DNA from: Hexactinellida sp. DTS-2022
Lineage: Eukaryota; Porifera; Hexactinellida
DNA: 64,000 nucleotides
Assembly (NCBI GenBank): GCA_028753945.1
Contig: JAPNXP010000005.1
Coordinates: 2,356,001 to 2,420,000 of the forward strand
Direction of reading: 5' to 3'
Shown here: one piece after another, positions 1 to 64,000 of the stretch
Numbering within the stretch: position 1 is the first letter of the stretch
Layout: every line of letters starts with the position of its first letter
The notes under the pieces: model-generated
Told to the model about the DNA's origin: nothing
The model's input: the letters and a program-made list of their open reading frames with translations, nothing else
Database searches by the model: none
Program-made: the position numbers and the translations under genes

Positions 1-21
1 GCTAAAGAGGGAAGAACAACC

Positions 22-773
22 TTGGCCTGCCCACAACAGAGTGGAAACTTGGGTAATAATTTGGTGCTAGTGGATAATTTCTCACTTTCCCAGAATTTCA
101 CTTCACAAAAAGTGCAGGAAGAAGTCATACTGCCAACTGAATACTCGGCGCTAAAGTTATCAGCAACTTCACAGGCAGATTGTGACCTAGCTAAGTTCAA
201 GGCCGTCTAGAAATGAGGGAATTAGCATACAACTCAACCCTTTCCTGCATGCGCTTAGCATGCTGCTCTGCTGTCTCTCCTGCTCTCACCACGGTAGCAT
301 ATTCCCTATTCTTATCGAGGCGCGCAGCAGTTTCCTCTTCAGTCTGAGAATCTAAATAGGTTGACTGGTATTCCCTCTGATTATCGAGGCACGCAGCAGT
401 TTCCTCGTCAGTCTAAGACTCTAAATAGGCAGACTGGTATTCCCTCTGATTATCGAGGCACGCAGCAGTTTCCTCGTCAGTCTAAGACTCTAAATAGGCA
501 GACTGGTATTCCCCTGATTATCGAGGCGCGCAGCAGTTTCCCCGTCAATCTGAGACTCTCTGTAAGAGGACTGTATCTGCTTTTGCGTTTGGCGCCTAGC
601 TGCATTTCATTCTCCGTCTCTCCATCTCGTCTAGAAGACTGAAGCTGTCTTTGCGTGTCGAGACGGAGTCGGGTCTGGTCTGGAGTCTCGTTGGCTCGCT
701 CCCAACGCTTCCGATCAGCCGGAGTTTTAAATCTGTTCCCCCCTTGAATCCCTGGCTTCTGTTTTGGAGGCAT
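22..773 (-). pseudogene. Helitron RepHel N-terminal fragment
   Basis: The start codon is at 773 and the first residues (MPPKQKPGIQGG) match the N-terminus of the RepHel gene starting at 24233. The frame stays open for about 98 codons. The rest survives in shifted frames: about four copies of the 23-residue charged repeat (REYQS..ESQTDE-type) at 300-540, then the Cys-containing region before the Rep domain at 22-230. The full copy has about eight or nine repeats. The Rep and helicase domains would lie left of the window. Frameshifts inside the repeats mean it is unlikely to encode a working protein. Confidence 0.75.
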
Positions 774-779
774 AATAAG

Positions 780-960
780 AATCGAATCTAATTCAACAAT
801 GTAAAGAAAAAAATGTAGGTTCTTATGAAAAGTAAGTATTTATAGTCAGGCATACTAAAAAGAAATACATGCAATGTGTTACAGGCACAAATGATTGGTT
901 CAATGAATTTATTTTCAATCAATCAGATTGCAGGCTCATTTATTATTGAATAAGTTAGCT
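780..960 (-). promoter_or_regulatory. Helitron promoter, copy 1
   Basis: On the minus strand a TATAAATA box (837-844) lies about 64 bp upstream of the RepHel ATG at 773. Farther out are a CCAAT-type AACCAATCA motif and the conserved block around TGATTGATTG. The same arrangement occurs at 17958-18126 and 24234-24400. Conservation across three copies in front of two different reading frames is the main reason to call it a promoter. Confidence 0.6.
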
Positions 961-1172
961 AATCCAACAAACCCTCGAATTTAATTGGCTAACATATTTT
1001 GTCACCTTCAAATGTGAATATTTCTCTTCAAAAACCAATAGATCGTTGTCGCAGTACAAAATTATCCCTGTATACAAATTTTCAGCTTTCTAGGACTCGT
1101 AGTCTTTCCAATTAATTCTGGACAAACAGACAAACAAACACACACACAACAATTCCTCTTTTAATATATAGA

Positions 1173-3466
1173 TAGATTGATATAAAAAAGTTCCAAAGAT
1201 CTAAGTAAGTGTTTTTAATGTGTTTTATGGTTATTATCCAGCAAAAGTGTATTTATTAGGAAAAATGAGCTATAGGACGCGCTTCTGTTCTGCCTAGGCA
1301 AAACCCTAGATCTTGGGACAATCTTTAGATCTTGGGACAAAAATCTTGCATTTGGGACAGTTTTAATATGTATATACAGCCTTGTGTTTTATTAGTATAG
1401 ATCATCAAATCAAATAATATTTTCACAGATTGTACTTTTACCCACCCAGGTTGATAGATTAGCCACTGAATTCTGACGAAAATATTTCGTCTATATTCAA
1501 AGACCTACATGGAACTTCAAATCGAAAAGTTATTCTTTTAAACGACTTTTGTCTTTGAAAAATTCTGCCTGCTGCAAAAAGTTATTTACCGCCGCATGTG
1601 GCCGGCAAATGAGGTGTTGTGGAACACTGCCTTAGAGCATCAGTTTGGTCTCTATCGTATGATGGCTTGTGCCCATTATCATTTAACTTATTGCCAGCTT
1701 CTCGAAACAGAGCATCGATTGAAACTAGCAAGTATTTTGAAGTTATTTACAAATACACCAGATGCTGGTAAAACTTCATTGAAAGTTTTCTGATATCATT
1801 TTCTTCTTCTGTCGAAGAGCATTCAGAGGCCAGCTTTGATCTAACTGATTCATCTATATAATTTATCGAACATTCACCTTGATGTTGCTACTTTGGAAAG
1901 TTTATCTTTTTTGCCGCCTACTCAGTCTATTCTTATTTGCTAAGTGTGAATTATGTCTTATAATATTATCTGAAGCTAAAACCTAAGAGGATGTAAACAG
2001 TATGTGCACTTTAATATCATTGCTTTACCGAGGCTCTCTTATGTGACACTATGATCGCGTCATCGAGTTTACTATCTTCTCTGGAAAATTCTTATTGTAA
2101 TTGAACAACAACTCTACTCAATGGGAAAATTGATATCTGGACCTTCTCGTAAGTGCTCGTTCAACTAGCTCTATAGTTGTTCGACGAAAAATGAAAGTGA
2201 GGCATGCAGAAATATATCTAGAATGTGATCTACAATGGCTGGGAAGTGTCGCGAAAGTGGCTACTTCCATCACTAATTGCTTATTATCTAACAAAGTCAG
2301 AAACTTGAACGCTTTAATTTGATCTAATTGAGAAGAAAGCCAAAATTTAATGAAATTTATGATAGATTATTAGTTATTTACTGTGCATAAATGTACAATA
2401 CATTGCTGTACAGCATACACATGGCGTTCACATAGTTTTGTACTACCTCAAATAATAACTGTTCTCTTTAGTAAATTGATTAGTTTTATAACTCTGAGTG
2501 ATTTTAATGACATATCATTGCTAAGTAATCAATAGATATTGTTGGAATAATAAATTCATACTGCCCTTTTGATGCACCCATAGACAATATTTTCATTATT
2601 GTACCCAGGCCTTATATAACTAGGTCACGATAATATGTTACTTGTACTACGTCATCGTGTCAGTGTTACATGCCATGTATGTTTAAGTTATTATTCTGAA
2701 CTAAGACAATAATTTAAAATTGATTAGTTATTGGCTACGCCAGTTTTTTTTAACTTCCAAAACTTTGAGCCTATGCCATCTGAAAAGGGTTTGGTCCACC
2801 ACACTTTGCGTGGATCACATACACTTGCTAGAAGAGTGTTGGAGCTGTCTTAAATATTCCACTGATAACCAATGTTGTGAATTTATTAGCATATGAACAT
2901 TTTGATGTGTCCCATAAATTACAATCCTTCTGTATTGGGACCAGATTCGTAAAGGAGAAATATTTCCTTTTGCTGGCTTCTGGATTCCATTGGAATTTCG
3001 AGTTCAAGCGGGTTGAGAGGTTTTCGGAGCTGCAAGATCTCGTCGACGCTTTAGTTGAATAGTGCGTTTAAAGCTGTAAAGTTTGGGTAATTTACAGTTA
3101 TGCGCCTCGGAAACCGTCAATAGACTTTTTCCTAACGATGTTGATTATATATGCGATGAAATCCACCTTATATTTGATCCTACCTTAAACCAATTTTTCT
3201 CGTGCTGAGAAACATACCCAAGTTTCAACACACCTTCTAAGGCACAACAAATTTATATCTATAATCCTTTAGTTTATTACACCTAACTCCATTAATTATG
3301 GGACAACCCTTCTATCTATTATCGATTTATTGAATTATCGAAATTCCAAGTCTATGTATTTTTATTTTATTCAGTTACTTTTCATGCAATTTTGTTCGAT
3401 AAGTTGATCATTATTTCTGCGATTTTAAACTTAGATACTTGTCCGGATTAACTTTCTTTAATTTAG
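1173..3466. other. No recognised gene between the Helitron and the ABHD17 exon
   Basis: AT-rich DNA with a few short open frames (for example 1596-1793 and 2877-3062 on +) that match nothing I recognise. A short direct repeat of AGATCTTGGGACA occurs near 1308-1340. I looked for upstream ABHD17 coding sequence (the FSHGNA and DYSGYG segments expected before the 3467 exon) and did not find it, so this stretch is probably intronic. Confidence 0.5.
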
Positions 3467-3710
3467 GTAAACCTTCTGAGGCAAACATATATGCTGATAT
3501 TCATGCTGCTTGGCAAGCTTTACGCACACGCTACAATGTAAAACCTGAAGAGGTCATTATTTATGGCCAGTCGATTGGCACTGTACCAACGATTGATATA
3601 GCAACCAGTGTTAATTTTGCTGGAGTTATTTTACACTCCCCACTTCTCTCTGGAATGAGAGTTGCATTTCCTGAAACGAATCATACGTGGTGTTTTGACC
3701 CATTTCCCAG
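3467..3710 (+). CDS. ABHD17: ABHD17-type alpha/beta hydrolase, internal exon
   Basis: This exon encodes [22 protein letters not shown], the nucleophile elbow GQSIGTVP (catalytic Ser in GxSxG), [15 protein letters not shown] and CFDPFP, which closely follows the ABHD17A/B/C (FAM108) family. Members of that family are membrane-associated serine hydrolases that remove palmitate from proteins such as N-Ras and PSD-95. The exon starts after a TTTAATTTAG acceptor, with the first Gly codon split (phase 1), and ends at CCCAG before GTGATA (phase 2). The phase-2 end joins exactly to the exon at 49091. The N-terminal exons, which carry the palmitoylated Cys cluster in this family, are not in the window. 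No lesion is visible. Confidence 0.93.
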
Positions 3711-4089
3711 GTGATACTAAAATATTTTCATATTTATTGCTATTTATATCTATATTCATTTATAATTATAATTTATTTTACATTTTTAGATCCTCAACCT
3801 TAAACAATGTTGCTTTGTATTCATATTCATTTCTTTAGAAATCACACAATCATTTTCTAGTTATCTCCAAAATATTTAAAAGATAATTACAATTTTCTTT
3901 TTTATTGCTTCTGAAAAGAAGTTGCAAATACTTTATGGGTTACCTTGAATGGTTCCCTTCCCCAAACATTCGGATCCGTATAGCGATTTAAGAATAGTTT
4001 TAAATGTTTTTCGCCTCCACATCTGCAATTTTTTCTTTGCTATCTATAACTAGTTTTCATAGTTTTTATGTATTCATATTTTATACATA

Positions 4090-4777
4090 CAGTGGAGCTG
4101 ATTTATTAGCAACTCCCCTATTAGCAATATAATATTGCTCTATTAGCTACCAATTTATACGTCCCAATCAAGACCTTTGGGGAATTCTATAAAGTTCAGT
4201 TCCCCTATTATAAACTAGGTTAATCGCAATATTTGTTTATTAGTAGCTTATTTTCTGGACCAAGTGTAGATCTGTCCTCCTATAAGCAACTCAAAAGTTT
4301 CTAATAGTCAAACAAAAATTTTCACGCATCTCAAAGTTGCTATTAAACGAATTACAATTACATTATTATCAAAAGAAAAATATGATTTTAATCTAGGCCT
4401 TCCTCAATAAATATCTGCTCTCATGTTTTCAATACTTTAAAGTATGTTTATATTATTTATATTTTCATATTCAAAATGTTAACATGGTCTGCTATATACC
4501 TTTCGCGGTTCATTGCCCCATTTAACCATTTTCCTGGAAAACTGTATGCGCTTATGGAACTGTATCTGATCTAGAAATACCTTGGAGAAGATGTTAGTGT
4601 GTATTTTCATTCTAATTTATTGTATTTACTATTTAGTATATATAAAGAATGAAAATTACTAATAACCATGTAAATCATAATTTACTGTTTTTTAAAGAAT
4701 ATTCCCCTAATAGAAATTAGCAATATTAGCAACTTTTTTGTGACAAACTCAGAGTTGTTAATAAAGCAACTCCAGTG
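4090..4777. mobile_element. Pogo/Tc1-like non-autonomous element (MITE) flanked by TA
   Basis: The left end reads CAGTGGAGCTGATTTATTAG and the right end is its imperfect inverse (GCAACTCCAGTG), each bordered by TA. The body of about 690 bp has no coding capacity and contains several copies of a 'ctaatagcaac'-type motif near both ends. TA duplication and CAGTG tips are typical of the IS630-Tc1-pogo group. The same tip style recurs in several other small elements of this window. Confidence 0.75.
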
Positions 4778-4779
4778 TA

Positions 4780-5662
4780 CTTATTAGCTTTGCTTATATA
4801 GCATTGTAGAATTTATTTTCCCCCTAAAGTAGTATTTAATTAACTTAAACATGAGGACGGCTAATTGAAATATAAGATTTACTTTCAGCATTCATTTGTC
4901 TAAACCAGGCTTTCATCCAGGAAATTTACCGCGCTCCTAGATTTAGTTTGAGCTCGTTCAGTTTTCATTTTGTACGCCTAGGTTAGTCATTTTGTATTAA
5001 GTCTATGGGAGTATCTCTCGAAATTGTAGTCCTAGACTCGATTTTTGTACGCCTAGATTAAAATCCTGCCAAATTACGATCCTTTAGGCGCGCCCAACAC
5101 CCTGGATAACACCCTGGTCTAAACACAGTTACAATTCCTATTTATCAGGGATACTAAAAATAGATATTTTCTTATTCAAATGAAAATCAAATAAATTGAT
5201 TTATTGTTAATTTTATTGCTTATTTGAAAATGGCGAAACATATTAAATTATACTTATTTCGTAATATTACATTCTAGACTAAACTTCAATGTTTTTAACA
5301 ACAATAATTTGTGTTCATATATTCAAGCTTCTAGCTCGATGATAACTATTGTAGATCCTTCAACATGGATGTTTACATAGGTATAACGATAATATAACTA
5401 TAACAAATGTTTTTGATTTACATTTATTAGGTAATTCAATGTCGATTTTCTGATCATTATGAGGAAATTAGAATATACAAATTCTGACTGCTTATTAGAA
5501 TTTCACATGACCAAATTATTCTAGGCGATTAGATTGTAATCATTGTGATTGTTCTCTACTGTAATACAGCCATAATTACATTTCTGAAACTAGTGCCATG
5601 GGACAGGGTCACTTATGTCACAACTGCAGGTAGGTATTCTTCTCGAATCGATGCTTTAAAAA
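4780..5662. other. Intronic spacer without recognised features
   Basis: AT-rich sequence. I see no open reading frame of note, no terminal repeats and no recognisable element. A short palindrome-like GGCGCGCC occurs near 5088. Confidence 0.4.
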
Positions 5663-5689
5663 GGGAGCGCTGCTTTAGCTCGAATTGTT

Positions 5690-5965
5690 ATGTTGTCGAT
5701 TGCTAGAATTTAGCATGTTGTCGATAGCTCAACTCAGTTTTTGAGTCTGTTGTCGATAGCTCGACTCACTTTTGACTATGTTGTCGATTGCTCGACTCAG
5801 TTTTACATAAGTTGTCGATAGCTCGACTCAGTTTTACATATGTTGTCGATAGCTCAACTCAGTTTTTAACTCTGTTATCGATAGATCGACTCCCCTTTTG
5901 AGTCTTGATTATGTTGTCGATAGCTCGACTCAGTTTTACATGTGTTGTCAATAGCTCGACTCATT
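5690..5965. repeat. Tandem array in the left end of MULE-RING copy C
   Basis: About eight units of roughly 30-40 bp share the core GTTGTCGATAGCTCGACTCA, separated by short T-rich spacers. It occupies the same place relative to the transposase as the different arrays in copies A, B and D, so it is a terminal-repeat array. There are no unique spacers of constant length, so it is not a CRISPR. Confidence 0.8.
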
Positions 5966-7384
5966 CATTTGTATGGCTGTTGTCAATGGGAATAATTGCT
6001 GAATATGTTTGTTTTGAAAAATCACATTTTATGTGAATTCCAAACAACTTGCTTCACTGGTATGAATGGCTTTTTGGCCCCTTGATATTATTGTATTATT
6101 TACATCTTCAACAATGGAATACATATCAGACAGGTTTAGGCGTAGTAATGGAAAAATTCTTACAACAACCGATGGGTTTAACTATTCTAAATATCGAATA
6201 AATAAAAATACAACATACCTCAGATGTGTTTTATGTAAATGGGCAGCTAAATTAAAGTTAGAAACTAATTTGATATATCACAATTCAATTCATAACCATG
6301 GCATTGGTGAGTACAGATCAGGAGTATATGAATTGAAGACAGAATGCAAGCAAATGGCTCAAACTACTCAAGATAATTTAGGAAGATTTTCGATGACGAA
6401 CCAAGAACTAGTCTGTTTGTAACTGAAATTTATTTCAAAGAGTGTGAGTGTTCTATGTACCGTTCTAGGAGAAGATTGCAACCTAAGATGTTACCCGAAT
6501 CTACTTTTGCGACTCACCACAAATTTACTGTAACGATTAATAACCATACTGCTGTTGTTTTTTATTCTCAACACATGAAAATACTTTTCAGAAATTTCAA
6601 AATTCAGTCTGATGGGACAAATTTATCCTAGCCAACCAAATTCTCCAAATTATGGACAGTATACGTGCTAATTGATCTACATGCACTCCCAGGCATTACA
6701 TTGTTTAATGACCTCTACAGATCAAGAATTCTATACTGCAATAATAACTAAGATCCATTCTCTCATTCCACATTTCATACCGAAAATCTCAATTTCTGAC
6801 TGGGAACAAGCACCGCAAAATTATATGGAATAAATTTATCCCCCCATTAAAGATCAGGGATGTTGGTTCCACTTTATCCACGTATCTGGGCCAAAACTCA
6901 GAAGCTCGGACTTGTTCAGAATTTTCATGGTAATCCTGAAACTGCCAAGTTCATAAAAGATCTCCTGGCAATACCATTTCTCCCACAAGTTTAATTTGTC
7001 CAACCTATGCATTCCTCCAAGTACCGGTTCTTACAAATCTTGAATCGGGCAAATTGGATCAACTTCGTAATACTTCAAGACTAGGTGGATTACTCAAATA
7101 GATCCAGAGGAACTTTCTATCTATGAAACAGAAATTACTACCAATAATGCTGTGGGAAGCTATCACGAAAAGGTCAAATCCATCATTAAAACTCCTCATC
7201 CAAGAGTATGGAATTTTCTAACAACTCTAAACAATATCATAAATGACATAGATAATGATTTAGGGAGATTGAGACTAGGTCATAGCATTTCTAGGCCGAG
7301 AAAATCAAAGCATGTTCTAAAGGATCAACAACGCGAGGTTATTAATGAAAAGTTCAGATCTGGCGTGTTCACTCCTTGCATTCC

Positions 7385-7715
7385 TGCAACCTATTTAAGT
7401 AATATCCCTGTACAGGGCTCCAATTTTCCCCTGTACATTGGCCAAAATACCTGTACACCTCCCAAAGATTTTTATCGCTCGCTGCGCTCGCTCGTCCAGA
7501 GAATTACTATACACTCACATAGTAAAATTATCGCTATTTAAAGGAAGAAAACATTAACTTATATACTGAACAGGGAATTCCTTTACGCTTTAATGAATAT
7601 ATAAACCTGTTAGCACTGTAGACATTTTAGGATTATTTGACCCTAATTATTGAATTAAAATCCCTGTACTCCTGTACAGAACTGCCAAAATTGTTAAAAT
7701 CCCTTTACGGTTGGC
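7385..7715. other. Unidentified insertion inside MULE-RING copy C
   Basis: Relative to copies A and B, the coding sequence breaks near 7380 (after RSGVFTPC) and resumes at about 7716 (VCPWQYLNAM). The inserted DNA carries CCCTGTACAGGG near its left end, several TCCTGTACA/CCTGTACA motifs at both ends, and a GC-rich stretch CGCTCGCTGCGCTCGCTCG. No coding capacity. The ends are not resolved. Confidence 0.4.
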
Positions 7716-7734
7716 AGGTGTGTCCTTGGCAGTA

Positions 7735-8231
7735 CAGTGCAACCTCTATAAGTGGGGGAGCTTGGGACGGGAAAAATGTGAATTTCCCCCCATTCCCCAG
7801 TTATAATTTTAAATGGATAGACACTATATATGGTCATATTATGTAATATATATTATAACACATCCATTAATGTAAGTTCTGGTCAGTATTTGTATATTTT
7901 AACAATTTCGTTAAATTCTGATCCACCGTCTATGATTTATTAAAAAGCATTATAGTAGAGCCATCAAAAATAATTATTCTGTAGAACTTTAGAGTGTATT
8001 TATTAGAAATGCAGCATAATTTATAAGTATTATGCTATAATTTGTCCACTCCCCAATTTATAGAGGTAATTTTGATTTGGGAAACTAATTTCTTTATAAT
8101 TAAGGTCCCCAATTCCCTACTTCCCCGCTTATAGAGGATCATTTGTATGGAAATGAAGGAATATGGACCAAAATTCCCCCGCTTTTAGAGGTTCCCCATT
8201 TATTGAGACCCCACTTATAGAGTTTGCACTG
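7735..8231. mobile_element. TA-flanked pogo-like MITE inserted in copy C
   Basis: The ends read CAGTGCAACCTCTATAAGTG (left) and the inverse ACTTATAGAGTTTGCACTG (right), each bordered by TA. The length is 497 bp with no transposase. Removing it restores the MULE-RING codons WQ-YLNAM across one TA, which supports the boundaries. The right half of a second copy lies at 51260-51646, inside MULE-RING copy D. Confidence 0.88.
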
Positions 8232-8541
8232 TATCTAAATGCAATGAGCACCACTATTGGTGGTACCTTTACTTTAGAAACAGAAATTAAATTATCTGAT
8301 ACTGATGAGTCAGACACTTCAGATAATGAAAGCGATAATCCAGTACATGAGAATATTTGTGTTGTATGTCTGAGACCACGGACAACAACTTGGGTACATA
8401 TTTCTACCTTGTAGGCACGCCAAATGTTGTGCAGCATGCAGCAAGGGAATAGAAGAATTGAATCAGACTTGTCCGGTGTTCCGTGATCCAATTATCAGTC
8501 GATTCCAAATTTTTAATTAGCAGTCATGCACTTATATTTAT

Positions 8542-8820
8542 GGGGGCGCTTCATTTGTTATAATTTTGGAGCTTTCACTTGTTAGAATTTTCTGAGCTTT
8601 CACTTGTTAGAATAATTTTCGATACCATCTTCACTTGTTAGAATAATTTTAGTACTACCTTCACTTGTTTGAATAATTTTAGATACCACCTTCACTTGTT
8701 AGAATACTTTTAGATACCACCTTCACTTGTTAGAATAATTTTAGATACTACCTTCACTTGTTAGAATAATTTTAGATAATACCTTGAAGTTACCTTCACT
8801 TGTTAGAATGGTTTTTGTTT
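8542..8820. repeat. Left tandem-repeat terminal inverted repeat of copy A
   Basis: About eight units of roughly 31 bp with core CACTTGTTAGAATAATTTTA. The outermost two units are shorter variants (CATTTGTTATAATTTTGG and TTGTTAGAATTTTCTGAG). The same variants, in the same order from the tip, occur inverted at 12640-12718, so the arrays are homologous ends. Confidence 0.85.
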
Positions 8821-8879
8821 ACTGCCTTCACTTCTTAGAATCCATAATTTCAACTTGCATTTCAAGACGGATGTTTGGT

Positions 8880-10240
8880 TATTATTGTTTTTCAAAAGTA
8901 GTTGTCTACTATTTACTAAGTTCAGGCTTCATCAATTACTCAGTTATTTTGATTTTCATCTACATTTTCTTTTTTGAATGGTGTCTACAAACAATGCTAT
9001 TTATGGCGTTTCTTATTGTGGTTTTACAAATGACGAGCGCTTCGCGACGGATCACTCTCTCACAAAAGTCGCTTCGCGACTTTTGTTCGTTCGTGTTAGG
9101 CACTACGCAATACAATTAACGGCCTTTCCCTCCCCAAAAGCAATAATATTAATAATGAGTTCACCTGTGGCCGTGCCTAAAATTCATTTTTGGTTTTGAT
9201 TAGTTACTGTAATTTGTTTTGGGAAATTATGTTTGTAAGTTATTCTCTTTGCTCATTAGATAATAATTATTAGTTAATTAATAGCTCAATAATTATTAAG
9301 GGTAGCTCGTTCAGCTATATTAAAACGTTAGCTTGTTAGCTCAAGTAAATTGAGACCTGTGTTGGTGAATTATTCGCAATTAATTAATTTCAGTAAATTG
9401 CAAAGTAATTTACCAACTCTGGATTTAATCTCTCCATAATAATGGTTTAAAGATGTTAATAAGACCGCTTCGCGGTCTTATTCTCACCATTAAACCATTA
9501 TTATGCAGAGGTACATTCAGGGTTGCAAAATATTTGATTTAATAGTAATAAACATTTATACATCCCTCCATAAACTATTTATTTTGCAGGAGCTGGGTTA
9601 GTGAATTGTTTAATTTAATTGATAGGAATAATTAACATAATAAATCTCATCGTTAAGCAGAACCAAAATCTTAGATTACTTAAGTTAATTCATTTCTAGT
9701 AGAAATCCTAGGTTCTATTGATAGTCTTATTATAGAAGCCAATATAGGTGTAATAAATAAACAATGCATTAGAGACTCTAAGCGCGCATTCTCGTTGACC
9801 AAACAAATCAGATTGATAGAAATATACTGACGTAAGCTAAATACATCACGAATAGAATAAACTGATGGAAGCCAAACTGGATTAATCAAGTATGCAATTT
9901 CGGAAATATTGTAGGTGAAGATTAAATCATCAAACCTCAATATGTGCAATGATGCAGCAATTGGAGGTTACATTTTTGTTATTGCCTGGCTCAGATTAAA
10001 TGCGAAAATTATAAAAATTTCTAGGGACATGCAATACATTCAGTTTTATAATGTGACAAAATTATTTGTCGATTGAACCAAAAGTGTAAGAGCTGAATCC
10101 AAATTAGTTCCTGTGTGACGTCACATTCCCATAAATTGGTATACGTGTGTCTCATTGTATGTTGTGTTATCATCTAAAATTGTGGGCGAATCGAATAAAA
10201 ACTGAATGAGTTATCCCCAAATATGTGCGTTTATGACGTC
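8880..10240. other. Non-coding interior of copy A with GC-rich hairpins
   Basis: No gene seen. It holds two striking hairpins in AT-rich DNA: AAAAGTCGC-TTCG-type at about 9064-9084, and a larger nested one at about 9436-9505 (ATAATAATGGTTTAA pairing with its inverse around a GACCGCTTCGCGGTC core). Short frames at 8784-9199 are not convincing genes. Confidence 0.45.
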
Positions 10241-10244
10241 ATAA

Positions 10245-10406
10245 TCCCGTTATTTCGCTTAGGAAACCAATAGATCGTTGTCAGCGTGTAAAATTACCCA
10301 TGCATGCCAATTTTGAGCTTTCTAGGACTCGTAGTCTTTCCTATTAATTCTGGACAAACACACACACAAACACACACTTGCACTTTGCTATACCTGTGTT
10401 GGTAGG
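10245..10406 (-). mobile_element. Helitron-like 5' end fragment (first of two)
   Basis: It shares the block AACCAATAGATCGTTGTC, AGCTTTCTAGGACTCGTAGT and AATTAATTCTGGACAAACAC with the 5' ends of the Helitrons at 1-1172 and 18969-24640, but has a different outer tip (TCCTACC on the minus strand). It is probably the 5' end of a non-autonomous relative. The matching 3' end was not found. Confidence 0.55.
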
Positions 10407-10564
10407 ATACACTATTTTTGGTTGATTAATGCAGGGACTAATTAATTAACTGTGTCACAATCTGAAGTAAATTGGAATTCGTGAACTGCTATCAGGTGTA
10501 GAAATTTAGTGTACGTCTAATGCTTTGAATTTTCTACAGATCGGAGCAAAATTGGGAGGCTAGT

Positions 10565-10764
10565 ACAAAATATCTGTTTTTCGAAACTGTGACGTCATAA
10601 TCCCGTTATTTTGTTTCAAAAACCAATAGATCGTTGTCGCAGTACAAAATTACTCTAGGATATAAATTTTCAGCTTTCTGGGACTCGTAGTCTTTCCAAT
10701 TAATTCTGGACAAACACACACACACACAAACAAACACACAACAATTGCGCTTTTAATATAGAGA
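10565..10764 (-). mobile_element. Helitron 5' end (second of two), likely non-autonomous copy
   Basis: The minus-strand tip TCTCTATATTAAAAGCGC is followed by the GT-rich stretch and the same conserved blocks as the complete Helitron. The outside neighbour is T on + (A on the Helitron strand), as expected for insertion between A and T. No RepHel coding follows, so this is a non-autonomous or truncated copy lying within MULE-RING copy A. Confidence 0.65.
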
Positions 10765-10832
10765 TTATATTAAACAATGCGTTATATAAATAGTTGTACT
10801 AATGACATAATTTATTACGAATAAGGATAGAA

Positions 10833-12404
10833 ATGGAATTTACAACAGATGAATACAAACACAGTTTCGGAAAAGTTTTACCACCTCTGACGGGAATAAA
10901 TATATTCAATCGAAGCTTAAGGGAAATTATATCTACCTCAAATGCGTGTTATTTAGGAATACTTGTAAAGGAACGCGCAAATTAAATCGCGATACAAATT
11001 TGATAATACCTCTGAAGGGACACAATCATGATGTCAATGAATACAAGGGAGAAGTATATAGTCTTAAGACAAAGTGTAAAACGCTTGCTAAAAATTTACA
11101 AACCACTCTCAGAAAAGTATTCGATGATGCTACAAGAGACAGCCCATTCGCATGTGAAATATCGTTTCCTCAATGTGAATTAACAATGTACCGTGCAAGA
11201 AAGACGGTGGAACCCAAAATACCATTGAACGCATCTGAGTTTGTTGATATGATACATACCACCATTTTTGGTAAATATTTAAAATTTAGTGTAACGAGTG
11301 GCGATCAAACTGGCGTTGTATTCTTTTCAGAACAAATGGCTGGATTTCTCTCAGAGATCACAAATATACAATTTGACGGTACATTTTACTGTACCCATAC
11401 AGTTTGCTCAATTATGGACCGTATTTGTATCGGTTGGAAGGCATAGTCTGCCAGCTATACATTGTTTAATGACCGGTAAAAGTCAAGATTTGTATCAAGC
11501 TGTGATAGACAAGATCTTTATTCCCCTCTTTCGACCATTGGCATCAATGTCAGATTGGGAGCCAGCAGCCCGGAATGCAATGAAAAAGCACTTCCTCAGT
11601 TGGAAATTTATGGGTGTTGGTTCCATTTCACACAAAGAATTTGGGCCAAAACACAAGAGGTCGGACTCGCTCAAGCTTTCAGAAATAGTCACGAAATCGA
11701 AAGTTACATAAAATAACTGATGGCTATTCCGTTTTACCCGCATCTCTGATAAATCCCACTTATGCTTATCTTCAGATACCAAGTTTGGGTAATTTTGATA
11801 TGATTAGACTACAAAAACTTAATAAATATTTCAAAAAAAGATGGAACCTGGGGAACTCTCAGTCTACAACCTCATTATTTCAACCAATAACGCAGCTGAG
11901 AGTTATCACTCTAAACTAAAGTCACTAATTCGTACCTGTCACCCTCGGATATGGACGTTTATGGCTACACTCAATCAAGTTATACAAGACACGGACAACG
12001 ACATTGGTCGGTTACAACTAGGCTTGGAGATTAGAAGACCAAGAAAAAAGAAAAATGTCCAGAATTTTGAACGTCGAAGGATAATAAGACAAAAAGTAAG
12101 CGACGGAGAATTTAATCCTTGGGAGTATCTTAAAGCCATCAGCCATACAATTGGCAGGATAAACACGAATGCCAATGTTCTCTCAAACGATTCGGAAGAT
12201 TCTGACGACGAGGATACTAACAGACCTGGAGAAGAAAATAAGTGTGTTGTATGCCTTGAATCCCGTAATGCTACCTGGATCTTTTTGCCCTGCAGGCATG
12301 CTAATTATTGTCCAGGATGCAGTCAAAGAATTCAGGATCTAGGACAATCATGCCCTACATGTCGATCAGAAATTCAGGACATGTTTCAAATATTTACCAA
12401 TTAA
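10833..12404 (+). pseudogene. MULE transposase with C-terminal RING finger, copy A
   Basis: It starts MEFTTDEYKH, shifts frame near 10880, then reads IYLKCVLFRNTCKG and GHNHDVNEY (FLYWCH-like zinc segment), MYRARKTVEPKIPL, and the catalytic parts: first Asp in IQFDGTF, second in SMSDWEPAARNA, third-site Glu in TNNAAESYHSK. The last 187 codons (11841-12404) are intact and end in a complete C3HC4 RING, spaced C-x2-C-x12-C-x-H-x3-C-x2-C-x10-C-x2-C (CVVC, CRHANYCPGC, CPTC), followed by FQIFTN. Frameshifts near 11390 and 11610 and stops near 11710-11840 disable the DDE domain. The RING is linked by an acidic Ser/Asp/Glu stretch. Confidence 0.85.
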
Positions 12405-12507
12405 CTTACTTACATTCTTCATTTCTATACTCTTTCCATTACATTAGCAATAAATATGCAAACGTACCTATATTTCTATTCAAATAGAGTAATCAATTCA
12501 GTGTATT

Positions 12508-12718
12508 ATAGTAGTATCCAAAATTATTCTAACAAGTGAAGGTGGTATCTAAAATTATTCTAACAAGTGAAGGTAGTATCTAAAATTATTCTAACAAGTG
12601 AAGATGGTATCTGAAATTATTCTAACAAGTGAAGGTGGTATCTAAAATTATTCTAACAAGTGAAAGCTCAGAAAATTCTAACAAATGAAAGCTCCAAAAT
12701 TCTAACAAATGAAGCGCC
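12508..12718. repeat. Right tandem-repeat terminal inverted repeat of copy A
   Basis: Inverse of the array at 8542-8820: units of about 31 bp with core TTCTAACAAGTGAAGGTGG, ending in the tip variants and GAAGCGCC. Only 8 bp separate it from the left tip of copy B. Confidence 0.85.
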
Positions 12719-12726
12719 AAGATTAT

Positions 12727-13035
12727 GGGGGAGTTGCATTTGTTAGAATTTTGAAGTTGTCATTTGTTAGAATTTACTTAACTGTCACTTGTTAGAATCG
12801 GTTTTTCAGTTTACTGTCACTTGTTAGAATGGTTTTTCAGTTTACTGTCACTTGTTAGAATGGTTTTTAGGTTACTGTCATTTGTTAGAATGTTTTTCAG
12901 TTTACTGTCACTTGTTAGAATGGTTTTTCAGGTTACTGTCACTTGTTAGAATGTTTTTTCAGTTTACTGTCACTTGTTAGAATGTTTTTTCAGTTTACTG
13001 TCACTTGTTAGAATGGTTTTTCAGGTTACTGTCTC
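12727..13035. repeat. Left tandem-repeat TIR of copy B
   Basis: About nine units of roughly 33 bp with core TGTCACTTGTTAGAATGGTT and a CAGTTTAC spacer. The outermost units are short variants with TGCATTTGTTAGAATTTTG. The ACTTGTTAGAAT core is shared with copy A, while the spacers differ. Confidence 0.9.
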
Positions 13036-13273
13036 AAGTTAAAAATTTAGAATACATGTAATTTCAATTTTCAACAGTTATTTCTTGATACTAATCACAC
13101 ATAATATTTTTATGATTAAAAATTCGGGATATTATATTTCATTAAATATTTAACTATTAGATTAGTAAAGATAAACGATAGCTTTAATGATATATCTGGA
13201 AGAACGTAATGCATGGATAAATGAAGATGTAATAAATATAAATCTCGAAACATCATAACATATTTAAATGTTG

Positions 13274-14868
13274 TCAACTAGTAAATATTTGAAAGCGCCT
13301 TTCGATTATAGAACGGCACACAGGACAAGGGTGTCCTAGCTCCTCAATTGTGTGGCTACATTCTGTACAGCAATTGGCATGTCTACAGGGCATGAAGATC
13401 CATGTTTCTGTACGAGGCGCAAGACAAATAATACATTTATTATTTTCTCCAGTTGGCTCAACATTTTCTTCGTCGGAATATTCTGATTCACTTGAAGAAA
13501 TAAATTCTTGCGATTTAATGTTGCCAATTGTATAGCTAATCGCTTTCAAGAATTCCATTGGGTTGTAATCTCCACAAGACAACTTCTGTTTGCAAGTATT
13601 CCTACGTTGCTCATTATTATTATCCTGTTTTTATCGTGGTCTACTGATTTCTCTGCCTATGCGTAAACGTCCTATATCATTGTCTGTATCCTGTATTATT
13701 TCATTCAGAGTTTCCATAAACGTCCATATCCTTGGATGGTTAGTTCTTACTATTGATTTAAGTTTAGAATGATAGCTTTCTGCTCCATTATTTGTAGCGA
13801 TGCTGATTTAATAAATAGAAAGTTCTTCAGGAGTTATTTGATTTATCCAACGTTTTTTGAAATAATTTTTTAGTTTTTCGAGATTTAATTTTTCAGTATT
13901 TTGTATAACTGGCATTAGAAGGAAATTGAAAGTGGGAATAATTAGGGGAGCTGGCAAAAACGGGATTGCCATTAGTTGTTTTATGTAAGCTTTTACTTCT
14001 GGATTATCTCCAAAACTTTGTATAAGTCCAAATTGTTGTCATTTAGCCCAAATTCTCTGGGTGTAGTGAAACCAGCATCCGTAAATTCTCGCTTGAGGGA
14101 ACACCAACTTAAAAGCATTTCTTGCTGCTGGTTCCCAATCTGACATACTCGCTAATGGCCGGAATTGAGGAATATTAGTACAAATACTCTCCAATACTGC
14201 TTGATATAGTTCCTGGCTCTTTGATGTCATTAAACAATGAACAGCTGGCATAGTATTTCTTCCCACAGATACAAATATGGTCCAGAGCTGAGAGAATTGA
14301 GTTGGAACGGTAAAGAATGTACCATCAAATTGAATATTGGTCACTTCATCCAAAAATGTCTGCATCTGCTCTGAATAAAAGATTACACCTGTTTGCTCAC
14401 TTCTCGTCACGCTATACTTGTAGTATTTCCCCAATGTTGTTGTTGGCAGCATAGCAACAATCTCGGGAGCAGAAAGCGGAATTTTCGGTTGTAACTTTCG
14501 TCTCGCTCGATAGAGGGATGACTCGCATTCTCTGAAGGAGATATCACATGCACAAAGATCATTTCTTGTAACATTATCAAAAACTCTTCTAAGGCTTGTT
14601 TGGGAATTCCTGGCCATAGTTTTGCATTTTGTTTTTAATAGATAAACTTCTGTTTGATACTTTTCGACATTATGATTATGCGAATTCAAAGGTATGATTA
14701 AATTGGTTTCATGATTAAGTTTACTTGAACCCTTACACCCACCCCTAAATAACACACATCGAAGGTACATAAAATTCCCCTTAATTTTGGATTTGATATA
14801 TTTATTACCATCTTGAGTTGTAAAAACTCTTCGAACGCCCGCTTGTATTCATTTGATGTGTACTCCAT
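13274..14868 (-). pseudogene. MULE transposase with C-terminal RING finger, copy B
   Basis: It starts MEYTSNEYKRAFEEF at 14868 and shifts frame near 14810. A 243-codon open stretch (14770-14039) then reads YLRCVLFRGGCKG, NSHNHNVEKY, LYRARRKLQPKIPL, the first Asp in IQFDGTFF, AVHCLMTSKSQELYQ, the second Asp in SMSDWEPAARNAF, and the MULE C-x2-H in YGCWFHYTQRIW. Stops interrupt at about 14039, 13812 and 13635; between them are NNGAESYHSKLKS (third-site Glu) and HPRIWTFMETL. The final 102 codons (13582-13274) hold an intact RING with the same spacing as copy A (CIIC, CRHANCCTEC, CPVC). The lesions differ from copy A, so the RING was part of the family before these copies decayed. Confidence 0.88.
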
Positions 14869-15081
14869 GATAATAATATTTGTAACAGGTAAAGTTAGTG
14901 AATATATACTACTATTTGGTAGTTCGTGTATACATTTCATACGTGAAGTGGCAGTCATGAACAGTATTCGTTATTAATAAAGAATCAGATTTCAGAAATG
15001 GGGGTGATTTAAATGGATTCTGACTAAAGAAAAAAATAATTGAGAATCCTTAAATATTTACCAATCTTAAAATGAAAAACT

Positions 15082-15405
15082 AATTATTCTAACAAGTGAC
15101 CGTAAACTGAAAAACCATTCTAACAAGTAACAGTGACCTGAAAAACCATTCTAACAAGTGACAGTAAACTGAAAAACCATTCTAACAAGTGACAGTAAAC
15201 TGAAAAAACATTCTAACAAGTGACAGTAAACTGAAAAAACATTCTAACAATTGACAGTAACCTGAAAAACCATTCTAACAAGTGACAGTAAACTGAAAAA
15301 CATTCTAACAAGTGACAGTAAACTGAAAAACCGATTCTAACAAGTGACAGTTAAGTAAATTCTAACAAATGACAACTTCAAAATTCTAACAAATGCAACT
15401 CCCCC
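15082..15405. repeat. Right tandem-repeat TIR of copy B
   Basis: Inverse of 12727-13035: about nine units with core ATTCTAACAAGTGACAGTAA and CTGAAAAACC spacers, ending in TGCAACTCCCCC. Confidence 0.9.
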
Positions 15406-16870
15406 TGCAACAGCTCTACTAATTCTGGCCAAGTCAATCATGGTGGCCGACACTTTTGAATCTGTTACTAGCTCACCTTTTACTTCTGCCTCAGTTCCAA
15501 GGGATACTAAAAATACCCAAGGCGAGCTTCACCCACAAACAATTAAGAACAGTACAAACTTCTGCTGTACTAATAATCAATGGCCTTCAAGTAATCCATG
15601 GTCCAGCAAAAATTTACTCAGTATAAGGCCTTATATAACGAAGTTCACGCCAGGCTTATTATTTGAATAAGGGATTCCATAAAACTTAGCCCCCTTGAGT
15701 GTTATGTGAGCCACATGGTGCCGAATCACTGTTAACTCTCGATAATATCAAAAAGCATGCTATAATATACAGTATGTATTACTGTAGACCATCCAATAAA
15801 GGTTCCTGATTACCCTTGCCACAATCAGGCTACCTATATTGAGAACCATTAAATTAGTAACTGAAGCCTCATTATATTTATCAATGACGGGAGAAGATGC
15901 AAGAAATGGGTTGATACTATCTACGATCACATCCCGAAAAAACATGCCTGTTTTTAATTCAAAACAAGATTAACATTGCAAAATTGAGAATTGTGTTGTA
16001 CGTAGATCAGTTTGATAAAAACACATGATTAATCAATATTATTGGAAAGTGGCAGAAAATGTTGGGGAGGTGACAGGTGCGATTTCAAGGTTCGTACAGA
16101 AAGGTACAAAAAATTCGGCTAATTTCAAACTATTATAGATAGAGTTTAACTTTAATTGGCACCGATAGCTAATAATGGACTTTCTATTCATAATAAATAC
16201 AACGACTCTACACATAGAAGCAAAGCTTCGTTTGGGTGGCATTTTGTAAAAGTAGGTTCTGTGACAAACGTCTTTCCAAATTTATCATATTCACATATGT
16301 ATCAGGATTACGTTTAGGGATGGAAGGATAAAAGGGCGCATATCTTCGATATCGTGAGCGTCAGTATTGATACATAGTTGCAAAATTGTCGAAACCGCCT
16401 TTTGCCTTAATAATAAATCGTTATCAGAAAGCCTAGATGATAGCATATTTTCTGCATGACAAAAATACTATGCATTCCTCTGGATAACTGGCCAGATAAC
16501 TTCCTCATTATTCAAGGGTATCTGTCTTGTGAGGATAAAGATAAGAAAAGGTTTTTAGGGTCACTTGTGCATAACGGATTATACTTTATTCTAAACCAGC
16601 CAGGTGCTTAGAAATTTAATATGAAATTACTATACCTGTTTGTCCGATGGTCGATTCACTTGTAGATATGGAGTATCGAAGTATTCTGTTCGCCAAAGTT
16701 AACCATCTTAAATAGTGAATGACACTTTCAAGTTTTGGATAAAATACCTGACTGGAATACTCGACGCACGGATCTGAGGGTGGCCCGGCCAAAATATGGA
16801 AGTGATCCGGCCAAAACTGAACCTTCTTTAATAATATTGTCACAGTAGATGAAATGGCCAACATGGCCGG
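15406..16870. other. Spacer with one dispersed inverted repeat
   Basis: No gene recognised; open frames are short and unlike known families. The stretch at about 15560-15650 (AATCAATGGCC, AAGTAATCCATGGT, AAGGCCTTATATAACGAAG) recurs inverted at about 53625-53695 and is probably an uncharacterised dispersed repeat. Confidence 0.4.
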
Positions 16871-16889
16871 ACCGCGTGCCATAGGCGTC

Positions 16890-16966
16890 GACCATTCCGG
16901 GGCGGGCGGGGCATGCCCCGGCATGAAAGAAGAATGCCGGGGCGGCTACTGTTCCGCCCCGGCATA
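16890..16966. repeat. GC-rich hairpin with GCCCCGGCAT arms
   Basis: In AT-rich surroundings, GCCCCGGCAT and ATGCCGGGGC face each other across a 9-base loop, and a further CCGCCCCGGCAT lies just downstream. A single related CGCCCCGGCATG is present at about 36757. No function recognised. Confidence 0.6.
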
Positions 16967-16984
16967 AATCTACCAAAATTCGGT

Positions 16985-17190
16985 GATTATTTGGTGGTGT
17001 TTCGTGACGAGTGTGAAGTTAGCAGCGAGAAATTGAGCACACTATAAGACACTATAAGTAATGAACCAACGGGTCAATCTAGATGCCATTTGGAATATAG
17101 CAATGCTAGCCTAGGTACTTTCAAAAAGAAAATCTGATCTGACACCTGGGAGGCATACAGTGACTTTGCAAAAAATGTATAATTTACCAA
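16985..17190. repeat. Dispersed repeat, inverted relative to 35985-36190
   Basis: About 200 bp with high similarity to the inverse of 35985-36190, including GAGTGTGAAGTTAGCAGCGAG, AAGTAATGAACCAACGGG and TCTGACACCTGGGAGGCATA. No coding. Family unknown. Confidence 0.75.
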
Positions 17191-17591
17191 AAAATGTATA
17201 ATTTAATTCTAAGAGTCTAAGATTATATATTCCATAACAACGACAGACTATGTGGGTATATTTCGTTCTGCAAGAATATTCTTGCATTATTAATATACTG
17301 ATGTATTTAATTCTAACGAGGCCTTCGGTCTCGGTCGCTTTGCGACGGTTCGGCGCTTCACACCTCAATTGACGACCGCTGCGCGGCCTGACTAAGCCTT
17401 GAAATTAATCGATTAGAATTATACATCTCTGTAGTGTATTAAATCATAAAGTCCCCATAATTAATAAGAAGGATTTAGCTTTGTATAACAAATGATATTT
17501 CGATGATATAATAAATAAATAAACAAACATACAATAATTGATTTAAGTGATTAAATTAAGATAATTAAGTTGATTAAATTTGATTAAATAA
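17191..17591. other. Non-coding stretch with GC-rich Cys/Gly-free hairpin region
   Basis: At 17310-17395 there is a GC-rich patch (GGCCTTCGGTCTCGGTCGC, TTTGCGACGG, GACCGCTGCGCGGCC) with hairpin potential. Its first part recurs, inverted, at about 38815-38855. The remainder is AT-rich with no feature. Confidence 0.4.
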
Positions 17592-17957
17592 TTATAATTT
17601 AAGAATTAATTCGAATTGCCAAAAGGCTCGGGCCTGGAGGTCCCGAGGCTTAGGGCGCCTTTCCTCCCTCCACCTCCTCCTGCGCCCTCCACCTCTGCCA
17701 CCTCCTCTGCCACCTCTGCCACCTCTGCCACCTCTGCCACCTCTGCCTCCTCTGCCACCCTGCGGGTCCTCCGGGTCCTGCGGGTTTTGCGGGTCTTGCG
17801 GGGGGTCCTCCGGGTTCTGCGGGGGGACCTCCGAGTGCTGCGGGTCTTGCGGATGTTGCGGGGGGTCCTCCGGATTCTGCGGGAGGTCCTCCGGGTCCTG
17901 CGGGTCTTGCGGGTCTTGCGGGGGGTCCTCCTCCCAGGTGAGATCTAAGTCATCCAT
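17592..17957 (-). CDS. Low-complexity ORF: Pro/Gln/Asp repeats then RGG tract, behind a Helitron-type promoter
   Basis: 121 codons: [11 protein letters not shown], then about 60 residues of degenerate [15 protein letters not shown] repeats, an acidic-to-basic switch, a (GGR)n tract of about 25 residues, RRRRW, and a short tail. RGG tracts often bind RNA or phase-separate, but this one is encoded by a short GC-rich minisatellite and could be a by-product. Its ATG is where the Helitron RepHel ATG would be: the upstream 170 bp match the Helitron promoter including the TATA box. I do not recognise a family. Alternatives are the N-terminus of a divergent Helitron-derived gene or a chance frame. 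Expression evidence is needed. Confidence 0.4.
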
Positions 17958-18126
17958 CTAATTCAAAATTAGTAAAAGAAATAAGTCAATGTAAAGAAAA
18001 ATTTTTTGGTTCCGATAAAAAAGTAAGTATTTATAGTCAGGCATACTAAAAGAAAAACATACAATGTAAAACATGCACAAATGATTGGTTTGATGAAATT
18101 ATTTCAATCAATCAGATTGCAGCCTC
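17958..18126 (-). promoter_or_regulatory. Helitron-type promoter upstream of the RGG ORF
   Basis: The TATAAATA box (18028-18035), AACCAATCATTTGTGC and the TGATTGATTG block are closely similar to the regions upstream of the two RepHel genes. Similarity stops abruptly at about 18126, so the Helitron 5' tip is absent. Confidence 0.65.
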
Positions 18127-18639
18127 AGGAAGACTGTATATTATGTATTCAAATAATTATAGGTTCGTTCCCTCAGGGCTATTCTATAATAGAACGGACA
18201 CACTTGGGACATGTCCTGTACCTTTCCCCGAGCCTACGCCTGAGCGCTAATTTGATCCGTCGTCTCGGGGGGCAGAAAACAATAAATATTGATATTGCTT
18301 TCTGCACTTCTTAGTAGCTCAATTAATGAAGTAACACTGGGATGAGTGGATCCTCTCACAATATACCTGTATACATATACTGTAATCATCACTATGCTGG
18401 GATAGCTTACATTGAAGGAAGCAAAGCTTCTAGCTGTCAATAAATACATATTGGACAGCTGCTCACCAATTGAGAATCACTCTTGGCATGATATGGGTAT
18501 CATTTGCCAAAAGTGCTCCATCCCTCAGCGGAATCACGCTTCATTCAGTAAGCAGTAAACTGCAACTGTTGACTAAGGTTATGTTGAATACAGTTAGTCA
18601 TGCCACGCCATTTTGAACAGCAGGGGGGATTTCGACGCT
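18127..18639. other. Spacer between the RGG promoter and the OTU fragment
   Basis: No convincing gene. On the minus strand a short frame (18449-18234) contains HPSVTSLIELLRSAESNIN, which could be a transposase C-terminal remnant; I cannot assign it. Confidence 0.3.
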
Positions 18640-18966
18640 GTTATTACTTCATTGTGATACTAAGTAAAACGGATCAAAGTGTTCAGCACCTACATGGTGG
18701 TCTATGCAATGATACACTATCCCCAATTTTTACCATTGTAGATTGGATCACATATCATTGGACTTGTTAGTAGACCATGGATATACACATGGTCTAGTCT
18801 CCACTTATTGCAATCACTATGGGTTGCAATAATGGAGACGACGTCTATGCCAGCTAAAGCTCCTAGCAGTCTTAATTCTACGTCAGTACCCCATGCATGA
18901 GGAGCGGAAATGCGTTGTACGTGCTCATGCAATTCCTCCCCAGAGTACAAACCTGATTTTCCATAA
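18640..18966 (-). pseudogene. OTU cysteine protease fragment (C-terminal half)
   Basis: It reads GLYSGEELHEHVQRI, then WGTDVELRLLGALAGIDVVSI, the hallmark middle of OTU deubiquitinase domains (W-G-x-E/D-x-E-L). After a frame change near 18720 the catalytic-His segment VGAEHFDP follows at about 18674-18688. The N-terminal half with the catalytic Cys (DGNC) is missing. Its coding begins within a few bases of the Helitron 3' end at 18969, and I could not find the missing half on the far side of the Helitron. Confidence 0.65.
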
Positions 18967-18968
18967 CA

Positions 18969-19000
18969 TTAGGAAAGTGTTGTGGACTCAACATGAATCT
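18969..19000 (-). terminator. Helitron 3' end: hairpin plus CTAA
   Basis: On the minus strand TGTTG-AGTCCA-CAACA, then CTTTC, then CTAA at the element edge, with host T following. In rolling-circle transposons this hairpin marks the end of transposition; it is not a transcription terminator call. Confidence 0.85.
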
Positions 19001-19017
19001 ACCAATCAGATTCTGCT

Positions 19018-22000
19018 TTAGCATTTCAAATTTCGATTGAGCTCAGAATCACCTGGTACAGATACCCTTTTCGCAGGACTAAAGACCGGGTCTTCGGAAT
19101 CAGACTGCGAAAGGGGAGAGGATGGAAGAGACACATCCATGGTACATGTATCCTGAGTGGAGTGCACTACATTACCCAAATGATTCTGGAATACCTCACG
19201 ATATACTACATTCTTAACCAAGGCTCCGCCGGATGAGGAGGGGGTACCGCCACAAACCATAAGTTTTAAGCCGGCAGGGTTTTGAACTCGGCTCAATGCA
19301 ACATATAGTTGGCCATGGCTAAAAATAGCATTCGGAGATGGTAGGAATATGCCCACATTTTCTAAACTCTGTCCTTGCCCTTTGTTAATGGTAATACAAA
19401 AGGCAGTACGAATAGGGAACTGCCTCCTTCTGAGCACAAACGGAAAGTCTGAGTCAGATGGAGTCATGGGAATGCGGGGAATAAAAACCCGTTTACCCTT
19501 ATGAACACCTGTAGCAATTTCAACGTCAATCATGTGATTCAGAAATGCTTTTACAGTTAACCGAGTGCCGTTACACATTCCTTGAGTCGGGTCAAGACTA
19601 CGCAATAAAATTATAGAAGCGTGAACCTTAAGGTACAGTCGGTGAGGAGGCAAACCATTTGGTGTAATAGAATTAGGAACTCAGTGGGGTGCATACCTGC
19701 CTGCTCCCCACCTACCGAGTCTGCGCTTAATAACGTGCTCGCTTCCCCAGGTATCAGGTCCATAACGTATTGATTTATAAACTCAGTGGTATCATTCTTA
19801 GGACACATCAAACTACGGCGAGAAATATAATCTGGATTATTATAGTTAACTTTAATATCGCCGTAAGTAGCAGCAACCAAATCAGAAACTGACTCGCCTG
19901 CTACTACGAATTTGTGGTCTACGTGAATAATATGATTCTCATCCTCGGGCTCAGTGACTTCTCCAACTCTCAAAAGGAATTCGGAGAAGTCACTAACTTG
20001 GGATGCGTCACCAGAAGAGAAATTACGGAGTCGCATGTTTATAGAGAGTTTAAGAACCTTAACATGACTCCAGAGAGGCGATCTGTTCAGACAGGCTGAC
20101 ACAACATCAGCTTCGGTCCCATGTCTGATTACAGGCAGTATTTGACGGAAATCACCTCCAAACACAATAACTTTGCCACCGAATGGGATATCGCATGAAC
20201 AGAGATCTCTCAATGTACGGTCGATACACTCTGCAGCATGTCTATGTGTCATAGGAGCCTCGTCCCAAACAAACAGTTTCGTGCGCTGAATTAACCTAGC
20301 TAAGGCGCTCTGTTTGGAAATACTGCAGACAGAGATTTCATTCAAATGGATAGGGACCTTCATCCTAGAGTGAACAGACCTACCACCCTGTAGGAGCAGA
20401 GCTGCTATACCGGATGAAGCCATTGCTAATGCTATATGACCCTGTGAACGGACCGTGGATAACAGCGTGTTATAAAGGAACGTTTTTCCGGTCCCTCCAG
20501 GTCCATCGATAAAGAATGCATTAGAGCACGAATTAGTATCGTTAACAGCTGCAATTATAATGTTATAAATACTCAACTGGTCAGCATTAAGTAGAGGCAA
20601 GTTTTCACTCACAATATCATTCTGTTCACTAACATTATAATCAAGCTCATCCCTAATGATACGCGATTCCTCATACGGATTACTCACATTAATAGGGATC
20701 GGCATACCTGGCTAGTCAGCTAAGGACTTTCCATGTTTCTGCAGTCGGTACTCAAGATCAAGCAATACACTATTTAAGATATGCTCGTCGAGTTCCACAT
20801 TAGGAAATACAGTTCTGGCACTACACAGGAAGTCCTCAGCGAAAGAGGGTTTGTACTTATCCCAGAGATCGAGCGGAAAAGATGTCTCAACAAACAGCAG
20901 AATAGTCACGAATAGCTGACGCAACTGTGCTGGCATAGAACAGGTAGCTTCCTCAGCCAAACACTGATCAACTTCCTGATCATCCTCCAGCAGACCTCGT
21001 CTCAGACATGCCTCCTTATAGGTGTCACAGACGGTGCCATCAGGGAGAGTACGGACGTCCTGAAAGCTCGTGCAACCTATGACATGGTTCAGCAGTATCC
21101 TTAGGTAGAAACGTGGTCCCTCCCCTGGATGAGCTGAGTACATACGGGCTATCACTTTACCATGTCCCTTAACTCTAAGTTTCCATTCACGCTTAGTTTT
21201 GTCCCACACAAACATGTCAGCGAAATTCGTGTAAGTGAGTTCTAGCCCTGCAGGGAATTTCTTATTACCTTCGAACCAAGCAGTTAGTGTGGTATGCTTC
21301 TGTCTGCTCAGAACATCTCCAATGTCCGCGTCCGCAGAGAAGACCACAGACTTCTCATTCTCAAGATGGAGAGCTAGCCTGACCACTTTGGGGAATTTAC
21401 CGTGAAGTTCAAAGGCGAATATACGGTAGCAAGCTTTCCGTGGCAGAGACGTATCGACCTTCTACGTAATTAGCGACCTCGTCCTAACGCTTAGGTAAGC
21501 TAGTATTCGCAGTTTCGCCTGAACTGAACTCTACAATGGCTCTATCGTGACCCTTGTACACATATTTGAAGAGATACTTAACAGCAGTAACTGTGGTACA
21601 AAGCTCTAAATTAATGTGCGCATTGTACTTCAACAGCAAATAGGGATTGTGTGCGACTACCCACCGATTGTCAAGAAGTGCTTTCCTTACTCGCACGCTA
21701 CGGCCATCATCCCTGCGGCGGTAATTAGGTTACCCATTATTAGCAGTGCTGGTCACGGAAGAAAATTCTTTCGGGAATCTCTTAGAGCATTTACCATCAC
21801 GCATGCAAGCGGCGCTTTTGTTAGACAAACCACATGGACCATGCATCATACAGTGCTTCACAATGTTATATAGCCTCGGTTTAAGAACTGGGTCCGGGAT
21901 CTCAGCACACACTATCTTATCATACGCAGAAGGGTCTCGCGGCTTATCCTCATCAGTAAGTATAATTATAATATGAGCATGGGGTAGGCCCCGCTTTTGG

Positions 22001-24233
22001 AACTCTATGGTATACACATAAGCAAGAGGCTTACCGAAAATGTGCTTTATGGTAATATCCCTCAGTAATTCACGCAGTTTAAGGCGAAAGACTCGAACTA
22101 TTAAATCAGGGCGATCGCTCGCTTTCTGATATAATAGCAGTGCGGACGTAATCTCCTCCCATTGTGGATTACAGGTAGATGTAATGAATAAGTCTGGCTT
22201 ACCATATTTCCTGACTATAGCCATAGAGTCCTGATACAGTTCAAACATTTGTCTGGGACTACCTGTGTAAGAGGAGGGGAGTATAATACTGCGTCCCAGC
22301 TCACCGGCGTCCGTGTCGCCTGAGGACAGAGCGTCAGCCAGACCGCTGTAGAGATCACTCCTGATCTGCCTCTGGTTGAACTTTATGTAGTTAAGTCTCT
22401 GCTGCTCTATCTTAGCGTACATATCCACCAGGTACTGATGGAACAGTCTCCCGAACACGTGCAGGTAGCTCAGGCTGCTCCGGACCATCAGTCTGTAGGA
22501 GTACTACTCCATCGGAGTGACGCAACCCTTTCCTCTGCTGTGAGGGAATTTAAGCCGCCAGCCATCCTCACCTAAGAGAAGCAGTATAAACAGTGTACAC
22601 TAATACATATGTAAATCAATCAGCAGTACTTACCTCGAGTGAATAGGAGCACATAGTGCAGGGGATCGTAGGCGCGGTGGATCTCGGTGATGCGCTGCAA
22701 GTCCCCACTCCGCGCGTGCAGGACAATGTCTCTGCTGGCTTCCAGCTCGTTATATCCGTCTCCAGGCATGATAACGGCGATCTCAGGTGCAGTGGGGGCG
22801 TTGTACCGACGGGGATCAGAGGCGCCGTCAGATCTAATCGTCATCCTCACGTCTGCACCTCCATGTTCTCGCATAACGTCTATTCCGTGTCTGAAGAATG
22901 AGACATAGGGATTGACCTCATGCAGCATAGCCTGTAGACACGGGAGCTCGGGTAGGGACGCCCCACCCAGACCCTGCTGTCGATACTCCGCTTCAGCCTC
23001 AGGGGTACCGTCATGGATGTATATCTGGGCAAATGCCGGGGCCTGTCCCTCTCTCGGCATGAGCTGTCCAATGTAGTGGTGTACAGTCCCATGAATTTGG
23101 AATGTGTACACTCCTCTCTTAGCATTGGCGAGCTGCTTATCCAGGTTAACTCCGAGCGAGGCGAAGGCAAGTGCAGAGTTGTACGCTCGGATGTTATCTC
23201 TGAAAGCTCTCCCTTTGGTGTCACCCGCTGTCAGCAAGTGAGCAAGCAGGTCAGGCGGCGTAGCTAAGGAGGGAAGAACAACCTTGGCCTGTCCACAACA
23301 GAGTGGAAACTTGGGTAATAATTTGGTGCTAGTGGATAATTTCTCACTTTCCCAGAATTTGGCTTCACAAAAAGTGCAGGAAAAAGTAATACTGCCAACT
23401 GAAAACTCGGCGCTAAAGTTATCAGCAACTTCACAGGCAGATTGTGACCGAGCTAAATTCAAAGCCGACTTAGAAATGAGGGAATTAGCATGCAACTCAA
23501 CCCTTTCCTGCATACGCTCAGCATGCTGCTCTGCTGTCTCGACCGACTGGTATTCCCTCTGAATATCGAGGCGAGCAGCATTTTGCTCGTCAGTCTGAGA
23601 CTCTAAATAGGTTGACTGGTATTCCCTCTTCTTATCGAGGCGAGCAGCAGTCTCCTCGTCCGTCTGAGACTCTAAATAGGAAGACTGGTATTCCCTCTGA
23701 TTATCGAGGCGAGCAGCAGTTTGCTCGTCAGTCTGAGACTCTAAGTAGGTTGACTGGTATTCCCTCTGATTATCGAGGCGTGCATCAGTTTGCTCGTCAG
23801 TCTGAGTCTCTAAATAGGCCAACTGGTATTCCCTCTTCTTTTCGAGGCGCGCAGCAGTTTGCTCGTCAGTCTGAGTCTCTAAATAGGCCAACTGGTATTC
23901 CCTCTTCTTATCGAGGCGCGCAGCAGTTTGCTCGTCAGTCTGAGTCTCTAAATAGGTTGACTGGTATTCCCTCTTCTTATCGATGCGCGCAGCAGTTTGC
24001 TCGTAGGTCTGAGACTCTAAATAGGTCGACTGGTATTCCCTCTTCTTTTCGAGGCGCGCGTACCGGTCTCTCTCCGACTCTCCATCTCGTCGAGAAGACT
24101 GAAGTTGTCTTTGCGTGTCGAGACGGAGTCGGGTCTGCTCAGGAGTCTCACTGGCTCGCTCCCAACGCTTCCGATCAGCCGGAGTTTTAAATCTGTCCCC
24201 CCCCTGAATCCCTGGCTTCCGTTTTGGAGGCAT
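19018..24233 (-). pseudogene. Helitron RepHel: HUH Rep endonuclease plus PIF1-family helicase
   Basis: Starts at 24233 (MPPKRKPGIQGG). Order: eight or nine 23-residue charged repeats (residues ~55-230); a Cys segment (CTFCEAKFWESE...LCCGQAKVVLP); DPLHYVLLFTRG, where a 62-bp intron splices to GEDGW; Rep with TCNPQWEEIT, the HUH pair in GLPHAHII, and two Tyr in KYLFKYVYKG; SF1 helicase with GPGGTGKT (Walker A), VWDEAPM (Walker B), FGGDFRQILPV, and C-terminal INKGQGQSL and HGQLYVALSRV. It nicks and unwinds DNA for rolling-circle transposition. Breaks: stops at about 22503, 21728, 21485 and 20713, and single-base frameshifts near 21443 and 19680. The domains are otherwise well kept. Confidence 0.93.
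22572..22633 (-). other. 62-bp intron in the Helitron RepHel gene
   Basis: Donor GTAAGT after TCGAG and acceptor TTCTCTTAG. Joining restores LLFTRG-EDGWRLKFP, the expected Helitron motif. Without splicing the frame ends within a few codons. Confidence 0.85.
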
Positions 24234-24400
24234 AATAATTTAATCTAATTCGTCAATGTAAAGAAAAAAAATGTATGTTCTGAAAAAAGAAGTATTTATA
24301 GTCAGGCATACTAAAAGAAAAACATGCAATGTAATACAGGCACAAATGATTGGTTAGCTGAATTTATTTTCAATCAATCAGATTGCAGCCTCATAAAATC
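24234..24400 (-). promoter_or_regulatory. Helitron promoter, complete copy
   Basis: TATAAATA (24293-24300 inverted) lies about 60 bp upstream of the RepHel ATG at 24233. CCAAT-type AACCAATCA and the TGATTGATTG block are farther out. Shared with 780-960 and 17958-18126. Confidence 0.65.
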
Positions 24401-24640
24401 TTTCTATTAAAAACCCTCGAATTTAATTGGACGACATTTTTTGTCACCTTCAAATGTTAATATTTCTCTTCAAAAACCAATAGATCGTTGTCGCTGTACA
24501 AAATTACCCCTGTATACAAATTTTCAGCTTTCTGGGACTCGTAGTCTTTTCAATTAATTCTGGACAAACACACACACACACACACACACACAAACAAACA
24601 CACAAACACACAAACAACAATTTCGCTTTTAATATATAGA

Positions 24641-25094
24641 TTAATTCAGTCTGTATTTAAGATTTAGTCACGCTTCCAATCTGTTTATAGGGGTTATCGA
24701 GTGTGCTGAATTCAAATATTGTAGGGAAATTCATTTTAAACTAATTGTTATTCTAAATACTTAAACTTAATAAATGTAGATGTACATTGAAATTGCTGTT
24801 AAATTATTTATACATTTAATGATTATTTAAACACCTTGAAGCGTTGAAGACAGTTAGAAAAAAATACAAAATTGCAGCTGTGTCGACAGCATGTTCTTTT
24901 GGAGGCACTATCAATTAACCAGCCATCAAATATAGTGCCTCCAAAGGAAAATGCTGTCGGCACAGCTCCAATTTGGGATTTTAGATTCGGGTAGGTCAAG
25001 TTATGGTCGTTGGCGGCGAATTTTATTAACTATATTTTCCACCTCGACTCACCTGAATTAATTTCTTTCTAATTAATATTTCAGAAAATTTCAA
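24641..25094. other. Spacer containing a 103-bp foldback
   Basis: No gene. It contains the palindromic element at 24870-24972; otherwise AT-rich and featureless up to the FAR1-like MULE target duplication. Confidence 0.5.
24870..24972. repeat. Foldback of about 40-bp arms and 20-bp loop
   Basis: Arms contain CAGCTGTGTCGACAGCAT and TTGGAGGCACTAT on the left, and ATAGTGCCTCCAA and ATGCTGTCGGCACAGCT on the right. No coding or clear target duplication. It is probably a tiny MITE or hairpin element. Confidence 0.75.
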
Positions 25095-25103
25095 TTGATC
25101 TTT
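25095..25103. repeat. 9-bp target-site duplication (left)
   Basis: TTGATCTTT, identical to 30220-30228. Nine base pairs is the usual duplication length of MULEs. Confidence 0.92.
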
Positions 25104-25405
25104 GAGCTATCTTATATGTAGACCGTCTAGATCTAGACGGTCTACAAAATCTGTAGACCACCTTCAGAAATTGTATCAAACCTTGACTAAGAGCGTGTAT
25201 ATTAATACGGTCTACAAAATTATAGACGGTCTACAAAATCTGTAGACCACATTCAGAAATTATTTGAAGTTTATTTAAACTACTAAGTGTTCAAAAATAT
25301 ATTGCAAAAACATATGGAATGTCGAATATGCATAAAGGATTGTTGTTATAAACAAATCTATAATCTATAAATGTTTCTAATTGATAATTTGACAATATTT
25401 CAAAC
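25104..25405. repeat. Left TIR of the FAR1-like MULE
   Basis: About 302 bp, the inverse of 29914-30219. The outer part contains two nested palindromic GTAGACCGTCTA-type sites, likely transposase binding sites. Confidence 0.9.
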
Positions 25406-25424
25406 ATAATTCACTATCTACAAA

Positions 25425-28068
25425 ATGGACTACGTTGATGCTTATATGAACGACATATCACACCAATTCTTTAACAACAATTTGCGAAATTGCATTATTG
25501 GTCCATTAAATAACGTTGTGAGTGAAGATATCAGGTATGGTGATCGTGATCCTCCTTTTTATCCATATGCTTCGAAATTTCCTCCCATTCCTGAAGACTA
25601 CTATAATATTTCTCAAAATTCAAGCGATCAATCTCTTGACGCAGATCCAAGTATCTACTCTCCAGATGATATCAATCTAAACACTGATAACCAGGTCCAA
25701 CCTGGTATGGATAATCATTTACTCTTGAAACAGAAATCGATCACTCACAGTCACAGCAGCATATGCTTAGTAATGAAATGAATAGAAAATGCACAAAACG
25801 GGCCGAGACGAAAATTTTTGATAAAAAAGAGATTCAGGTACCCGATGGATTTCCGATCGGACCCTGGATTAGCTTTGATGAAGCGAAAAATGTAATACAA
25901 AAGTGGGCATTTGATTTTAGTTTGGGTGGAGGAAGGTTTAAGATGATTATTGGATCCTTTAAGAAGGCTAATTCGGCGAGAGGGGATCAAAGAAGATTAA
26001 TATGTTCACGTTCAAAGCAAAACAAAGCTAAAGCTGACCTTCGCAGAACATCTTCTGATAAGTGTAATTGCCCATATTATATAGTAATTGAAGAATGCAT
26101 TGAAGGTTGGAAAATCTTCAGTGGTCATTTCTTTCATAATCATGAATTAATTCTAACCACAGGATCTAGCCTTTCACAGAGTTCATTGCGTTTCATTCCT
26201 GACCAGCTAATCGAAATTGGAGAAATTTGTAAAAGAGCAGGATATTCTCCAGCACTTATCAACCGTGTGCTACAAAGTGAATCTTTTCACCTAAATATTG
26301 AAATTTCTTGGAATTATAATGATATCTATAACTATTTCAAGCCTTCTTCGAAAGAAAAATGGTTTGACGCTACCAACTTTGTTGAATATTTGCACAAACG
26401 TAATTTGAGTAAGAATCTGTTCTGTGCTACAGTTACAGATATAGACGGGTGCTTAATTAGGGCATTTTGGATTTTCGAGAATAGTATTCAAACATGGGCA
26501 CAAGGTGGTGATCAAAATCCTCTTTGATTTGATACGAGCCATGCTACAAACAGGTATGGACTGAGATTCGCAGATATGGACACCGTAGACAAACATGGAA
26601 GGACTATAATTTTAGCATGTGCGTTGATATTTGACGAGACTGAAGAATCATTTATTTGGATTTTCGAACAATTTTTGAGAGGATTTCACATGGCACCAAG
26701 TACGATAGTTACCGATGGTGACCCGGCAATGCATTAGCTATAACGAAGATTCTTCCATCTACTAACCACTCTTTGTGTACTTGGCATATCTCACAAAATA
26801 TTTGCTCTCATATGAGGCCTCTGTTGGGTTCTCATTTTAAGGATTTTATTAAGAAATGGTGGATCATATGCAAACGTCAAGACTATAATTCAATTGACTC
26901 CTTTGACCAAGAGTGAAATGAATTATTGAAAATAGTTTACAACTCCAATAAAAATGATGAACCAATTCCATGGTTAAAATCGCTTTACGAAAAACGATAT
27001 AAATGGGCTGTGAGGTGGACGTGGCAATTTCAGACACGTGGAATAATTTCAACGCAGAGAAGCGAATCAGTTCACTTTGCAATCAAGGGTTTTTTGACAG
27101 CACACACTCTCTTAACTGAACTTGTTGCAAAGCTTGATCAGTATCAAGTAACTATTTCTGAAAAAGGTGAAGGGAATGCAACCAGACTTGCACTTAAACA
27201 GGCTTCACAGAATGCACCAACTCACCCCATTAAAGCTAGTTTTTCAAAAATTTCACCTTATGCAAGATCATTAATTGAAGTACAGATATCTATGTGCTTA
27301 AACTATGATATCATCGCTGAGGAGGATGGGGATAGCCTAGGAAAAGTATACTCCGTCAAATCAAATCTCCATCATTCTCTTAACCGATCAGTTATGGGCA
27401 GTGGAAATGATTTATGTCAGCATAGTCAAAATGAAGCGTCAATAAGTGCAACAATTTTAAAACACGATTTAGGGATAGAGCAAGATAGTCTAAACGTTGA
27501 GAAGTTAAGAAAAACAACTTTAACAACGTGCACTTGTTTATTTCCCAATTCTTATGGCCTTCCATGCAGGCATATGTTATGGATTTATCGTCAAAAACAA
27601 ATTGAATGCATTCCCACTAGTGTTGTCGCGCCTATATGGTTCATAGCTTCCAATATTGAAGTTGAGCACCAAGTTTTGGACCATAATTCCAATTCATTTA
27701 TTCAAGAATGTGGTGTACCAATGTTGACTCCTGATGAAAAGTACCTGTTAATGTGTTCTGAGTTTAGAAGCATTGCCGAAAAGGCAAAGTACAATGAAGA
27801 AAATTTCAAACTATTCCGGGATACTATTCAAAAGTTAGCTGACAATTTTCAATTTATGAACTTAAACGAACAAAACTCAGCTAGAGAAATTCAAGATCTT
27901 TCCAGTATTGTTGAGCAAACTGATAACGAACCTTCACGAAGAATGATTTTAAATCCGAAAACTGCAAAAAAAGTTGGGAGACCTAAAGGCAAAAGAATAC
28001 TTAACCCAGTGTTGTCCAAGAAAAGGAATAACCGGATGCGGAAAAAGAGTAAAACAATGATTAACTAA
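25425..28068 (+). pseudogene. MULE transposase of the FAR1-like type with SWIM zinc finger
   Basis: Starts MDYVDAYMNDISHQF 20 bp inside the TIR. It shifts frame at about 25735 into the FAR1-type DNA-binding segment (FPIGPWISFDEA, CNCPYYI, GHFFHNHEL), then the DDE core: first Asp in FDTSHATNRYG, second in TDGDPAM, then CTWHISQN, and the third-site Glu in TQRSESVH. The SWIM finger is CTCLFPNSYGLPCRHML, followed by a basic tail (GRPKGK). Breaks: stop at 26525, frameshift near 26735, stop near 26915. FAR1-like MULEs are cut-and-paste transposases, and the plant FHY3/FAR1 factors derive from relatives. Confidence 0.9.
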
Positions 28069-29826
28069 GCCATCTAACCGGTTATCTATTTTTTCTTCTA
28101 TCATTAATATTGTCTATTTTTCTGTTCGTACGGATCCAATTATACACTGATCATGTGCGTCTATCTAACTCAATTAAACAAAGATTATCGACATTCTCAA
28201 TTTATACAATCGCCACCTGATTTTAGGGGATTTAATATTTAACAAACTCGCTTCGATTGCTTGTGCTGCGCCTGCGCACCTGCGGACACTTCGACACCTC
28301 ATCTACTCCAATCAACAAATAATGTTTGTTTATTTTAAATATCTTACATAACCGTGAAAGCAGGCCGTTAATAAAATTACTTGCTATCATCGGCGTACAC
28401 GGCAATAATACAATACCTCAATTTCACTAATGTTACTACAATTTATTTTCTAAATCAATTCTATTTTGTTTTAGTTGGTAAATATGTTTACTGCAGGAAA
28501 ATTAGTAGTTAATTAACATTCACATATATAATCATGCCCTGAGTGCTAGAGTGTGATCAATTGAATTTAAAAGAGCAGGGATACATTTCAATACCACTAA
28601 ATTTGAATTTTGTTATATGATCCACAAGTGCGTTTTCAAGACGAAATATCACCCTAAGACATGTTCTATGCGCTAAGTTTTGTGTTCTCGATCAAAATTC
28701 GAATGCTTTATTGTGAATCCCCTGTACAATGACAAATATTTGGTCAACAACTTGAAAAGGACATAACTCGGAGCCGTCTTAGCTATTAACATAAACTCTG
28801 GTTACTTCCTTGCTTGCTATCGTTACCTCAGATTATTATCAGTGTCTCTAATTCTAAGTGTTAAATGGAAACATATCTAGAAAATAATATGTGTAATTCG
28901 AAGTAACGCTCCCAGGGTCGATTGGCTAGTGGTCAATTCGGGCGAAGGCGAAGTCCGAATTTTCTGTCATTATGGGCGCAAATAAATTTTACATAAATAA
29001 CGGCCTTTTTGAACAAGATATTATCACACCATAAAAATATTGGTTGTAATAAGTAAACAAAATAAAAATTGTCATTGCTGCTTGCTTCCAACGTCTAATT
29101 AAGTAGGCTGATTCCGAATTTGCATTGCCAACAACACCAAATAAATTTCAAATATAGCACGTGGTCTTTTGACAAAGTTCTACTACATGTGAATAACTCA
29201 AAGATCAATTCAACCAGCTGTGCAATAGCTATATACTATATGACAGGATTGTCAAAAGTTCAGGTCATGAATTGAAGTGAACCGTGTTTTGAGTGACCTG
29301 AGACGATTTTGTTAATTACCTGAACACACTTGAACTTACCTGAAATTATTTTTGAATGACCTGTATGATCTGAATGATCAGAAATGACCTGAAAAGGCCC
29401 TGAAGGGTACCTGAAAAAGACCTGAAGGAAGTTAATGAATTGTACTGACCAGACCTGACCTTACCGGATCAAATTTTTAAAAGACCTGACCTGACCTGAG
29501 TTAAAAACAGGAGCTAGATGGGAATATGATTCGTTTAGCTTCGAGGGACAGAATCGCTAGACTACTAAATGGGCCCCCTAGCCGCCCCTATGTATATAAT
29601 TTGAGCTCAACATCAATGGCTCTTATATTAGAATTAAGTTGTATTATCACAATTTTAATGAAATCTAAATGTATGATTATTTCGCATTAAGATCTCTAAT
29701 GATATTGTTTGCGATCTTAAACTACACTCCAGTTAACAACTAATTTTTTAAAAATAATTTATTCGGGAATAAAGAATCGTTACTCTTATCTAAATTGTAT
29801 TTAGAAAGACAAGTCAAAATTTGATA
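28069..29826. other. Non-coding interior of the FAR1-like MULE
   Basis: No gene seen. It includes a GC-rich patch with hairpin potential (28240-28305) and a degenerate simple repeat of ACCTGA at about 29260-29510. Confidence 0.5.
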
Positions 29827-30219
29827 CAAGATTTGATACAATTTCTGAATGTGATCTACAGATTTTGTAGACCGTCTATAATTTTGTAGACCGTAATAAT
29901 ATACACGCTCTTAGTTTGAAATATTGTCAAATTATCAATTAGAAACATTTATAGATTATAGATTTGTTTATAACAACAATCCTTTATGCATTGTTTTTGC
30001 AATATATTTTTGAACACTTAGTAGTTTAAATAAACTTCAAATAATTTCTGAATGTGGTCTACAGATTTTGTAGACCGTCTATAATTTTGTAGACCGTATT
30101 AATATACACGCTCTTAGTCAAGGTTTGATACAATTTCTGAAGGTGGTCTACAGATTTTGTAGACCGTCTATAATTTTGTAGACCGTCTAGATCTAGACGG
30201 TCTACATATAAGATAGCTC
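29827..30219. repeat. Right TIR of the FAR1-like MULE with an extra subterminal unit
   Basis: 29914-30219 is the inverse of the left TIR. The adjoining 29827-29913 repeats an internal piece of the TIR again (TTTTGTAGACCGTCTATAAT ... ACACGCTCTTAG), a partial tandem duplication. Confidence 0.85.
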
Positions 30220-30228
30220 TTGATCTTT
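30220..30228. repeat. 9-bp target-site duplication (right)
   Basis: TTGATCTTT, identical to 25095-25103. Confidence 0.92.
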
Positions 30229-30321
30229 ATACCTGAAACCATATACGGCGTATTAGTTTCCTGATTGCAGTATCATAATTTTGAATTAATAATAATGTCA
30301 TAAATGCTTTAGTTAGTATAA

Positions 30322-31478
30322 CCAGGGACTTCTTTAATATAGGGACTGTAAACTTCGTTTTACTGTAAAATTTGCTTAGGCTTAAAACAGTATAGTTGCT
30401 TATTGATTTCCCGTAATCCGCTAATGCTAGACACAGGAAATGTATTATTGTCGTATAGGAAGTCATATTTTGGGAGTCCAACGGTCATATTGGTGTTTCG
30501 AAAATATCTGTGGAATGTAAGTTATGCGATGTTCACACCTTTCCATATATGGTAATATTGTTAAAATCTCGAAATTAGTTAACTTTATCCATATGAAATT
30601 TATTATTGGCGAATGGGAAATGGGAATTCATATTTAGGGACTCAGTAGATAACATTGATTACCTAAGGCGTTCCCCTTAGCCTATATTATTATTTGGCAC
30701 TCTCCACAGGAGGATTGCCCCGACCCTGTTTTGTAGTTTAGCTAATTCTTACCTGTCAGATATCTGTAATTATGTTGTTTATTCAAATCTTAATAAGTTT
30801 CTTTCAAATCTATTCCTTTTTATATCTATTCCTTTGGCCTGACCGCTTCCGCCGCCCCTGCTAATGATTATGATAAATAAATTAAGATAATAAATAATCC
30901 CATACATAATCCCATACTCTGAATTTATTTATCATAATCATGATAAATAAATTCCGGTCAGGCCAAAGGAATGGATATTAAAAGGAATAGATTTGAAGGA
31001 AACTTATCAAGATTTTTTAATAAACAACATATTTATATATATCTGATAGGTAAGAATTAGCTAAACAAAAAAACAGGGTCTGGGCAATCCTCCTGTGGAG
31101 AGTGCCAAATAATAATATAGGCTAAGGGGAACGCCTTAGGTAATCAATGTTATCTACTGAGTCCCTAAATAAGAATTCCCATTTCCCATTCGCCAATAAT
31201 AGATTTCATATGGATAAAGTTAACTAATTTCGAGATTTTAACAATATTACCATATATGGAAAGGTGTGAACATCGCATAACTAACATTCCACAGATATTT
31301 TCGAAAAACCAATATGACCATTGGACTCCCAAAATACGACTTCCTATACGACAATAATACATTTCCTGTGTCTAGCATTATCGGATTACGGGATATCAAT
31401 AAGTAACAATACTGTGTTAGGCCTACGCTAATTTACCGTAAACGAAGTTTACAGTCCCTATATTAAAGAAGTCCCTGG
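30322..31478. mobile_element. Large foldback element: two 523-bp arms, 111-bp spacer
   Basis: The left arm 30322-30844 starts CCAGGGACTTCTTTAATATA and the right arm 30956-31478 ends with its inverse, GAAGTCCCTGG. Arms are highly similar along their whole length with scattered mismatches and small indels. The spacer has its own palindrome (ATTATGATAAATAAATT and inverse). Flanks TATAA and TATGA may be an imperfect duplication. No coding. Open frames on both arms are shadows. Confidence 0.88.
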
Positions 31479-31637
31479 TATGACCTTACAAGTTTCTGAT
31501 GATTAATTGATCATGATAATAACCATTTACATTACATGATATACTAATTTAGGCAATATATATATTGACTTTTAATCTAAATCGCCTTAAAACTCATTTG
31601 TACTAAAGATCTATTTATTTTTATTCATTAAATATTC

Positions 31638-31886
31638 ATGAAGATACATAGCAATTATTATTTAGGTTTATATTTTGAGACATCTTGTCAATATTTATTT
31701 TGCTCTGTTCGCAAATTTTATTCTACTTTCTCTTCTTTCCCACATCTTCTTTCCCAAAGTATTTGTTATGTAATATTGGACTTCTTTAATATTTTTATTC
31801 ATCAGTGTGGCGATATTGAGGTAAATCCTGGACCAAGACAATTAGGTAAATATACTGAATTAAACTACATAATTAACCTGAATTGA
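31638..31886 (+). CDS. N-terminal exon of the 2A/OTU element, with a 2A-like peptide
   Basis: A hydrophobic N-terminal stretch (YLGLYFE..., YVILDFFNIF) is followed by CGDIEVNPGP at about 31807-31836, matching the 2A 'StopGo' consensus D-x-E-x-N-P-G-P. In known cases the ribosome skips the last Gly-Pro bond, so one message gives two proteins. A possible donor AG|GTAAAT follows at about 31845 and a TTTCTAG acceptor lies at about 31913, so the coding may continue by splicing. The reading-frame link to the next ORF is unresolved. Confidence 0.55.
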   Translation: MKIHSNYYLGLYFETSCQYLFCSVRKFYSTFSSFPHLLSQSICYVILDFFNIFIHQCGDIEVNPGPRQLGKYTELNYIINLN

Positions 31887-31980
31887 TAATAAAAACTTAT
31901 TTTTAATTTCTAGAATTCAGAAACTGGGCACATGGAGAACTGCAAAAAATCATTCAAGCAATCTTTTCGTTACAAATGAA

Positions 31981-32541
31981 ATGGCCCGAAATAGAAGAAT
32001 CACTAGTCAAGAATCAAAATTGGCGTTCCCCAATTCTTTCTGGGGTAAGTTGGCGAAGTGTATTTATAATAGAAACCGCGCACCACTGAGGGCAAAAATA
32101 ATTCAATTATGTAGGGAAAATTATTCTGTTATTCGGCAAAAATTGGTTATTCTAGATGGATCTAGTGAGACGAACTCATCAAATTTGAGTTTACTTGTGA
32201 GTATTAAATTTGAATACCTTCCTTCAACTTCCAGTTTCCATATAAAAACCCCCCCCCTGTTCAAAAGTCCGGATAGTTGCATTAATTTGCTTTCTAATTC
32301 CAAATACTGTCAAGATAGTAGCACTACCAAATCTACTCTTATCGATACGTTCCAACAAACTGTTGATTGTGATGCAACTTCATCCACAGACAATCATGAT
32401 TTTAATAACACTGACTTGTTACTGCAAAATCGAGATGGAAAATATTCTGGCGATCGTAAGTCATATCAATTTGTTTTGACCCAGAATGAATGGTTATCAT
32501 TATACGAGTCAAAGAGAGCAGTTACATTGCATAGAGAATAG
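31981..32541 (+). CDS. Unrecognised ORF between the 2A peptide and the DDE transposase
   Basis: 186 codons. The first part (FWGKLAKCIYNRN, LRAKIIQLCREN) is basic and could be a DNA-binding region. The rest is Ser/Thr/Asn-rich and ends QFVLTQNEWLSLYESKRA. No family recognised; its position suggests it belongs to the 2A/OTU element. Confidence 0.4.
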   Translation: MARNRRITSQESKLAFPNSFWGKLAKCIYNRNRAPLRAKIIQLCRENYSVIRQKLVILDGSSETNSSNLSLLVSIKFEYLPSTSSFHIKTPPLFKSPDSCINLLSNSKYCQDSSTTKSTLIDTFQQTVDCDATSSTDNHDFNNTDLLLQNRDGKYSGDRKSYQFVLTQNEWLSLYESKRAVTLHRE

Positions 32542-32839
32542 ACGAATGTTTTAACAAAAATTTGCTAACTTTTATCCATTTTGCGTCTTAAAATTTTTGT
32601 ATCATCGTATCAACCTCAATTTCGCTCGAATTAACTGTCCCTTTTTTGTTGCTGAGGCGAAATGCAAATTTGCAAGGTGTGTCAGCCTCAGAATTACCAT
32701 AGATCGCTACCAAGCTTTGCAAATCAAAATTTAATAGTCACAGTTATAGCTAATGGAACACTTTCAGGGCAAACATTTTGATAATGAAACATCTCATAGT
32801 CGAAAATTATCAGGTTAAGCTAGAAAATTAGTTGCCGAA

Positions 32840-34478
32840 GAGCTAAACTATACATTTCCAAGTAAGTTTTATTATGAGCAGTTTGATAATACTTTCAATT
32901 TAACAGTTGCGTCACATGGAAATATGAACTCTCTAAAATCTGCCGATGTAATACGAAAAATAAAGTCTGAAGATGCTTCAAAATGTAGATTTAGTGACGA
33001 GATGTTCCAAGATGTTCTAATTACCCAAAAGACATATGATAGTAACATTAAAGGAACTGTCTTTAATGGGTATATTCAAACAATATCTAGAAATCCTTTT
33101 TTTATCCACTTGCACACTGAATAGCAAATAAGTCTCCTAAAAAAGATTCCTTCAGAAAAATTTACACTACATCTAGATGCCACTGGATCGGTTATTCGTA
33201 AATTAGATATAGCTCATAAAAGTTATCTTTATTATGCTTTAACAATAAAACACCCTTTCTCAAAGGTTAGCCCAATTCCGCTAGCTGAGATGATCAGTAG
33301 CGATCAAACCAATGTAGAAATAACTCATTTCCTCCTAAAATGGCGTTACAATTTCAAGAAAGTTTTAAAGAAAGATATTACTCCAACTCACATTGAAGTT
33401 GACTTTAGTTGGCCAATGTTACATAGTACATGCAATGCATTCAATTCTCAAAGTTTAGAAACCTACCTGACTAACTGCTGGGAAAGACTTCATCATAGTG
33501 ACTCAGAAGTAAATTCTATCAACTCGATACTCCACATTTGCTCAGCTCATATAATGCACCGGTTTAGCTATAAACTTGAAACAAAAGTTCGCTAAAGCCA
33601 ACCAAAAGGAACAAACAAATTATTATGTATATAATGGCTAGACTAACAAGCTCAACAACTATGGAAGATATTAGTCAACTTTTCACTGCTTTGTGCATGT
33701 CCTGTTTCTCAAAGTTGAGGTACCCAAAAACTAAACAGTATATTACTAAACTTCAAGATGCAATATTATTTACTGTGAATAATAACGATAATACATCTGA
33801 AATAGAATACCTCGAAGAATTGGACGAAGAAATGCCAAATAAACAAGGGGATAGCTTGACCTACAAAGATAAGTCACCATTTGGCAAACATTTTAATAAA
33901 ACAGTCAACATCCGGTAACTCGAATGCCCGTTAACTCGAACATTCGTTATCTTGAACGAATTTTCATTTCCCCTTAGTCAACATCCGGTAACTCGAATGC
34001 CCGTTAACTCGAACATTCGTTATCTCGAACGGATTTTTCATTCCCCTGAGGGTTCGAGTTACCGGATGTTGACTGTATCTATAATAAGTGTTCAAATTTT
34101 ATAGAAAATTTAAGGATGAAATATATGCATCATTCTTTCGAGGAAAACAATGAATTTTATTTACCAGATTTACCGGACTTTTTGGCAACACATTATATGC
34201 CAATTTCCCCACTATGGACAGGTTTATTGCTTGGCCCGATATTTTATCCTGGGAAAGTTGATGTTACCTTCACGAATTCTATAGCTGAAAATTGGATCCG
34301 CATTGTGAAAATTAATATATTGCAAAATGAAACTAAGTTAAGACCCGGAGACTTTATACGAAAGGTACGTGAAAGTATTTCTGGCAGAATAAAAGCATTA
34401 GATTTTGCATTCTTACCCATAAGTATCAAATTGATGAAAAGGATAAAGGTGGAAAAGAATGATGACACACAGGTGTAA
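32840..34478 (+). pseudogene. DDE transposase of the 2A/OTU element
   Basis: Frames at 32924-33124, 33150-33595, 33625-33918 and 34116-34478 read as one protein broken by a stop at 33122, another near 33594 and the MITE at 33902-34075. Key parts: LHLDATGSVIRK (first Asp), AEMISSDQTN, HIEVDFSWPML (candidate second Asp), CSAHIMHRF, PLWTGLLLG, and NSIAENWIRIVK (candidate Glu). The pattern is that of invertebrate transposases often seen with OTU domains, but I cannot name the superfamily. MULE-like affinity is possible. Confidence 0.6.
33902..34075. mobile_element. Small MITE inserted in the DDE transposase
   Basis: The left end CAGTCAACATCCGGTAACTC is repeated directly at about 33976 and inverted at the right end (GTTACCGGATGTTGACTG), followed by TA. 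The left flank is AA, not TA, so one side has changed. Pogo/Tc1-like by its tips. Confidence 0.8.
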
Positions 34479-34888
34479 GAAATCTGGAAGAAAGGTAAGA
34501 GAAGTAAACGTAGTTACTTTAGGAAAGCTGAACTTTCTACAGCCCTAAGCAGAGACAACTAAGTTAGAAATAAAGGTATAAATACATAAAATTCTGAAGG
34601 GAATAAGAAAAAACGAAGAAAGCGAAGGATAGATTGTAGCAGGGTACAAAATGACTATACATGTTGTATATCGGAAAAAATAATTATTTACATGTATAAT
34701 CAAATGAATTTTCAAGTGATGATAGTATATTTGTTACAAAATCTCATGATATCCAGCATACGATCACGGAGAGTTAGCCCAGTAAACCCATCATGGCTAA
34801 AAGAGAGGTGTGAAGAAATGATGCTTACATTTGTTGGTGGAGTTATTTATGAAAATCAGGCTATTAATAAAATTCTGAAATACGTAAA
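34479..34888. other. Linker between DDE and OTU parts
   Basis: Short frames, including 34692-34961 (VSPVNPSWLKERC), may be part of the same broken protein. No motif recognised. Confidence 0.3.
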
Positions 34889-35397
34889 TTGGTTCCCTCG
34901 AAGGAAAAGCGTATTGCACCGGATGGAAATTGTTTGTTCAGTTCTCTCTCGTATATCATAACAGGGTCTGATCATAATCACAGAGAAATAAGGGAGCTAT
35001 TAGTATTAAATATGCAAGGGAAATACAGAGATTGTTGTTCAAAATACTGCAATTCACTCTCAAATTTAAACGCTACAAACAACTACTCTTCAATTGAGGA
35101 GTATATAAAATCAAGTAAGATTGACAGAACTGGATCTTGGGGAACCGACTTGGAATTATTTTAGCCGCACAATTGCTTAAAACAGATATTTTGTTATACA
35201 ATGATTTTGCCCACCTTTGGTATATATTTTCGGGGCATGGATTTAACGATAAGAAAGATGACCATAATTTAACAGAAAAGAGTATATATCTTCGTCTCTA
35301 CTTAAGTCATTTTCAACCAATAACAAAAGTTAATTCCGAAGATAAAGTGGGACAAAGCAACATATGGAATTTGACCCTACGAAGTATAATTAGCTAG
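34889..35397 (+). pseudogene. OTU cysteine protease of the 2A/OTU element
   Basis: It reads APDGNCLFSSLSYIITGS (catalytic Asp and Cys in D-G-N-C), IRELLVLNM, then WGTDLEL. A one-base slip at about 35157 moves the rest into the frame ending 35397: ILAAQLLKTDILLYND, then YLRLYLSHFQPI with the catalytic His. OTU domains cleave ubiquitin chains. Transposons of several groups carry them. Apart from the slip the domain looks complete. Confidence 0.8.
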
Positions 35398-35563
35398 AGA
35401 TTTATAAATCGAAGTCTGTAGTATTAGATATGATTAGAATTAGCATATTAGCATAGTTTGACAATTATTAAAAATGTAAATTTGCTATGTAATTGGGCGA
35501 CATACTTTACGTATATGTCTGGTTTAGTTATTACCAAATTGACAAAAAGTACCTAAGCTAGTA

Positions 35564-35876
35564 TAGTACACCCTCGCTAATCCGAACTCCGCTAATCCGA
35601 TCCCTCGCTAATCCGAACAGGGGAAACCAAAATATTATTTTTATAAATGTTGGAAAAAATCGTAAATTACAATGGAAGTATAAAAAATATGTCTCAGGCA
35701 AGTATTTTAAGGAGTATACTGGATGTTTAGTGCGGATTAACAAGGTTTGTACAAGTTTGGTTCGGATTATTGAGATTCTCATTTATAGATGCCCATAGAA
35801 AATGCATTACTTCACTAATCGGAACAGAAGATTTTTGAATCGGAACACCTCTGTTCGGATAAGCGAGGGTGGACTG
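35564..35876. mobile_element. TA-flanked MITE with CACCCTCGCTAATCC ends
   Basis: Left end TAGTACACCCTCGCTAATCC; right end is its inverse, GGATAAGCGAGGGTGGACTG. TA on both sides. About 313 bp, non-coding. Several internal copies of the CTAATCCGAAC motif near the ends. Confidence 0.85.
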
Positions 35877-37117
35877 TATTGCTATATTCCAAATGGCAGT
35901 TCTGTATATACTGGTGATACAAAAATATAGCGTCCAAAACTGTGCTCGATTTTAAGAATTTGAAGTTTTTGGAAAAATTATAACATTATTTGCAAAGTCA
36001 CTGTATGCCTCCCAGGTGTCAGATCAGAAATTTTTTAATTTGATAGAAAGTACCTAGGCTAGTGATGCTATATTCCAAATGACATCTAGATTGTCCCGTT
36101 GGTTCATTACTTATAGTGTCTTATAGCGTGCTCAATTCTCGTTGCCAGCTCGCTGCTAACTTCACACTCGTTGTTTCACCATTCGTAACACTGTTGATGG
36201 ATCTACCATGGATTGCTATTTTTTATTGATTCTGAACTCTTTAGCAAATTTCCTGCAAGTTTGGACCCACTGATAACATCGCTTTAAAAGTATTAATACG
36301 TTTAGTTCCACACGAACCTATTTGTACGGGTGAATATCTTTAGACTAAGTTAATTCGAGTTTGGTTCGGCTGAACTAAAAATTATATATCGATTCATATC
36401 ATCTCTGCTCGATAGGTAATTAATTAACATAAATTGGTGACATATTAAATTCATCCGCGGGAAAAGTTTCTGAACCTTTTTTTGCACGAACCTATATGAT
36501 TCGGATGAACACATTTAGTTCGTCTAGAACTAAACTAATTAGGTTCGGCCGAACTTAATTCGAACCGTTAAAGCCGCCATGTTTATAGCAAGAATGCAAT
36601 GTATGTATTGTGTCATAAAGTTTGATAGATACCGATTTATAGTAAAACTTTCATCTAGATAAAAACGACTTTAAAAAAAAAAAGTTAACATTAGGTAAAA
36701 TTACTTTTCTGAGACAAGTTTTATACTAGGTGATATTTAAAATATTCTTAACTCGCCCCGGCATGTTTTCCCGAAAAATGGAAAAGTTCGACGCCACTGC
36801 CGCGTGCTACCTATGAAAGTTACACCGCATAATGAAACACTCACATACTGTATTCTCTAATATCTTGGGAAATGCCTACCCAAGTGTATCTTTGCTAACT
36901 GAATGAAAAGTAGGCTTTCCCGGATTACCGACGTCGTCATGATTGCGGTCAACTCAGACTATGGTGCTTCTAAATCTGTCTCTGTGCCTTGTACTTTTAC
37001 TCTCCAAAGGGAGAATTAAATTAAATCATGTGATATTTATTAAGGCTATTCAATATCAACAAAAAATATTGTTTGTGCTTGTCCATTGTTTTAGTTTAGA
37101 ACACTTATGCATAGTAG
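35877..37117. other. Spacer holding a dispersed repeat
   Basis: 35985-36190 is the inverse of 16985-17190. A further stretch at 36300-36560 carries repeated GAACCTAT and AGGTTCGGCCGAACTTA-type motifs in both orientations. No gene recognised. Confidence 0.5.
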
Positions 37118-37240
37118 TGTTGCATGAGAAATTGAATTCCCGTGAGAATTTGAATATAACCATGGATGCCGTGAGAATTTGAATACAACCATGGATGCCG
37201 TGAGAAATTGAATTGCCGTGAGAATTTGTATCTCCAAATT
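37118..37240. repeat. Left TIR of the Ginger element (tandem units)
   Basis: Alternating GTGAGAATTTGAATAYAACC and ATGGATGCCGTGAGAAATTG units, two to three copies. The inverse array is at 41240-41380. Confidence 0.85.
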
Positions 37241-37322
37241 CAATTCAAAGCAATCAAACAATAGTTCATTACTCATTTTATTATGACAATAATAAAGAAC
37301 AACAATAGACCTGGAAAAATTT

Positions 37323-38775
37323 CTAATTTAAAATATAGAAAATACTACTAATTCTTTCATCAGGTCTAAAGCTTGAATTATTTAGGTTTTCGAAATTCGG
37401 TGTTGTCATCCCATCATAGGTAAACCACTTGCAATCTACAAGACATCTAAGGTTAAAATGGCCAACAGTGTGGACAGTATATCCAATCAAATTAAAGCTA
37501 ATAACTTCGTGTTCGTGGTTAACGTAGATTGTAACATCAATTCCTTTATCATCTCGGATATTAAGATGGCCAACTTCCAATATAAAAATGAGAGGTAATC
37601 GTGTGAAGTGGCATTCTAACATTTCATAAATTGCAGTAGTATCACGACATTTTGGCAAGAAGGCATTTGCAATTGAGTATTGGGTGATTCCTGACAGCTG
37701 TTTGAAAATTGTATTACCGTTGTCAAATTTAGGATTTTATCTGAAACAATTCTACAATTTGAGCATTGGTAAGAAACTTCATAATAAGATGACCCAATAG
37801 CGTTACTCAGAAACTGTAAAAATGGCCCCTCAGAGCCATAGAAATTGTAAGTACGTATTCCCATTTTGTTTGGGAATTTTCAGCTTTTCTCCAATAAAGT
37901 TTTTTAATCTATTGAAATCTTTCTCTTGAATTAGTATGAGAAATTCACTGATTACATTCAGGGGAGATACGACTTTCCTTTTGATGACCGACATGATAGT
38001 ATCCATGTTGACACTAGTTAAGGTTATAATATTATCTATAGAACACTTATTGATTAAATGAGTGCCTAGGTACATCCCTCCTCAATTCACTCCGAGACTT
38101 TCCAAAGAAGATAATTCATTTGTTTGAGTCGAATAATCGCTAGATTCAAGATATTTTCAAGAGTGTCTGTCTGCTTAGTTTGTTCAATTTTTGATCAATA
38201 ATGTCGCTGATTGCAGGATATAATACCTTAGTTGTGTAATTAACCTGCTTTTGCTCGATCTTCATCAGTTACCAACCAATAGGGAACATCTGCCTTAATT
38301 AAATGCTTCTTTATACCATTTAATTAATATCTCAATGATATCGAAAGAATCGCAAGAAAGGGAACGCGCTTGTGGATAATGTTGTTGCCTCCATTCTAAT
38401 AGTCTTTTTGGGTGCAGATTAACTCTCTTAGCCAATTCAGAGTGTAATTCTGACAAGTAACTAGTAGAGGATAAACTGTTGATGATAGAATATTTCATTG
38501 AATTAAGGATATCCATGACAGATTCCAATTCAATTCGTTTTTCAGAATCACTTACTTCGGGGATATCTACAGTTATTAAGTCAATAGAGTTATCTGCGAA
38601 AAAATCAGGGTTAGAAATTTCAGAAAGTATAGCATCAATTCCAGAATTTACATTCTCTGTAATGTCCTTAGTATTTTGATTCTTCACAACTCTATAAGAT
38701 GGTGATGGACTAGAAATTATTTTCTCCTTGACAGTTGATTTGGACACCAATGATTTGGGATCACTTTTTTTGCCC
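37323..38775 (-). pseudogene. Downstream part of the Ginger gene with a peptidase-like end
   Basis: A 151-codon frame (38750-38295: Ser-rich, then LHPKRLLEWRQQHYP) follows a possible acceptor at about 38776 and may be the next exon of the integrase gene. After a gap, frames at 38075-37323 include YYEVSYQCSNCRIV (C-x2-C) and GHFNLRCLVDCKWFTYDGM, which resembles the His box of USP-type ubiquitin proteases. Ginger elements with protease domains are known, but this assignment is tentative. The catalytic Cys box was not identified. Confidence 0.45.
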
Positions 38776-40941
38776 TAATAAGATACAAATAATCAATAAT
38801 CTATACAATAATCGATCTGTCGCAAAGCGACCGAGACCAAAGGGCTCGTTAAAATATATATACGAAGGTTACTCCAAGGGTTAAGGGAAAAGTTACCTGT
38901 AGGTCACGCAATGTATATTTCTAGCTAAATGTATTGGAATATTCTTTTTCCTCTTACCTTCTTTCGGAGTTTTAATTAACAGATGAGATTTTGTGATTTT
39001 CAGACTTTTGTAGGGTCCTAAGTAATTCGGTTGCTGCTTAGTTCCTGGAAGTTTCTTTTCTCTGCTTACATTACGTACCAGAACATAATCTGATACATTA
39101 AGCTTTGATCTATTATTGATAAATCATAAAATGTGTCGAAGTTCTAAATTAATAATTATCCCTCAACTTATATTACCTTTCATGGTCTACTTTGGCGTCA
39201 TATATACGTTTTTGTCTCTCCTGTTCAGTTCTGATATTCTGACGTGCAGTATTGCGGTCGCTAAGAGTATCCACATCCATCTCACCAATCCATTCATGTA
39301 GTGTGTCACAGTTTATATCCAAGTTTGTCTGAACATTTGTAATATTTATGTCTTCTCGATCGGACTCATCTTCAGTAGCAGTATGACAATTGAGAAACAA
39401 ATATTCAGGATTGCAATCTCGCCCAAACATCAACTTAAACGGTGTACTTTGGATTGCGCGCTTAAAGTGAGTATTTGCTGCTAAACAAGCTTGCTTAAGT
39501 TTATCTGGCCATTCTACATCTGAGCTGGCTCTAAATTTATCTAGTTTCCTAAAGAATTTGATAAAGGTCTGAAATTAAAGTCAAAAATGATTTTTCTTTT
39601 GAAAATTATAGACGTATTCCTTACATTTTAATAATTTTGTTGTGGGCTTCAACCAAGCCATTACTCTGCGGGTGGTAAGCAGTAGTAGCACGATTTTCTA
39701 TCTTAAGTGTCTGATTGAACAGTTTGAATTCCTACAAAGATGAAGTTACAGATTTGTAATTTCGATGTAATTCTAAGTTACACTTGTAGGTTCGTAATTT
39801 ACAGTAGAACCTCGTTAGTACGAACACCAGGGGACCTTCAAAATGTGTTCGTATCAACCGGAGTTACGTATTAACCGTGTTCATACTAAAGAGGTTCTAC
39901 TGTACTTTGGGTATGCTTACTCTACTCATGAATTCTGGACCTTGATCATGTTGCAAGATCATTGGGGTTCCAAATGTAAGATACATATCACGAAGTGCTG
40001 ATATAACATCAGTAGATGTTTTTGATTTCAGCGGACGTGATACTACATATTTGCTGGGATAGCAAACAGCTACTAGAATGTGCAGATACCCTTATTTGCT
40101 CTTTGGCAGGTTGCATACTAGGTCAATTCCAATATGCTGCCACGGTCTTTCATGTGGTGGTATCGGCTGCAATAATCTCAGTGGTTTGGAACAAATAGGT
40201 GCTGCTGTTTGGCATATATGACAAGAATTAACCTATTAAATTTAAAACAATGTATCAAATTAATATTTTCTAAAATATACTTGTTTGATAATAAACTAAT
40301 GAACTCACATATTGCCTAATTTGATCCGCCATTCGTAGCCACACATATTCCCTCCTTATATTGGAGATAGTTGCATTGATACCAGGGTGGTGTAAGTCAT
40401 GGTATAGATGCAAAATTTTAGGAACTTGAGATATAAGTGGACACTCTCTGTATTCCAATCTTCCATTTAGTAGCTTTAGTCTCTAAAAAATATTTTTTTT
40501 AAATTAATATGGTGGGGGTAACCCGGCAGGGTTGATAAAAATCATGAATTTTATTGACAAAAATCATTGATTTAAATCAAACAACCCTGTGGGGTCGCAT
40601 CAGCAATTTCATAACTATATTAGAGCAATAATGAACCAGAGAATCCTATAAACAGTATCATAATGCATCCACTATTGGTCATTCCTAGGATTGTAAAATT
40701 TAAGGTTTTAAGGCAACATCTAATCAATGGTTTATCTACTTGAGATGTAATACTAATTTAGACAATTGTTTGTTACCTTGAATAACTTTTCACTTTCCTT
40801 TTCAACGCGATACACTGAAGCCATTCTTTTAAAATTACTGCGCGCATTTCCTCGATTTTCAGGAGCTAATGCTTCCACTGTTGTGGGGAATTCTCCCCCT
40901 AGCAAGAATGAGCGAAGTTCCTGATACTCAACAGGTTCCAT
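38775..40941 (-). pseudogene. Ginger integrase-like transposase, multi-exon
   Basis: Reading on the minus strand, at least six exons with usable splice sites: 40941-~40783 (ends KLFK); ~40483-40310 with the H2C2 zinc part (ILHLYHDLHHPGINATI; CHICQ completed in the next exon); ~40231-39922 with HIGIDLV (first Asp) and LQHDQGPEF (second Asp); ~39733-39628 with AYHPQSNGLVEAHNK (Glu); ~39567-39176 with LMFGRDCNPEYLF and QERQKRIYD; ~39110-38960 with the LGPYKSLKI GPY/F module. An in-frame TAA lies within exon 3 (after LPKSK), and a MITE sits in the intron at 39802-39902. The DDE triad and zinc finger are otherwise intact. Confidence 0.83.
39802..39902. mobile_element. 101-bp TA-flanked MITE inside the Ginger gene
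   Basis: CAGTAGAACCTCGTTAGTAC at the left and ATACTAAAGAGGTTCTACTG at the right, TA on both sides. It lies in an intron of the integrase gene. Confidence 0.9.
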
Positions 40942-41093
40942 AAGTTCGTCTTGTTCCTTATAAAAGTGACACGATTGACTAGTGATTAATTGCTAAATAA
41001 TAATAAATATTGAGTATTCTAAATTTCAAAATTGGGACACATTAGTGAGTATCTATAGTAGTAATATAAATTATTGAGTCAACAATATGAGTA

Positions 41094-41188
41094 TAGAACC
41101 TGCGTAATTCGACCCCCTATAAACCGGAAGTCTCCTTATTTCGACACAGATTTCCTGTCCCGAGTGTCGGATTAGGCAGGTTCTACTA
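41094..41188. mobile_element. Short MITE near the right TIR of the Ginger element
   Basis: Left TAGAACCTGCGTAATTCGAC, right GTCGGATTAGGCAGGTTCTA, with TA-rich flanks. About 95 bp. Same tip style as 39802-39902. Confidence 0.7.
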
Positions 41189-41239
41189 TATAGTATTATT
41201 TGCAATCTATAGAGACGAAAGATTCACATTCTATGTTAA

Positions 41240-41380
41240 CAGGTTGTTTTCAAATTCTTACGGCAATTCAATTTCTCACGGCATCCATGGTTGTATTCAA
41301 ATTCTCACGGCAATTCAATTTCTCACGGCATCAATGGTTATATTCAATTTCTCATGGCAATTCAAATTTCTCATGCAACA
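41240..41380. repeat. Right TIR of the Ginger element (tandem units)
   Basis: Inverse of 37118-37240: CAAATTCTTACGGCAATTCA, then CACGGCATCCATGGTTGTAT, repeated two to three times and ending CATGCAACA. Confidence 0.85.
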
Positions 41381-42033
41381 GTACTATATAACGCATACTT
41401 TAAAATTTGCATTTAACAAACACCTTTCTTGATTTTTCATTTTTTCAATAACACTAATGTTAAATTCCTATACACTAGTCACCCAAAGTGACCTTAGCTC
41501 TACATGAAAATAGAACAACCCACACAAGTTGAATTAGAGCTAATTAGTAGTTCTATTCTCTTCTACTATTGTAGATCTATGATTGGTCTGGTTGTTTTAG
41601 CTCTATCAACTTTATAAGTATTATTTTTTGTTTGTTAATCATAATTTCCGAACAGTTTTCTCGACTTGCCTTTATTTTCATGGAATTTCGTGACGATTAG
41701 GCCATAAAATTTGAAGAATGCATCGAAAAGCTTAACAACCCAACAAATCACAGATCTATTCATAAACTATATGAGAGAAAATCATTCAACTTGAAATCTG
41801 GTATATAAACTTCTGGGGGAATGTTGGCGCAAAATCACTTTGTCTGTTTTATTGATTTTCAAAAAAGATTCGTCATAATAAAAAAACACATAAATAACTA
41901 AAATATTTGTTCTATACCGATTTTCGAAATACCGCTCTTTGATCTAAATACTACATATATAGAAGTAGTGTTTAATGCAATAAACTGTAAAATGAGTGCA
42001 TTCTCATTTTTTTTAGTTTCTGATGTTGAATGG
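41381..42033. other. Spacer without recognised features
   Basis: AT-rich sequence; nothing supported. Confidence 0.4.
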
Positions 42034-42365
42034 CAGTGGTTTTCAACCTCTTTTGTACTACTGAACCCCTAAATTGTTTGTGGCAGCACGCGGAACCCTA
42101 CATTTCTAATTCCTCTACGAATATGTTTATAACAAATTTATTTACATTCATTTATTAACTAGTATTGTCAGGTACAGTTTCAATGTGAGATCTTTGATTG
42201 TTTACTTTTGCATATTTCTTTTATTCGTGGTTTGATAGTCAATAAGATGCTAAAGATTGTATTTCCGAATGACTATTATGAGTCTCTGATGTATTTACAT
42301 CGATGTTCCAATAATCCCGCGGAACCCTTGAGGTTTAGTCGCGGAACCCGGGTTGAAAACCACTG
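42034..42365. mobile_element. hAT-type MITE (332 bp)
   Basis: Ends CAGTGGTTTTCAACCTCTTT and the inverse GGGTTGAAAACCACTG, typical of hAT (Charlie-like) non-autonomous elements. Inside are CGCGGAACCC repeats near both ends. I saw no matching 8-bp duplication. Confidence 0.82.
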
Positions 42366-42794
42366 GTCTAGGGGAATAAGGAAGTCAATATTTACTGACA
42401 TGAAGCTTGTGTTGCCTCAGGATATTTCTCTTCCCGAATACCTGGATAATTTCTTCATATTCATTTGATTAATTTCAAAATAAGAATTGAGTTTATTGTT
42501 TTTTTGTTCTTAATATGTAAAGTTTATTAGACAATTAATACATATATTCAGTTTGTTAAATAGTTAAATCCCTACTGTGTGATTTGTAATAGCTCAGAAT
42601 ATGGTTTATCTATACTATCGTATTAAATTCATAACAAAAAGTAAAATTAGAAAATTGCTTCTATTCTCTACTATAGCTTCTCATAATATCACTGCATTAG
42701 TTGTAATAGTACATGCACGGATTACTAATAGTAGCATCACGAAATATCACGGAAGAGAACCTAAACTTCGGAAATACAGCAATTAGTACTATCC

Positions 42795-43400
42795 TATATG
42801 AAAACCTCGTTGTCAGTAAGCTTGGGGCTGTTGGATACCTCATAATATCTCAGAATGACACATGGAGGTAAGGGTTGGTTGAGTGGTGCATGTATATGCC
42901 CAAGAAATTGAACGGAGGTGGGTCCAAACGCGTCTACGATTTCCTAAAATGTGACGAGATTTGGATTTATTTACTATCCGGAAACAAAGCGGCAATCTTC
43001 TATCTGGGTGTTCCTGGTGTGGATTCACCTGTAAAAGTTCGCCGGGCTCGCAGCGTAGAGAAGAAGATGGCCGCCGCTTTTTTCCTGTAAGACTAGGCCA
43101 GTAGACATAATCCCTCTCAACGATTGTCTCCTCAAGGCTTTCGAAACGTGGAGTTCTCGTCGTCCTAAGACTGGCCCCGATGTCTACTTTTCACCACAGG
43201 AATTCATCTGCACACAGCAGCCAAAACATTGAACTTCCTAGCTAAAATTTCGCTCCAATTTAGAATGTTATCCAACCAATAGTTCTAATTTGGTTCAATA
43301 TGATTCTAGTTCCCAAACTTCATATATAGGTCCGTGGATCAGGTATGATAATCCGAAGGAGACACAACTTGCATTTGAAGATGCCCTTTGAATCCTGCAG
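42795..43400 (+). pseudogene. Mariner transposase relic
   Basis: In shifting frames: ILYENLVVSKLGAVGYL, KKLNGGGSKRVYDFLKCDEIWIY (first catalytic Asp), YYPETKRQSSIWVF, PVKVRRARSVEKKMAAAFF, then SSAH/TAAKTLNFLAK (after the second Asp position, where the residue is lost), and FEDAL. This order is diagnostic of mariner. Many stops and frameshifts; only about the C-terminal two thirds remain. No terminal repeats found. Confidence 0.8.
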
Positions 43401-44160
43401 AGGAAAAATGGCATAGTTGCTTAGTTAATTGGTATAATCGCATGAAACTTTGCAGAGATTGTTGTAGTCAATACTTTGAGAAAATTCAAAACTTTGAATA
43501 AATTAATTGATTGATTTTTGTGTACGACAAAACTTTTGGCTGAACCTCCTATCGACTAGCTACAGTTTATACTCGGGTCCTTTGAAATAGATTTGAACAA
43601 TTATATGAAAATGCTTTGGAAATAATTTGAATTTATTCAATAAAATCAGATCAAATCAAATCATTTGAGAATTAAAATATTTTCAAATCAAACAAATCGA
43701 ATAATTTCAGGATTCAAACAATTTCAAATCAAATCAAATAAATATTTGGACACTCAAAATTATATTAAAACAACAAAACAGTTGGAAACCAAGAGGCGCA
43801 ATAAATCTAATTAAACTGTTTAGTTTTTATGACGAGTTATGTAAAGTTAATAAACCTATTAGCATATATTTAATCATGGCACCAAGATTGAAATATATGC
43901 ACAAAGTGACCAAGGATTATCATTAAAAAATAATTCGCTATAAATACATTCTTGTACGCTACCACACTACGGTTTATGAGGGTCTGGTCCGGCTCATATC
44001 GAATCGCGGAGCACAAGATATCAAGCATTTCACTGAAAATGCTGCCGGGAAACCGCTTAGCTGATTCACAGTTTTTGAATTCGTACAGGCGCTTGGAAAG
44101 TTGGTAGACGAAAACATTGATGGACCGCATCAGGCTATTTGCATCTTAACCGCAGACGAA
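43401..44160. other. Spacer with an AAATCAAAT simple repeat
   Basis: 43600-43745 is a degenerate repeat of TCAAATCAAAT. A minus-strand frame at 43870-44130 is unlike any family I know. Confidence 0.4.
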
Positions 44161-44429
44161 TTGACCGATGTTTTTACTTTGGAGAAACTCTCAATCTATT
44201 GTGGTTAGAGGAGAATATCAAAAAACTAATGCAGAAACAATCACAGGAGCTTTAATTGCATGTTTGAAAAATAAGCAGACCCACTCACCCGATTTATCGG
44301 AATACGCTTTGATGGCGCGGCTGCATTGCTTAATTAGCATCCATTGCCACTATGTGCCACTTTGTTACACCTTGTATTATGTTGGCAATTGGAAGAATTG
44401 TACATGGTGCCACCGGATTCTAATTTTCA

Positions 44430-45225
44430 AACTATGAATATGTTATTGAGCTGAAAGCATCTACAAAGGTTAATTCGGATGCGTTGAATACGATTCTGTA
44501 ATCAAAATGACCACATCTCATTTAATTTGAATGCATTAGTGTATTGGTACATGGAAACACACCAACCAGAGGCACTTGGTAACCCTAGGGCTCTTTATAA
44601 GGAAAACACCATATATTTAGTTAGTGTACTTCCGCCATTTGCAAACCTTAGTAAGGCCCTTCAGGCCAAGAAACCACGCTTCTGACAATTGGTGAATTTG
44701 TACAGCCTTCAGTCAAGTGGATATAGGACTTACAAGATGCAGTTCTGAGGGTGCAACAGGCACTATAATTACTTTATCAAGTATAGCTACCTTTTCCTTA
44801 CAGTAGCGTTGCCTTTCATCTGTCATGATCGAGATAATATTGAGAGCTGTTTCACTTGATCTACTGATGTTGTGTATGCTTTTGCCTTTTTAATCTTCTA
44901 AAGTTTGCCAGCAATTAATCCATTGAATTATGCTCTCATGGAAATGACTGGAAGAATGTACATTAGAAGCGATCAATTCTAGCTATGTCTATTCAAGTGA
45001 ACAACCTGCAATAACTTTGTTGCTACGATAAGATGAAAGCATTCTGTCTAAATTTATCAATTTGAGAGAAATATTCCTTACTCTTCTTCTGAGCATTGCA
45101 TCTGTGGAGAGGAGTTTCTAATACAGACAGGATTAAGGAGCAAGCTGTCAGTAGGTAGCCTCTCTGATCTTTTGAAGATAGCAATAGAGTCACCGAATGA
45201 GCTTACGGAACAGATCTAGAAAATA
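44430..45225 (+). pseudogene. hAT transposase C-terminal relic
   Basis: Fragments in different frames read ALVYWYMETHQPEALG, LVSVLPPFANLSKALQ, then LLLSIASVER and LRSKLSVGSLSDLLKIAIES, which match the C-terminal dimerisation region of hAT transposases (S-x-A-S-x-E-R followed by the SDLL-I-I-E end). Badly decayed. No terminal repeats assigned. Confidence 0.55.
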
Positions 45226-45290
45226 TCGTTGACATTTGGAACAGTAAACCAAGACACATTATGTCTAGACGAATTTGATAGTTTAATATA

Positions 45291-45483
45291 CAGTCAGGTC
45301 TGCTTATTATGAACAAGATTTTGTCTGCTTAATATGAAGATTTTTTATTATGAACAAACCCTACGGTCCCAATTTAATAACTTACATAGGGTTTGTATTA
45401 ATTGAGTTCGCTTATTATGAAGTCTCTCTATTATGAACACAATTTTTGGTCCTTTGAATGTTCATAATAAAAGAACCTGACTG
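45291..45483. mobile_element. TA-flanked MITE with CAGTCAGGT ends
   Basis: Left CAGTCAGGTCTGCTTATTAT, right inverse AATAAAAGAACCTGACTG, TA on both sides. About 193 bp; TTATTATGAAC motifs recur inside. Confidence 0.88.
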
Positions 45484-47355
45484 TATTTGGAAGGCTATTA
45501 AATAATTAAAACTTCGTTGTGTAAGTGAATTTTCTAGGCATAGGTGACGCATGAAGTTTCAGAGGGGCAAGTTCACTCCCTTATGAAAGCCTGGTTGCTT
45601 ATATCGATGGCGGGTACAGATTTAATTGACCAGTTAGTCCAGTGCTTCTCAACCTGGGTACCATAGTGGCAGTAGGGCTCCACAGATCTCAAAATTTGTA
45701 TTAAGGTAAATGGTATGATGTCCACATAATGTCTAATATTTCCACCAGGAGGGGGGAGGGGCTGTCTCTGTTGACTTTGTTTCAATAGTATAGATTTCTA
45801 AGTAGGATAAATTTTCGAAAGAGCATCAGTAAGTGATTTATTGATTTTCAAGAACAGTGCTCCTGTGGCAAAAGATTTTCCTAAATAATATTCAAGGGTT
45901 GTCCTATAACTAATAGGACTGTTGATTTTACAAGTATCAGATTGTTCTACTGCTATAGTATTATGTGTATTTAGGTAACTAAAATGTATTGTATTACTAT
46001 AGGTATATTGAATTCTACAAGATAGAAGTGAATTATATTACTTCCCATTTTTCAGTGTTTATTAGTATGGAAAAGTGGTTGAAAGGGAAACGTAGTGATA
46101 ATTATGTGGTTCCCTTTGGAAGCAAGGGTAGTCGGTTAAAGATATTCTTCGTGAAATACGAGAAGTTTATGGGGACAATTACCCTTTCAAATTCACTGTC
46201 TACTTGTGTATTGAACGTTTTGAGGATAGTCGATGGCTTGAGAATGTGTGGCCTTGTTTCTATTTGGGTGTCAAAACTTTTAAGCAAGGGATTTGAGTCA
46301 TTTGACGCCAACTGGTTATTGTTTGTCGTCAATTATTAAAATAATGAATATTGGGCTTTTTTGACGCCTGGTATCGGAGACGAATCCTGGCTTCATTACT
46401 GTGAACCTTCGTGTAAGTGGTTTGAGTTTGATACGCTCAGTTCGGTTGTTTAACAGTGAGAAAAGCGTACTCCTGACGAATTTCTCTCTACAGGTATTGT
46501 CAAACTTCTATGAAGGTATAATCGGTGCATATCTTTTGCATATTTTTAGTACATTAAAAATTTTCATAGTGATTTTGATTCATATTGAAAGTATAGTTGT
46601 TTTATGATAACTAGTCATCAATTACGGGCACTCCTTGTACGTATTACCACTAATTAAAAATTTTCATTCTTTCTTTAAATAAAATTGAATGGTTTCAACT
46701 AATAGAGTTTAGAATTTGTCCTATAACCAATTTTGTCATACGCGATATTGAATGTATGAATTATGGCTAATTTTTTTGTATTTTTCACGGAAACAGGTAG
46801 TTTAAAGTGTATATATCATATTAATAGTTTTTGTTATGTGTTCAACAGTTATATGGAATGGTTTGACAATTCCACTTTATATACAATTGTCTCTAGGTAT
46901 ACCCTATATATTCAAATAGTATTCCCCCTCCCCCATGAATTATCGCCCCCCCCCCAAATTATTAACTAAAATTTATTACGCCTATGTCTATGGGTAATAC
47001 TAATTAAGTAAAAATCCTGGTCTACATTTAAGAAATTTCTTTTATTATTTTATATTATACAATATTTTTAGAAACATAATTTTATTTGAGCTCCTCCCAA
47101 AAGCATGCAAATCCACAACGATGGACACCTGCATTAGGTATGCTCATAAGATAGAGTTTCACTTTATTATTTATTATATATGTATGGAGTAAACTAGTGA
47201 GGACCTATTCACCCAACTTTCACTTTTATATCGGATTGAAGTTATTAATTTAACAGTCTATGATACTTAGCAAACTCAGCAAACTCTTTCTGGATTGACT
47301 CTATGACTTTGTTGAATATTGAATCAACTAAACCTATTTACATAATTTATTAAGC
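45484..47355. other. Spacer with an unassigned broken ORF
   Basis: A hAT-like single end (CAGTGCTTCTCAACCTGGG) lies at about 45641. At 46046-46339 a + frame (MEKWLKGKRSDNYVVPFG) appears to continue in the next frame (ILREIREVYGDNYPF), which suggests a broken gene, but I recognise no family. The rest is AT-rich. Confidence 0.3.
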
Positions 47356-47592
47356 TTATTTCTGGCTTTGGTATAAATGACCTTTCTGAGAATGGTACCA
47401 ATAAATAATGCTGGGTTTCATCAACTTGAGGATGTAATTCGGGTATAAGTTTCGTAGTACCCATGGCGATTCTGGCTTATCTTTACACAACGGACAAGAG
47501 AATTGTGCTTTGTAGTTAAACTCGGCCATTCTTAGATAAGCATTCCAAGCATGTGTGAGAATGTGATATTGCAACCTTAACTTCCTCCCCAT
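47356..47592 (-). pseudogene. Transposon protein fragment with C-x2-C
   Basis: HILTHAWNAYLRMAEFNY followed by FSCPLCKDKPE resembles the conserved 'HAW...F.CP.C' segment of large invertebrate transposases of unclear superfamily. No other part found nearby. Confidence 0.35.
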
Positions 47593-49090
47593 TCAATGAA
47601 ACTCGCTTGTCAGTTCACTATTATTGACATACGTTAGTAAAGTAAGAATTTTCACAACAAAATATGATTAGTGAAAATTACAAAATAATTGACAATTGTA
47701 AAAAATTGCCTTACATATCCATTTCATGTAGTCCTGGATTTGGTCACTTCCTACACTAATTGTTGTATGTAAAATTCCTACACTTCTACGTAGGACGAAA
47801 TCCATCTATTGAAATAAACCTTTGTTAGAAGGGTGTTAGTGTTGATTATAATATCAAAGGCTCTATGGCAACCCTCAACTGAATTGTTGGTCCTTGGAAA
47901 CGCCCGTTCTATTCTAAACTCACGTTCCAAATTTCAGTTGTAAGCGTCTTCCATTATGTTGTACTCCAATTCAAGTATTCTCAAAGTAGTGAAGAAAATC
48001 ACCTAAGTAATCAAGAAGCTAGACGCTCTAGAATCGATTAGTTCTTCATAGCATGATATCACAATAATCGATGGTACAAAAGCTAAAGCCCGAAATTACT
48101 TAATGATCTAACAGCATATTCTTCGTCATATTTATATCGATCCTAATTCCTAGAGCCTAAATCACTCTGACCAAAATGAAAGAACACCTTGTAGTTCAGC
48201 AATATGGAAATTTGTGTCAAGGCGTTCAATGCAGCTCTTTTGAAATCAATCAATACTATTTCCGGATAAAGTGATGGACTATGCTGTCTGAGATTTGAGA
48301 AGATTTCATTATTATGTTTTGCTATGCAAACACTAATGTAATTGTGACTGTCTCACTTAAGAAGGCATGGATTGTGTACACTGCACAACATATCCAATTG
48401 GAGCTGAATCAAAGGTTCCATCACAAAACCAATTGGGATACCGAGCAAGCATTCTGATATTTTCTATGTGCCAAGTACAATCAAATTTATCTCAGTTTTA
48501 TTGGAGATCAGAAATGGTTCGCCCCTCGTACAGATCCAAATAAATCCACTTTTGAAATTTTTCTCTGACGACGCACTATTTTAGACAAACTTTATTTCGA
48601 AGGAAGTTTTAGTTCCACATAAATTTATGTTGTAACCAGTGAATGCTCTATCACCGAAGAAGCAACCTCATCAGATGACTTGCTCATATTTTAATTTCTT
48701 CAACTGCTTTACTGCCTCGACTGCTGCATTATTCGATTCATGATTCTGGAAAACGATCTCTTTACCGAAACATATTGCTGCAATACGTAGTCATACGACT
48801 ATTACAAATACCCTCTTCTCGCAACGCCACTAAGTAACATCAACCTAGTTTTATCAATGATCAAATGTGACCATTATAAATCACTTTAATTCCACCAAAG
48901 ATTGTTGATGTCAATTCCATATTCACGCAATTATACATTTTTTGGTTATTTGATACATACTATTTATAGTAATCGTAAATATATTATAACTAGTGGATTG
49001 TTTATAAACACCATAGTTGTTTACTGCGCACAACATTTTTTTCAAAAATCAACTATTAATTTCGATTAATCGTGTCTCTTTGGTTTTTAG
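47593..49090. other. Last part of the ABHD17 intron
   Basis: AT-rich, no feature supported except the polypyrimidine-rich acceptor (TTTGGTTTTTAG) ending at 49090. Confidence 0.45.
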
Positions 49091-49307
49091 TATCGAAAAA
49101 ATTCCCAGAATTCGTTCACAAACATTAATAATTCATGGAACTGAAGATGAAGTAATAGATTTTTCTCATGGTGTTGCTCTTTATCAGAGATGCCTAAATC
49201 CCGTGGAACCATTATGGGTTGAAGGAGCAGGACATAATGACGTCGAACTCTATGGTCAATATTTAGAGCGAATAAGAAAGTTCATTAATCAGGTTTGTTT
49301 AATATGA
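49091..49307 (+). CDS. ABHD17: ABHD17-type hydrolase, C-terminal exon
   Basis: Joining to the exon at 3467-3710 gives [12 protein letters not shown], then [16 protein letters not shown] (catalytic Asp region), [20 protein letters not shown] (catalytic His) and [12 protein letters not shown], a near-exact family C-terminus. The coding then either runs four more residues (VCLI) to a stop at 49305-49307, close to the usual family end, or splices at CAG|GTTTGT (49292/49293) to a further exon. I favour the stop because family members end about five residues after this point. No lesions. Confidence 0.92.
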
Positions 49308-49940
49308 TCATTTTTAATTTACGGATATTTACTTCGGACTGACATTCTTTAGGTTGATTTAACTAATTATAAAATTCGAATCCTAGCGTCTAAAAGTTGC
49401 TACTACGGATTTGAAATATATATCAACTAATATAAAAATCTAGCAATTTAAAATGGGTCTAAATAAATGGCTAATTATGATGTATGTGTCAGGCTTATGG
49501 AGGTGGTATTCCAGCCCTGTTTAATGTGAATGAATTTATTCTATAATGATTTGGTAATCCATTGCTACCCATCATATTTATACAGCTAAATGTATCCACA
49601 TAACTATATATATTCGATAGATCTTCCTTAACTAAGAATTAGTTTTTATAATACATTAAACAACTTAATGTAATACGTATTATACTTTTACGCGTATTAT
49701 GTGTACTAAGGTTAGAAACTCTAGATAATATGGTTTCCAGAAGTGGGTCCTTCCATGTTTTCGTTGCACACAGAGCCAATTTATGTGGTTATTTACTGGT
49801 ATCCATAGAAAAATTCCTACTGTTCATTTCTATTGACACCTATTTGCATTATAATTTGCATATAAACCGAATGTCTTTATATATTTGGGGTTTTCAGATC
49901 ATCTTAATACATGAAAAAACTTAATTTGTAATATTTAAGA
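49308..49940. other. Downstream flank of the ABHD17 exon
   Basis: AT-rich, probably the 3' untranslated region and beyond if the stop at 49307 is used. Candidate AATAAA-type signals are common in this composition and cannot be singled out. Confidence 0.35.
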
Positions 49941-50209
49941 GGGCGCTGCAATTGATCGAATTTGTCATCAAATAAATATGCAACTGATCGAATGTGATTG
50001 TTTACAATTGATCATTACTAAAGGTCTGCAATTGTCAATTGATCAACTAACGCGTTTCATTAAAATGACAAAAAGGATATTCTTAGTGAAATTATCTATG
50101 TAATCTAAATGAAGTTAAATTAGCAATGGAAAAAGGTAAATTTGCATTAAAAAAAGAACTAGACACTGGTATATAATCAAAGTGAAAATTTGTATGCAGT
50201 CTCCAATAG

Positions 50210-51235
50210 TGCACGACAAATTTGGCATTGATTGCAGGCTTCACGTAGTTTTTGGGTACGTCGTTGACATGTCATTGCGTGTCTGCAGGGATAAAATAAC
50301 ATTGTTGTTTCCTTACTTCCAAACATACACAATACAAGGAACGTTGGTCTAATATAACATCGCTGTTGTCCTCAATACAATATGAGGAGGACATATGGCT
50401 AGTTTGAATTGTTATTGGTTCAATCATATGTGTCAATGCATATAAATATTGCAATGGGGTGAATTCTCCTTCTTTTAGCTTATTTTTACACTCTCTCTCC
50501 TCTGCATATCGTTGTCTCTATTTATTTTCCCCCGCGGATGTGTATTATCGATTCCACTTCTCATCCGTTCTATGTCTAAATCTGTGTCAGAAATGATGTC
50601 GTTCATTGTTTGAGTAAATAACCATGCTATGTGAGGATGGTTAACGACAATTTCAGACTTTCAGGGGTAGATTTCAGCTCCATTGTTTGTGTCTGGATTG
50701 CTTTGTATATTGATAGCTCGTTTGCAGGTGTCCTAATGATCGACTGATTTATTTTGTAGACCTTCAATAACCTGAATATATTAGTGTTATCCTGGTTAAG
50801 AGTCAAATATTGCGATTCATTACTTCGAATGTATCAATAATAGAACTTGCTGGTAGAAATAGTTTAAATTATCATTATTATAATATATCTTCGCAAGTCG
50901 TAGTTTTTGTAGCTTTCGCCATATATTATGTGCAAAATGAAAATGGCAACCATGAAGATTAATTCCTGGGAATACTGTCGTTACTGCAATTCTAGCAGCC
51001 CTTTCCCAATCAGATATTCCGTGAGTGGGTGACAATTGAGGGAAGTATTCGTAAGATTTATACAGTAGTGAGATGTAGAGTGTTTATTTTTGCTGGTTAG
51101 GAGGCAATGGATGCAGGGAATTATATATATCGTCATATTCTAGCAAATATTGTTTATTGAATAGTTACTGTATAAAAGGTTCCATTAAATTTTGATCTCA
51201 TCAATTTTTGTAAGAACTTGAGCAATTTTATCTGA
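50210..51235 (-). pseudogene. MULE transposase with RING finger, copy D
   Basis: Remnants in order: YSDKIAQVLTKIDEIKFNGTFY (first catalytic region, Asp lost), ISDWERAARIAV (second Asp), LHGCHFHFAHNIWRK (C-x2-H), and a decayed RING (CLEVRKQQCYFIP, then CRHAMTC and CNQCQICRALL after a frameshift). Several RING cysteines are gone. The most diverged copy, showing the RING is an old part of the family. Confidence 0.72.
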
Positions 51236-51259
51236 GTAGAAGAATATTCTAAAATATAT

Positions 51260-51646
51260 ACTTATAACACATCGATTAATTAATGTAAGTTATAGTCAGT
51301 ATTTGTAGATTTTGACAATTTAGTTAAATTCTGATCACTGCCGATCATTTCTTAAAAAACCTTATAGTAGATTCATCAAAATATTTATTCTGTAGAATTT
51401 TAGAGTGTATTTATTCGAAATGCAGCATAATTTATAAGTATTATGTTAGAATTTGTCCATCTCCCCCATTTATAGATGTCATTTTGTATGGAGATACTAA
51501 TTCCTTTAAAATTAAGGTCCCCCATTCCCCACTTCCCCGCTTATAGAGGATCATTTGTATGGTAAAGAACGAATATGGACCAAAGTTCCCCCGCTTATAA
51601 AGTTTCCCCATTTATAGAGACCCCACTTATAGAGGTTCACTGTATC
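51260..51646. mobile_element. Right part of a pogo-like MITE
   Basis: Closely matches 7850-8231, ending CTTATAGAGGTTCACTG and then TA. The left end was not found. It lies in the 5' part of MULE-RING copy D. Confidence 0.8.
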
Positions 51647-52049
51647 GTTTTTCGATCAATTTGAAAGCTTAAATTTTTCGATCAATTGCAGAGTATCGTG
51701 TTTCGATAAATTTCAGGTTATTTTTTCGATCAATTTCAGACGTCTCATATTTAACTACCATTACTTATCAAAGTGAACACAGAAACTAACTTTATTCAGA
51801 TTTGTTTGAGTTACATAATTTTTCTAACTTTGATGGTTTTATTTGCAACTCATAAACTTACAGTCTTATGTTAATGCTCTTAGTACATTTACTTAATTTT
51901 GATCTTCTGAGTATAGAAATATTTCATGTTGGATTTATCTCACACTGGATTTGCAACAGTAGACATTCCCGCACGCAGTGGCTTGAAATGACCATTGATA
52001 GGGAACAGGCATTTTGGTAGTCAATACAGCAAAGGTGCGATGTATAATT

Positions 52050-52745
52050 GAGTTGACTGAATTAGACCGAAAATCTAGGCAGAAAATATAATTTTCTAGG
52101 ACTGGAATAAGACCGAATGGAATAAGACCGAAAAAAATCGGTTATGGAATAAAACCGAATGGAATAAGACCGAAAAAAAATCAGTACTGGAATAAGACCG
52201 AATGGAATAAGACCGAAAAAAATCAGTACTGGAATAAGACCGAATGGAATAAGAACGAAAGAAAATCAGTACTGGAATAAGACCGAATAACATAAGAGCT
52301 ACTCTATGCTTAGAAATACGTGTGTATTGGTAGGAATAAAAGAAAAACCTCAACTTTCTAAGCGTGAACTATGGTTCATTGAGAAAACACCCGACTGTCT
52401 AAAGGTGTGTAGTGATTAATGGAGAAAACACTCCCCTTTCTAAGTGTGATGTATTGATCATGGAGAAAACACTCGCCACTCTCATTGTCTTTTATGGAGA
52501 ATGGTTAAAACGCTCGCCTTTCTAAGTGTCTAATATTGATCAGGGTGAAAACCAGCCCTTATATTTTTCGGTCTTATTCCATTCGGTCTTATTCCAGTAT
52601 TGATTTTTTTCGGTCTTATTCCATTCGGTCTTATTCCAGTACTGATTTTTTTCGGTCTTATTCCATTCGGTCTTATTCCAATACTGATTTTTTTTCGGTC
52701 TTATTCCATTCGGTCTTATTCCATTCGGTCTTATTCAGGTTTCCC
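52050..52745. mobile_element. Small element with tandem-repeat inverted ends
   Basis: Inverted arrays of TGGAATAAGACCGAA units (52095-52290) and TTCGGTCTTATTCCA units (52560-52735) flank a centre made of a second tandem repeat (GGAGAAAACACTCGCC..., 52375-52545, about 60 bp per unit). No coding; frames over the arrays are translations of the repeats. No transposase, so non-autonomous and of unknown superfamily. Confidence 0.75.
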
Positions 52746-53267
52746 GTATAATTGACATATATGTTTTCGATGGCAGCATTTTCTCTGGTATAATCAAAAT
52801 TATTTATGTAGTCTCATAAACTTAGTTATTTGCGAACTTCGTTTAGCAGACTACATAAATAATATTCATTCATCAATTTCGTCAATATCTTCTGTAACTC
52901 CAGGCTCTTACGATGTTAATGTTGTATTTCTATTACATCTAGCAACGAAATATAGTATAAATACACTCAAACAACGTCCTCGATTTATTGTTATTTCCAG
53001 CTGCGAAGACACTGTTGCATTGGCATGTTTCCCCCCTCCCCCCTCCTGAAATATTGTCTTGCCGGACAGATTATTCGAAGTATTTTTTCTGTAAAATTGT
53101 CCAGAAAATGTCCGGGAAATATAGATACATTAAGCATTAAGCAGGGAGACATGCATTCTTGGATGGTTACTCCATCCCAGTATTTCTGGGTTGCCGTGGT
53201 TATGAGAATTATCATGGAGATTCGCATACCCATGGGAATGGGAATCAGATTTTCCCCTGTGGTAATT
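52746..53267. other. Spacer
   Basis: AT-rich to 53020, then a C-rich tract and a stretch open in several frames (52991-53377). One minus-strand frame is His/Gly/Asn-rich. Not convincing as a gene. Confidence 0.3.
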
Positions 53268-53336
53268 CCCATATGGATCGCCATATGGGAGCCATCAAAT
53301 CTTGCATGACCCGGGGTCATGCAAGATTTGATGGCT
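53268..53336. repeat. Two adjacent hairpins, one a 47-bp near-perfect palindrome
   Basis: 53268-53289: CCCATATGG-ATCG-CCATATGGG. 53290-53336: 23-bp arms (AGCCATCAAATCTTGCATGA and its inverse) with a single central G. No visible mismatch in the longer palindrome. Confidence 0.88.
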
Positions 53337-54499
53337 AGTTCAGTCGCAACATTTGTACGATATTTACAATTATCCACAAAATTGGCTGCTAAAACAATTC
53401 AGAAAATTCCGTAACTGGCGTAATGGCCTTGTATCAGTTGTATTAGTATGCTTAAAGGTATCCATGGCCTACTATATACGTATACGGCTACACATTCTGC
53501 CGAATCCTATCAAAAATTAGAAATATAGCAAAATCTAAATATGTTACACTTTTTAATTGGTTATCTAGTTGTATCCATTTCCTAATTAGTAGTTTTCTTT
53601 CTTTGATTGCCTATATCTTTTTCCTTCGTTATATAAGGCCTTACTACTACTCCGAACCATGGATTACTTAATGGCCATTGATTATTAGCTGACATATCTT
53701 TATCTCAATAGTTAGTAATGACAGGCCTGAGAAATGCATTATAATTATATAGGAAGTTAGGAACATGATATCAAGGCATACATAACGCTGTTTTGAATTG
53801 TGATATTTCACCTTTTGATTACGTAATCGATATTTTTCGTGGGAATTATCGTGTTTTTATAGCATATTTTTAACATAGTTTAACGCATTTTAAATGTTAA
53901 AAATTGGAACATAAGCATATCCATAACTTGTTGAATGAAATATATCGAAATTATAAAAGGAATGTTGACACATTCCTTTGTTGCCATGGAAATGCATATT
54001 TCTTAAAATGATCCATAACTCAAAAACTATATATTTTATGTAAACTACTTCCTATTCATTGATAATACACTTTATAGGCCTAACTTCAATAATCTTTGAG
54101 ATAATGAGTGTATTACCATATAAAGAATTATGTGCTAATAATGTATTATCATATACAGAATTAAGTGACGTTATTGGCAACGTTGACATCGGCATCAAGA
54201 ATATCACGATTCAAAAGTACTTGTGTGGTAAGGTATTTACACGGTGTCATTTGTATGGTTTTAAAATGTACACAACCACACACCAACCGCTTTGCGGTTG
54301 ATGTTTGGTTTATATACTTCTAACATTGATTATACATCGTCAATAGGCCTAAATAAGCATACTATTTAACATGGGAAAATTTAACGACTACGTCATGACG
54401 CGATAATGAGTAAGCATATTGGTGATCTGGTGTAACCAACTAGTCCTCATCAATTAATGCACGTACATGTTCTATTAATTTTTCATATTTTATCTCTTA
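53337..54499. other. Spacer with one inverted dispersed repeat
   Basis: 53625-53695 is inverted relative to 15560-15650. A CAACCGCTTTGCGGTTG hairpin lies at about 54285-54301. No gene. Confidence 0.4.
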
Positions 54500-54737
54500 G
54501 AGGGCGCGAATTATGCACGATTAAGTGAATTTTCAAAATTCTCGAAATGTGAAAATGACGTCATAACTTGGCGGTGTGAGAAATTATGAGTGGAAACCTC
54601 AACTTGTTGGCGTGTGCCAAAAGTTACCCTATATCCAAAAGAGTCACATTTGGAAACCGTCCTTTTTCTTCATTAACTCGGAACATAGAAACAAAATTAT
54701 ACATACACACGCAAAGATTGTGTTTTGATAGTATAGA
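54500..54737 (-). mobile_element. Possible Helitron 5' end of another family
   Basis: Minus-strand tip TCTATACTATCAAAACACAA, then GTGTGTATG-rich sequence and a block with CGAGTTAATGAAG. The layout resembles the Helitron ends above but the sequence differs. No 3' end or gene found. Confidence 0.4.
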
Positions 54738-56560
54738 TAGATAATAATTATTATAATGTTATATACTTATATAGCCTGCTTTCGAAGGTGCATATATACC
54801 TGTTGTTCCCTAAATTATCTACTTCGCGACCCACCTTTACTTCTCGAACAAACTCGAGACCCCCACATCTAACAAATATAACTATATTTTATACCTTACA
54901 CCACTCATAATATTATAGATATTTTTATTCGGAAAACACGAGAGAAAACATGAGATAGTTTGAAATATTTCTTCTTTTTACCTTGTCAATTCACTATAGA
55001 TCAGAAATTTAGTTGCAATATAGGACTCGAGACATGGCCAGCCGTGGCCAGGCCCCGGGTATCGCAATCAGTGTGGAGCCCATCTAGAGCAGTTTCCAGG
55101 GTGCGGCACTTCGGACACATGTTGCACCAAAAAATATTTGTGAACCCAAAATGCCCACTAATATAATTCTATAGTGCGGTAAAGTCGCACCTAGATTTAC
55201 CAGTGCCGAACCTTCATGCAACCTACCGTCTTAGTATTAGGGTCATGCGGGCCCAGCTCAAATATTTAGGGCCTGCTGCAAGGGCGAAAGCGCCCAAGGA
55301 GGAGGTACAATTCTCAATACTCATATATTTAATGAGTTCTACCTCGAATAAACTGACTAGTTGGTAGCCCAAAAAGTTTCTGAAATCGAGGTCTCGCGAT
55401 ACATAGACCACAATGTAATGGGATAGGAACTTGGGACCATTGGGCATGTTCGACTCATCAAAATTTCTAGAGGAGAACCGAAATTATTTTACTCTAGTTA
55501 GCATAGTTCGGTATTCATAATGTTAAATTTTGGACGGTTTTTCCAGCGAACCTATTCCTTCTGGAGAAATTACCTGCTATGGAATTACAACATTTTCTGT
55601 CAAAAAGTTAGACAATTGAGTGTAAAACAAGTATTAAATATACTTAATGCAGAACATATAGTCAAGACCATTTGAAATGTTATTCGAACACAGACGGTAC
55701 AATTATTCAAAAGTTTGCCACGGCCCTTGAACCCAGATGTGCCATTAGTATAGTTACTTTGTATGTAGGCCCCAAGTAATCCCAGGAAAACTCTATTCCC
55801 AGCTCACAGTGGCACACCACCTGGAAATAGGCCAATTTTTTTATCTCAAATATCGTAACAGTTTAATGCTAAACTGAAAGCTGAATATCATATTAGTTCA
55901 AAAATATAAAAATAGCTGTGATACCTCACGTTGTATAGCTACAATTGGAATTCGCCTAGTGTGACTATTCTAATTGTTCAGAAAAAATTATTCAAAACCA
56001 CAAATGAACAGTGTATATTATCACACTCAATTCTTAAAATAAATACAATTAGTGCATTCTAACTACTTCTTTTGGTTGCTATTATAGATTAGTTCCATAA
56101 TAATGGTGTGTATATAATCCTAGTTTAATAAGTTATCACTTAAAATAATCACGTTCAATAAATTGCTAAATTCAATATTAGATATTTCATCCGTTAGTTG
56201 ACTACAAACTCAACACTTTATCTGTCGCGTTCTGTCAAGTTTTCTCGTAAGTTTTATATGATAACATTTTAAATTCTCTATTTAATAAAGCCTATTCTAA
56301 ATTCCTGAAACTTCCCGATGATTTATTTAGTTACCTCGAACTTACTTTGTCACTAGGAATATTTTACAAATTCCAAATGTAACATTGTGGTTGCTTAGCT
56401 GAATTATGAAAATTCATATAATTTAATCAACAATTAGTAGGTAATGTATTTCAATGATTATTTAGAATATGAACAACTCTTAAGCTTTTCAGTTTTTCTG
56501 CGAACACAGAACACATAGTTCCCGCTCAATTGCCGACCATTTATTTCATCTTTCGGCTTC
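54738..56560. other. Spacer without recognised features
   Basis: Short frames only. A GGGTCGCGA-type motif at about 54830-54870 is faintly hAT-like. Nothing else supported. Confidence 0.35.
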
Positions 56561-56572
56561 GAACGAAATGAT

Positions 56573-58545
56573 TTGAATTTCTTCCGTTTGAAGTTTACTG
56601 AGATTCAGAAAGTGAGGGACTTATTCCATAAGATCTCAGACTTTGATACTTGGAATTCTATGTATTTTTGTCATATTCCGAAGAGGTCTAAGTTGAGCAC
56701 CACTTCTACCATAAGCTTTGAAGAAGACCTCAATGTTATCAAAAGAAAATCGATTAATGATCTAACCACTAAAGCGTTGAGGAATCGTCTCTATTCTCTC
56801 AAATCACATCTAGATACTGTTGCTCAGAACGAAGGATATCTCCTAAGACACTTGCTACTTATCTCTTATTACTTTGCTCTAATGAGGACCTCGACTTTAG
56901 TAGTGCTAAGGTTTGCAAAGAGATAATCGAAAAGGGAAATTATTCTCATATGTGCCCACAATTATCGCTGGATAAATCCCCGTTTCTTATTGACTCCCTT
57001 GAGATTAGCAAAACTAAGTATCTAGAACTCCGACGTACTTTGGTCTCAGATGATCTCAAATTACCAGGATATAATAGGGTAGCTGTTCATCTGTCTCAAA
57101 TGAACTTTGTTGATGAGGTTTCCGATTGGAGTAGGGATTTCTTACACAAACTACTGTCCCATACTGTTGAGCGCATTGTAATGAACTTAAGTGTTGATAA
57201 TCAAGACTTTCCTCTCAAAGTTAAAAAGTCTGATGGTCTAGATGGATCAGGGTATCATCGAGTGTATCAACAAGCAAGAAGTTGTCCTGAGCTCTCAAAG
57301 TCATTTTTATTAATTGGGTTTTAAATTAACGCCATCCTAAATGCAAACAACAATATTCTGTGGAAACCAAATAAACCTAATTCACCATATTGTACTAGAC
57401 CTATTGCTCTTTTAGCCATTCCGGAGAATGAAGAAAATGTGAAGTTTTTGATGGATTCACTAATAAATCAAGAAACTTTAGCGATTGAATAAAGCGGATT
57501 TGAGTTTACAGAATGGTCATGCCGAGGTTAAGATAATTCGTTCTCATTTCGACACGAGATGGCAAAAAACTTAAGCGGCGCTGGTGGAGCAAGATGGCAA
57601 TTGGAATACAGCGTCATTCGCTCAAATACATGATATATATTATGTTAAAACTGGCTATCCTATGAATAGTACAATTCATTATGCTCTTGCTTTATTTGAG
57701 GAGGTTGATGAGGATGAATTTTGTCTTTACCATCAAATCAGAGATTCAATTTGACACACAAGCCAATCTCATATAAAGATATAGTTTCAGCTTCTCATCT
57801 ACATGCTTATCTGAGAACTTTCAGCTGGTTCTTATTATTAGTCTCCCATTTACAGTGTGGTGCTAAAAAATGGTCACCGACTTCGCTAAAAATTGTAAAT
57901 GTTAAGAAGTTTATTACCAACCTAATCGAAGAAAAGATAAATATATCGATTGACGCACCATCAGTTCAGGGTGGAACTTCAACAACAGGAAATGTTGTTC
58001 GGAGGTGTTTCACACGTAAGGATGATTCAGTCAAAGATTTTCTTTATTGGGTTTTGACAGTTATCCCTCAAGAAAATCATCAAAATCTATCATCAAAATT
58101 TAATAATTTGGGTGAGATTTTAAAGCCTATACAATAGCAATAGGAAAAGAGACACTAAAGGCCTTGACAATGTATGCCGAGAGACATATGAATCAATTTT
58201 CATAAAATTTTAATGGACACACGTAACCCGAACATTACATAAACTCTAGCACATGCAGCTCAAATCATTTCAGATCACAATGGTGGAAATGGGTTGGAAG
58301 ATCTATCAAAAGAAGGGTTAGAATCTTGTAATAAGCTTGTGTGACGATACCGCGAGAGGTTGTCTATGAAATTTAGCTTTGAAGATAACGTCAGAGATGT
58401 CTTCATCAGGCTTATTTCCCATAGCGATCCTATTTTGTTCTCATTTCGTAATAATACGAAAGAAGTGTTGGAGGTAGATTTATCGGAGCTAAAGAGCGAT
58501 CAAGACATTCTCGTAAATTCACTTATTATTGAAAATCTACTGTAA
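56573..58545 (+). pseudogene. RAG1/Transib-like transposase, copy 1
   Basis: Remnants in order: DTWNSMYFCHI and KALRNRLYSLKSHLDTVAQ; FLIDSLEISKTKYLELR; LPGYNRVAVHLSQ; LKVKKSDGLDGSGYHRVYQQ (position of the first catalytic Asp, RAG1 D600); RPIALLAIPENEENVKFL; GAGGAR; SASHLHAYLRTFSWFL; GGTSTTGNVVRRCFTRKD (like the GNFARKLMTKE part of RAG1); and LSKEGLESCNKL (catalytic Glu, like RAG1 E962 in SEGNESGNK). RAG1 derives from such transposons and cuts DNA at inverted ends. Several stops (about 57480-57700, 58137, 58343) and frameshifts. No RAG2-like kelch ORF found. Confidence 0.72.
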
Positions 58546-59699
58546 TTGATATCAATAAAGTGCTTTTCCTCAAGAATTTGTACATAATATAGCAAATTTA
58601 GATAAGGCTAGTATAGATATAATGTTCAATTGTATAAACTTTCTGATACAAATTGGGGTAACTAGAGTGAGTTAATTCAAAAATTCTAAAAATATAATGT
58701 GACAATGACGTAACAACTTTCACACCTGAAGCCATATAAAAAATCTAAGTATACAAATGGATTATATAGACACGATTTCCCATATGTAAATAATATAGTT
58801 TAATGCCCTATCTCATACCTAAATAACTAATTCCAGGATTTAACCATTTCGTGCCACTTTGCAGCCACGGAACTGACGACCCCCTCTTAGTTGTTCATTG
58901 ACCCCCTTGGGGGTCGCGACCCCAAGTTTGGGAATCACTGGTATAAACTGAACAAATTTACTAATTTAATTTGAGTTGTATGAGTGTATTGTTACAAAAT
59001 TTTAACTTACCACGAATTACAGTACTTTGTGTGTGTATCTAGCACGTTAGATATCTGTACGTATAGCTACGGTATAATCTCCATAATATCTCTCTTCTAC
59101 AATAAATGGATAAAATGATAATTTGAGTTATCGTATGAATCATTGTTAACTCACGACTTCCTCTTCTTTTTCCACATTCCAAATACTCAAATGGGAGTGT
59201 AGTCGTGTGATTTGTGTCACTTGTTGTGCAGCTCACATGTAGAAGACTCATGAAGGTCTGCCCACGTATATTCTGCTTTAGGATTTTCTACAAATTACAA
59301 CATTGTAAGAATATTAATACTGGATGTTAGAAATATTCTGGATTGACGTCAATTGAAGGTCCAAAGCTAAAATAACAATGAGAGTCAATAAAGATTACAC
59401 TCAATTAATTAGACAGTATAGATGAGAACGGAACCTTAATTTTAAGTTATTAAGGTTCTTGAAATCTAGCTTCCGTAGAATATCCGAAGAGATTCTGGTA
59501 CATCTAAAAATGGATTATTTTGCATTAAATTAATTGACAGTAATTTATGTTTAAAATAACAACTCAATCACATAGAATTTACCTGTGACGTGTTAATAAC
59601 GAGGCTTACTTTCTTCTTAGTATTCTTGGGACTAGAGGATCTGTCGAAATATGGTCTTGTGATATGGATTGGAATGTTTTTTGTTCTTCTTGGCTCCTA
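58546..59699. other. Spacer with a hAT-like end
   Basis: At 58865-58940 the inverse of CAGTGATTCCCAAACTTGGG and GGGTCGCGACCCCC marks one hAT-type terminus; its partner was not found. The remainder, including a minus frame at 59039-59251, is unrecognised. Confidence 0.4.
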
Positions 59700-60190
59700 A
59701 GTCTATTTTAGAAATTATAACATGACTTTCTGTTACTTTCGGCTCCGTGTAAGGCTCAAGTTGTTTCCTTTGCTTCTCCATTGCTTATTGCTGTGTAGAA
59801 GTTTGAGATTATCAGGAGGAGGGGAAAAAATGTCGTTTGTTCATTCGATACATCTAGAGGATCTGTGACTTCAGAGAAAATCGATTCTTCCAAATAAAAG
59901 TCTTCCTCATCGTTGGTATGCAGGTTGTTAATTGTAGACAAGAGATCTTCCTCCCGGGACTCTCTTCCTCACATAACCTTGAATAGAGTTTGTCCGAGGA
60001 ATCTTGTCTTCAGGAGTTCATTGCAAGCACAGCCTGTTTGAGCAGTATGGACCAATGATCCCCTATCTGACTCTTCATTTTAATCAGTTTTCTATATGGA
60101 TAAGTCGGGAATGGGTCTTAAATTTTATATTACAAGAATCTTGTTGTGCGCTTCGACTAAGCCGTTATCCATCGGGTGGTAAGCACGAGT
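59700..60190 (-). pseudogene. Second Ginger-type integrase fragment
   Basis: On the minus strand AYHPMDNGLVEAHNKIL (third catalytic Glu segment) at about 60185-60135, then after a junction GDHWSILLKQAVLAMNS, matching EWPDKLKQACLAANTH of the element at 37118-41380, and an acidic linker (NDEEDFYLEESIFSEV). Upstream integrase parts are missing. Confidence 0.65.
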
Positions 60191-61653
60191 GGCGGCGCCA
60201 GGATTTTTAATCAGGGGGGGGGGGGGCACAATTAATAAATATTTTTAATGCTCCATTACAAGACTAAAGTATAAAGTTTAAGTATTCCATTAAATTTATA
60301 TTAATAAAGGAGCTACAGCAGAGGAGGGAATTACCGATTGGTACAGTGGTGAAGCGATTTAGGAATACTTGAAAATTTCATAATTCAGAATAAATAAGAA
60401 TTATTTGCCATTTTTTAATGAATTATATAACTTAGATAGTGAATTAGTGATTACGAAATAAAAACAAATGAACAATTACTATGTATATGCTTACATTTTT
60501 CAAATATTCATTCTAATTCAAAGGTACAGGGACTACATAAATGTAATTTCTATAATACAACCTTGTACAGAGGTTGTAATATCCTTATCAGGATGATATT
60601 CTATTGCAGCCCCGGGGGGGGGCTCAAGTATATTAAGTTTCTTAACTCCCCTACCAAAAGTATTCGTATATAGTAAATTATATAATATTATTTGATTTAT
60701 CTATACTATGATCTCAAAAATATACTATTCTTAAATTCATAATAAAAAGTATAAATAAGCCAAAAATTAAATTTATAGCGTCTCAAAATATTACTGTATA
60801 ATTTCTAATAGCACATCCATGGTTTGCTATTAGTATGTCTCAAAATCTCACGCATCTCAAAATATCATGAACATGCCTTTCAATAGCAACGATTGCATTA
60901 CGACTACATTCTCCTGTTTTCTCTTGATCTACATTCTCACATTATTTGAATGTTTGGTTGTGTACAGATATACAGCGTTCCGGAAATTCATGGACCAGAC
61001 CGGACCGTCATCATCACGGTCCAGACCGTATGATCAAAATATTGAATCGGTCTGGACCGATCCAGACCGATATACAGTGGCACGAAACTGCAATTTGGTG
61101 GTATTGAGTATTTATCAAGGTTGAAACCATTCGAACCGAATATCAGTATTCATGAATAGTTGTCCTACAGAATACTGGTAATGATAATATTTGGTTACGT
61201 CAACCAAATACGAATACTGATGATATACCGTTGGTAGAACGAATACGAATACCGATCATCTTTGGTTGCCCTAACCGAATACGAATACACGTGATTAGAA
61301 TATTCGGGTAGAAAAACTAATATGAATACTGATCATATTCGTTCGGTAGACCGAATACCGATACCGAATAATGATATTCTGTCGGGCAACCGAATACCGA
61401 ATAATGATATTCGGTCGGGCAACCGAATACCGAATAATGATATCAGGTTGGCAACCGGATATCAACTATTCGCGAATAATATTCGGTTCTACCAAATATA
61501 TCAGTATTCGGTTGCAACCTTGGTATTTATGTAAACTTTAAGGCTATAAAATGTATTATTGACCTAAGGTTAGCATACCTAAAAAACCGATTGGCATATT
61601 CAGATAATTTGTAAAGCTTATGGTTCACAAGTTATGACGTCATGGGAGTTATG
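60191..61653. other. Spacer with simple and tandem repeats
   Basis: Poly-G runs at about 60214 and 60615. 60990-61075 has GGTCTGGACCGATCCAGACC-type palindromic motifs. 61100-61520 is an array of CGAATACCGAATAATGATAT units, regular (about 32 bp) at 61350-61450. No gene. Confidence 0.55.
61350..61450. repeat. Tandem repeat, about 32-bp unit
   Basis: Three units of GGGCAACCGAATACCGAATA plus ATGATATTCGGTC, with degenerate relatives on both sides. Confidence 0.75.
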
Positions 61654-63834
61654 CTACAATTTCCAAAAAGTGTTAAATACAACATATCCAATAGGTGAGA
61701 TTTTTAAATCAAGTTCTGGTAACAGAAGTGAATTAACAAGCAGTTCTTGATTACTAATATCTTCTTCTAACATGCAATTATCTGGTACTGGTTTTTTCAG
61801 CTTTCTATTGAGTAAGAGGACAGGGTCGCTTTGACATAACATTCGAGTAAAAACATCTTTAATATTATCTTCAAAACTGAACTTACGAGATAAGCGTTCT
61901 TTATATCTACGGGTTAACTTATTACTCGCCTCAAGTCCTTCTTCAGATAGTTGTTCCAGCCCTTGTCAATTATTGAAAGTTGAGATTATATTAGGTGCAC
62001 TTTGTGTAACGTAGGCGTAATATTTTCCCAAGGAAAGTATTCAAAATCAAGATATATAGTTTCTGGCATACTACCGTTAGTTCTTCTGTGTCTATTCGTC
62101 TTCCACAATTATATACTCTCAAGATAGCTCCGAGGTAGGGATGAATGTCGATTATAGCCTCTTTGGATTCTGTCGGTTGACAGCACCCCGTATAAGAAAT
62201 CCTTTTCACTGTTATTTTTTCGTACTAAACATCGCCTAGCTACATTTCCTGTGGTTGAAGTTCCGCCTTGTGAAGAAGCAAAATCAGTCATGATATTTAA
62301 CTTTTCTCTTAGTAATCCCAGAGAAAATTCTTCGCACTATGGACTTTCGGTGAACTAGGAGACCATTTTAGAACTCCGGCACTCAGATGACCTAACAAAT
62401 GCATTAACCAACTAAAACATCGAAGTTATGCGTGTCTGGGTGAACTGGGAATTATGTCAATGTCAGATAACGGGACATGTGTGAGATTAACACGTTGGTC
62501 AGTAGTTAGCGAGAGGAATTGTTCTTCATTTACTTCTTGGAATAAAACCTTCTCATCACTAATAAACCTATTATGGGGAAACCATCTCTGACGATGTCTA
62601 CATCATGAATCTGTTTGAATGTGGCAGTACAGAACTGGCAGGACGCACCTCCAGCACCGCTAAGAATTCCGGCCATTTTACCATCCAACTGTGAACGTAA
62701 ATCACTACGCTAGCATGATGACAGTTAATTAGATCAAGTCCATTTGCTTCAATATTAGCAGTTTCTTTGTTGATCATTGTTTTCATAAGAAAACTCACAT
62801 TTCCTAGTTTTCTGGAAGTGCAAGAATTGTGACTGGTCTAATAGAGAAGGGAGAGTTGGGTACAGAGTTTTTCCATACAGTATTATTCTTTTTATCCGAA
62901 ATAGTTAAACTTTAAAACCAAAGATGATAAAAAATTTCGTAGTGATATCTGGATCAGAAACTGCTTGTTGATAGACACGATCGGATCCAAAACCATCTAA
63001 GTCATCTGAAATCCTAACTTTCAGTGGTAGTTCAAAATCATCGATAGAGATAATCTCTATAATTCGATTAACTGTATGAGTAAGCAACTTGTGGTACGAA
63101 ATTCCGATGCCAATTGGATAGTCCCTCTCCACAAAATGCATTTCATCCACTAAGCTAATTTGCCTACGATGAAGAGCTATGCGATTATAACCAGGAAGGT
63201 TAATTGATTCAGCCAGTAAAATAAGCCTAAGATCAATATACTTAGACTTCCCAATTTCGAGGGAGTCGAACAGGAATGCTGACGAATCTAACGAAAGTTT
63301 GTTATCGATTTGTCCGAATTTTCCTGTTTGGATTAGCTCCTTGGTCACATTTGCTGTACTTATGTCGTATTCGTCCAAAGAATATAATTTGACTAGGTAC
63401 ATGGAGATTATCTTTGGAGAAACATTTCATGTTGAGCAACAGCTTCAATATGTGACATGATCGTTGCTAGTCGGTCACGAAGAGCTTTGTTTCGTACATC
63501 GGAAATATGTTTCAGAGGCTTTCGACAGAAATTCTCCGTGAATTCGACAGTTGATTGGCTAACAGGTAATGGTTCCATGGAGAGGTATTCATTTGAGTGA
63601 GAGCTCACTGCTGAATTTACAAGAGTAGAAGTGGAATAAAATTTATTCCAGGTGGCTATGTCCTTCTCTTTTGAATAGATCATTCGCTAGTTCTTTATGT
63701 AAGCAAATTTCTCCTGAAAATGTCAAAAACTCTGATTCATCAAGATTGAATTTGGCAATAAATTCACGAGAAATTTGACTCAAGCTTTTCTGTGAGTTTA
63801 TTGTGTAGAAGTTATATGCTTCTTCATTATTCAT
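61654..63834 (-). pseudogene. RAG1/Transib-like transposase, copy 2
   Basis: Starts MNNEEAYNFYTINSQ at about 63834. Then DIATWNKFYSTST, KALRDRLATIMSHIEAVAQ, FLFDSLEIGKSKYIDLR, LPGYNRIALHRRQ, LKVRISDDLDGFGSDRVYQQ (first Asp region), VSFLMKTMINKE, LDGKMAGILSGAGGASCQFC (candidate second Asp then C-x2-C, like RAG1 D708 and CTLC), GGTSTTGNVARRCLVRK, and LSEEGLEASNKLTRRYK (catalytic Glu). The C-terminus NQELLVNSLL matches copy 1. Broken by several frameshifts and stops, but it keeps more of the centre than copy 1. Orientation is opposite to copy 1. Confidence 0.76.
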
Positions 63835-64000
63835 CTTTCCAACGAAAGGGAAATAATTGATTATGCTAATCACCCATAACATTTAATTTGAGGAATATTT
63901 TGTAAAAATTATAATTTAAATAATAAACACCTATTATAAAATACAAAATACCTTCAGCGCTAACTTTCGGTGACCTAGGAATAATTTTATTACATCCAAG
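63835..64000. other. Right edge
   Basis: AT-rich. The minus strand at 63955-63990 reads PRSPKV, similar to SPSSPKV in the RAG1-like copies, possibly the edge of another copy. Too short to call. Confidence 0.2.

Follow-up and report, generated by a model that had tools for sequence, protein, structure and literature searches.

Several Mutator-like elements (MULEs) of the sponge Hexactinellida sp. DTS-2022 carry a RING finger behind their transposase sequence, which raises the question of whether this RING is part of the transposase and what it might do for the element. We approached this from a stretch of 64,000 nucleotides (contig JAPNXP010000005.1, positions 2,356,001 to 2,420,000; hereafter the window) that holds four copies, A to D, and from searches of the host genome.

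Four copies in the window

Copy A is a FLYWCH-MULE-RING transposase pseudogene at positions 10833 to 12404 (+ strand), with 95.6% DNA identity to the intact locus L039. Its RING and C-terminal tail (12231 to 12404, +), which ends in FQIFTN, have all eight zinc ligands, and the domain is matched by Pfam PF13920 at 12231 to 12383 (+; E = 7e-14). Downstream, a 3' inverted-repeat array with the core ATTCTAACAAGTGAA occupies 12520 to 12718 (+), its start set by eye and its end reading GCGCC. An A-type 5' terminal repeat array, starting GGGGGCGC (by eye), lies at 8541 to 8785 (+) and is probably the lost 5' end of copy A, separated from it by other inserted DNA. Copy B is a complete element on the minus strand (12727 to 15405), with arrays at 12727 to 13033 and 15086 to 15405 and the termini GGGGGAGTTGCATTTG and CAAATGCAACTCCCCC. 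Its transposase pseudogene (13274 to 14970, -) contains two TAA codons within the matched C-terminal part and has 96% amino acid identity to intact L041 over 13277 to 14839; its RING and tail (13274 to 13447, -) also have all eight ligands, with a Pfam match at 13298 to 13447 (-; E = 5.5e-11). A target duplication was looked for at copies A and B and found at neither.

A sequence-only reading of this DNA had described a C3HC4 RING after the DDE domain in all four copies. This holds for A and B, where the eight ligands follow MULE/DDE sequence with the spacing C-x2-C-x12-C-x-H-x3-C-x2-C-x10-C-x2-C and the coordinates given earlier were correct to a few bases, but C and D have remnants only. Copy C (5663 to 8514, +) comprises a 5' repeat array (5715 to 5963) and a transposase pseudogene with a break between ~7442 and 8232; its RING remnant (8232 to 8514, +) has a frameshift at ~8400 and Phe in place of the last zinc Cys. 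Copy D (50180 to 51247, -) is a heavily decayed MULE in which the degenerate RING is scattered over several frames and the ligands are lost.

Structure, mobility and selection of the family

That the fusion might occur at this locus only was rejected by a genome search with the C-terminal part of copy A, which scored at least 150 relatives in the 112 Mb host genome. By its sequence, the family belongs to the Mutator superfamily, has moved recently, and encodes in a single ORF a FLYWCH zinc finger, a DDE transposase, an acidic linker, and a C-terminal RING. In 11 intact proteins, Pfam found only FLYWCH, MULE, and RING types, plus one weak RNaseH-like match; the MULE transposase domain PF10551 is present in all 11 (best E = 6.5e-14), as are D191 and D253 of the DDE triad, and E373 is found in 10, the exception being L055, which has Lys at this position and so combines a RING with the absence of the catalytic Glu. 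Long terminal inverted repeats (TIRs) were found at 9 of 11 loci tested (best inverted arrays of 113 to 633 bp), with an inverted pair of only 83 bp at L041 and no TIR at L055. The repeats are arrays of ~31-bp units with a common 15-bp core. Target duplications of 8 to 9 bp occur at 6 of 15 elements tested (L039, L040, L042, L048, L053, and L054); that of L042 ranked third by terminal match and was picked for its G-rich termini at the array edges, and a target duplication at L049 was identified by eye. Two copies at different sites are 98.5% identical.

How regularly the RING accompanies the transposase was read from both ends of the protein. The full RING pattern lies in one reading frame with the transposase in 16 of 18 ORFs of at least 500 amino acids read elsewhere in the genome, which speaks for more than a chance juxtaposition, although the rate is biased in that these ORFs were found with the RING-bearing part of copy A. 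Among the best 150 MULE-domain matches, paired by position with the listed RING matches, there are 26 frames of at least 500 amino acids. In 14 of these a RING is present (broken in frame in L046); two others, L003 and L004, belong to a different type of MULE whose frames, as far as read, contain none; and the remaining 10 are undecided, the RING matches listed being limited to 150. The two broken RINGs among the 18 long ORFs, one without the second Cys (L045) and one frameshifted inside the RING (L046), indicate that a long frame can outlast RING loss, at least temporarily. At 24 of the 30 loci L009 to L038, all eight ligands of the C3HC4 type are present. SWIM is not the usual tail in this genome, where scoring of all 42 candidates gave 3 matches at E ≤ 0.001. 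Relatives were also sought in two scans of viral contigs and one of bacterial and archaeal genomes, collections without eukaryote genomes, and none were found.

The fusion appears to be old and to have been maintained. Single-ORF fusions have full-length identities as low as 36 to 37%, and RING and DDE distances are correlated (Mantel r = 0.736, n = 17, 0 of 2,000 permutations). The RING has a dN/dS of 0.086 (0.078 to 0.095) versus 0.098 for the DDE domain, values that are rough in absolute terms owing to saturation at synonymous sites (2.7 neutral changes per codon on the median branch), and neutrality is rejected for it by 336 log units (free rate). Since the copies had been chosen on the eight ligand codons, these were left out as a control, giving a dN/dS of 0.103 with neutrality rejected by 238 units; the 13 tail codons gave 0.092 and the linker 0.143. 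At the level of sequence, these data indicate that the RING is under purifying selection, as constrained as the DDE domain, and has codiverged with it. Neutral evolution of RING codons before decay, the outcome that would have spoken against a retained domain, did not occur when examined by dN/dS, and the low identity of the single ORFs, the RING-DDE correlation, and the RING dN/dS all agree with the earlier claim that the fusion predates the copies and was retained while they were active. Among close copies the RING has 11 nonsynonymous and 2 synonymous changes (pN/pS, 1.45), and no constraint after insertion is visible there.

Kinship of the RING and comparison with known systems

We scored 29 distinct MULE RINGs, some of them near-identical copies, retrieved with a pattern that fixed the ligands but not the other scored positions. 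The linchpin Arg and the E2-facing Val or Ile before C2 are present in all 29, and Pro after C6 in 28; a further E2-facing position after this Pro is Ile, Val, or Met in 24 and Thr in 5. All 29 proteins end 12 to 13 residues past the last Cys, with Phe or Tyr near the end. The significance of the linchpin Arg, E2 face, and tail is described in PMC7010608 and PMC12326332. Among solved structures, the closest RINGs belong to E3 ligases; the cIAP, XIAP, and BIRC7 chains align as far as position 547 in a profile of 548 positions. In its ligands, E2-facing residues, linchpin Arg, and aromatic tail, the predicted domain resembles the dimeric IAP/MDM2 ligase type: the RINGs of cIAP, XIAP, BIRC7, and MDM2 are likewise of C3HC4 type at the extreme C terminus with an aromatic tail, and many have a basic residue after the last Cys, where XIAP has Tyr. 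Those proteins differ in having no attached transposase, and cIAP2 has an 11-residue first loop. An AlphaFold model of the 192-residue part of copy A, made without an alignment, had a pLDDT of 35.

The first RING loop has 12 residues in all 29 MULE RINGs and 11 in cIAP2, CGRRF1, MGRN1, and three other RINGs of the host genome. As to whether the RING might belong to a separate host gene, separate RING proteins exist in the genome (L060 to L062), but their loop has 11 residues rather than the 12 of the MULE RINGs. A tree built from 23 MULE copies and six other RINGs (29 sequences) lacks resolution and does not show the MULE RINGs as one clade, and the one feature that speaks for their possible single origin is the 12-residue loop. 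As a separate observation, a second RING family in the genome, L061 and its relatives, shares a weak pre-RING motif (12.2 bits versus at most 9.1 in 5,000 shuffles); this family may be a donor, a descendant, or another transposon.

The pairing of a transposase with a RING is best known from RAG1, the recombinase of antibody genes, and here it is found in a different transposon group. RAG1 and Chapaev transposases carry RINGs (PMC4411706) and so also join a DDE transposase and a RING in one protein, and E3 ligase activity has been reported for the RING of RAG1 (PMC3949197). The RING, however, is N-terminal in RAG1 and follows the Chapa domain in Chapaev, which belong to another superfamily, whereas here it is C-terminal, IAP/MDM2-like, and attached to a FLYWCH-MULE protein; it does not lie upstream of the core, and that core is MULE rather than Transib or Chapaev.

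Within MULEs, the statement that no RING was known proved too strong, as PMC6446971 describes a RING ORF in an aphid Ghost element and, in the Phytophthora element 37_Pi, a ring finger of C3HC4 type; apart from these two entries, the open-licence literature consulted yielded no MULE transposase fused to a RING. Ghost elements, from aphids, spiders, and cnidarians, are MULEs with a RING, and the most complete has a 420-bp RING ORF next to a truncated transposase ORF (PMC6446971). As described there, they have separate ORFs, no TIR or target duplication found, and SWIM in the table, in contrast to the single intact ORF, TIRs, and target duplications here; the two-ORF arrangement may have arisen by breakage of such a fusion. 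Phantom MULEs resemble our family in the FLYWCH of some members, target duplications of 8 to 10 bp, TIRs of up to 613 bp, and, in aphids, a minisatellite after the ORF, but their description gives no RING (PMC6446971). The piggyBac cysteine-rich domain (CRD) and the Rehavkus PHD finger likewise place a cross-brace or PHD-type zinc finger on a transposase, and Rehavkus has a minisatellite, but these fingers are PHD-like, and their descriptions name no ubiquitin-ligase features.

Proposed role of the RING

The RING most likely acts as an E3 ligase on the transposase-DNA complex, a reading that we hold with moderate confidence. In the terminal repeats, one 15-bp core follows the next every 31 bp, or roughly three turns of the helix, and transposase molecules would bind to these cores. 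Their aromatic tails would let the C-terminal RINGs dimerize in the manner of IAP/MDM2 ligases, and the dimers would recruit E2~ubiquitin and ubiquitinate bound transposase or adjoining chromatin. Such modification would cap transposase dosage and/or dismantle the posttransfer complex, letting repair follow. The RAG1 RING offers a precedent: it autoubiquitinates, its point mutants cleave but join poorly, and a transpososome- or dosage-type role has been suggested for it (PMC3949197). However, V(D)J recombination activity as such does not require this RING, and core RAG1, which lacks it, is more active (PMC3949197), so the RING of these elements need not be essential.

Other readings differ in target or dispense with ligase activity. 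It is rather unlikely that the E3 is directed against host factors, ubiquitinating a silencing or repair protein at the element and thereby disarming the host. Such a role would fit a RING that is E3-like and long kept, and histone H3 and KPNA1 are also among the proteins modified by the RAG1 RING (PMC3949197), but the 11 scanned proteins have no Pfam domains besides FLYWCH, MULE, and RING, bar the weak RNaseH-like match, and there is no excess of amino acid change in the RING (0.086) or linker (0.143), where an arms race might raise dN/dS. We regard as unlikely a structural finger of cross-brace type that dimerizes or binds DNA or histones without ligase activity, even though the piggyBac CRD is an essential cross-brace finger that binds repeats at the transposon ends (PMC8086355) and the ends here are repeat arrays; the residues of ubiquitin transfer are kept (Arg in 29 of 29, Val or Ile in 29 of 29, Pro in 28 of 29), and FLYWCH already supplies a DNA-binding domain. 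MULEs also tend to pick up host gene fragments (PMC6446971), and the RING is broken in 2 of the 18 long ORFs, as might be expected of a passenger acquired by accidental read-through or fragment capture; a RING present in families more than 60% different in sequence, under selection as strong as that on the catalytic domain even without the ligand codons, makes this highly improbable.

Returning to a ligase that acts on the transposase complex, we tentatively suggest a more specific possibility: that, independently of RAG1/Chapaev, another transposon superfamily has arrived at a transposase acting as its own ubiquitin ligase. The 31-bp phased arrays would then align FLYWCH-bound transposases so that their C-terminal RINGs come together and become active on assembled ends only, marking the complex for removal. 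In phage Mu a chaperone step dismantles the transpososome; an own-ligase transposase, if real, would give eukaryotic elements an equivalent of that disassembly, built into the enzyme. RAG1 is the well-studied transposase relative with a ligase RING, and there is no settled explanation for a RING on this recombinase. Were the pairing to have arisen a second time, in another superfamily and in numerous copies that are intact and under selection, transposition itself would seem to draw direct benefit from ligase activity, and such a role would become testable by simple excision and integration assays. RING-bearing transposase genes may, in addition, be raw material for new host genes.

Architecture and distribution of the MULE-RING family

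Contig 14 of the 112.4-Mb, 18-contig genome contains the window, in which there are four copies of this MULE transposase family, A to D. At A (10833-12404, +) and B (13274-14970, -) the transposase gene is broken, yet each C-terminal part is still open and fits the RING model PF13920 (Pfam; E=7e-14 and E=5.5e-11), with FLYWCH and MULE matches upstream, some under Pfam's cut-off. A sequence-only reading had assigned both copies eight zinc ligands with the spacing C-x2-C-x12-C-x-H-x3-C-x2-C-x10-C-x2-C, correctly, but had also placed a RING in all four copies; it is intact in A and B, whereas in C (5663-8514, +) a frameshift interrupts the RING and its last Cys is missing, and D (50180-51247, -) is degenerate. 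B forms a complete element (12727-15405, -), bounded at each end by a terminal array, and no target duplication was found at its edges. The 3' array of A is retained and stops 8 bp short of B; since an A-type 5' array starts apart from it, at ~8541, A was probably split by the insertion of other DNA.

A genome search with the 192 C-terminal residues of A gave 1083 candidates, and at least 150 match (150 of 150 scored); among the matches listed, 23 of 150 lie in frames of at least 500 aa, 20 of them without a stop inside the match. The full ligand pattern is present in 16 of 18 long transposase ORFs (520-571 aa) read in fetched loci, the exceptions being one that has lost the second Cys (L045) and one frameshifted within the RING (L046, where a THAP-like transposase ORF of 507 aa, seen by eye at 5994-7514, -, adjoins the MULE-RING copy). 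Among 30 loci (L009-L038), 24 show the full pattern and six do not. A Pfam scan of 11 ORFs found MULE in all 11, FLYWCH in 6 and PF13920 in all 11, the last following from their having been picked among RING-bearing ORFs. Counted from the MULE side, which is not biased by RING selection, 14 of 26 frames of at least 500 aa among the matches listed carry a RING, 2 lack it and 10 are undecided. The DDE triad retains D191 and D253 in 11/11 and E373 in 10/11; a 550-aa MULE-RING ORF (L055) has Lys instead of this catalytic Glu, and no TIR was found there when searched for. The C-terminal 126 aa of this ORF are identical across three genome copies.

The six best PF10551 matches (L001-L006) belong to another MULE type, with the RING absent from the frames read; the RING is therefore not required by every MULE of this genome. 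The window copy of this type (25715-28068, +), a close relative of L004, lacks a RING and matches SWIM weakly. The genome also encodes a further RING protein in multiple copies (L061 at C11:12231616, C1:8927210 and C2:2424767; frames up to 557 aa), and this second family has a weak pre-RING motif in common with the MULE-RINGs. The window also contains a Helitron (18000-24239, -; Helitron_like_N PF14214 at 21730-22503, PIF1 helicase at 19018-20711) in a G+C-rich stretch (42-50% over 16001-24000), with an extra ORF bearing STPR-like REYQ repeats upstream. Two ORFs (56773-57324, +; 62905-63426, -), related by eye and without a Pfam match, are probably another repeat family.

Terminal arrays and mobility

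At 9 of the 11 loci tested, the ORF stands between inverted arrays. Target duplications of 8-9 bp lie outside the G-rich termini in 6 of 15 elements tested: GTTGTATC (L039), AATATTTG (L040), ATAACTAA (L042), GCATTGGTA (L048), GCGCCATC (L053) and TCCAAAAC (L054). The last two elements are 98.5% identical across 2.3 kb yet carry different duplications, which indicates that the family moved recently. Read by eye, L049 holds a complete element within a sibling MULE-RING transposase gene, which continues in the flanks (3040-3110 and 5330-5400), with an 8-bp duplication, ATACAAGA. At L044, two identical 549-aa MULE-RING ORFs stand inverted with ~1.7 kb between them, forming a large palindrome.

Nine of ten families examined (A, B, C/L044, L040, L042, L047, L048, L049 and L050) have tandem units of ~31 bp (30-32) inside the inverted repeats, with 4 to 28 copies per side (the L042 array was found on one side only), and in seven of these nine a short run at 24-25 bp spacing marks the array tip. 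The tenth, L053/L054, has unit spacings of 24/29/53 bp. Although the units differ, the nine compared have a 15-bp core in common, about GTCATTTGTYNGAAT, carrying 17.5 bits versus a maximum of 11.4 among 60 shuffled sets (25 restarts for the observed set, 4 for shuffled ones). As 31 bp is about three DNA turns, bound proteins would face one side.

Selection and E3-type residues in the RING

We fitted a codon model to 23 copies, with neutral branch lengths shared among regions. Taken separately, as the sequence-only reading had proposed, the RING has a dN/dS of 0.086 (0.078-0.095), compared with 0.098 for the DDE domain, 0.106 for FLYWCH, 0.103 for the middle and 0.143 for the linker, although saturation of synonymous sites counts against these estimates. 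Neutrality is rejected: fixing the RING at 1 with its own free rate loses 336 log units. Because the copies were picked for RING ligands, the model was rerun minus the eight ligand codons, giving 0.103 (0.093-0.114) and 238 log units; the tail alone (13 codons) gives 0.092. With and without ligand codons, then, constraint on the RING is similar to that on the catalytic domain and does not exceed it. Fourteen comparisons between close copies, two of which are partial, give a pN/pS of 0.51 for the whole gene and 1.45 for the RING (11 nonsynonymous versus 2 synonymous changes), a value that matches expected post-insertion decay and by itself gives no support for constraint. RING distances follow those of the DDE domain (r=0.736, n=17) and FLYWCH (r=0.655, n=14), each with 0/2000 permutations, and show no sign of RING swapping in these comparisons.

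In sequence, the RING comes closest to solved structures of E3 ligases (MGRN1, cIAP2, CGRRF1, cIAP1, XIAP, BIRC7 and MDM2/MDM4). Among 29 distinct RING strings, picked by a ligand-only pattern and including sets of close copies, all have Arg following the last Cys, V/I preceding C2, a 12-residue first loop, and a protein end 12-13 residues past the last Cys with an aromatic nearby; Pro follows C6 in 28. Passages in PMC7010608 and PMC12326332 describe such positions as touching E2 or E2~Ub, or as serving dimerisation. Judged by sequence, the RING bears E3-type residues.

Precedents and a putative role for the RING

RINGs are on record in other elements: a transposase with a RING is known from Chapaev/RAG1 in a 2015 source, a passage of which describes all other known transposable elements as lacking RING and Chapa (PMC4411706), and RING domains are mentioned for retrotransposons in part of PMC3630058. 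The view that no RING was known in MULEs does not stand, as entries in PMC6446971 record a RING ORF for a Ghost MULE from Myzus cerasi and, for 37_Pi, a C3HC4 finger. Our searches of open-licence literature turned up no account of a FLYWCH-MULE-RING family that is intact and has both TIRs and TSDs, and to that extent such a family is new, the RING on Chapaev/RAG1, Ghost and 37_Pi being known. The family has a real chance of representing Ghost-like elements in unbroken form.

The architecture, arrays, mobility, selection and E3-type residues are shown by the sequence data, and for the mechanism RAG1 may serve as a model by analogy. Its RING is described in parts of PMC3949197 as autoubiquitinating and as modifying histone H3; RING point mutants cleave DNA but join it poorly, while the RING is dispensable for recombination activity itself and core RAG1 without it is more active. 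An E3 directed at the host is an unlikely alternative. About as unlikely, we consider, is a structural or DNA-binding finger, for which that of piggyBac offers a precedent (in a passage of PMC8086355). On the RAG1-like reading, which is the most probable, FLYWCH would bind the 15-bp cores in the terminal arrays, the RINGs would dimerise via the C-terminal tail and recruit E2~Ub, and they may then modify the transposase or chromatin nearby, so that transposase dosage would be limited or the complex dismantled.
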